Of a stretch of DNA of 32,297 bases, positions 1 through 32,297 are shown piece after piece (position 1 is the first letter of the stretch; every line of letters starts with the position of its first letter). The position numbers were made by a program, and so were the translations under genes. The stretch is from positions 1 to 32,297 of IMG/VR virus record IMGVR_UViG_3300037258_000340; one strand, 5' to 3'. The notes below the pieces were generated by a model. That model saw nothing but the letters and a program-made list of their open reading frames with translations, did no database searches and was not told the origin of the DNA. This DNA comes from a virus.

Positions 1-1
1 C

Positions 2-538
2 GCGGCGGACGAAGGCACGGCCTACGAACTAATCAAGTACGTCGCGAAAGTTGTGGAACTTTTGGACGATCCGGCGGTGCTCGAAGAATTTTTGGCGGCG
101 ACGGATCGGCGGCGTCTGGTGCGGACCTATGGCATCTTCCGCGGCATCGTTGTGGCTGACGAAGACGATCCGGAAGATTCCGAGGAGTGCCCGGATTGCG
201 GCTCGAAGTGCGTGGTGGATCTCGGTTTTGTTCCTGCGCACCAGATCAGCTTCGATTTCGAGAAAAACGTTTTGCGGGTGGCGCGAGCGCCGGCCGAGAG
301 TCGTTTTGCCGAGCGTCATGTTCACGGAAGGACAAAACCGGGGCAGTTGGGCTTGCTCCTGCTCACTCCGGAATTTTTCCCCGCCGCTCATCCCCGTCCG
401 AAGACCAAGCTCGATCACGAGCTGCACCGTTTTCGCGAATTGGTCAGCACCGTGTACGCAACCAGATTTCAGCACGACAAGTTTGCGGCAACCAGCCGCA
501 TAGGAGAGCAACAAAATGGCAACATCGGCACAGCCTAG
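2..538 (+). CDS. Probable rolling-circle type replication initiator (Rep), C-terminal part, 5' end outside window
   Basis: The reading frame is open to the left edge, so the N-terminus and any HUH metal-binding motif are missing. A GTG at 53 exists, but the codons before it read as good protein, so I treat the gene as partial. The visible start contains Y-E-L-I-K-Y-V-A-K. A Tyr-x-x-Lys helix of this kind is typical of the catalytic tyrosine region of plasmid and phage Rep (HUH) proteins. A long helical stretch follows, then R-T-Y-G-I-F-R-G, then a zinc-ribbon-like C-P-D-C-G. This layout (KYxxK helix, TFGxFRG-like motif, Cys pair) is what I recall from Rep proteins, but with the catalytic N-terminus absent the call is an inference. 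It is the first visible gene of a tightly overlapping rightward operon and overlaps the next gene by 23 bp. If right, it nicks the origin and starts DNA replication. Confidence 0.55.
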   Translation, partial: AADEGTAYELIKYVAKVVELLDDPAVLEEFLAATDRRRLVRTYGIFRGIVVADEDDPEDSEECPDCGSKCVVDLGFVPAHQISFDFEKNVLRVARAPAESRFAERHVHGRTKPGQLGLLLLTPEFFPAAHPRPKTKLDHELHRFRELVSTVYATRFQHDKFAATSRIGEQQNGNIGTA

Positions 539-878
539 ACCGCAGGAAGTGAAGCGCCGCGAGATGCAGGAAGTCAAAGCGCCCGAGATGTTTAAGTTCA
601 GCAAGCCAGGCCAGATGATTGCAGGGGTTCTTCGTCGCATCGAGCCCACTACGGTCAACGAAAAAGAGGCCGTGGAATATATGCTGCAGGGCGAGAACAA
701 TACCCGTCTCACGTTTCTCGGGACCAATGACCTGAACAAGAAAATCCATCCCGGCCACATCGGCCACTACCTGGAGATTCGTTACGAGAACGACGACTCT
801 TCCTTCCAGAAACAAGGCCAGAGTCCGGCGAAAGTTTTCAAAGTGTTGGTCAGCAAGGAAAAGGAGGTGGAACTCTAA
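516..878 (+). CDS. Small OB-fold-like protein, possible ssDNA-binding protein
   Basis: 120 aa, starting at ATG 516 with AGGAG about 10 bases upstream, inside the end of the Rep-like gene. After a charged, flexible N-terminus (about 25 residues) the protein alternates short beta-like segments with glycines: a K-P-G-Q-M-I-A-G-V-L stretch, then R-L-T-F-L-G-T, then G-H-Y-L-E-I-R-Y, then V-F-K-V-L-V. That rhythm resembles small OB-fold proteins of phages, and its place between a Rep-like gene and a HerA-like ATPase suits a single-strand-binding role. I see no family-defining motif, so the function is an inference from shape and context. The stop TAA overlaps the next ATG (TAATG). Confidence 0.6.
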   Translation: MATSAQPRPQEVKRREMQEVKAPEMFKFSKPGQMIAGVLRRIEPTTVNEKEAVEYMLQGENNTRLTFLGTNDLNKKIHPGHIGHYLEIRYENDDSSFQKQGQSPAKVFKVLVSKEKEVEL

Positions 879-1135
879 TGCTGACTGCCGGGTCAAAGAA
901 CAGGGGTATCCAAAATCCTCCTGGGGAAACTTTGGCCCGGCGCATTTTCTCGGGCTGCATGTGGCGCTGCCACATCTGTGGCAAAGAGCGTCCCGATGCC
1001 TTCATTGGATCAGAATTCCACGACATCGGCATCCGCTTTGGAGTCCGGGAAGGAATCGTGGGAGTGAACGTGCGGCACTGCAAGGACAATCCGGAGTGCG
1101 TGGAGAAAGCCAAGAACTGGGAAGGCAAGCTATGA
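878..1135 (+). CDS. Small Cys/His-rich protein, probably zinc-binding
   Basis: 85 aa, starting on the ATG that overlaps the previous stop by one base. It has a C-x2-C pair (W-R-C-H-I-C-G-K) near residue 30, then H-C-K-D-N-P-E-C near residue 70. This gives four potential metal ligands in a layout like small phage zinc fingers. The rest is basic and polar. No enzymatic motif is seen and I do not recognise a named family. It overlaps the ATPase gene by four bases (ATGA), so the two are likely translationally coupled, and a nucleic-acid-binding accessory role in replication is plausible but unproven. Confidence 0.65.
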   Translation: MLTAGSKNRGIQNPPGETLARRIFSGCMWRCHICGKERPDAFIGSEFHDIGIRFGVREGIVGVNVRHCKDNPECVEKAKNWEGKL

Positions 1136-2820
1136 GCAAAATCGCACTCGGTAGCTGTCATGGCAAAGACGCGAAGCTCGATATTGATGTCTTGCTGCGC
1201 ACCCGCTTGCTGATTCAGGCGAATTCCGGGAAAGGCAAGTCTTGGCTCTTGCGGCGGCTCGCGGAGCAGCTCTTCGGCAAAGTTCAGGTGCTCATCATTG
1301 ACCCGGAGGGCGAGTTTGCCACGCTGCGGGAGAAATTTGATTACGTTCTTGTGGGAAAAGGCGGAGAGACGGCGGCGCATCCGCGCATTGCTGCGATGAC
1401 AGCGCAACGGTTATTAGAGCTGCGGGCTTGCGCGGTCATTGATCTCTACGAAATGAAACCCTGCGAGCGTCACTCCTATGTGAAGTTATTTCTCGAAGCG
1501 ATGATCGATGCGCCGAAAAATCTTTGGCACCCGGTGGTGGTGATCCTCGACGAAGCTCACGTGTACTGCCCCGAGAAAGGCGCAGGGGAATCGGAGGCGG
1601 CGGAGTCAGTGATTGGCATGGCCACGCGCGGACGCAAGCGCGGTTATTGCCTGATTCCTGCGACGCAGCGCCTCGGGAAATTTCGCAAAGATGCGGCGGC
1701 GGAGATGTTGAACATCGCCGTGGGTGGGACGTTCATCGACATTGATCGGAAACGGGCGGCGGACGCGCTAGGCGTCTATGGGCACGATCTGAATCCGTTC
1801 TTCGACGAAATCCGGTTGCTCGAAAAAGGCAATTTCTATTTCCTCGGGCCAGCGGTTTCGGACACGCGCATTCTGGTCAAAGTTGGCGCAGTCGAAACAA
1901 CTCATCCCGAGGCTGGAAGCGCAAAACACGCGGCCGAGCCTCCCCCGACGCCCGACAAAATCCGCGCCATGCTCCCGAAGCTGGCTGATCTGCCGAAAGA
2001 GGCCGAAGAAAAAGCTAAGACTATTGAAGATTTTCGCGCCCAGATTCGCAGCCTGAAAGCGCAACTCGCCGCGCGTCCGGTGGAAGAAAAAGTTAAGGTC
2101 GAGACAAAGATCGTCGAAGTGAAGGTTGTCACCGATCAGCAGATCGCAGAACTGAAAGCGACGCTCGCAACCTTGTCCGGAATTGGCGCAGCGCTCTCCG
2201 CGTGTCTTGCCTCGGCGACGAATCGTAAAGTGGCAGCGCCTCCAGTGCGATCTCTTCCCTCTCTGCCGAAATCGAAACCGTTGCCCACGCGCATTGTGCA
2301 GGCTCCATTGAACGGAGATGGTGGCGATCTCACCGCGGCGCAGGTGCGCGTTTTGAGTCGTCTAGTTGAATTGATGGAGTGCGCCGAGAGCGAAAGTGTG
2401 CGCAAAGAGCAGCTCGCGGCGTGGGCGGAGTATTCGCCCAACTCTGGCGGCTTCAATAATTATCTCGGCTCGCTTCGTACAGCGGGCATGATTCATTACC
2501 CGCGACCCGGCATGGTCGCAATCACCGACGAGGGACGGAAACATGCGGCGCCGGAAGATGTCCCGGCAACCTCCGATGAAATGCTCGACCGGGCAAAGCG
2601 TGTACTCGGTGGATCGGAAGGCAAGCTGCTGGAACTCCTGCATGCGACGCGCGAAGCTACCTCCAAGACCGATCTCGCCGAAGCTGCGGGATTTTCTCCG
2701 AACTCTGGCGGCTTCAATAACTACTTGGGGCACATGCGCACGCTGGGATTTGTCGAGTATCCGCAGCCGGGGCAGGTGAAATGCGCCGACTGGCTGTATC
2801 TGAACGGAGATGCGGCATGA
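1132..2820 (+). CDS. HerA/FtsK-superfamily ATPase (DUF87-like) with duplicated C-terminal module
   Basis: 562 aa from ATG 1132, which overlaps the preceding stop by four bases. An upstream in-frame start at 961 would bury the previous gene and is rejected. Walker A is A-N-S-G-K-G-K-S at residues 30-37. It is followed by D-P-E-G-E-F (57-62), the DPxGEF/Y signature of HerA-like ATPases, and by Walker B V-V-V-I-L-D-E-A-H (135-143). T-R-G-R-K-R-G and A-T-Q-R downstream fit the arginine-finger and sensor region. Residues about 330-400 are charged, coiled-coil-like and then proline-rich. The C-terminus carries two copies of a winged-helix-like module whose cores share P-N-S-G-G-F-N-N-Y-L-G, 87 residues apart. 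HerA-type enzymes are ring-forming DNA translocases. Because a true terminase is present elsewhere, this one more likely acts in replication or recombination with the Rep-like protein than in packaging. Confidence 0.85.
   Translation: MSKIALGSCHGKDAKLDIDVLLRTRLLIQANSGKGKSWLLRRLAEQLFGKVQVLIIDPEGEFATLREKFDYVLVGKGGETAAHPRIAAMTAQRLLELRACAVIDLYEMKPCERHSYVKLFLEAMIDAPKNLWHPVVVILDEAHVYCPEKGAGESEAAESVIGMATRGRKRGYCLIPATQRLGKFRKDAAAEMLNIAVGGTFIDIDRKRAADALGVYGHDLNPFFDEIRLLEKGNFYFLGPAVSDTRILVKVGAVETTHPEAGSAKHAAEPPPTPDKIRAMLPKLADLPKEAEEKAKTIEDFRAQIRSLKAQLAARPVEEKVKVETKIVEVKVVTDQQIAELKATLATLSGIGAALSACLASATNRKVAAPPVRSLPSLPKSKPLPTRIVQAPLNGDGGDLTAAQVRVLSRLVELMECAESESVRKEQLAAWAEYSPNSGGFNNYLGSLRTAGMIHYPRPGMVAITDEGRKHAAPEDVPATSDEMLDRAKRVLGGSEGKLLELLHATREATSKTDLAEAAGFSPNSGGFNNYLGHMRTLGFVEYPQPGQVKCADWLYLNGDAA
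2427..2786 (+). repeat. Tandem duplicated module inside the ATPase gene
   Basis: The same 20-bp word (AACTCTGGCGGCTTCAATAA) occurs at 2440-2459 and 2701-2720, exactly 261 bp (87 codons) apart and in frame. Around it the two copies encode A-x-x-x-(Y/F)-S-P-N-S-G-G-F-N-N-Y-L-G and then (S/H)-(L/M)-R-T, ending with a (M/F)-(I/V)-x-Y-P-(R/Q)-P-G turn. The DNA identity is higher in the core than in the flanks, so either the duplication is fairly recent or the core is under strong selection. Confidence 0.85.
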
Positions 2821-3014
2821 GCGCTCAGCCTGTTGTCCCGCTTCCCTTCCCCGACCCCTCCATCTACCAGGACATGCTCTGGTGTGCGAACTGCGGAGGG
2901 AATCGAATCTTTTTGCCGGCCTTTGAATTCGAGGGCGGAAGGGTTGGTTGCTGCTTAGGGTGCGGGGAAGAGCGGGTGGCGTGGTTCACGCGGGCTACGA
3001 GTGAGGGGGGTTAA
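2817..3014 (+). CDS. Small zinc-ribbon protein
   Basis: 65 aa, starting at ATG 2817, which overlaps the ATPase stop by four bases. An in-frame start at 2781 lies inside the ATPase gene and is less likely. After a proline-rich N-terminus come two Cys pairs, W-C-A-N-C-G-G and C-C-L-G-C-G-E, about 24 residues apart, forming a classical four-Cys zinc ribbon with a short beta stretch between. No catalytic residues are visible. It is probably a nucleic-acid or protein adaptor expressed with the ATPase. Confidence 0.7.
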   Translation: MSAQPVVPLPFPDPSIYQDMLWCANCGGNRIFLPAFEFEGGRVGCCLGCGEERVAWFTRATSEGG

Positions 3015-3205
3015 TGGGCTTCAACGTTGAAATAAAAATTGACGGCAATACTCTGGTGCGCGGCGATTTGTTTTACGTGAAGCGTCGCCTCTATCGGGTG
3101 GAACACGTCGGGAAGCCGCGCGGAAAGCAAAATCGCTTCACTGTCAAATTGCGCTTGGTCGGCAAAATCAACCTGGATCGCGAGCGACGAAAGGACAGGG
3201 CTTGA
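3014..3205 (+). CDS. Small basic protein of unknown function
   Basis: 63 aa, starting on the ATG that overlaps the previous stop by one base. It is strongly basic (about a third Lys/Arg) with alternating hydrophobic positions (Y-V-K-R-R-L-Y-R-V, then F-T-V-K-L-R-L-V), suggesting a small beta-barrel or SH3-like fold that could bind nucleic acid. I do not recognise the family. It sits in the same overlapping operon, and its stop overlaps the next start by one base. Confidence 0.6.
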   Translation: MGFNVEIKIDGNTLVRGDLFYVKRRLYRVEHVGKPRGKQNRFTVKLRLVGKINLDRERRKDRA

Positions 3206-3435
3206 TGCGCGTCGAACTCTGGAACCTCTACTTCTTCTTCGCCGCCATCTTCAAGTGTGCTCTCTACACTGGGTTGGGACCGGCGGTCCTGATCGTCTAT
3301 GCGGTCGAGAAGCTGGTGAAAGCGGGCCGGGTCCCTACCCTCCATCGTTCGGGAAGGTGGTTAGCGAAGGTGATTCCAATTCGCAAACCGGGGCATCCGG
3401 TTCCGCGGCGAAGAAAGGATCGCAGGGCGGCATGA
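3205..3435 (+). CDS. Small membrane protein with basic tail
   Basis: 76 aa from ATG 3205 (a TTG three bases earlier would add one residue). Residues about 5-35 are hydrophobic and aromatic (L-Y-F-F-F-A-A-I-F, then G-L-G-P-A-V-L-I-V-Y), giving one long or two short membrane segments. The rest is a strongly basic cytoplasmic tail ending R-R-R-K-D-R-R-A-A. No family recognised. It is embedded in the early operon, so a role at the membrane during early infection (for example exclusion or host takeover) is possible, but nothing in the sequence specifies it. Confidence 0.55.
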   Translation: MRVELWNLYFFFAAIFKCALYTGLGPAVLIVYAVEKLVKAGRVPTLHRSGRWLAKVIPIRKPGHPVPRRRKDRRAA

Positions 3436-3749
3436 CCTACGGCACCTCGACCCGGAGCTACAACCGCTCCCCCGAAAAGCGGCAGATGGACGAAGCTTGC
3501 AAGGAATCAACCGACCGCTTTCTCGGCCTCTGTCACTGCGGGCAAACTGCCATCGCTCTCTGCGCGTGGAAGGTGAAGCCGTGGATGCGTCTCGGACAGA
3601 AGTCAGAAACCTGTGATCGTCCGGTGTGCGGGCTGCACGCAAAATTCGCCGCACCAGAAAAAGCTCTATGTCCGGAGCACCAGAAGTGCTACGACGAGTG
3701 GAAGGATAAGCGGGTGGGGCAGGGGACGTTGTTCCCGGAGGCGGCGTAA
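3432..3749 (+). CDS. Cys-rich small protein of unknown function
   Basis: 105 aa from ATG 3432, overlapping the previous stop by four bases. An in-frame upstream start at 3255 would overlap the previous gene almost completely and is rejected. Seven Cys and two His in the middle and C-terminal parts (G-L-C-H-C-G-Q, A-L-C-A-W, C-D-R-P-V-C-G-L-H, L-C-P-E-H-Q-K-C) look like one or two metal-binding knuckles. It ends with Q-G-T-L-F-P, which resembles the short peptide (QLxLF-like) that docks on the DNA sliding clamp. That last point is speculative. TAATG overlap with the next gene. Confidence 0.6.
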   Translation: MTYGTSTRSYNRSPEKRQMDEACKESTDRFLGLCHCGQTAIALCAWKVKPWMRLGQKSETCDRPVCGLHAKFAAPEKALCPEHQKCYDEWKDKRVGQGTLFPEAA

Positions 3750-4204
3750 TGACAGATCAGCGTGAGCCTTGCGGTTGTTTCGACTGCACGCAGGCGAGAT
3801 ATCGGCAGAGTTTTGAAGGCCAGATTGATGCGGGGATGCAGGCGGATCGGGGCCGCGCCTCCCTGCTGGAGCCTGCCGCGCAATTAAATGCTCGCGAGCT
3901 TTACAAATCACGCTATGGAGGCCAGCCAGAAATGCTGACATTTTCGGGGGCGATGGAATTCGCCGAAGCATATCGTGACGAAATTCGCCGGGCAACCTCT
4001 TCCCTGCTGGAGGAACGCGCACCGCTGACCGACAAGCTGGACGAGATTATGCGGATACTAGACGATCCGCGGAGTGTGACCACGGTACACGACACGCGGG
4101 AGTGGATGGCGAAAATCCTGCGGGCTAAGAACTTGGTCGCAGAGGTCAGAAACGCCATCGTTCCGTGGGATGCAGGGGAACGCGCACCGGAGCCGGGGAA
4201 ATGA
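3749..4204 (+). CDS. Hypothetical helical protein
   Basis: 151 aa, beginning at the TAATG junction with the previous gene. The N-terminus has a C-G-C-F-D-C cluster. The remainder is mostly predicted helix rich in Glu, Arg and Ala (E-F-A-E-A-Y-R-D-E-I-R-R-A, then D-K-L-D-E-I-M-R-I-L). No motif, signal peptide or membrane segment is seen, and I do not recognise a family. Its end overlaps the next start by four bases, so it belongs to the same operon. Confidence 0.6.
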   Translation: MTDQREPCGCFDCTQARYRQSFEGQIDAGMQADRGRASLLEPAAQLNARELYKSRYGGQPEMLTFSGAMEFAEAYRDEIRRATSSLLEERAPLTDKLDEIMRILDDPRSVTTVHDTREWMAKILRAKNLVAEVRNAIVPWDAGERAPEPGK

Positions 4205-4440
4205 GCGTCCCTGAGGGAGTATTCATCATCGTCGTGAAGTGCGCGGATTGCGGGGTTGAATTGAATCGCAGCAATCCACTCACGAAGGCTGATTACACGA
4301 TGGCTGTTCTCTCCGCTCCGATCTGTACAGGATCTTGCCCAAACGGCTGTCGCGCAACGTTCGCTGATTGCAATTTGAACACGACGCACGAATGGGTGCG
4401 TGAAGATGGGACACCAATTCCTCGGGAAACAACGGGCTAA
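4201..4440 (+). CDS. Small Cys-rich protein
   Basis: 79 aa from ATG 4201, overlapping the previous stop by four bases. Cys residues at C-A-D-C-G-V-E near residue 14 and I-C-T-G-S-C-P-N-G-C near residue 43 could bind zinc, and another Cys follows in F-A-D-C-N. No hydrophobic segment. Family unknown. It is the last gene of the strictly overlapping part of the operon: a 52-bp gap with a clear ribosome-binding site follows. Confidence 0.6.
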   Translation: MSVPEGVFIIVVKCADCGVELNRSNPLTKADYTMAVLSAPICTGSCPNGCRATFADCNLNTTHEWVREDGTPIPRETTG

Positions 4441-4492
4441 CGCTCTACGGGGCAGGAAACGCAACGGCGGGGCATTCTAGGAGGGAAACGCG

Positions 4493-4756
4493 ATGCGGAA
4501 GTTATTCGTTCGATTGTTGCTTTCGATTCTGAATAGCCGCTGGCTCAATCACACCCCATGCAAATACGAATTTGTGGGGAATGTGGACGCCTTCAGCCGT
4601 TCAGACATCGAGTACCGCATTGCAGGCAGCCCGGAGATCACCCTTCGGCAGTACCTTGATGCCGCTGACCGTTTTAAAGCGTGTCCGATCTCTCGTGTCG
4701 GCGTGACGGCAATTGAACCGGACGGTAGTTATACCCGGAACGTGGATTTTCGATAG
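4493..4756 (+). CDS. Hypothetical protein with N-terminal hydrophobic helix
   Basis: 87 aa with a strong ribosome-binding site (AGGAGGG) just upstream of ATG 4493. Residues 1-15 are basic and hydrophobic (M-R-K-L-F-V-R-L-L-L-S-I-L), which could be an amphipathic helix or membrane anchor. The rest is soluble and contains E-Y-R-I-A-G-S-P and I-T-L-R-Q-Y-L-D-A-A-D-R-F. No known family. Confidence 0.6.
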   Translation: MRKLFVRLLLSILNSRWLNHTPCKYEFVGNVDAFSRSDIEYRIAGSPEITLRQYLDAADRFKACPISRVGVTAIEPDGSYTRNVDFR

Positions 4757-4766
4757 GAGGAACTTC

Positions 4767-5078
4767 GTGCTGATCGCACAGAACGATGATCCGGAATTAC
4801 TGGAATGGCTAGCGAAGGCCGACAGGCGTGTAGGAGGGAAAGACGATGGCGTACGAGGTTCGCGACAAAGAGGTGCAAGCGACGCTGGCGGGAATTGGGC
4901 GGGTTCTGAAGGAAAGTATGCCGGAGGGTTGGGGCTTCACGCTTCTCATCACCAGCTACGGCGCAGGTGGGGCGGTGTTCTATTTGAGCAGTTGCGAACG
5001 GCAGGACATGATTGCGACGATGCGCGAGTTCATCCAAAAGCACGAATTCAACTAGCCTGCGCCACTTCCACACAGTAG
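4767..5078 (+). other. GTG-started overlapping reading frame, possibly a disrupted short gene
   Basis: A strong AGGAGG (4755-4760) lies six bases before GTG 4767, so translation very likely starts here. The first 22-25 residues (starting M-L-I-A-Q-N-D-D-P-E-L-L-E-W-L) look like real protein. After about 4835 the frame reads as low-quality sequence antiparallel in style to coding DNA, and it swallows the whole of the better-supported gene at 4846-5055. A TAG in a neighbouring frame at 4831-4833 suggests that the ancestral gene was a roughly 22-residue peptide whose stop was lost to a one-base change. Treat it as either a leader peptide-like ORF or a broken gene. Confidence 0.3.
4846..5055 (+). 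CDS. Small conserved-looking phage protein
   Basis: 69 aa, with AGGAGGG nine bases before ATG 4846 and an in-frame stop at 4831 that fixes the start. The sequence begins M-A-Y-E-V-R-D-K-E-V-Q and has E-G-W-G-F-T-L-L-I-T-S-Y-G in the middle and a helical C-terminus M-R-E-F-I-Q-K-H. This pattern is familiar from uncharacterised phage proteins of the same size (from memory, not searched). Function unknown. It ends eight bases inside the convergent gene 5048-5464, closing the rightward operon. Confidence 0.7.
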   Translation: MAYEVRDKEVQATLAGIGRVLKESMPEGWGFTLLITSYGAGGAVFYLSSCERQDMIATMREFIQKHEFN

Positions 5079-5464
5079 GAATACACGACCGGCGTCTCCG
5101 CTCTGACTCTGGCTGCGGCGGTTTCTCCCATCTCTGCGACGTACAACTGACTCCAGGATGGGTAGCGGCCTTCGTTGGTCTTCGAGAAGGCAAAGACCGG
5201 GGCGCCGCGCTCGGACTTCCACTCGCCCGAGGTCAGGCGCTTGGCGTAGAGCTTGGCCACCTGCACCGGGTTGAGCTGCTTCAGCTCTTCGGCGGATTTC
5301 ACCCCGAGCACCTTTTCCGCGAGCTGCATCCGCCGGAAGCTCAATTCCTTCTCGGCGGCGGAAAGCTTCTTTTTGGCGTCGGCGTATTTGCGCTCCCACT
5401 CGGCAAGTTCCGAGAGTTCGTCTTTGGTGACGATCAGGGGCGCGGTTTGGGTGGCGGTGGCCAT
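5048..5464 (-). CDS. Hypothetical protein with coiled-coil N-terminus
   Basis: 138 aa, leftward. Residues about 15-55 form a charged, probably coiled-coil helix (E-W-E-R-K-Y-A-D-A-K-K-K-L-S-A-A-E-K-E-L). A more globular C-terminal half follows, containing S-G-E-W-K-S-E-R-G-A-P-V-F and R-Y-P-S-W-S-Q-L-Y-V-A-E-M. A second open frame over the same DNA (5052-5486) is Arg/Gly-rich and looks like a shadow. No family recognised. The gene converges with the early operon with an 8-bp overlap and is probably transcribed with the small gene 5471-5602. Confidence 0.65.
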   Translation of the reverse strand: MATATQTAPLIVTKDELSELAEWERKYADAKKKLSAAEKELSFRRMQLAEKVLGVKSAEELKQLNPVQVAKLYAKRLTSGEWKSERGAPVFAFSKTNEGRYPSWSQLYVAEMGETAAARVRAETPVVYSYCVEVAQAS

Positions 5465-5470
5465 GGAGAG

Positions 5471-5602
5471 CTAAATTGAAATGCACTCCCGCTGGGCGCA
5501 GCGGATACAGACCACGTTGAAACGATCAATGCCGTGCGAATCGTCCATGCGAGCGAATCGGTGTCCGAAAAACAAACACAAGAGATAGAGCGACTTCTTC
5601 AT
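5471..5602 (-). CDS. 43-aa mini protein with hydrophobic N-terminus and Cys pair
   Basis: The complement reads ATG at 5602 to TAG at 5471, 43 residues: M-K-K-S-L-Y-L-L-C-L-F-F-G-H-R-F, a short polar linker, then V-V-C-I-R-C-A-Q-R-E-C. A purine-rich GGGGGAGAGTAGCAGG lies directly upstream and gives a good ribosome-binding site. The layout (hydrophobic start, G-H-R, then a Cys pair) resembles the product of 31750-31929, which has C-W-I-L-G-H-R then V-C-T-R-S-G, so the two may be related. Function unknown. Confidence 0.55.
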   Translation of the reverse strand: MKKSLYLLCLFFGHRFARMDDSHGIDRFNVVCIRCAQRECISI

Positions 5603-5683
5603 CCTGCTACTCTCCCCCGAACGTCTCACTCCCCGCAATGGACCAAAGTAACCACTCCCCCTCCGGTTCCCTTCCCGGCGACA

Positions 5684-5747
5684 CTAGGACCTAGAAAATA
5701 ATTTGGTACCAAACCCGAAATTCTTTGGTACCAAACCTCTCAAGGAG
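5684..5747. promoter_or_regulatory. Divergent control region with two identical palindromic operator-like sites
   Basis: The 149-bp spacer 5603-5751 lies between divergent genes. It holds two copies of the perfect palindrome TTTGGTACCAAA at 5702-5713 and 5724-5735, each followed by CC (a 14-bp direct repeat). Their centres are 22 bp apart, about two helical turns, so a dimeric regulator could bind both on one DNA face. A third, different dyad CTAGG-A-CCTAG sits at 5684-5694. AAGGAG at 5742-5747 is the ribosome-binding site of the rightward gene. An A/T-rich AAAATAATTT just left of the first palindrome could be a -10 region. The regulator is not identified in the window. Confidence 0.6.
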
Positions 5748-5751
5748 CGCT

Positions 5752-6135
5752 ATGGCCCGTATGCGGCAACCGCAAATCTGCTGTTCTTCCCGGTGTCTGC
5801 GGGAAATCGCCCCTCACGAGAGCGCGGTCGAGATTCGCGCCTTTGCCCGCACGCACGGCATGGGGAAGCGGCGAACCTCGAAATCGGAGAGTTTGTTTCT
5901 CTGTCCGCAGTGCTCGACCCGCATCGTCACCGTGGAAAAAGAGCCGCCCCGGACGGCACCCTTTGATGTCGCCATCTTCAAAATCCTGCTCGACCTGGTA
6001 GGAGCTGACCCGGACGTTGCGCAGGAAGCGTGGAAGCAATTGCAGGAACGGCGGCAGGCGATTCTCTACGCTCCAGCTCTCCCGGCGGCGGAAATTCTAG
6101 CTCCCGAGCGCCGCGCCCTCAAAGAAGCCAGCTAA
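5752..6135 (+). CDS. Zinc-ribbon-like protein behind palindromic operators
   Basis: 127 aa, ATG 5752 preceded by AAGGAG. An in-frame GTA/ATG-free extension into the palindromes is unlikely. The N-terminus carries I-C-C-S-S-R-C, and the middle has L-F-L-C-P-Q-C-S-T-R-I, a zinc-ribbon half. From about residue 65 it is helical (F-D-V-A-I-F-K-I-L-L-D-L-V, then A-W-K-Q-L-Q-E-R-R-Q-A-I-L-Y). It is the only rightward gene inside the leftward half of the window and has its own operator-like sites, so it is a candidate regulator or lysogeny-related gene, but no helix-turn-helix is evident. Its end overlaps the convergent gene by four bases. Confidence 0.6.
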   Translation: MARMRQPQICCSSRCLREIAPHESAVEIRAFARTHGMGKRRTSKSESLFLCPQCSTRIVTVEKEPPRTAPFDVAIFKILLDLVGADPDVAQEAWKQLQERRQAILYAPALPAAEILAPERRALKEAS

Positions 6136-6329
6136 CTCCCCGGCAGGAACACCGTGCTCGACTGCGCTTCGCGGATCGCCGGATCGGAAACCTCTGCTGA
6201 GACAGAAGGCCGCGGCGGATTTAACCGGAATGGATCCTGCCGCTTGATCGTCTCCCGGTAAGGACATCTGGGACTTCTCGCCCGGTGTCCCCACGAACCA
6301 CAATCCCCGCACTGGGTGAGGCTAGGCAT
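6132..6329 (-). CDS. Small Cys-rich protein at the end of the late operon
   Basis: 65 aa from ATG 6329, overlapping the stop of the preceding gene by eight bases. The N-terminal third has C-G-D-C-G-S-W-G-H and R-C-P-Y-R-E, a zinc-knuckle-like CCHC arrangement. The C-terminal half is proline/serine-rich and probably unstructured. An overlapping alternative frame (6097-6312) lacks these features and is rejected. Function unknown. This is the last gene of the leftward late transcript. Confidence 0.5.
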   Translation of the reverse strand: MPSLTQCGDCGSWGHRARSPRCPYRETIKRQDPFRLNPPRPSVSAEVSDPAIREAQSSTVFLPGS

Positions 6330-6753
6330 CTTTTTCTAGCTTTGCCAGCGCAGCTTTGACCGACACCCCCAGAGCGTCGTAATCGAGCACCAGCTTTTTG
6401 ACGGCCGTCATGAAGTCGGCATAGTTCGCGGAGTTTGCAACCTGCTTGATGAAGGCTTCAAACGCTGTGGCGACCGCTTCGTCTTCTGCGATGTTTAGAG
6501 CTTTCGCAGCGAATGCGGTAGCGATGGCCGCAACCAGGGCTTCGGCGGCGAGAATGTCGGCTCCGGAATCTTTGACGGCCGCGCGCACGACGTCGCCGGA
6601 ATCATCCACCACGGTGGCGACTTGCGGCAGCAGGCTGGTATCGCCTTTCACGTCGTTGACCAGGCGGATCAGCGTGGGCACCCACTCGGCGGCTTTCTTC
6701 AGTTCCTTGCCGATCCAGACGAAGGGCTTTGCGAACACGGATAGAAAATTCAT
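6322..6753 (-). CDS. Hypothetical alanine-rich helical protein near the lysis genes
   Basis: 143 aa, start chosen at ATG 6753 because AAGGAGAG lies just upstream. Longer in-frame extensions run into the holin-like gene. The first 30 residues look amphipathic (F-L-S-V-F-A-K-P-F-V-W-I-G-K-E-L-K-K-A-A). The rest is Ala/Val/Asp-rich helix without cysteines. No signal peptide and no clear transmembrane segment. Being next to a holin candidate and an endolysin it could be lysis-related or a virion protein, but the sequence does not decide. Confidence 0.6.
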   Translation of the reverse strand: MNFLSVFAKPFVWIGKELKKAAEWVPTLIRLVNDVKGDTSLLPQVATVVDDSGDVVRAAVKDSGADILAAEALVAAIATAFAAKALNIAEDEAVATAFEAFIKQVANSANYADFMTAVKKLVLDYDALGVSVKAALAKLEKDA

Positions 6754-6794
6754 GATGTGTCTCTCCTTGAAATTGTGGAACGGGATCGGGGGAA

Positions 6795-7058
6795 TTACTG
6801 GGGTACGTTGCTCTGTTCGGTTTCGCCGGGCCATGGGCTGCGTCCCGCAGGTGACGGGATGTAGAGGGCGAGCACGGCGAGGACTCCGGCGTGCACGGCG
6901 GAAATCGCATAAGCTTTGAGGCACGGTCCGGTCATGCAGGCGTTCGGTTGCGTGAGGGCGTGCTTCAACACTCCGCTCGCAGCTCCGGCGAAAAGTACGA
7001 TCAGAGTGCGGACGGGGTGAGGAAGACGTTGCCACCATTGCGAAAGTTTTAAGAACAC
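6795..7058 (-). CDS. Putative holin-like membrane protein
   Basis: 87 aa, GTG start at 7058 with TGGAGGT nine bases before it. Two hydrophobic segments are visible: about residues 15-32 (V-R-T-L-I-V-L-F-A-G-A-A-S-G-V-L) and 48-68 (Y-A-I-S-A-V-H-A-G-V-L-A-V-L-A-L-Y-I). A short loop holding two Cys joins them, and a polar C-terminal tail follows. Size, topology and position directly downstream of the endolysin fit a class II holin. Holins form membrane holes that release an endolysin lacking a signal peptide. Assignment is by topology and context only. Confidence 0.55.
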   Translation of the reverse strand: MFLKLSQWWQRLPHPVRTLIVLFAGAASGVLKHALTQPNACMTGPCLKAYAISAVHAGVLAVLALYIPSPAGRSPWPGETEQSNVPQ

Positions 7059-7077
7059 GGGTGTACCTCCAGGAATT

Positions 7078-7479
7078 TCAGCGATAGAAAGTGTGGTGTC
7101 CGATTTTTACGGTCTGCTTCATGGTCGCGGCCCAGGCCGGAGGGGGAATCGAATCGGCAAAGTAGTGGGTCGCGCCCAGTGTGATATCGGCTTCGCCGTT
7201 GTCGAAGATCAATTCGGCCAACTCGTGGCACTGTTCAAAAATCAGGTCTGGTTGCTTGGGAACGAGATCGAGCTGCGGATCTCCGACGGCCGTCATGGAA
7301 GAAAATTGCCACTTCGCATAAATAATTTCCGCCCAGCTTTTTCCTTCCAAGGTTGCGCGGTTGGCGATAACGTGCAGAACGCCACGGATGCCGTCCGCAC
7401 CTTCGCCGCGTGCTTCGCGCCATGCACACAACGCGGCGGCGGCGACACTGAAGTTGCGCCAGGTGAGATTGGCGATCAT
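7078..7479 (-). CDS. SleB-type cell wall hydrolase, probable phage endolysin
   Basis: 133 aa from ATG 7479. An upstream ATG at 7554 would overlap the preceding gene by 56 bases and adds a low-complexity tail, so I prefer 7479 although its ribosome-binding site is weak. The motif A-W-R-E-A-R-G-E-G (Glu at about residue 22), G-V-L-H-V-I-A-N-R and the later G-A-T-H-Y-F are diagnostic of the SleB/CwlJ (Hydrolase_2) family of peptidoglycan lytic transglycosylases. The conserved Glu is the presumed catalytic residue. No signal peptide is present, so export would depend on a holin, and a candidate lies immediately downstream. Domain length is normal for a single-domain phage lysin. Confidence 0.9.
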   Translation of the reverse strand: MIANLTWRNFSVAAAALCAWREARGEGADGIRGVLHVIANRATLEGKSWAEIIYAKWQFSSMTAVGDPQLDLVPKQPDLIFEQCHELAELIFDNGEADITLGATHYFADSIPPPAWAATMKQTVKIGHHTFYR

Positions 7480-7498
7480 GTCGAAAGGAAAACTTGGG

Positions 7499-7888
7499 CT
7501 AGCGCTGGTCTGGCTGCGGCTCGAAAAACTCAACCGGTGGCTGAATCCGTACACCTATCCGAAAGTTGCGGGTCTCCCCTTTGGCGTCCCCGGCGATCAG
7601 GAGAACCACGTAGCTGCCCGGCGTGACGAAACGGTGACTGGCGGTCGATTTCGTTCCGTTGTCGTAGACCGCGGGCTCGCCATTGGCGAAGCGCTCGAAG
7701 ATCCAGCCGAAGCGCACCGGGTGAAAATCTGGCGACTTTTCAAAATCGTAGGCAAAGGTGACAGTGGCGCCGGTTTGGCCGAGCAGAACGTGGGTTGCAT
7801 CGGATGAGGCGTGCACCGGGCCGCTATCTTTCGTTTGTGCGGAGGCGGCGACAGTAAAACAGCAGAGCAAAAGCAAAATGGTTTTCAT
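7499..7888 (-). CDS. Secreted small Ig/PKD-like domain protein
   Basis: 129 aa from ATG 7888. Residues 1-17 are a clear Sec signal peptide (M-K-T-I-L-L-L-L-C-C-F-T-V-A-A-S-A) with a predicted cut before Q. The mature part (about 110 aa, no Cys) alternates beta-strand-like stretches. It includes F-A-Y-D-F-E-K and H-R-F-V-T-P-G-S-Y-V-V-L-L, the typical ending of a PKD/Ig-like beta sandwich. It is placed between the last fibre-like gene and the endolysin. It could be a small exported adhesion or fibre-associated protein. It is one of five signal-peptide genes in this late region. Confidence 0.65.
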   Translation of the reverse strand: MKTILLLLCCFTVAASAQTKDSGPVHASSDATHVLLGQTGATVTFAYDFEKSPDFHPVRFGWIFERFANGEPAVYDNGTKSTASHRFVTPGSYVVLLIAGDAKGETRNFRIGVRIQPPVEFFEPQPDQR

Positions 7889-7898
7889 AATCTCGATT

Positions 7899-9770
7899 CT
7901 ATTTTGCGGCCACGGTCCAGTTCGTTCCATCGCAGTAGCCGAGAACGTGGTCTGATCCGCTGCCGGTGATGGTATCCCCCCACGTGTTCGTCGTTGAATC
8001 AGTGATGGCGCGCGTGCTGCCCTCAAGTCCAGACGCACAGGCTGGGAGATTCGCAAAAGCTGCTGCGGTCGATTGATATCCTGCCGCCGATTGAGAGCCG
8101 CCGGTGGTGTTGACGGTGGGCGCGGAGGCGCTGTCTCCCGCGAGTCCGGTATCGTTGACGATGGGAAACGGGCTATTAATGATGTCGTTGGTTGAAAATG
8201 AGGCGATCTTTCCCTGTGTGGCGCCTCCGGCGGTGCGGTAAAGATCACACCGCGCCGCGCCCAGGCAGGATGCCGAGGCAATGTCGACCTGCACATAGTT
8301 CGTCCCGCTGAGGGTTGCGTTGCCGGTGGTTGTGCTGTGCGTCGCGCCCGCAACCGTTCCCCCGTTTCCATCGACCGCCACCACCTGATAGGTATAGGTC
8401 GTCGAACCTGTTGTTCCGACCGGCGTAACCGCGACGAGCGCTGGTCCACTGAGCTGCGCGGTGGCGAACGAAGTCACCCCGGTGATTGAAGCCTTGAGAG
8501 GGAGAGCTGCAATACCGGCCGCGTCGATTTCGGGTTCCGACCATTTCCCCAAGGTGTGATTCGCAGCCGTGCTCACGGACCAAAAGCAGCGCGAGTTCGT
8601 GCCGGAGTTCCAGGTGGCATCGCAGAAAAACGCATCGTTTTCAGTGGGAAAGTATCCATCGAGTGCATAGAACGCTGTCCCCACGCCGTTAGTGGCGGCC
8701 CCCGTGGCGTCGATGGCGTAACCTTTTACCCCGGTGAAGCGAACCCCCCCGAGGTTCGAGGCGATAGAGTTTTGCGAAATTCCGGCCACCCCGATGAGCC
8801 CTTGGGACGAATACGGGGTACTGATTGCGTTGTCTTTTTCCGCATATCCCGTGATGGAAATACACCCGAAGCCGCCGCAGTCGAGCGTTCCAGCGGTGCG
8901 TTGGTCGGAAAGATCGGTGCGAATGACTCCGAATCCTGTTTCTGTTCCCGCCGTTCCGCTGTTGGTGGCGTTATTGTTGTCGATGAACGCTTCGCCGTAA
9001 ACCCCGAGGTACTGCTCCCACGTGGGGTTTGCCGTGGACTTCATGCTGATGCGGAAGCCGATGGCGCGGTCGTCCACGTTTGCCCCGGTCAGGGTTTGAT
9101 TTCCTGACATATGGGAGACCGAAAAGGCCGCATTGCGGATATAGTCCGGAACCGCGCCCGTGTCGTTCACAATCACCGGGCCGCAGAAGGAAAAATATCC
9201 TGCGGGCGTAACCCTTGGGCTGACCGTATCGACTCCCGCATAGCCGTAGTAAGTGCTGTCGCTTTTTTGCAGCCAGAGCGATGGGTTGACCGTGCCTCCA
9301 GAGGTGGGACAGAGATTGACGGCGCCGATCGGCGCGGTGCCCCCCGCGAGGCTGAAAATATTGGCGCCTGAACTGCCGCCGAGCGTCACCGTGTACGGAC
9401 CAAAGCAGGAAACCGTCCCTGAAATGCAAACCGTGTAATCGTAAGTCCCTGGGATCGCCCAGAAGCCGATGTTCCCCTGCGCATCTCCCGTGGTCTGGCA
9501 GGCGGATGGTTGCGGCTGCGGCGTATCTTGCGCGCCGTTCGGACAGGCGCTGCCGGTGCTCGTGTAAGTCGTCGCGTAGTTGGTGCAAGGAACCTGATTC
9601 GCCGGGGAATGACACACGGCGATGGTCGGAGAATTCGGCGGAACGTTCGCCACAAGAAACGGCGTCGAGGTGGTGGAGCTGACGCTCGGAAACGGCGCAT
9701 CGTAGCGCACATATTGCGCTTGGGCACAAATGGCCGCGAACAGCAGGGGAAGAATCCAAAGTTTTTTCAT
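7899..9770 (-). CDS. Large secreted-type fibre-like protein
   Basis: 623 aa from ATG 9770, with no good Shine-Dalgarno. It starts with a Sec signal peptide (M-K-K-L-W-I-L-P-L-L-F-A-A-I-C-A-Q-A, cut before Q). The mature part is Gly/Ser/Thr/Asn-rich and beta-like, with 16 Cys, several in close pairs (L-D-C-G-G-F-G-C, S-C-L-G-A-A-R-C). It ends with T-D-S-T-T-N-T-W-G-D-T-I and Y-C-D-G-T-N-W-T-V, a C-terminal pattern I associate with phage tail-fibre or receptor-binding proteins. A middle part has V-T-P-V-G-T-T-G-S-T-T-Y-T-Y-Q-V-V-A-V-D, a fibronectin/Ig-like strand pattern. Position after the spike candidate and before lysis genes supports a host-contact role. The signal peptide is unexpected for a virion protein assembled in the cytoplasm. 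Confidence 0.7.
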   Translation of the reverse strand: MKKLWILPLLFAAICAQAQYVRYDAPFPSVSSTTSTPFLVANVPPNSPTIAVCHSPANQVPCTNYATTYTSTGSACPNGAQDTPQPQPSACQTTGDAQGNIGFWAIPGTYDYTVCISGTVSCFGPYTVTLGGSSGANIFSLAGGTAPIGAVNLCPTSGGTVNPSLWLQKSDSTYYGYAGVDTVSPRVTPAGYFSFCGPVIVNDTGAVPDYIRNAAFSVSHMSGNQTLTGANVDDRAIGFRISMKSTANPTWEQYLGVYGEAFIDNNNATNSGTAGTETGFGVIRTDLSDQRTAGTLDCGGFGCISITGYAEKDNAISTPYSSQGLIGVAGISQNSIASNLGGVRFTGVKGYAIDATGAATNGVGTAFYALDGYFPTENDAFFCDATWNSGTNSRCFWSVSTAANHTLGKWSEPEIDAAGIAALPLKASITGVTSFATAQLSGPALVAVTPVGTTGSTTYTYQVVAVDGNGGTVAGATHSTTTGNATLSGTNYVQVDIASASCLGAARCDLYRTAGGATQGKIASFSTNDIINSPFPIVNDTGLAGDSASAPTVNTTGGSQSAAGYQSTAAAFANLPACASGLEGSTRAITDSTTNTWGDTITGSGSDHVLGYCDGTNWTVAAK

Positions 9771-9778
9771 CGGGATGG

Positions 9779-9804
9779 ATTGCGAAAAAAAAATTGCGAA
9801 AAAA
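9779..9804. repeat. Two direct copies of a 12-bp A-rich word between fibre genes
   Basis: ATTGCGAAAAAA occurs at 9779-9790 and 9793-9804, a 14-bp period, in the 42-bp gap between two leftward genes. On the transcribed strand this gives two T-runs (TTTTTTCGCAAT twice), including a run of nine T. No preceding hairpin is visible, so it is not a standard terminator. It may be a slippage product or an upstream T-rich element. Confidence 0.5.
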
Positions 9805-9812
9805 GGGAAAGA

Positions 9813-10949
9813 CTATTGCGGCAGCGTGATCATGCTCATGATCCAGCAGAATTGTCCCGCGGTGCCGGCGTCGGAGTTGACCGATAAAAAATCACCAGGC
9901 CCCAAGCCAGGTGTTGAGCCGGACTGACTCGACAGGGTTCCATTGGTCACCGTGAAGGCGGCCTGAAGTTGATTCCCCGCCCCCACAGTCCCCCCGGAGG
10001 GAACCGCATTCCAGGAATAAGTTCGCGTGCCTCCAGAGCTGTTCATGATGCGCAGCAAGGCGTTGGTACCGACTACGTTGCTGATGTAGCAGCGATGTCC
10101 GCTCGGGCAGGTGTAAATCGTGTTGTTGCCGGAGGCGAGGGCCGGAACGGACGGGCTGCTCAGGGGCTCGGTGTTGCTGAACTCGATGACATAACCATAG
10201 AACTGGAGGCCGGTGGCGCTGGTGAGTACGGAGAACGTTTGCCCCGCTTCGAGAATGGGATAAAAGTTGAAGGCGGTGGCGAATTGCGAGGTGCCGTTGT
10301 TGGTGTTCGCCGAGAGAGCATTCACCGGATAGTAGGTGCTTCCGATTTTCACTTCCGGTGTGGTGTTGACCGAGCCCCCGGAAAGATTGGTCACCGAGAG
10401 TGCGATGGTGCCCCGGTGCCCTGCGCTCACAGTGTAGAAATCGACATTGCCGGATGCGCTTTGCCCGGTATTGATGATCGCCGCTATTTTGGCGCTCGGG
10501 AGTGGAGGAAATCCCACTCCCGCCAAACCCGGTGGCAAAGTGTTAAAGCTGACTCTCGGCGTTGCATTGATATAGATCTGCGCGGTGTTGGTCACGCTCG
10601 CCCCGCACAGGATAAAAGTGTCATACCCTGTCACGTCTGCCCGGTACGTGCCGTTTGCCGTGATAGTCGACTGCGGTGTTGTCGAGGTGCTCGGGGTGAC
10701 CTGAAGATTGGCCGGCGTCTTTCCCTGAATCGAAGCCTCGGGCTGCATGGTTCCCGACCAGGCGCTGCCACTGCTGCTATTGACGACGGTAATGACTACC
10801 GTGGATTGGGCGGCGGCGCTGATGGTGAGGCATCCGGCCCCGGTAATGGTTCCCTGGGTGGTGACTTGAGCAAGGCCCGGCGGGGCGAGCCCGAGGGCTA
10901 GCGCCGCACATACCAACAAAAATCGCATTCGCGTTTTGAACAACTTCAT
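9813..10949 (-). CDS. Secreted-type structural/adsorption-like protein
   Basis: 378 aa from ATG 10949 with AAAAGGAG shortly upstream. A basic N-terminus and a hydrophobic core (M-K-L-F-K-T-R-M-R-F-L-L-V-C-A-A-L) end at G-L-A|Q, a Sec signal peptide of about 27 residues. The N-terminal mature domain contains W-S-G-T-M-Q-P-E-A-S-I-Q-G and N-L-Q-V-T-P-S. The C-terminal domain contains I-Y-T-C-P-S-G-H-R-C-Y-I and then F-L-S-V-N-S-D. Both patterns resemble uncharacterised beta-rich phage virion proteins. Five Cys in the mature part. The family has no name I can give with confidence. It probably contributes to tail fibres or adsorption, given the neighbours. Confidence 0.65.
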   Translation of the reverse strand: MKLFKTRMRFLLVCAALALGLAPPGLAQVTTQGTITGAGCLTISAAAQSTVVITVVNSSSGSAWSGTMQPEASIQGKTPANLQVTPSTSTTPQSTITANGTYRADVTGYDTFILCGASVTNTAQIYINATPRVSFNTLPPGLAGVGFPPLPSAKIAAIINTGQSASGNVDFYTVSAGHRGTIALSVTNLSGGSVNTTPEVKIGSTYYPVNALSANTNNGTSQFATAFNFYPILEAGQTFSVLTSATGLQFYGYVIEFSNTEPLSSPSVPALASGNNTIYTCPSGHRCYISNVVGTNALLRIMNSSGGTRTYSWNAVPSGGTVGAGNQLQAAFTVTNGTLSSQSGSTPGLGPGDFLSVNSDAGTAGQFCWIMSMITLPQ

Positions 10950-10976
10950 CGGCGGTTCTCCTTTTGAAATGAAAAG

Positions 10977-12554
10977 CTAGTTGCTGCTGAAAATGGCGAC
11001 GTCGAGCCACACCGGCTGGCCAAAGGCGGTGCCGTTGGTATGTTCCACAGTGGCTCCGATGGCGGTGACCGGATAGACTTTAAAGGTAAACGTCACACTC
11101 GCGCTGTTGGCGTAGGTGACCTGTGTGGTCGCGGCGCCATTGGCTCCGGTTTCGTTGCCGTCGGCAAAGTTGTTGGTCTCCGAGGAGGCGGCGAGGTTGG
11201 TTCCATCGGTGACATAGCCTTCCATTAGTCCGTGGCTCGTGGAGATGAAGTAATAGCCGTAGCTCACGAGCGCGCGGCAGGGGCAGCCGCTGCTTGGCAT
11301 AGTGACAGCCTGCGTGAGGATCGCGGTTTCTCCGCTGACGGGCACATCAGAACCGAGAGTCGTGTAATAGTGGGCGAGGATTGCGATGGCCGTACCGGAA
11401 TTGGCCGCGGTGCAGTATTCCTTTCCGGTGGAATCAAGTGCGCAGATTCCCTTGCCTGCCTTAAAGTAGGCGTCCTGCTGGCCCGAGCTCGGATTCGACG
11501 CGGGCGTGGTGAGCTCCGGGCCGCCGAGCGCATACGTTGTCGACGTCGAGGTGACCGGTAGACTGAACCCTCCGCTGCTGGCCGTGATCGGCGCGTCTCC
11601 GGAATCATCGGCGAGCCGGACATTGATCGCGGTGCCGTTGCGTTTGAGCCGTGGGAAGCTGGAAGTCTTTCCCCCGAGGAAAAGATCGGGCACCGCGCCG
11701 GTGGTTTCAAAGCCGCCCGCGAAGCTCCAGATTCCCACGTCGCTTCCATCTTCACTGATGCCCTGATCTCCGGAGTTGGCATTATTGCGCCAGTTGATGG
11801 CGTCGGTCTTGCAGGCGCGTAGAAGGCCTGCGCTCGCGGCATTGGCGCATCCCGAAACAATAGACCCCACGCTGATCTGCGGGCCATTGCCGATCACACA
11901 AGCTCCGGTGGCAACCAGTGTGCTTCCGTTCCACACAAAGAATTGCGTGGTGACCTGGTTCGCGCCCTGCCCGATGCCGCAACCGCCCACGGAATTCGCG
12001 GGCCAAGTGAAGCTGTGCCCGCCGGCGGCATCTTGTGTGATCTGAAACGCAATCCAGGCCGGTGGCAAAATACCCACGGCGGTAATGGGTTGCGCGACCG
12101 CATCACCGGTGAGAGTGATTTCAAACAATTGGTTCTGCGCCTGGATCGGAAACGCCGGGGTTGAGCTGTAAGTGACGTTCGTCGTGAGCAGCGTCAACCC
12201 GCCGCCGATCCCGTTCACCGTGTAAAGCGTGGCTCCCGAGCTGCAATTCGTGCCCCCCGACGATTTCACCCGGAAACTGTAAGCCACTCCCGCTTCGATC
12301 CAGATATTCGCCGAACCTCCGGCCGAGAGTACGACTGGATTGGCGTTCTGCGTGATTCCGGTCGAATCGGTAAAGGTGGCGAGCGGGGTCGTGGTTCCTG
12401 AGGCGTAGGTGAACACGCATCCGAAGGCCAGGGTGCGCCCTGAAGCGTCAAAGAACTGGAGCTGTGGGACGGGCGAGAGAACCACCGGAGTCTGCGCGAA
12501 TGCCGCAAGGCCCAGGAGCAAAACCGAGAACAGGCTGCAAAGTATTTTCTTCAT
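10977..12554 (-). CDS. Tail spike/fibre-like protein with head-binding-like N-domain behind a signal peptide
   Basis: 525 aa from ATG 12554, two bases after the previous stop. Residues 1-20 form a Sec signal peptide (M-K-K-I-L-C-S-L-F-S-V-L-L-L-G-L-A-A-F-A, cut before Q). Directly after it comes Q-F-F-D-A-S-G-R-T-L-A-F-G, then F-T-Y-A-S-G-T-T-T-P-L-A-T-F-T-D, then N-A-N-P-V-V-L-S-A-G-G-S-A-N-I-W-I. This is the well-known N-terminal module of phage tail fibres and spikes that joins them to the particle. The remainder is Gly/Ser/Thr-rich and beta-like with ten Cys in all. Its place right after the ejection-protein genes is the place of tailspike gene 9 in P22. A secretion signal in front of a virion-attachment domain is a contradiction worth testing. 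Confidence 0.75.
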   Translation of the reverse strand: MKKILCSLFSVLLLGLAAFAQTPVVLSPVPQLQFFDASGRTLAFGCVFTYASGTTTPLATFTDSTGITQNANPVVLSAGGSANIWIEAGVAYSFRVKSSGGTNCSSGATLYTVNGIGGGLTLLTTNVTYSSTPAFPIQAQNQLFEITLTGDAVAQPITAVGILPPAWIAFQITQDAAGGHSFTWPANSVGGCGIGQGANQVTTQFFVWNGSTLVATGACVIGNGPQISVGSIVSGCANAASAGLLRACKTDAINWRNNANSGDQGISEDGSDVGIWSFAGGFETTGAVPDLFLGGKTSSFPRLKRNGTAINVRLADDSGDAPITASSGGFSLPVTSTSTTYALGGPELTTPASNPSSGQQDAYFKAGKGICALDSTGKEYCTAANSGTAIAILAHYYTTLGSDVPVSGETAILTQAVTMPSSGCPCRALVSYGYYFISTSHGLMEGYVTDGTNLAASSETNNFADGNETGANGAATTQVTYANSASVTFTFKVYPVTAIGATVEHTNGTAFGQPVWLDVAIFSSN

Positions 12555-12556
12555 GG

Positions 12557-14506
12557 CTATCGTTTTGCCTTCTTCGCCAACGCCTGGCGCAGCGATTCCT
12601 GTAAGAGGTCGGTCAGGTCGCCGGAATCGGGCGCATCTGGGTTCGTTGCAGGCTGGGCGGCTTCCATCGGGATCGTGGCGGTAGCGGTGTTTCCGGAGCG
12701 CGCGGCGAGCGCGTTCTGTGCGGGCGGAGTATCTTCCGGCGTTGCGGATCGTAAAGAGGTAGGTGGATTCGCGGGAACAAACTTTCCGTTGACGACTTTG
12801 CCGAGCCTGGTTACGCCTGGACCGTCGCGCAGCACCCCCCAGGCTTCTCCTGGTGAGTTGGCATTTTCAAATGTTGTCACCATGTCCGGGGTAACGCCGC
12901 CGTGCACATAATGCTGCTTGTCGTTGGTGATGCTCTCGAAGATTTGGGTTTCGGGGTCGTATTTGTAGCCTGCGAGCGCTCTCGATTTTACTGGGGTGAA
13001 ATCTTCAGGAAGAGATTGCCGTGCAATGCTGGCCTTGATCTGATCTTTTAAAGGTGTGCCCGGCGTAGGCTCGAACGGTTTGACATCGAAAGCGTTATAG
13101 AGTTGTTTTTGAAGTGTGGCTGCCGATGTATCCCCAACTTTGGCGCGGGAGGCGAGCGCGTTGGCGGATTGCGTCTTCAGCTGCTGGGCGCGTTGCAGGA
13201 CGTCGGAGGCACTGGCATCTTTACCTAATTCCTCGCGTGCCTGCTGCACCATCGTGGTATCTTGCGAGGCTCCGGCGGCGGTGCCTCCAGTTTCAGGTGC
13301 GGTGCGAAGTGGAATTTGGGCGAGAGCGTTGGCTTGAGAGGGAGTGGGGGCCGCTTCAAACTGTGGAGCGGTCGACGGGCCACCTGCCACGCGCGAAGGC
13401 AGTCCTAAGTTTTCTCCTGGAATTCGGAGCTGTGGAAGGACTTCTTTCCCGAGAGCGTATCCTGCTCCAGCGCCGAGTTCTGCCGCGCCAGGTATGCCAG
13501 TCATGTGCCCGGCGGCCGCGCCAACGCTTGCACCTACCGATCCCGGTGCTTTGCTGAGAACCTGATTCGCGCCACGAACCACCGAGCGCACCGGTGCGCC
13601 CATCTTCGTGGGGCTGGTGACGGTATCTAAAACGTTTGGTGCGGCTTTTGCTAGTCCTTCGGTTCCAAGTGCGAGTAAGGCTTGCCCAGCTCCTTGTCCA
13701 GCCGTTTCCTGTGCCACCTTCGCATACGTTCCCGCCGGATCGGGCGATTGGTTGATATCGTGAATCGCGCTGGCGACCTGCGAAGCTTGTTCTGCGGTGT
13801 GTCCCATGCCGCGCAACATGCGGTAGATCGGCAGTGCGCCAGGGCCAGCGGCAAAGATGGCTTTTTCGGTGGCATCTTGCGGGTCGGTGAAAAGCTGAGA
13901 TGTTCCCTTTGCTGCATCGCGCAGGCCGCGCCCTACGCTCTGCAAGCCAGATTCGGTGGCCGCCCAGTGATCGGTAAGCGGGATTTCGCGGTCAAGGATG
14001 CCGGGTTGATCCTTATCAGGAATGCTTTTCCCCGAGGATTCTCCTTCTGTGGCGAAGGCTGAGGCATCGAAGGTTGGCGCTGTTCCCCCTTCAGTCGCGA
14101 ATGCTTTCGCATCAAAAGTTGGGGCCGAAGAATGTGCTGCAACCGTGCGGATTTCCGACGGCAAAATCTGCGCCGCTGCCGGGTTGCTTACATCGGCGGG
14201 CATCTTGCCCGTGAAGTTCTGCTGTTGAAAACTCACCCCATCTGGCAAGCGCGTGACCGGAACCCCAGAGGCGGTGTCGTCGGAAACGACGCGGTTGTCG
14301 GGATTCGCGAACACCGGCCCGGCAAAATCGGTGGGCACGCCGCGTTGCTGCGAGTGCTCATAGGTTGCCGCTTCCGCATCGGTGGCTGGGCGCACGAATC
14401 CGAGGGCCCGACGCTCCTCGGGCGTCAGGTCGTCGTACTTTTTGCGGAGCACGCTCAGTGGAAGGTTGGCGAGCGATGCGGGTAGCTGGAGTTGTGGCGA
14501 AGCCAT
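12557..14506 (-). CDS. Large ejection (internal virion) protein, P22 gp16-like position
   Basis: 649 aa from ATG 14506, directly abutting the previous stop (TAAATG). P22 gp16 is 609 aa and sits at the same place, last of three ejection proteins. The sequence is Ala/Gln/Pro-rich and I see no Cys. Near residues 125-155 there is a tandem repeat, A-P-T-F-D-A-(K/S)-A-F-A-T-E-G twice. A Gly/Ala-rich hydrophobic centre (G-S-V-G-A-S-V-G-A-A-A-G-H) could insert in membranes. Toward the C-terminus, Y-K-Y-D-P-E-T-Q-I-F and Y-V-H-G-G-V-T-P-D-M and N-S-P-G-E-A-W resemble a KTSC-like domain. Role inferred: ejected with DNA to form part of the trans-envelope conduit. Confidence 0.65.
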   Translation of the reverse strand: MASPQLQLPASLANLPLSVLRKKYDDLTPEERRALGFVRPATDAEAATYEHSQQRGVPTDFAGPVFANPDNRVVSDDTASGVPVTRLPDGVSFQQQNFTGKMPADVSNPAAAQILPSEIRTVAAHSSAPTFDAKAFATEGGTAPTFDASAFATEGESSGKSIPDKDQPGILDREIPLTDHWAATESGLQSVGRGLRDAAKGTSQLFTDPQDATEKAIFAAGPGALPIYRMLRGMGHTAEQASQVASAIHDINQSPDPAGTYAKVAQETAGQGAGQALLALGTEGLAKAAPNVLDTVTSPTKMGAPVRSVVRGANQVLSKAPGSVGASVGAAAGHMTGIPGAAELGAGAGYALGKEVLPQLRIPGENLGLPSRVAGGPSTAPQFEAAPTPSQANALAQIPLRTAPETGGTAAGASQDTTMVQQAREELGKDASASDVLQRAQQLKTQSANALASRAKVGDTSAATLQKQLYNAFDVKPFEPTPGTPLKDQIKASIARQSLPEDFTPVKSRALAGYKYDPETQIFESITNDKQHYVHGGVTPDMVTTFENANSPGEAWGVLRDGPGVTRLGKVVNGKFVPANPPTSLRSATPEDTPPAQNALAARSGNTATATIPMEAAQPATNPDAPDSGDLTDLLQESLRQALAKKAKR

Positions 14507-16045
14507 TTAAATCGGATCGGCGGCGGTGACTTTCCCGTTTTGGTCTACAGACTTGACGCGGTAGGGGTGACCTCGCCATTGAATGGTTTGACCTACACTA
14601 TAGGAACCCATACCGGAATTCTCCCCGCCCACCTCGGCACCATATTGCCGTTTCAAAAACTGGTTCGTCCCGATTCGAGAATCGCGTTGCGATAGCACAG
14701 CGTTGCGAGTGGCGGCAATGGCCTGTGCTCTCATTTCTGGACTTGCTGCTTTACTGAATAACGTGAGGGCTGCGTCTCTCGCGTGATCTGAGGCAGTTCC
14801 CCCGCCCATCACTTTCCCGTAGTCATCCGCAGCGCCGAGCGCAGTGGCTGCATAACCTGCAAGCGGGCCTTTCCCGCGCGCCAACTCTTGCCAGTCGTCA
14901 ATGGTGTTTAAGACAGGAAAGTCATGCTCCGGGATGTTCTTTCCTAGCTTCTCTAATTGGTCGAGTGTTCCGCCTTTAGTGATGAGCGAATTCGCCGAGC
15001 CGAAGAACTGGTTGGCGGAAGGTGATTTCGCGACCTGTTCTGCAATCACCTCGTCGGCGGGGTTGTAGGTGGAATTTATTTTTTGAGCGGCGGTGACGGC
15101 TTTTGTGATGAACTGCGGGGTGGTACCGCGCGACTTTAGATCGGCTAGCGTCAGATCACCTTTCGCGAGCATTTCACCAGCGACGGCGGGATCGCCTTGG
15201 GCCGCCTCTTGTCGAGCGATTGCGTCGGCTCTTGCGGTAGCCGCTTTCGCTGGAATTTCCGCATTGGCGACACTTGCGGCTTTTGCCGCCGGATAGTCAG
15301 CGGCGGTCTTGCTGGGATTCGCAGCGAGCCACGCCGATAGTGCTGCCTCGTCGGGCGTCCCCCGCAAATTCTTTATGATTTCGGAATGAGTTTGCGCGTC
15401 TTTGAGAGCTTGCGCGTGCATTCCCAGCGGGATTTCGTATTGCGTGAGGGTGTCATTGTCTGGAGCTTGGGTTGGGAACGAGCGGATGTCTTCGCCCATC
15501 TGAGCGGCTTTCATCAGGGTTGTTTGATAGGCGGTTTGCCGCTTTGCCGGATCGGTGAGCGGGCGGATGTCTTCAAGCATCCCGAAGATTTTCCCGTTGC
15601 GTTCATCTTGAAGCTTGATTTGTGCTTCCGAGGCGTTGGCGAGATCGGTGACGCCTTTGGCATAGTTCTGTTGCACGGACGCAAGGGTCTGGGGTGAAAC
15701 CTTTCCAGTTTCAGAGAGATGTTGAACCCATCCCTGCATGTCGAAGCCGGTCGGCTTTCCATTGTCATCGCGGGTCACGAACTGCGGAGCAGCGCCCATC
15801 ATGGCCTGCTGCTCTTGAAGCTGGATCTGACGCTGCTGATTTTCTTGCTGTGTGCCTTGCAGTGTCGCTTGTGCCTGCTCCTGTGCTACCGGAAACGCTT
15901 GCTGCTCTTGTTGTGTGCGTTGCTGTTGGGCTGCAAGCTGGGCCTGCTGCATCTGCAGCTGCGCCGAGCGCGCGTACTCTTCGAGCGGAGTGCGCGGTGC
16001 GGGTGCGGTCTGGATCGCGAGCGCGGGTAAAGGAATCGATCCCAT
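14507..16045 (-). CDS. Ejection (internal virion) protein, P22 gp20-like position
   Basis: 512 aa from ATG 16045 (P22 gp20 is 471 aa). The first 100 residues are Gln/Ala-rich and likely long helices (Q-L-Q-M-Q-Q-A-Q-L-A-A-Q-Q-Q), typical of phage internal proteins. The middle is Ala-rich helical. The end has G-Q-T-I-Q-W-R-G-H-P-Y-R-V-K-S-V-D, a small SH3-like beta tail. I see no Cys and no signal peptide. It lies between the gp7- and gp16-like genes. Sequence-level homology to gp20 is not evident to me, so the call rests on composition and gene order. Confidence 0.6.
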   Translation of the reverse strand: MGSIPLPALAIQTAPAPRTPLEEYARSAQLQMQQAQLAAQQQRTQQEQQAFPVAQEQAQATLQGTQQENQQRQIQLQEQQAMMGAAPQFVTRDDNGKPTGFDMQGWVQHLSETGKVSPQTLASVQQNYAKGVTDLANASEAQIKLQDERNGKIFGMLEDIRPLTDPAKRQTAYQTTLMKAAQMGEDIRSFPTQAPDNDTLTQYEIPLGMHAQALKDAQTHSEIIKNLRGTPDEAALSAWLAANPSKTAADYPAAKAASVANAEIPAKAATARADAIARQEAAQGDPAVAGEMLAKGDLTLADLKSRGTTPQFITKAVTAAQKINSTYNPADEVIAEQVAKSPSANQFFGSANSLITKGGTLDQLEKLGKNIPEHDFPVLNTIDDWQELARGKGPLAGYAATALGAADDYGKVMGGGTASDHARDAALTLFSKAASPEMRAQAIAATRNAVLSQRDSRIGTNQFLKRQYGAEVGGENSGMGSYSVGQTIQWRGHPYRVKSVDQNGKVTAADPI

Positions 16046-16052
16046 AGAGTTC

Positions 16053-16886
16053 CTATTGGTACTGCTGCAGGAGTCCGGACGGAAGTTGTGGGGCGGTGGG
16101 CGGCGGCGAAAGCTGCGAAATCACGGGGCCGATCTCTGCTGGGGTATATCCCCCGGTCGGGGGAGCCACTCCAAGATTTGGATTTGAGAGCGAGTTGAAA
16201 ATGTTCTGATCGTTCTCGTAGTTGGCGAAGTTCGTGAGGCCCTGTCCTGCCCCGTTGGCTAATCCTGCGTAGCCGGAGGCTCGCGCGGCAGCGGCGTTGT
16301 TGATCTGTTGCGCCTGGGAATTCGCTCCCCCCACATAGATATTCGCCAGGTTGTTGGCTGCGGCCTGCCCTTGCTGTCCGATCTGGCCTGCGACGTTGGC
16401 CCCGAGATTCGCCGTGTTTGAGAGAATCCCGTATTGGTTCATGTACTGCTGCATCGCATTGTTGTAGACCTGCTGGTAGTTCTGCTCGCCGAGGCCCTGC
16501 CCATACTGTTCAAGCGCCTTGCCCTGAGTGCCGGAGTAAAGATTGCCGGTGGCCGCTGCCGACTGGTCGAGAGCCTGCGTGCCTTGCTGCAAAGCAAACT
16601 GATAGCCGGGATTCTGTTCGGCCTGCGCCAGCGTCGGCGCCTGGAAGGGTGTGTTGAGAAAGTTGGCGAGCGAATTCGCGCCTTGCGTGCCGACATTTAA
16701 AAACGGCTGCTCGTTTTGCTGCTGCTGCTGGGTTTCCTGAGTTTGCGCGGCGACCGCTGCCTGCTGGTTCTGCTTCTGGAGCTGCAGGGCTTGTTGCGCC
16801 GCTCTCGATTGCGAGCTTCCGGCGGCGAGCGAGCCGATCCCGCTGACAATTCCGCCGGCCAGACTTCCAATAGCTGCTATGGGCAT
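16053..16886 (-). CDS. Ejection/DNA transfer protein, P22 gp7-like
   Basis: 277 aa from ATG 16886 (P22 gp7 is 229 aa). It begins with a Gly/Ala/Ile-rich hydrophobic segment (I-G-S-L-A-G-G-I-V-S-G-I-G-S-L-A-A-G). A Gln-rich helix (Q-Q-A-L-Q-L-Q-K-Q-N-Q-Q) follows, then many Asn/Gln/Gly, including G-T-Q-G-A-N-S-L-A-N and A-A-N-N-L-A-N-I-Y-V-G-G. This start and composition are characteristic of gp7-type DNA transfer proteins of P22-like phages. No Cys. The gene overlaps the GNAT gene upstream by ten bases and is followed after seven bases by the gp20-like gene. Likely role: ejected into the host envelope during infection. Confidence 0.7.
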   Translation of the reverse strand: MPIAAIGSLAGGIVSGIGSLAAGSSQSRAAQQALQLQKQNQQAAVAAQTQETQQQQQNEQPFLNVGTQGANSLANFLNTPFQAPTLAQAEQNPGYQFALQQGTQALDQSAAATGNLYSGTQGKALEQYGQGLGEQNYQQVYNNAMQQYMNQYGILSNTANLGANVAGQIGQQGQAAANNLANIYVGGANSQAQQINNAAAARASGYAGLANGAGQGLTNFANYENDQNIFNSLSNPNLGVAPPTGGYTPAEIGPVISQLSPPPTAPQLPSGLLQQYQ

Positions 16887-17344
16887 GAGAGAACTTCCGG
16901 TTTACTGATTCCTAGACAGAACTGGTCGAGCAGAACGCCACCGCGGGAGAACGATTTAGGGTTAATGCCGTACTCGGTCAAGCCGCCTTGTTTCGCAAAG
17001 CGCAGCGCCAAACGGTTGTCGCTCGGCACATCGGTGATGAGCCGTTGGCAGCGGGTGTTTTGCCACAGCCACGCGATAAATTCCCGGCTGGCTTGTTTGG
17101 CGCGGGGTCCCCAGGTGCTGGGCAGAAGGCAGGTGTGCACCTTCCAGCAGACCGCATTTTCCTCGATCAATCCGAAGTAGCCGAGCAACTCTTCTCCGTC
17201 CCGCACTTCGATAAACGTGGCCTCTTTCGGCGGCTCATAGGCTGCGGGCGGCGGCGAGAAGTCGTCACTCATTCGGGGATAGAGCTGCGGATCAGTGATG
17301 ACCCGGCGAATCGCATCCCGGTCGGTGGCGAGCGAGAAGTTCAT
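16877..17344 (-). CDS. GNAT-fold protein in P22 gene 14 position
   Basis: 155 aa from ATG 17344, which overlaps the previous stop by four bases. A GTG 15 bases earlier is less likely. The middle, G-Y-F-G-L-I-E-E-N-A-V-C-W-K-V-H-T, and the end, V-P-S-D-N-R-L-A-L-R-F-A-K-Q-G-G, are the strand-and-helix signature of GNAT acetyltransferases. P22 carries a gene of about this size (gene 14, a head assembly protein of the DUF2824 type, which to my knowledge is GNAT-like) between genes 26 and 7. The same location here strongly suggests an equivalent. Whether it binds acetyl-CoA is unclear: I do not see an unambiguous Q/RxxGxG/A loop. Confidence 0.75.
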   Translation of the reverse strand: MNFSLATDRDAIRRVITDPQLYPRMSDDFSPPPAAYEPPKEATFIEVRDGEELLGYFGLIEENAVCWKVHTCLLPSTWGPRAKQASREFIAWLWQNTRCQRLITDVPSDNRLALRFAKQGGLTEYGINPKSFSRGGVLLDQFCLGISKPEVLSCP

Positions 17345-17670
17345 CCGATCCGCCACCACTTTGAGGCATCGCTTTTGATCCGCAGATGGTCGTACAGCGC
17401 GGTCAGCGTATAAGGGCCGCCTTCGACTCCATTCAGCGTGAACACATTGGCATCGCTCGATGTCTTGAGGTAGCTGATTTCCTGATTCTGGTTGTTCTGA
17501 CCAGACGTTCCGCCGGGATCGGGCGCGTCCTCCGCATAATCCCCTGCTGAGGTGTCGACTTTTTTAAGCGGCAACTGCTTCTGCAGGCTGAAGAGATAGA
17601 GAGTCTGCGGATTCGACGCATTCTGCCCGCGCAGCGGCGGCGGGAAGAGTGTGGTGGTTTCGGTGCTCAC
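17341..17670 (-). CDS. Small virion-region protein at the tail-needle position
   Basis: 109 aa from ATG 17670, overlapping the gp10-like stop by four bases. The N-terminal half is rich in Pro/Thr/Gln and Asp. The C-terminal part (F-T-L-N-G-V-E-G-G-P-Y-T-L-T-A-L-Y-D) is beta-like and ends with two Trp (S-K-W-W-R-I-G). In P22 this position is gene 26 (tail needle, 233 aa, long trimeric coiled coil). This protein is half the length and shows no heptad pattern, so it is not a recognisable needle. It might plug the tail differently or be an adaptor. Confidence 0.6.
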   Translation of the reverse strand: MSTETTTLFPPPLRGQNASNPQTLYLFSLQKQLPLKKVDTSAGDYAEDAPDPGGTSGQNNQNQEISYLKTSSDANVFTLNGVEGGPYTLTALYDHLRIKSDASKWWRIG

Positions 17671-19133
17671 GCCCCCACCAGCTCGAGCGAATCTTCCGAC
17701 TTCACATAGCCGTCCGCGATGCGCCAGGGGATCGGATCAGCGCCGGAGATTTCCCAAACTCTGCGCCGCGCTCGTCCGAGCTGCACCTTGCGCGCGCGGG
17801 CGTTGTACTCACCAGCCATGCCGCAGTTGAGGATGAAGGTCGATGTCCAGGTCTTCGTGCCATCGTTCGACCAGCGCAGCATGATCTGTGGGGCACGCGG
17901 CTGCCCGTCGCCGTCAAGCAACGGAGGTTGCGGCCCGAGTCCGGGTTCGATATCAATTTCGAGCTCGGAGAAGAAGAGCCACTTATTCTCCTTAGATATT
18001 GTGGGGGAACGCCGCACCCAGCGGAGCGGGCCGCCCATGTCGCTGTAGATTGAAGTTGACTGCTGATAGAGGTTGCCGGAGGCCCAATCCCCGACCAGAT
18101 GCTTCCCGAAGACGAACATATGGGACTGCGAATGATCCGCCTCGTAAGTGCCCGAAATCGGGTTAAAGAATCCGCGCTGGTGCCACTGATTTTCGGCAAC
18201 ATCGTAGACCCAGGTCGCATTCGGAAATTTCAGAACCCAGAAGCTATGGCCTTGTTCTTGGTAGGTGTAGCCGATGACGCTGTTGGCGGTGAGGTTCGGA
18301 TAGTTTTGCCAGGCGAACTCGACCGCATGCGTCGAAACCCGCTGCTCGCCATAACCCACAGCCCTTCGCGCTACCAGCCACCCACGCTCATCCTGATCCA
18401 GCCAGAAAATCGAGTTATCGAGTTGCACGGTGGCGAAGGCCGCACAGGAGGCCGCGCCAAATTCCATGAACGCGCCCTGGATGGGGATAAACACCGGATT
18501 CCCGGCCCCGGCGTTGTAGTAGGCGGCAGTTTTCTTCGCGGAGAAAAACCAGATCTCGCGGTGATCGCAGATCATCGACGTAAAGTTGTCAGGGAAAAGC
18601 GAAACCGTCGAGATATTCAATCCGTCCCAGGTGGTGAAGTCCTCCAGATTCGATTGCTGGAAGGTGTGCGAGGTGAGCAGTGTCGCAATGCCGTAGCCGT
18701 CGGTGAACCCGATCTGCATGACCGCGCCGTTGAACTGGCTCATGTCGACCGGAGCGAGCACGTTGGTCGCGAGGGTGAAGACGAAGAGCGCCCCGTTGTT
18801 CAGAATTAAGAGCTGGGTTTCGTTCGAGATGATCTGATTGGGCGAGGCGGGCATCGCGCCCAGGCTTCCGCGGTTGACCTTTGAGCCGTCGGCAAACAAC
18901 TCCCACAAATTGGAAGCCGCCACAAATGCCCGGCCATTTACGGGATATTGCGCGGTGATCCCCGCCTCCGGCAGCTGATAGGCGATCCTTTTTCCAGGCG
19001 CGAGAATCAGCGCCTTGCGCACCTTGGCGCCGATCGACTCCTGCGTCTCCGGGTAGAGATTCATAGTCCACTCGGCGTCGAGGTTCGGCGAGACGGCCTG
19101 GTAGGTGCCGTTGATGAGGTTGAAAGTGCTCAT
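17667..19133 (-). CDS. Packaged DNA stabilization / tail hub protein, P22 gp10-like
   Basis: 488 aa from ATG 19133 (P22 gp10 is 472 aa). The start N-L-Y-P-E-T, then A-P-G-K-R, then R-A-F-V-A-A-S-N-L-W-E-L, Y-G-I-A-T, F-S-A-K-K-T-A-A-Y-Y, then I-F-W-L-D-Q-D-E-R-G and the late W-V-Y-D-V-A-E-N-Q-W-H-Q-R-G are hallmarks of the phage stabilisation family (gp10). That family forms the beta-propeller-like hub under the portal/gp4 ring and seals packaged DNA. Three Cys, no signal peptide. It lies directly after the gp4-like gene, as in P22. Confidence 0.9.
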   Translation of the reverse strand: MSTFNLINGTYQAVSPNLDAEWTMNLYPETQESIGAKVRKALILAPGKRIAYQLPEAGITAQYPVNGRAFVAASNLWELFADGSKVNRGSLGAMPASPNQIISNETQLLILNNGALFVFTLATNVLAPVDMSQFNGAVMQIGFTDGYGIATLLTSHTFQQSNLEDFTTWDGLNISTVSLFPDNFTSMICDHREIWFFSAKKTAAYYNAGAGNPVFIPIQGAFMEFGAASCAAFATVQLDNSIFWLDQDERGWLVARRAVGYGEQRVSTHAVEFAWQNYPNLTANSVIGYTYQEQGHSFWVLKFPNATWVYDVAENQWHQRGFFNPISGTYEADHSQSHMFVFGKHLVGDWASGNLYQQSTSIYSDMGGPLRWVRRSPTISKENKWLFFSELEIDIEPGLGPQPPLLDGDGQPRAPQIMLRWSNDGTKTWTSTFILNCGMAGEYNARARKVQLGRARRRVWEISGADPIPWRIADGYVKSEDSLELVGA

Positions 19134-19151
19134 GAAAAAAGTGAGAGAGTT

Positions 19152-19958
19152 TTAGCGCGGCCCGAGTCCCGGTGGCCCACCGGTTCCCCAGTTGAAGTAG
19201 CCCCGGAGCTGTCCGGTGCGCGGCATACCGTAGTCGCGGGTGGCGATCCGCGGCGAGAGATCGTTATTGCCGAAAACGGCCTTGTTGGCTTCGCGGGCTT
19301 TTTCGACGAGCAACGGGTTCGCTTGCTTCGAGCCGCCAGGGCAGAGTGCCAACGCGAGGGTGAATGTCAGCGCCGCGCGGTAGCCTTGCGGCATCGTGCC
19401 CCCCGCGCCCGGCCCGGCCAGCGGATCGTTGATCTGGTCGTACTGCGCAAGCGGCAGCCACAATTCCAGCCGCACATTGTGTCCCACCTGCGGCACCGGC
19501 CAAAACCACAAATTCCCATTCGGCCACGACGGTTCGTAGTAGAGATCGGTTGGTACGGTGGAGGTGATTTGTTTGGTCTGCTGTGCCGCCCACCATTTGT
19601 TGTCGCGGATGGCGATGGGCAAATCCACCAGCTCCGTCGATCCATTTAAGAGCAAATTGGCGCTTACGATTTCGACCGGCCGGGCAACCTCGGGGAAGGT
19701 TGCAGCTTCCGGGCCGATGGTATGCGGGGAAAGGTTCGGCACCAGCGTGTAGACCGCAAACACGTGCGCGAACACATAGGCCCGCCGCGCCGCCCACACA
19801 TCGAGCACGTAGTTTAACTGCCGGAACGCCCATTGCCCGGTTTCGCCGTCCGGTACTTCGCCCGACGCGAGCATGTTGTTCTCGATCAAGGCATCGGTGA
19901 TGATGTCGAGCGCCGTGTAACGTAGCGGCGTTTCGCTGGTTGGCGGGGTGATGGGCAT
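19152..19958 (-). CDS. Head completion / tail accessory factor, P22 gp4-like
   Basis: 268 aa from ATG 19958 (P22 gp4 is 166 aa, so this one carries about 100 extra C-terminal residues). The N-terminal half has D-I-I-T-D-A-L-I-E-N-N, G-E-V-P-D-G-E, then L-N-Y-V-L-D-V-W-A-A, and later H-T-I-G-P-E-A, R-P-V-E-I-V-S-A and P-I-A-I-R-D-N-K-W-W. These match the gp4-type layout, in which a GE turn is followed by an L-N-x-x-L-D-x-W helix and a T-I-G strand. It binds below the portal and begins tail assembly. The neighbour on the downstream side is the gp10-like gene, as in P22. Confidence 0.85.
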   Translation of the reverse strand: MPITPPTSETPLRYTALDIITDALIENNMLASGEVPDGETGQWAFRQLNYVLDVWAARRAYVFAHVFAVYTLVPNLSPHTIGPEAATFPEVARPVEIVSANLLLNGSTELVDLPIAIRDNKWWAAQQTKQITSTVPTDLYYEPSWPNGNLWFWPVPQVGHNVRLELWLPLAQYDQINDPLAGPGAGGTMPQGYRAALTFTLALALCPGGSKQANPLLVEKAREANKAVFGNNDLSPRIATRDYGMPRTGQLRGYFNWGTGGPPGLGPR

Positions 19959-19961
19959 GAA

Positions 19962-20300
19962 TTACTCGGCGGTGGCTTCTGGCTTTGCTGCTTTGGTCTG
20001 GAAGACTTGTTTCGGCGCTTTTTTCTCGGGGGCCTGCCCACCTTTTGCCAAAACCTTCTCCTCTTCCTCTTTGCTTTTCACCACGACGCCGCCCGCGAGG
20101 CGCTTCGGGTATTCCTGAAAGCTGTAGGGTTCTGCCGGCGGTTTATTGCGGTCCTTCGGCGCGGGCTTCTGCACTTTTGAAAATTGCATGACTTGTTCCT
20201 CGATTTTCTGCTGGCGGAGTGTGACATCGCGCGGAATGCCTTCAATATCGAAGGTCACCGGCCAGCGCGAGCGCATCCGCAGGCGTTCATTGATTGGCAT
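19962..20300 (-). CDS. Small Lys/Glu-rich protein of the head-tail region
   Basis: 112 aa from ATG 20300. The first 45 residues are ordered-looking (W-P-V-T-F-D-I-E-G-I-P-R-D-V-T-L). From residue 45 it is rich in Lys, Pro, Glu and Ala and probably disordered. Function unknown. The start follows a strong terminator-like hairpin by only 16 bases and has no Shine-Dalgarno, so expression would require read-through or coupling from the upstream transcript. Confidence 0.6.
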   Translation of the reverse strand: MPINERLRMRSRWPVTFDIEGIPRDVTLRQQKIEEQVMQFSKVQKPAPKDRNKPPAEPYSFQEYPKRLAGGVVVKSKEEEEKVLAKGGQAPEKKAPKQVFQTKAAKPEATAE

Positions 20301-20316
20301 GGAAAACGATAGGCAT

Positions 20317-20352
20317 AAAAAAAAACAGGGGCAGGCAGGTTTTCCTGCCCCC
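20317..20352 (-). terminator. Rho-independent terminator after the secreted-type gene
   Basis: On the transcribed (minus) strand a GC-rich stem (GGGGCAGG pairing with CCTGCCCC, positions 20328-20335 and 20344-20351, eight-base loop) is followed by TG and nine T (20317-20325). It begins 25 bases after the stop of 20376-21113. It would stop transcription before gp4, gp10, ejection and fibre genes unless antitermination or a promoter inside acts. Confidence 0.8.
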
Positions 20353-20375
20353 GTGATTCAGGGAGAAAGAGGTTC

Positions 20376-21113
20376 TTAGTAGCTCGCGTACCACTTCGCT
20401 GCGTTGGGCTCATAGGTCCAACACTGCGCGCGATTCGCCGTCGCCGTGGTCGTAGTTCCAATGTTGTTGCCTGCCGTGGTCTGGTAGGCCCCATCGGGTA
20501 CGACGCAGAAGCTATTGCCGGACTTCGGGTCAAACCCGAGCGGATTTGTCCACGAAGTGATGGTATTGGTGCCGGTGATATGGAACAACCGCCCGGAAGG
20601 CAAGGTCGCACCAGCCACCGAGGCGACAGCAGCGGTGGTTCCAGCGGGAGCGCTGTTATTGCCCCAGCCCGGTACCCACTGGTTGGTGAGCGTCGAGCAT
20701 AGCCACTGGTTTCCGTTCTTTGTATTCACGTAGGGGGTGTAAAGCGTGTTCCCCGGCGTGCACATACCAGAAGGATCGCCCGCCGCGTTCACTCCGAAAG
20801 GAATCGGATTAAACGCAGCGGCGGGGCCGAGCAGCACTCCGGCTCCCGAGAGGTGATGCGCCACCGGCGTGCCCTGATAGCCGCGGAAAACTTTGATCGT
20901 GGTGCCATTGACGGCATTCACGAACATCGCTTCCTTGTCTACGAAGAGCAGCGTCTGGTTGGCGACCACTCCGGTGGCCGAGGTGAGCACCACGGTTTGC
21001 GAAGAGTTAGAGGTGACCGCCGACGCGAGGGTGGTGCCGGTCAGCGAGGTTTGCGCGGAGGCGCTGAGCGCGAGAGCCGCGAAGAGAGAAAGAATCGAAA
21101 TAAGTTTTTTCAT
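20376..21113 (-). CDS. Secreted-type head decoration/fibre-like protein directly after the coat gene
   Basis: 245 aa from ATG 21113. Residues 1-20 are a Sec signal peptide (M-K-K-L-I-S-I-L-S-L-F-A-A-L-A-L-S-A-S-A, cut before Q). The mature part has T-L-L-F-V-D-K-E-A-M-F-V and V-F-R-G-Y-Q-G-T-P-V-A-H-H. That FVDxE...RGxxGTxAxxH pattern is one I associate with small phage structural proteins encoded after the capsid gene. It ends W-T-Y-E-P-N-A-A-K-W-Y-A-S-Y, and the mature part has four Cys. An upstream hairpin and a downstream terminator bracket the gene, as in a moron. Likely a particle or host-surface decoration. Confidence 0.7.
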   Translation of the reverse strand: MKKLISILSLFAALALSASAQTSLTGTTLASAVTSNSSQTVVLTSATGVVANQTLLFVDKEAMFVNAVNGTTIKVFRGYQGTPVAHHLSGAGVLLGPAAAFNPIPFGVNAAGDPSGMCTPGNTLYTPYVNTKNGNQWLCSTLTNQWVPGWGNNSAPAGTTAAVASVAGATLPSGRLFHITGTNTITSWTNPLGFDPKSGNSFCVVPDGAYQTTAGNNIGTTTTATANRAQCWTYEPNAAKWYASY

Positions 21114-21131
21114 GGGTTTGGTTTCCAGCAG

Positions 21132-21159
21132 GCGAGTGTGATTTTCAGGTCACACTCGC
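21132..21159 (-). promoter_or_regulatory. Perfect 10-bp stem hairpin between coat gene and secreted-type gene
   Basis: GCGAGTGTGA (21132-21141) pairs with TCACACTCGC (21150-21159) across an eight-base loop. It lies 20 bases downstream of the coat stop and has no T-run, so it looks like an mRNA-stabilising or attenuating hairpin rather than a full terminator. Confidence 0.65.
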
Positions 21160-21178
21160 GCCAGCGGAAATTCTCCTT

Positions 21179-22426
21179 TTAGGCTCCCAGCACCCCGACA
21201 GCCCCATTGTCCTGATAGAGGTTGCCGAAGCCGCCGAGCGAATCGAAGCGGTGAATGTTGAGGGAGTGGAACGGGTCCCAGGCGTGCACGTAGCGGATGG
21301 CGATCCCGGTGTCGGGGTCCATCTTCTGTGAGCTCTCTTCCACCGCATCCGGCAGGTAGAGCTTCGCACCGACCATGGCAAACGCGGAGGGCGTGAGCCC
21401 GAGGCCGATGGTGCCGCTTTTCGACTGTCCGTCGACCATGTTAGTTCCGGGGAAGAGAGCCAACTGGTCGCCGTTGTTGTTGAGTGCATCGACATTCTGA
21501 TACTGAGAACCCGGTCCGTAGATCGGGGGCAGGATCGAGATGACGTCGGTGCCGCCGGTGAGGGTGTAGTCCTGGGTCACGGTGAAGGTGGCGAGGTTGT
21601 TGGACCCGCCCACCACGCGCCGCGTTCTCGGGTTAACGAAGTGCACCGCGCCGATGGAGATTTTGTCTCCCTGCTTAATGGTGTCTCCGTTCGATCCCTG
21701 AATACTAATGGAGCTCCCCGTCTGGTTGGCGCCGACCATGGTGACGCCGGTCTGCGAAGCCCAAACACCGGAGGTGTGGACGTAGAGCGACTGCGACTCG
21801 AAGAGATCGAAGTTTTTCAGGATGCCGATGTAGCCTTCTTTGAACATCCGGGAAACTTCATCTCCGGGGTTGAGGAAAGCCTCGATCACCGGAGCCAGTG
21901 CATTCATCATGTCGGATGAAATACATAGGGACCGCTTTCCACCGAGCGCCGCTTTTTGCAGCAAGCGGGACTTGGCGAGATCGTAGGTCGTGAGCGACGT
22001 GGGATCGGTGCCGAGCTGTCCCACGATGGTTGAGATGTTGTTGGTGGCGAACAGCGCGGCGCGAGAATCCCACTCCTGCGCCATCTGCTTGCCGGCGGGC
22101 TCGAAGTACATGCGATCGAGCTCTTCTTCGGAACGTTCCAGCTTGAGCGCTACTTCCATGTCATCCCACTCGAATGGAATCTGCACCCATTGATCGAGCG
22201 TGATGGTGGTGATTTGCTGGTTGATGCCTTGCGGCGCGTAGCCGGGGCCGTCGATGGTTAAGAAGGACTGGGGAAATTTCACGTCGATGGTCGAGCCCGG
22301 CGCGAACTCCCGGCGGAAGTCCTTCTCCCAGTCGCGGTTGAAATATTCCGCAACTGTAAGGTTGTTGGTGAGGAACCCCAGCACTTTGAGGCTCACCCAA
22401 CTGGTATTTTCAAATTGGTTTGCCAT
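21179..22426 (-). CDS. Major capsid protein, P22 coat family
   Basis: 415 aa from ATG 22426 with AAGGAA upstream (P22 coat is 430 aa). The sequence begins with a leader helix, then has R-D-W-E-K-D-F and A-P-G-S-T-I-D-V-K-F-P, and Q-Q-I-T-T-I-T-L-D-Q-W-V. It continues with the D-D-M-E-V-A-L helix and the E-P-A-G-K-Q-M-A-Q-E-W-D segment. These are typical of the P22-type coat, an HK97 fold with an extra I-domain. It follows the scaffold gene directly, as in P22. One Cys, no signal peptide. It forms the icosahedral shell. Confidence 0.9.
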   Translation of the reverse strand: MANQFENTSWVSLKVLGFLTNNLTVAEYFNRDWEKDFRREFAPGSTIDVKFPQSFLTIDGPGYAPQGINQQITTITLDQWVQIPFEWDDMEVALKLERSEEELDRMYFEPAGKQMAQEWDSRAALFATNNISTIVGQLGTDPTSLTTYDLAKSRLLQKAALGGKRSLCISSDMMNALAPVIEAFLNPGDEVSRMFKEGYIGILKNFDLFESQSLYVHTSGVWASQTGVTMVGANQTGSSISIQGSNGDTIKQGDKISIGAVHFVNPRTRRVVGGSNNLATFTVTQDYTLTGGTDVISILPPIYGPGSQYQNVDALNNNGDQLALFPGTNMVDGQSKSGTIGLGLTPSAFAMVGAKLYLPDAVEESSQKMDPDTGIAIRYVHAWDPFHSLNIHRFDSLGGFGNLYQDNGAVGVLGA

Positions 22427-22444
22427 GAATTTTCCTTAAGGAAT

Positions 22445-23560
22445 TTAGAGTCCTTTGCGGCGGGCCATCCGTTTGCGGGTATCGGCCGCGATGAAGCGCC
22501 GTACCGCTGCTGGATCGCTCTCCGAATCTTTGGCCGCTTGTTCGCGCTCATCCGGTGGAACAGAGCCGGAGCCGCCGATTTCGGCGGGCGGCGCGGGGGC
22601 GGACGTTACCTTTTTGGGTGCAGCGGCCGCGGCAGGGGCAGAAGTGGAAAACTTGGCCTCGATCTTGAGCAGCTCCCGGAACTGGCGTTGCGGATTCACG
22701 ATGGCCGCGATCCGCTTTAGCTCTTCCGGATTCTTGCCCAGCTCATACAGCACGTGCGCCCCATGGTCGGAGTCAAGGACAAAGGCCTCAACCAGCGAAC
22801 CCTGCTTAATCGGCAGATTCGGGTTTAGAGCCACCGCCTCATAGTCGGGGAGTTTCTTGCTGGCTTCCGCGACCTTTTGCCTCCAGCCGGTGTTGAGCAC
22901 GCGCTGCGCTTCGGTCTGCCGCGCCGTTTCCTCGCTTTTGGTTTGTTCTGCGCGCACCTCTTTCAGGATTTGTTCCCTGTCGTAGACGCGCACGGCGTCG
23001 TGCCATTCGCCGAGGGTTTTGTAGAGCGGCCGACCGTTATCGTCGAGGTCGTCCATCCGGGGAGCTCGCTCCTCTGCCGTCTCACTGTCCGGTTGCGAGC
23101 CCGGATCGTCGGCTGCGGTGAGCTGGCGGAGTTGCTCCTCCATGGTTTCCACTTTCTGTTTCAAACGTCCGCGATCTTCGAGCAACTCTTGAAAGCGCCG
23201 CTCGCTATCTTCGGACGTCTTCTGCTTTGGCTTCTGCGGTGATGCAGGCTCCGAGCCTGCGGCGTCGGTGGTTGTAGCGGGTGCCGGGGCCGCGGTATCG
23301 GCAGGGGTCGCGGGTGTTTCGGTGGAAGTCGCCGAGGCTTCCTCTTTCACGGCAGAAATTGGGGTGTAATCGGGAGGCTTCTCGCCTCTGCGCTTCGCAA
23401 CCGCGCGCTCGCGCGATTCACGCAAAAACCGGCCCGTCTCCCGCGCCTCTTGCGCAGGCGCAGCGGGTTTGGCTGGCGCGGCGGTCGTAGGCGTCGCGGT
23501 TGGATTCGGGGCTGCAGTCGTCGAGGCTGCCGCGGGGGCAGCTGTGGTCGTCGTTTCCAT
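22445..23560 (-). CDS. Scaffolding protein
   Basis: 371 aa from ATG 23560 with AAGGA upstream (P22 scaffold is 303 aa). The N-terminal 90 residues are Ala/Thr/Pro-rich low complexity. The middle (about 140-260) is a charged coiled coil (R-G-R-L-K-Q-K-V-E-T-M-E-E-Q-L). The C-terminus is basic (R-K-R-M-A-R-R-K-G-L), as expected for coat binding by P22-type scaffold. It lies exactly between the portal and coat genes. It directs procapsid assembly and leaves before packaging. Sequence identity to gp8 is not visible, so this is by composition and order. Confidence 0.75.
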   Translation of the reverse strand: METTTTAAPAAASTTAAPNPTATPTTAAPAKPAAPAQEARETGRFLRESRERAVAKRRGEKPPDYTPISAVKEEASATSTETPATPADTAAPAPATTTDAAGSEPASPQKPKQKTSEDSERRFQELLEDRGRLKQKVETMEEQLRQLTAADDPGSQPDSETAEERAPRMDDLDDNGRPLYKTLGEWHDAVRVYDREQILKEVRAEQTKSEETARQTEAQRVLNTGWRQKVAEASKKLPDYEAVALNPNLPIKQGSLVEAFVLDSDHGAHVLYELGKNPEELKRIAAIVNPQRQFRELLKIEAKFSTSAPAAAAAPKKVTSAPAPPAEIGGSGSVPPDEREQAAKDSESDPAAVRRFIAADTRKRMARRKGL

Positions 23561-23581
23561 GGGAGTTTGTCCTTTTTGTTT

Positions 23582-25744
23582 TTAGGCTGGGGGTTGTGTG
23601 GGCGCTGCCGGCGGCGGTTGGGTCACTGGCGGCGGTTGCGTCGCCCGCATCGCTTGTTCGTGCGCGGCTTGGTGCGCCGCCATGTTGGAATCTTGCTGAA
23701 ATCCGAGGATCGCGAGCTCTTTCGCGGCGTCGGCCTGGGCCTGGGTATCGAGAGCTTTCGATTTCGCGGCGAGCTCGGCTTTCACGATCTGTGTGATGAA
23801 GTCCATGGTGGCCTTGTCGAGCAGGTGTTTGCCCTTCATGGACTCGATTTGCGTCTTGTTCGCGAGCTCCAGCACTTTGCCGGCGCGTTCCATATGCAGC
23901 GAGGCGTTCTCCTGCTGCAGCTGCTGCATCTGTGCCTGCAATTGCGCGATCGCGGCTTGCGCCTCGGGCGGGAGATTGTTGGTTTCAGGCGGCGAGATGA
24001 TGTCGGCCAGCTCTTTGCCAAAGATTCCGAGCGAGGAGCGCATGCGAACGCAGATGGCGGCGATTTTCTGAATGATCGGCGGCGGGAATCCCAGTTGCGG
24101 GGCGATCTCTAAGAAATTGTCAGCGAACTCCGATTGCTCTTCGCGTTCCGACTGGTAGCTAGGACCAACCGAAATCGTGACCCCGTACTTCCCTTCTCCC
24201 GTGTGCAGAACGTCTTCGTTTGGGTTTTGCACCTGATAATGCTGATCGTTGATGCGCATGGTGGCATACGATCCATCGGGTTTCATGATTGGGGCATCGC
24301 GCGCCGTGTCGTAGACCAGATCGAGCGCTTCATTCACCTGCCAGTACATGTTCTGCAGGTAGCGATCGTAGTTATCGACGAAGTGAAAGGCCCCGATGTC
24401 CTCCATTGTTTTGATCTTGTCGAGGGCAATGCCGGATTTCTCATTCTGCCGCTGGGCGGCCGTCGGCAGCTGCGAAATCCCCATCGCGGCCTGCACGGAG
24501 CGGCGCCCGGATTCCTTTGCCTGTTCATACACCACAACGTTCGGGGTGAACTGCGGGCGGGTGGGCAGCGGAAGTACCTGGCCTGTGGCGCTGTCGACGA
24601 CCGGATCAGCCTGCACGTAAGCTCGCGGGATTTTATTCAGCATCTCCCAGGCTTCGGCGTCTGATTCAAACTGCCCTTTGTAGCCGACAAACGGGGCTTT
24701 CGGCGCCATCCCCATCTCTTCCGCTTCCTGGGAGATGGCGTAGGCCATAAACATTGCCGGGTCACGCGCCAGGCGCACCATCGACATCAGGTGCCGCTTG
24801 GGACCGTTGCCGAAGTCGGCGTAAAGCTGCTTGCCGAAGCAGCCGCAGATCGGAATCCGTGTGCCCACCCACGGGTTGACCTGCAGGATCTCGACTCCGT
24901 TGGTCACGTACTGCTTGACCACTTTCTTTTCGTCCTGCATCTCACGCAGAACCTTGATCTGGTCGCGCAGCTTGGCGAAGCGGCCCATCTTGTCGCGTCC
25001 GCTCACCACATCCTTAATTTCCTCTTCGTAGGCGATGACCGGACCTTCCGGCGAATCGATCAGCAGGAGCCGTACCGGTTCGGTGGTGACCTTCCAGTAG
25101 CCGGCGAGCTGCAGATCGTCCTCGCGAATCCAGTTGTGGGCTTCATACATCTCCTCGCCCGAAAAGCTGGTGATCTTCGCCTTGGGGAAACGCTTTTTGA
25201 AACGCTCGCGGCTGATCACGTCGATTTCAAAGACTTCCTCAACGTCCGATCCATCCGGCATGCGGTAATGCGGGCTGAAGATGATGGTGTCGGGGTTCTC
25301 GATGGGCTTGATGCGCAGCTCTAAATCGAAGGTCTTGCCCGGAACTTTTTGCGTGGTCAGGCGTGAGTACCCCACACTGCGCATAATCATATTGTCGAAA
25401 GCTGTGATGTGTGACTGTTGGGCGCTCGACCGGTAGTCGATGCCGCGAATCAGGTTGGCTCGTTTCTCGGCGTTCTTGTCATTAGCTCCATCGCCCTCAG
25501 GGATAACCTGTGGGGCACGCTTATTCTGCCGGATTTGATTGCCGGCCTGGTTGAGATACTGGCCGAGCTCATCAAACGCCATACAGGGACGCCGCGCTTC
25601 TTCACGGGCCAGGCGATCTTCCGGTTCCCACGGGTCGCCGGCCACGAAGCGCATATCAACCTTGCCTTGCTCGCGGATGTGGTTCGTGGCCTGCGAGTAA
25701 TCAGAGAAAGCCTCGCGGATTTCTTTGGGAGTGGGTTCAGACAT
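23582..25744 (-). CDS. Portal protein, P22 gp1-like
   Basis: 720 aa from ATG 25744, whose A overlaps the preceding stop (TAATG). An extension to 25780 is rejected. P22 gp1 is 725 aa. Diagnostic parts: R-F-V-A-G-D-P-W-E-P-E, then R-R-P-C-M-A-F-D-E-L-G-Q-Y-L-N-Q and N-Q-I-R-Q-N-K-R-A-P-Q-V near the N-terminus. Next come the S-A-Q-Q-S-H-I-T-A-F helix and S-V-G-Y-S, typical of the P22 portal family. The last 140 residues are Gln/Ala-rich helix (A-Q-L-Q-A-Q-M-Q-Q-L-Q-Q-E) corresponding to the barrel domain. The tail is Pro-rich. It forms the dodecameric DNA gate and docks TerL and the gp4-like protein. Confidence 0.92.
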   Translation of the reverse strand: MSEPTPKEIREAFSDYSQATNHIREQGKVDMRFVAGDPWEPEDRLAREEARRPCMAFDELGQYLNQAGNQIRQNKRAPQVIPEGDGANDKNAEKRANLIRGIDYRSSAQQSHITAFDNMIMRSVGYSRLTTQKVPGKTFDLELRIKPIENPDTIIFSPHYRMPDGSDVEEVFEIDVISRERFKKRFPKAKITSFSGEEMYEAHNWIREDDLQLAGYWKVTTEPVRLLLIDSPEGPVIAYEEEIKDVVSGRDKMGRFAKLRDQIKVLREMQDEKKVVKQYVTNGVEILQVNPWVGTRIPICGCFGKQLYADFGNGPKRHLMSMVRLARDPAMFMAYAISQEAEEMGMAPKAPFVGYKGQFESDAEAWEMLNKIPRAYVQADPVVDSATGQVLPLPTRPQFTPNVVVYEQAKESGRRSVQAAMGISQLPTAAQRQNEKSGIALDKIKTMEDIGAFHFVDNYDRYLQNMYWQVNEALDLVYDTARDAPIMKPDGSYATMRINDQHYQVQNPNEDVLHTGEGKYGVTISVGPSYQSEREEQSEFADNFLEIAPQLGFPPPIIQKIAAICVRMRSSLGIFGKELADIISPPETNNLPPEAQAAIAQLQAQMQQLQQENASLHMERAGKVLELANKTQIESMKGKHLLDKATMDFITQIVKAELAAKSKALDTQAQADAAKELAILGFQQDSNMAAHQAAHEQAMRATQPPPVTQPPPAAPTQPPA

Positions 25745-26331
25745 TACGCGCTTGCCGCCTCCAACCGAGCCGCGGGGCACCTGGGGCAGATAGAGACTTC
25801 TTTGGTTTCAATCTTTCCGCTCTCGGAATTTTTCCGGGCGAATTTCTGAAACACCCAGCCATGACGTTGCGCGGCGGCATAGGCTGCGATCGCATCGAGC
25901 GCGTAATAAATCCCCTCGCGGGTGCATTTCGAGCAGACGAGCTGCAGGGCGCCCTTGGCCTGGTCGCGTATACCGGACTCTTTCAGTGCCTTTTCTGCCT
26001 GCGCTTCAAGGGGCGACTGGCGTGGGTGGTAATCCTTAAACGGGGTGAAGGTTCCGTCGGCGTTTTGGATCGGGAGCTGCAGCTCCTCCGCTTCCTGTTT
26101 GCCGCGCATGATGTACCAATCGAGCGGCTTCGCCTCAAAGCGCAGATGTGGGCGCATGACGTCGTAGCAAACTTTTCGCTGCTCTCCCGTCGAGACCGAG
26201 AGCAGAACTTTGCGGAAGTGCTCGTGATCCTGAATGCAGAAGGCCATCTGCTGGATGATCTGGGGATCGTCGAGCCCACCGAAGCCGAGTTTCTTCATCT
26301 CGTGGTTGACTTGTTTTTGTCGGATGTTCAT
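25744..26331 (-). CDS. Hypothetical protein with C-terminal zinc-finger-like Cys, upstream of portal
   Basis: 195 aa from ATG 26331 with GAGGGGGG just upstream. The N-terminal two thirds are helical and polar. The C-terminus has L-V-C-S-K-C-T-R-E-G and V-S-I-C-P-R-C-P-A-A-R, a four-Cys zinc-binding pattern about 53 residues apart. Stop and portal start overlap (TAATG), so translation is coupled. I do not recognise the family. An early head-assembly or terminase-associated role is possible. Confidence 0.6.
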   Translation of the reverse strand: MNIRQKQVNHEMKKLGFGGLDDPQIIQQMAFCIQDHEHFRKVLLSVSTGEQRKVCYDVMRPHLRFEAKPLDWYIMRGKQEAEELQLPIQNADGTFTPFKDYHPRQSPLEAQAEKALKESGIRDQAKGALQLVCSKCTREGIYYALDAIAAYAAAQRHGWVFQKFARKNSESGKIETKEVSICPRCPAARLEAASA

Positions 26332-26371
26332 AGTCCCCCCTCGTGTGTATGGGGTTTTCGTGCTTTCGTGG

Positions 26372-26611
26372 TTATTCCGTTTCTGACTCTTCCGGCATCG
26401 GCGCCGCTGCGGCGGGCATCTCGCCTACCTGGTGCGGAATGCCCAAGTGTTGCGCCAGGTGTGTCAGCACGTGGCCGGCCGGCAGCACCACGCGGTTTTT
26501 CGGCATGGGGAATTTATGCTCCGAGGCTGGCTGTTTAAAGCCGTGGAGCATGTGTTTGACTTGATGGCCGTCCCCGACCTTCTGAATGATGACGTGTGCG
26601 AGTTGTTCCAT
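26372..26611 (-). CDS. Small His-rich phage protein
   Basis: 79 aa from ATG 26611. Many His residues lie in the first 60 positions (G-D-G-H-Q-V-K-H-M-L-H-G-F, H-V-L-T-H-L-A-Q-H). It has an M-P-K-N-R-V-V-L turn and an acidic Ala/Pro tail. No Cys, no membrane segment. A purine-rich segment (CAGGAATATAGGG) precedes the start. Family unknown. Confidence 0.55.
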   Translation of the reverse strand: MEQLAHVIIQKVGDGHQVKHMLHGFKQPASEHKFPMPKNRVVLPAGHVLTHLAQHLGIPHQVGEMPAAAAPMPEESETE

Positions 26612-26617
26612 GGGTCC

Positions 26618-26851
26618 CTATATTCCTGCGCGGGTGCGCATGTGATTGGCGTGGCCTAAAACGTGGTTGGCCTTCGCTTTGATCTTGGCCGCCGCGCCCG
26701 GTGAGAGTTTGCCTTTCTTCACCATCTGCGTGGCGCGCGCTTTTGCGTTCGCTGCGTGGGCTCGGTCGGGCATTGGGTACTTGCGCTGTCCCGGCAACCC
26801 GAATTCCGAGCTGGGGATGCGCTTGCGGGCGCTGCTGTTCAGTTTTGCCAT
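26618..26851 (-). CDS. Small basic phage protein, DUF6582-like
   Basis: 77 aa from ATG 26851 with TTAAGGAA upstream. It contains L-P-G-Q-R-K-Y-P-M-P-D-R-A-H-A-A-N-A, the FALPxxRKYPIPDxxHARNA motif I know from small phage proteins of the DUF6582 type. It is strongly basic and helical otherwise. Role in the particle or in assembly is unknown. Confidence 0.7.
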   Translation of the reverse strand: MAKLNSSARKRIPSSEFGLPGQRKYPMPDRAHAANAKARATQMVKKGKLSPGAAAKIKAKANHVLGHANHMRTRAGI

Positions 26852-27047
26852 ACAGGTTCCTTAAAAAATTGAGCCGCGTCGCTTCTGCGGTGCCCTCTGA
26901 CCGTGGCGTACAAGTGGTAACGCCAGGGCTAGGCAAGCGGCTGGCGGAATATGGAAAAAAGCTCCAGCCGGAGGCATCAATGCCACGTGCGCTGCCCCCG
27001 GCTCAACGGAGCAGTTCTTTCCGCAGGCGACGGAAATCGCCCAACGG
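26852..27047. other. Spacer without a supported gene
   Basis: 196 bp between the beta-helix gene and the small basic gene. A leftward GTG frame at 26986-26861 (41 aa, hydrophobic middle A-A-C-L-A-L-A-L-P-L) exists but has no convincing ribosome-binding site and could be chance. No promoter or terminator that I can support. Confidence 0.4.
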
Positions 27048-28049
27048 TTAGGTCGCGACGATGCCTTTGGTGCCGTTGGTCGCGGTGCCACCACCGAAGT
27101 AGGTCTGCGCCTTGGTGGTTGCATCGCCTACCGCTGTGACGCCAACCCACATGGAGGCGGGATCTAGGATGGCCACGCCGCCCACCGTCGCTACCAACTT
27201 GAACAGCTGCGCGATTGCGGTCGATCCTGAATTGATGGCGTTGATGAACTGGCAGTTGCGGAAGAGCACGAAGCGGTCGAGCGCTGCCGCGGCGTTTCCA
27301 AGCAAGGCATATTGCAGGCCGTCGCTCGAGTAAAACTGGAAAATACAGGAGTCAAACACGTTGCGCGGGCCGCCGCCCTGAATTTCTACCGAGGCGTTGG
27401 CTAGAGTGCGGATCACCGTGTCGATACCGATGGTGCAGCCCTGGAAGTAGTTCTCCTGGCTGCCCGATTTAATTAGGATGTTGCGCGATCCCGCGTCGGT
27501 GGCTCCGGTGGCATCACCCATGCCGGCGATGTGGCAATTCTTGAAGACATTGCGCGCCCCGGCCGAGAGTGTGAGACAGATTTCGGCCGCGATCCCGGCA
27601 TTGAAGCCGTGGAAAAATTCAACATTGGCGAACAAACACGCGTTGGCTGTGACGGTGAAGAAATTCGCAAAGGCTGCAACGCCTGACGTTGGAGCGATGC
27701 GGGCACGCTGCGAGAACAAAGACGGCGCGCATACGCCCACTAGGTGAGCTGCGTTCTTCGCCCAGGTAAATCCGGCGGAGAGGCGGGCGGTAGAGGCCGT
27801 GGTGCCATCGGACATCAGCACCAGCACATCGTTTCTGCCCTGGCCAAGCAGCGCATAGCCTTGCCCGAGTGTTTGGACCGCGGTGGCCGGTGTCAGACCG
27901 TCGTTTTGGTCGTTTCCGTTTTTCGGATCGAGATAGTACAGCGTGCCGGTGGTGAAGATGCCGGCGGCGGCGATCGCTTGCGCGATCATCTGCGCGGTCT
28001 GCGGGGTGAAGGCTCCGTAACTCTGGATGCCTAGCGGTGTGGAATTCAT
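27048..28049 (-). CDS. Right-handed beta-helix protein
   Basis: 333 aa from ATG 28049 with AGAAAGGG upstream. A short helical start (T-A-Q-M-I-A-Q-A-I-A-A-A) precedes Y-Y-L-D-P-K-N-G-N-D-Q-N-D-G, a typical N-terminus of pectate-lyase-like beta-helices (x-G-x-D-x-N-D-G-x-T). The rest shows repeated coils with N-V-E-F, F-K-N-C-H-I-A-G, Y-F-Q-G-C-T-I-G, F-D-S-C-I-F and F-R-N-C-Q-F spaced about 20-30 residues. No catalytic triad can be assigned. It sits between TerL and the portal, away from the spike genes, and has no signal peptide. A head fibre or decoration is plausible. Confidence 0.75.
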   Translation of the reverse strand: MNSTPLGIQSYGAFTPQTAQMIAQAIAAAGIFTTGTLYYLDPKNGNDQNDGLTPATAVQTLGQGYALLGQGRNDVLVLMSDGTTASTARLSAGFTWAKNAAHLVGVCAPSLFSQRARIAPTSGVAAFANFFTVTANACLFANVEFFHGFNAGIAAEICLTLSAGARNVFKNCHIAGMGDATGATDAGSRNILIKSGSQENYFQGCTIGIDTVIRTLANASVEIQGGGPRNVFDSCIFQFYSSDGLQYALLGNAAAALDRFVLFRNCQFINAINSGSTAIAQLFKLVATVGGVAILDPASMWVGVTAVGDATTKAQTYFGGGTATNGTKGIVAT

Positions 28050-28088
28050 GGGATTAACCCTTTCTTCTACTGCGCGCGCTCTGAGGCC

Positions 28089-28108
28089 TCGACGGGCGAT
28101 CCCGTCGA
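28089..28108. promoter_or_regulatory. Perfect hairpin between TerL and beta-helix genes
   Basis: TCGACGGG and CCCGTCGA pair across a four-base loop in the 94-bp gap downstream of TerL. No T-run follows on either strand, so it is more likely an mRNA-processing or attenuation structure than a terminator. Confidence 0.5.
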
Positions 28109-28143
28109 AGCGGATTCATTAAGCGCGATGTTGCGGAAAGTCT

Positions 28144-29667
28144 TCAGGCATAAGTGCTGAGCCGATAAGGAGGCGCTGCTTTCTTCGGCGGCTTCTGCGG
28201 GAGCACCGGCGCTGCATAGGTCAGTGCCAGCGAATCGGCGTCGTCCGGGGAACTCGATTCGACACCCAGCTTCTGCAGCCGCTTCATCATGAGTTCTTTC
28301 GATTCGAGCTTCACCCGTTGCTTCGGATCGCTCACTAGCATCGGCTTCGCGAGATCCGCTGCGAGGCCTGGGTCCTTATCGATTGCCAGGCCATCGAGCA
28401 GGGATTGCTTCAGCTTTCCCCATATCTCGTCTCGGCGATAAGCAAATTTCGGATCGGTTGAATCCTGTCCGAAGTTCACCTCCATGATGTTCTTGTGGCC
28501 GAGCGCGCGAAGCCTGGCGACAACCGGGCCGGCGATGCCCGCAGAATCACAGAACAACATGTCGACCTTCTGCCGGCGGCCGCCGATTTCGTACTCCCGG
28601 GTCAGGATGTCGCCGAGCTTGCCGACCATCACCGCCGGGTCGCGGGTAAATTCACCCTTGACGCGCACTGGCGGAATCGAGCGCGCATCCATCCCCTTGC
28701 GAAAGCGCACCACGTTGTCGGCTGAGCCGCCCCAGGCGAAGTCGCATCCCGCGACCAGCGCGTCATCAGGCAGCGAGCGCGCTGGAACCATTTGCGCCTT
28801 TGAGATCAGATCGAGGTCGATGAATTGCCCAGCTGCGCCTTTCGGGAAGAGTCCACGCGCGCGTACGCGGAAGTAGTCGGAATCCTCATTCCCTTCGCAC
28901 TCGGCGAGCCAGCCTTTAATTTCTTCGAGGTTGCAACCCTCTACCTCGCGCGAATCAATCACCCGCTGCGTCCAGCGGTGGCGCAGGTTGCCAAACACGG
29001 CTTCGTAAAACGTGCCGGTGTTGACCGAGCAGTTCGAGATCGCAAAAAGAATCTTCTCGGTGTCCGCGTCGGTGAGTGCGCCGCGCGCCACGCGGTAAAT
29101 CTCGTTCGGGATGGGCGCGGCTTCCTCGAACAGGTAAAGCATTCTGCGCCCGGCGTTGTGCTTGCCGGCGAAGGCCTGTGGATTCTCGTTCGACCAGGGC
29201 ATGAAGTCGAGCCGCCAGGTACTCTCCCGCGCGGAATCGTCCGCTTTGATCGAGCTCACTTGCACATTGAACCAGTGCGCATTAATGGCGCGGCGAAACC
29301 AGCGGGAAAATTCCGGCTGTACGACAGTGGTCAGCTGACGATCGGTGTTGGCGGTAACGCGCGCCATGGCGTCGAGCATCGTGGATTGTGCCCACCAGGA
29401 AAGGAATGCGGCGAGCGTCGTTTTGCCGATGCCATGCCCCGAGCTGAGCGCGCGCGCGTAAACCTGGTCGCGCGTCTCCGGGTTGCGCAGATGTTCCCCG
29501 AGCAACTCCAGCTCTTCGCACTGCCACTTGCGCGGACCGTTGAATCCGGCTAGATCGCCTTCGCCCCAGGGGAAGCCGAACAGCACCGCTCCGAGCGGGT
29601 CCCAGCGGAATTCCGCCAGGCGGTCAGCCAACTCCTGCTCAAAATCAATTTGTGCGGCGGTAGCCAT
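28144..29667 (-). CDS. Terminase large subunit
   Basis: 507 aa from ATG 29667, adjacent to the TerS-like stop (P22 gp2 is 499 aa). Walker A S-G-H-G-I-G-K-T at 76-83 and Walker B M-L-Y-L-F-E-E-A at 176-183. The second acidic pair is E-E rather than D-E, and an I-S-N-C-S motif-III-like stretch follows. The C-terminal nuclease shows A-G-C-D-F-A-W-G-G, M-L-F-C-D-S-A-G and D-D-A-D-S-L-A-L, giving the conserved acidic triad of RNase H-like packaging nucleases. It cuts concatemeric DNA and drives it through the portal. Confidence 0.93.
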   Translation of the reverse strand: MATAAQIDFEQELADRLAEFRWDPLGAVLFGFPWGEGDLAGFNGPRKWQCEELELLGEHLRNPETRDQVYARALSSGHGIGKTTLAAFLSWWAQSTMLDAMARVTANTDRQLTTVVQPEFSRWFRRAINAHWFNVQVSSIKADDSARESTWRLDFMPWSNENPQAFAGKHNAGRRMLYLFEEAAPIPNEIYRVARGALTDADTEKILFAISNCSVNTGTFYEAVFGNLRHRWTQRVIDSREVEGCNLEEIKGWLAECEGNEDSDYFRVRARGLFPKGAAGQFIDLDLISKAQMVPARSLPDDALVAGCDFAWGGSADNVVRFRKGMDARSIPPVRVKGEFTRDPAVMVGKLGDILTREYEIGGRRQKVDMLFCDSAGIAGPVVARLRALGHKNIMEVNFGQDSTDPKFAYRRDEIWGKLKQSLLDGLAIDKDPGLAADLAKPMLVSDPKQRVKLESKELMMKRLQKLGVESSSPDDADSLALTYAAPVLPQKPPKKAAPPYRLSTYA

Positions 29668-30099
29668 TTACAGAGGGATTTGCGGACCAGTCACAACCGT
29701 AGTTCGATACGCGCGCTTTGCTGCTTTCTCCATTGCGACTCTCATGCGCTCGCCTAATTCGTGGGTGACGTTCATCTCGATGGGCTTGTCGTGGATGTGG
29801 TTCACGGTGTCGACTGGTTTGCCGTAGGCCCGGTCTTCGAGATAACGCAAGAGATTGGTCAGCGGGATGATGGAAAACTTGCCTTGGTAGTCGCCGCTGT
29901 CGATCTTCGAGCCGATCTTCGAGCCAACGTCGCGTCCCCCGGGTATCAATCCCAGGCGCTTTTTTTCGAGATCAATGAGCGCCAGCCATGTCTCTTCGGC
30001 TTTTGCCTTCGCGAGCACGCGCGCGGCGACGGAGGTATCGGTAGGCCGCTCCGCTTTTTTCCGTCCGGCTCCCTGCCTCGATCCGCCTCGCTTTTGCAT
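29668..30099 (-). CDS. Probable terminase small subunit
   Basis: 143 aa from ATG 30099, overlapping the previous stop by three bases. An extension to 30252 would run through another gene and is rejected. It begins K-R-G-G-S-R-Q-G-A-G-R-K-K, the G-G-R/S-x-x-G-x-G basic start often seen in small terminases. It later has L-L-R-Y-L-E-D-R-A-Y-G-K-P-V-D-T, a widely shared TerS C-terminal signature. It directly precedes TerL. It recognises the packaging start site. Confidence 0.75.
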   Translation of the reverse strand: MQKRGGSRQGAGRKKAERPTDTSVAARVLAKAKAEETWLALIDLEKKRLGLIPGGRDVGSKIGSKIDSGDYQGKFSIIPLTNLLRYLEDRAYGKPVDTVNHIHDKPIEMNVTHELGERMRVAMEKAAKRAYRTTVVTGPQIPL

Positions 30100-30302
30100 C
30101 ACTGTGCATCTGCGCTGAGCGGCGCATACTGGTGCTCGATCAGGGCGCGCTGGCTGTCGTATCGCGCTTTCAGTTTTGCCAGTCGTCGCCTGCGGCCGTC
30201 TTTGATCCGTTCGTCCCGTGGGCGCTGCGGGGCTAGACGATTCAGCCACCATCCCGCTGCGCCGATCACATACACCTGGTCGAGATTTAAATTGTTCATC
30301 AT
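30099..30302 (-). CDS. Small basic protein upstream of TerS
   Basis: 67 aa from ATG 30302 (the next codon is also ATG), overlapping the previous stop by four bases. The first 30 residues include Y-V-I-G-A-A-G-W-W-L-N-R-L. The rest is basic (R-R-R-R-L-A-K-L-K-A-R-Y). No cysteines. Family unknown, but translational coupling on both sides supports it as real. Confidence 0.55.
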   Translation of the reverse strand: MMNNLNLDQVYVIGAAGWWLNRLAPQRPRDERIKDGRRRRLAKLKARYDSQRALIEHQYAPLSADAQ

Positions 30303-30475
30303 GCTGTCAGCTCCGCAAAGTGCCGCTCGATCCCGGTGACCGGTGCGCAGGCCAGCGCTTCGAGCAGGTGCACCGAGATAACCGCCCGGCTCCCGCAGCA
30401 TTCGCAGTGTCCATGCTGGTCGAGCGGGCCGACGTGGTAACAGTTACCGCACTCGTGGGGTTCGTGGTGGCACAT
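30299..30475 (-). CDS. Small zinc-finger-like protein
   Basis: 58 aa from ATG 30475. An in-frame longer frame to 30577 has a poor Arg-rich extension overlapping another gene and is rejected. The sequence M-C-H-H-E-P-H-E-C-G-N-C-Y-H and H-C-E-C-C-G-S-R-A offers many Cys/His ligands, giving one or two zinc sites. The rest is an Ala/Leu helix. Its stop overlaps the next start by four bases. Confidence 0.55.
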   Translation of the reverse strand: MCHHEPHECGNCYHVGPLDQHGHCECCGSRAVISVHLLEALACAPVTGIERHFAELTA

Positions 30476-30480
30476 GAGAG

Positions 30481-30618
30481 TTACCAGCCGAACATTCCGC
30501 CCACCGCGCGGGCGATGAAAGCATTGATCACGAAGTAGAGCGCAGTGGCTCCTACGACGATTCCCCCGGCGAACCATAGGGCTGCTCCGGGAATGTGTAG
30601 GTGGAGGGTGAGGTTCAT
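30481..30618 (-). CDS. 45-aa single-span membrane protein
   Basis: Complement ATG 30618 to TAA 30481, 45 residues. A polar start (M-N-L-T-L-H-L-H-I-P-G) is followed by about 24 hydrophobic residues (A-L-W-F-A-G-G-I-V-V-G-A-T-A-L-Y-F-V-I) and then A-R-A-V-G-G-M-F-G-W. The shape strongly suggests a small inner-membrane protein. No clear Shine-Dalgarno. Function unknown. Confidence 0.5.
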   Translation of the reverse strand: MNLTLHLHIPGAALWFAGGIVVGATALYFVINAFIARAVGGMFGW

Positions 30619-30650
30619 GGCGTTTGAATTCGCCTACTAAATCAAAAGAA

Positions 30651-31199
30651 TCAAACTGCGGGTTTCACCCTTAAAGCTTGCCGGACCGCGGCGCTTGCGG
30701 CGTCATCGGTGACTTTTAGGTACTCACCGGTTGAGGAAATGGACTTGTGTCCCAGGTGTTGCCGGACGTTCTGAATCCCCGCCGATTCAATGGTTTGCAT
30801 GGCAATGGAGTGCTTCAGCACGTGCGGATGACGCTTGTGTTTCGGCAGGCCGGCCGCGGCGCCGTATTCCTGGACGAGCTGCCAGAAGCGCTGCCGGGTG
30901 ACGGGAAACAGCCTTTGATTTCCGGGTACATTTCCGAGGAAATCAAACAGGGTTTCCGTCTCATTTAAGAGTGGTTCCGCGTGCGCGATCAGCTCTTGTG
31001 TGGTCTTCAGCGACCCCTTCAGCCGGCGCACTGTGATGTGCCCCGCGCCGAAGTTATCCCGCCTCAACTCAACGACTTCCGTGGCGCGCAGCCCATGGTT
31101 GAAGGCTAATGCGATCATCAGCCGATCGCGCTCGCGCCGGCGCTTCGCCGCTCCCAGGAGCCGTAAAAGTTCCTCGCGCGTGAGGCTTTGAATTGCCAC
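30651..31199 (-). CDS. Short tyrosine recombinase/integrase
   Basis: 182 aa from GTG 31199. The catalytic core is complete in order: Arg38 in G-L-R-A-T-E, Lys61 in R-L-K-G-S, His126 in H-P-H-V-L-K-H-S, His151 in L-G-H-K-S, Tyr160 in S-T-G-E-Y-L. The second Arg of the usual H-x-x-R is Lys129. There is no N-terminal SAM-like core-binding or arm-binding domain, so the size is like FimB/short XerC-type enzymes. It cuts and rejoins att or inversion sites. Upstream DNA is A/T-rich and has no Shine-Dalgarno, so the GTG start is the least certain part. Confidence 0.88.
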   Translation of the reverse strand: MAIQSLTREELLRLLGAAKRRRERDRLMIALAFNHGLRATEVVELRRDNFGAGHITVRRLKGSLKTTQELIAHAEPLLNETETLFDFLGNVPGNQRLFPVTRQRFWQLVQEYGAAAGLPKHKRHPHVLKHSIAMQTIESAGIQNVRQHLGHKSISSTGEYLKVTDDAASAAVRQALRVKPAV

Positions 31200-31254
31200 C
31201 GGAAATCAAAAACAATCAAAAAACTTAACAAAACCACGAAATGTAAAGCGGCAT
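31200..31254. promoter_or_regulatory. A/T-rich spacer with direct repeats next to the recombinase gene
   Basis: A sharp drop in GC between the recombinase and its neighbour. AATCAAAAA occurs twice (31204-31212, 31214-31222), a 10-bp period. Related AAATCAAAA lies at 30639-30647 just past the other end of the gene. Candidate promoter or recombinase-binding/att region. Confidence 0.4.
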
Positions 31255-31527
31255 TCAGTGCAGCCGCGCGATCAGCTCCGAGGCCAGCCATCCAATGACG
31301 GCGCCCTCTCCCGTGACGGCCGCGGTCAGCACCCAGCGCATGATCTCGTAGCGGCAGACCTTCTGCTCCAAAGTGCGGATCTTCGCCCACAGCTCGTTCG
31401 AAGATTTCAGCAGCAGCTCGTTCGAGTATCGTCCCTCGTATTGCTTCGAACGGTCGATCTGGTTGTAGGTGCCCAGCTTTTTCGCCAGGGCAATCGGATC
31501 GAGGCCATTGAATTCAGGATCTCGCAT
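31255..31527 (-). CDS. Small protein with helical N-domain and C-terminal membrane segment
   Basis: 90 aa from ATG 31527, which overlaps the preceding stop (TAATG). Longer in-frame starts read as Arg/Pro-rich shadow. Residues 30-60 form a charged helix (L-K-S-S-N-E-L-W-A-K-I-R-T-L-E-Q-K-V). The last 22 (W-V-L-T-A-A-V-T-G-E-G-A-V-I-G-W-L-A) look like a membrane span. No Cys pair. This layout suits a tail-anchored small phage membrane protein. Confidence 0.6.
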   Translation of the reverse strand: MRDPEFNGLDPIALAKKLGTYNQIDRSKQYEGRYSNELLLKSSNELWAKIRTLEQKVCRYEIMRWVLTAAVTGEGAVIGWLASELIARLH

Positions 31528-31773
31528 TACTCTCCCCACACCAGGCGGCAGGCCAGCTCGTAGAGCACGGCGCAGGCGGCGATCCGCTCCTCGACTGGGC
31601 GGTCTTTTTGCTGCCAGAGGTAATCGTGGGCGCTCATCAGGAGCAGAATTCCTTCGCGGTCGGGGTGCTCGACCAGGCCCCAGCGCTTCGACCAGGAGTC
31701 TTTGAGCCAAGAACTGGCCGCATCTTGTTTGCCCCGTGGGATGGGTCCCTTACCCGCGCGCGGTTTTGCTCAT
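31527..31773 (-). pseudogene. Small gene that needs a one-base frame change to be whole
   Basis: Downstream of about 31750 the frame ending at 31527 reads as good protein for about 75 residues (K-G-P-I-P-R-G-K-Q-D-A-A-S-S-W-L-K-D-S-W, later S-A-H-D-Y-L-W-Q-Q-K-D-R-P-V-E-E-R and C-A-V-L-Y-E-L-A-C-R-L) but lacks an ATG except at 31637. In the neighbouring frame M-S-K-T-A-R-G begins at 31773 and stops at once. Removing one G in the GGG near 31754 joins them. The frameshift could be real, an assembly error, or programmed. The conservative unbroken alternative is a 36-aa ORF 31637-31527. Confidence 0.45.
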
Positions 31774-31929
31774 GGTCGGCGGTGTCATATTGGAGGTTGA
31801 ACCACCCGCCCGCATCTCTACCGTTTGGAGTGTGCGCACAAAACCGGATCGCGTGCAGACCAGAGCCATCCACTCGGGCTTCTTGATGTCGTAATCGAGC
31901 CGATGTCCAAGTATCCAGCAAATGAGCAT
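31750..31929 (-). CDS. Small hydrophobic-start protein
   Basis: 59 aa from ATG 31929, or 74 aa from GTG 31974 (which overlaps the next gene by 40 bases). It starts M-L-I-C-W-I-L-G-H-R, then V-C-T-R-S-G, and a Ser/Thr/Pro tail. Similar in layout to the 43-aa product of 5471-5602. Its last codons are in the same frame as the M-S-K-T-A-R-G piece of the disrupted gene, so the two may form one reading frame if the one-base change is real. Confidence 0.5.
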   Translation of the reverse strand: MLICWILGHRLDYDIKKPEWMALVCTRSGFVRTLQTVEMRAGGSTSNMTPPTMSKTARG

Positions 31930-31934
31930 AAGGA

Positions 31935-32297
31935 TCAGCTTGCGAAACGGAACTGGGGGCCGGAAGCGGGCCACATTTGATTGCGCGGAGAAATGGAAAG
32001 TCTCTTCCGGCGATGCCGTGCGAAGGTCGTGCGGTCTCCGGCGTGTGGCATCTCGTAGTGCAAGCGGTCGCCGGTCGATTTCTCTTTTGAAAATGGGAGT
32101 AAGTTGCCGACGCCTAAGACGCCATCCCAGAGTTGCTTCGCGACGCTCGTCACGATCTGGAAGAACAGGAAGATTTTTCCGTGCTCGATGAACTTGCCGA
32201 GCTTCTTCTCTTTGAAGGTGCGGACTTCGGCGCGGGTGTGAACTTTGGCGGGCCGTTCCAGGTGGTAATTCTGCCCGGTATAAAAACAGGGGACGAG
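31935..32297 (-). CDS. Unknown protein, N-terminus outside window
   Basis: The leftward frame is open from the right edge for 120 codons to TGA at 31935. Visible sequence includes Y-T-G-Q-N-Y-H-L-E-R-P-A-K-V-H, R-T-F-K-E-K-K-L-G-K-F-I-E-H-G, then F-L-F-F-Q-I and L-P-F-S-K-E-K-S-T. The last 30 residues are Arg/Pro/Ser-rich. No motif that I recognise. Confidence 0.5.
   Translation of the reverse strand, partial: LVPCFYTGQNYHLERPAKVHTRAEVRTFKEKKLGKFIEHGKIFLFFQIVTSVAKQLWDGVLGVGNLLPFSKEKSTGDRLHYEMPHAGDRTTFARHRRKRLSISPRNQMWPASGPQFRFAS

Follow-up and report, generated by a model that had tools for sequence, protein, structure and literature searches.

Where in the cell does a tailed phage make the proteins with which it adsorbs? 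The question is raised by the window, by which we mean the whole stretch of DNA analysed here, a complete virus record of 32,297 bases from a soil phage, in which fibre-like genes of a P22-like late region appear to encode export signals. In the textbook view, tailed-phage assembly is cytoplasmic. As read in the window, the late genes lie on the minus strand in a P22-like order that starts with terminase, portal, scaffold and coat genes, a leadered gene (20376-21113) and connector genes with Hc3, and continues with a DUF2824/GNAT gene, three ejection-type proteins, the tailspike (10977-12554), three further leadered genes and a Hydrolase_2 endolysin.

An earlier reading from sequence only had claimed that five of these ORFs begin with a Sec leader cut before Gln, and all five are indeed present, on the minus strand, with leaders that end in small residue-any-Ala and are followed by Gln. 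They encode a coat-adjacent fibre/decoration-like protein of 245 aa (20376-21113; leader 21054-21113, MKKLISILSLFAALALSASA^Q, with Gln21 at 21051-21053), the tailspike of 525 aa (10977-12554; leader 12495-12554, MKKILCSLFSVLLLGLAAFA^Q), a fibre-like protein of 378 aa (9813-10949; leader about 10869-10949, MKLFKTRMRFLLVCAALALGLAPPGLA^Q), a Cys-rich fibre-like protein of 623 aa (7899-9770; leader 9717-9770, MKKLWILPLLFAAICAQA^Q) and a PKD-domain protein of 129 aa whose PKD match lies just below the Pfam cut-off (7499-7888; leader 7838-7888, MKTILLLLCCFTVAASA^Q). The leaders have the N-region, hydrophobic core and -3/-1 residues of Sec/signal peptidase I pre-proteins as judged by hand-made rules only, which look for a positive N-region, an uncharged hydrophobic run and small residues at -3/-1. 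For four of the five leaders the score is clear and the cut falls ahead of Gln; the leader of 9813-10949 passes the rule, but the rule's cut falls earlier and its GLA^Q site is a by-eye reading. Gln stands at +1 in all five by reading. The P22-family coat protein (21179-22426, minus strand; Pfam P22_CoatProtein, E 1.9e-11) and the three ejection-type proteins (12557-16886, minus strand), which serve as context and control, are leaderless. In the genes checked, the junction showed no internal start with a Shine-Dalgarno from which translation would leave out the leader, and internal starts bypassing the leader were rejected on that ground.

The cysteine counts reported earlier are also correct: the mature parts of 7499-7888, 7899-9770, 9813-10949, 10977-12554 and 20376-21113 contain 0, 16, 5, 10 and 4 Cys, the ejection proteins none and the coat one. 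Because several leaderless genes are Cys-rich as well (25744-26331 with six, 27048-28049 with seven, 16877-17359 with five and terL with six), it is the leader, and not Cys content, that marks the gene set. Two of these leaderless genes, both on the minus strand, deserve mention in their own right. The product of 16877-17359 is a DUF2824/GNAT-type acetyltransferase; the gene sits in the late region where P22 has gene 14 and is kept in about 12 relatives. The gene at 27048-28049, between the terminase and portal genes, has a weak right-handed beta-helix match and is conserved in four related loci (L021, L022, L030 and L042); its product is a possible second adsorption or structural protein.

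The sequence-only reading had pointed to a particle-binding module in the tailspike 10977-12554, and the segment right after the leader (about 12167-12494) does match a PDB tailspike head-binding domain (7eeq_A, "Tailspike head-binding domain", E 6.7e-8) as well as the tail spike proteins 9vyg and 9vyh (9vyg, E 3.6e-7). Isolated phages with related coats have the same module, and in all six that were read (PBR31, DSL-LC05, P26218, X14, BA3 and ctNMl277) it begins at the initiator Met with no leader, so the window leader sits exactly in front of the module. In the standard family the module stands at the very N-terminus; in the window and its relatives a leader of 16-37 residues precedes it, and we therefore class the protein as a leadered variant and not as a standard P22-like member. 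Neither the window nor its relatives hold a second head-binding-domain gene, the sole such gene in each genome being the leadered one. In the related loci L006-L008, about residues 2-234 of the tailspike are matched and the C-terminus is not. A matched N-terminus with an unmatched C-terminus is the usual pattern of receptor-binding proteins. The predicted structure of 10977-12554 is a poor model. The N-terminal part of the PBR31 tailspike has been described as apparently a virion-binding domain (PMC10975493). We infer that 10977-12554 is present on virions.

Are the leaders maintained? Relatives gathered by coat-protein searches comprised 23 IMG/VR loci and two MAG contigs, and the question of whether homologues of the mature domains also carry signals can be answered in the affirmative for the coat-adjacent and tailspike families. 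A homologue of 20376-21113 occurs in 18 non-redundant loci, nearly always directly after the coat gene, and has a leader in every one (17 of 18 by the automatic rule, with L043 seen by eye). Tailspike homologues are leadered in 9/9 cases by eye and in 7/9 by the rule, which misplaced the cut in two of its seven hits (L006 and L030). Coat, portal, Hc3, terminase, ejection and other late genes of the relatives gave 0/151 by the same rule; the difference between the leadered families and the other late genes is large (Fisher p 9e-27), in a comparison of relatives that are not independent and whose relatedness is uncorrected. Within the coat-adjacent family, identity is 31% in the leaders versus 49% in the adjacent mature domain, and Gln+1 is kept in 17/17 homologues. 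Leader sequence that drifts while its signal character stays constant reads as the mark of selection for a working signal. The proteins belong to phage and not host families, as the earlier reading took them to; their homologues are phage genes that occupy corresponding places in the operon, and host-gene capture was for this reason rejected as a general explanation. The relatives hold further leadered ORFs (L025 5528-8848, L030 3593-4243 and L018 4785-5321), one of them of 1106 residues and located between the portal and scaffold genes. Part of 7899-9770 is common to the larger phages L150-L154, which are mostly Tunturi_1-like. L155 (5932-8181) and L156 (5815-8176) hold three genes in tandem, apparently without leaders, that are related to 9813-10949 in its C-terminal domain.

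For the leadered proteins other than the tailspike, it is position and fold that suggest a role in attachment. The model of 20376-21113 (pLDDT 77) is mostly beta, and an invariant Cys pair (C118 and C139) lies in the mature part of the family. Foldseek matches among viral proteins include tail fibres, and in one case, from an uncultured Caudovirales phage, the relative is matched over nearly its full length; matches in the PDB are weak only (the AP22 tailspike and the JBD30 baseplate). Among isolated phages 20376-21113 has no match. Gene position and fold together point to a head or neck fibre. Profiles of the domain also match leaderless proteins in other genomes, so the leader looks like an addition. 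The A1 profile contained no stretch conserved enough for collection scans.

The trait is wider than the window phage, since unrelated phages of Acidobacteriota have it too. The isolated acidobacterial podovirus Tunturi_1 has leaders on gp12, gp13, gp14 (tail spike), gp16 and gp17 (virion structural protein; predicted mature start QTCTQ), these annotations being computational and not from mass spectrometry; the four large leadered proteins contain 10 to 32 Cys, and no leader stands on the portal, the coat or the other structural genes that were read. Tunturi_2 has the same leader pattern, and in the siphovirus Tunturi_4 gp113 and gp114 are leadered. Tunturi_3, whose host strain is that of Tunturi_1 and Tunturi_2, has no leaders among the late genes read; leaders as a general host-imposed property were rejected on this basis. 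Genome surveys found head-binding modules leadered in three of four phage-like cases in Acidobacteriota (G001, G243 and G283; not G195) and leaderless in 6/6 cases from five genomes of Pseudomonadota. One of the acidobacterial cases, a 6.4 Mb chromosomal contig (G243), holds a phage remnant in which two Cys-free genes of internal-protein type are followed by three leadered genes in a row. Proteobacterial phages, too, can have a single leadered gene close to the tailspike, directly downstream of it in PBR31 (gp35; L033 5142-5951, with a PHROG tail fibre match) and P26218 (gp24; L035 4715-5224).

Gln at +1 was seen in 15/50 predicted leaders of the acidobacterial chromosome G243 versus 4/30 in Pseudomonadota samples. 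Leaders as a general trait of phages of Gln+1 hosts were rejected, since the Bacteroidetes-infecting Cellulophaga phage phi14:2 has none among 21 MS/MS-annotated structural proteins and Bacteroides phage B124-14 none on its tail fibre or capsid proteins. P22 and N4 have no leaders on structural genes; the sole leadered ORFs in the two are the endolysin of N4 and an unannotated one. As for the host of the window phage, the coat-protein genome scan led to two MAG contigs, one labelled Acidobacteria (L043) and one Betaproteobacteria (L042). The latter (JAHFRL010000053.1) is a contig of the window's phage clade, its MAG (G002) has a leadered head-binding module, and its binning may reflect mis-binning or a wider host range. 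With the relatives pointing to Acidobacteriota and one MAG to Betaproteobacteria, the former is the probable host.

We suggest that the leaders are working Sec signals and that the fibres mature in the periplasm and join the particle at lysis, a proposal towards which we lean by a little. Under this proposal, the receptor-binding tailspike, the coat-adjacent fibre/decoration protein and the neighbouring fibre-like proteins would be made as pre-proteins and carried over the inner membrane by the host Sec machinery; signal peptidase I would cut ahead of Gln, with pyroglutamate as the probable new N-terminus, and the mature parts would fold in the periplasm, a compartment that permits disulphide formation. 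The cytoplasm would, as usual, be the place of assembly for heads, portal, ejection proteins and DNA, and at or after lysis the pre-folded tailspikes and fibres would dock via the head-binding domain, completing the virion. Export itself, as predicted from sequence comparison, is strongly supported; cleavage, disulphides and docking are what we infer to follow from it. Tailspikes of P22 bind finished heads last, in vitro too, which makes late docking feasible. Two points count against the proposal: Tunturi_3, leaderless on the same strain, indicates that the host does not require leaders, and tailspikes, once exported, could attach to receptors of the very cell that makes them.

The sequence-only reading had left three options: exported virion fibres, secreted products such as decoys, or N-termini that stay uncleaved. 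The first is now favoured over the second because the only head-binding-domain gene is leadered and its domain is conserved, and the third is disfavoured because Gln+1 is invariant. The second option, in which the leadered proteins are exported to the periplasm, surface or medium and serve as receptor-masking or superinfection-exclusion factors, adhesins or polysaccharide-active enzymes built on fibre folds, nevertheless has substance, and as a general reading we hold it doubtful. Leaders alone predict export, and it is well established that phage exclusion proteins can carry export signals. Among bacteria, a secreted enzyme whose fold resembles that of tailspikes exists in Pantoea WceF (PMC7949094). 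Against this, a head-binding domain would be useless to a free product, the genome holds no other, leaderless tailspike with that domain, and the N-terminal match to L006-L008 follows the usual pattern of receptor-binding proteins. The PKD gene (7499-7888) is a separate case: it is without a particle-binding module, it found no relatives among the viral contigs searched, and for it a secreted non-virion role is at least as likely as a virion role. Placed at the border of the fibre and lysis genes, it might be lysis-related. The endolysin gene (7078-7479, minus strand) lies directly downstream of the leadered cluster, and at 7499-7554 on that strand the PKD gene runs into the longer endolysin ORF (7078-7554), over its upstream start.

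It is unlikely, in our view, that the N-terminal segment is not for export at all and is kept as a hydrophobic anchor or assembly element, or trimmed in the cytoplasm. Such a role would agree with the normal construction of tailed-phage virions in the cytoplasm, and an annotation note records that a cytoplasmic protease removes 20 N-terminal residues of P22 gp7; however, small -3/-1 residues with an invariant Gln+1 fit signal peptidase I and not an anchor, the leader otherwise drifts freely, and the same architecture stands on unrelated fibre genes. Slightly more improbable still are two pools of tailspike, one exported and acting on the envelope and the other left in the cytoplasm by slow or skipped targeting and built onto particles, an arrangement that would reconcile the leaders with cytoplasmic assembly and in whose favour there is also the lack of a clear Shine-Dalgarno at some starts, but for which the cases checked offer no Shine-Dalgarno-backed internal start for a leaderless form and in which the untargeted pre-protein would retain its leader ahead of the head-binding domain.

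Completion of the virion by periplasmic fibres remains our preferred reading. Leadered tailspikes, found clade-wide and repeated in unrelated cultured phages, would show that production of key adsorption proteins beyond the inner membrane is possible, and would bear on the origin of disulphide-bonded fibres, on self-adsorption avoidance and superinfection blocking, and on the reasons for which their production in the cytoplasm of E. coli may fail. They also carry a warning for annotation, namely that a signal peptide does not exclude a virion protein. Should the proteins be confirmed on virions, assembly in two compartments would stand as a new principle, and the idea is testable on phages already in culture (Tunturi_1, _2 and _4, grown on Tunturiibacter). 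We consider the chances evenly balanced that there is a wider group of Acidobacteriota-centred tailed phages with split assembly, arisen in several unrelated lineages, whose cytoplasmic, DNA-filled particles are completed at lysis by Sec-exported, (pyro)Gln-trimmed, disulphide-bonded proteins.

How does this compare with known systems? In the open-access literature searched, mainly titles and abstracts, Sec leaders are nowhere reported as a class feature of the tailspikes or fibres of tailed phages, and a text search of the Tunturi paper met no discussion of signal peptides. Filamentous phages (Inoviridae) make their virion coat proteins with Sec leaders, insert them in the membrane and assemble them during extrusion. 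The window proteins, with a virion role deduced from the genes, would share the leaders; unlike the Inoviridae, the window phage is a tailed, lytic-release phage with a P22-type head, portal, terminase and endolysin, and it has no small membrane-inserted coat with extrusion machinery. SAR endolysins are phage-encoded Sec substrates. The T4 antiholin RI is a leadered accessory protein of a tailed phage (PMC8385771); both resemble the window proteins as Sec substrates but are lysis or exclusion proteins, and not fibre genes with a particle-binding domain. The Q-rule, in which the cut of signal peptidase I exposes Gln, is described for host proteins of Bacteroidetes (PMC5837995, PMC10653852); the exposed Gln is the likeness, and the difference is that the likely host here belongs to the Acidobacteriota. 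The closest systems are the P22/Sf6-type tailspikes, including the TSP of Xanthomonas phage PBR31 and the structures 7eeq and 9vyg, which share with the window the head-binding module, the P22-type coat and a similar succession of ejection proteins and tailspike. Those read here begin at the module, whereas the window clade adds a Sec leader.
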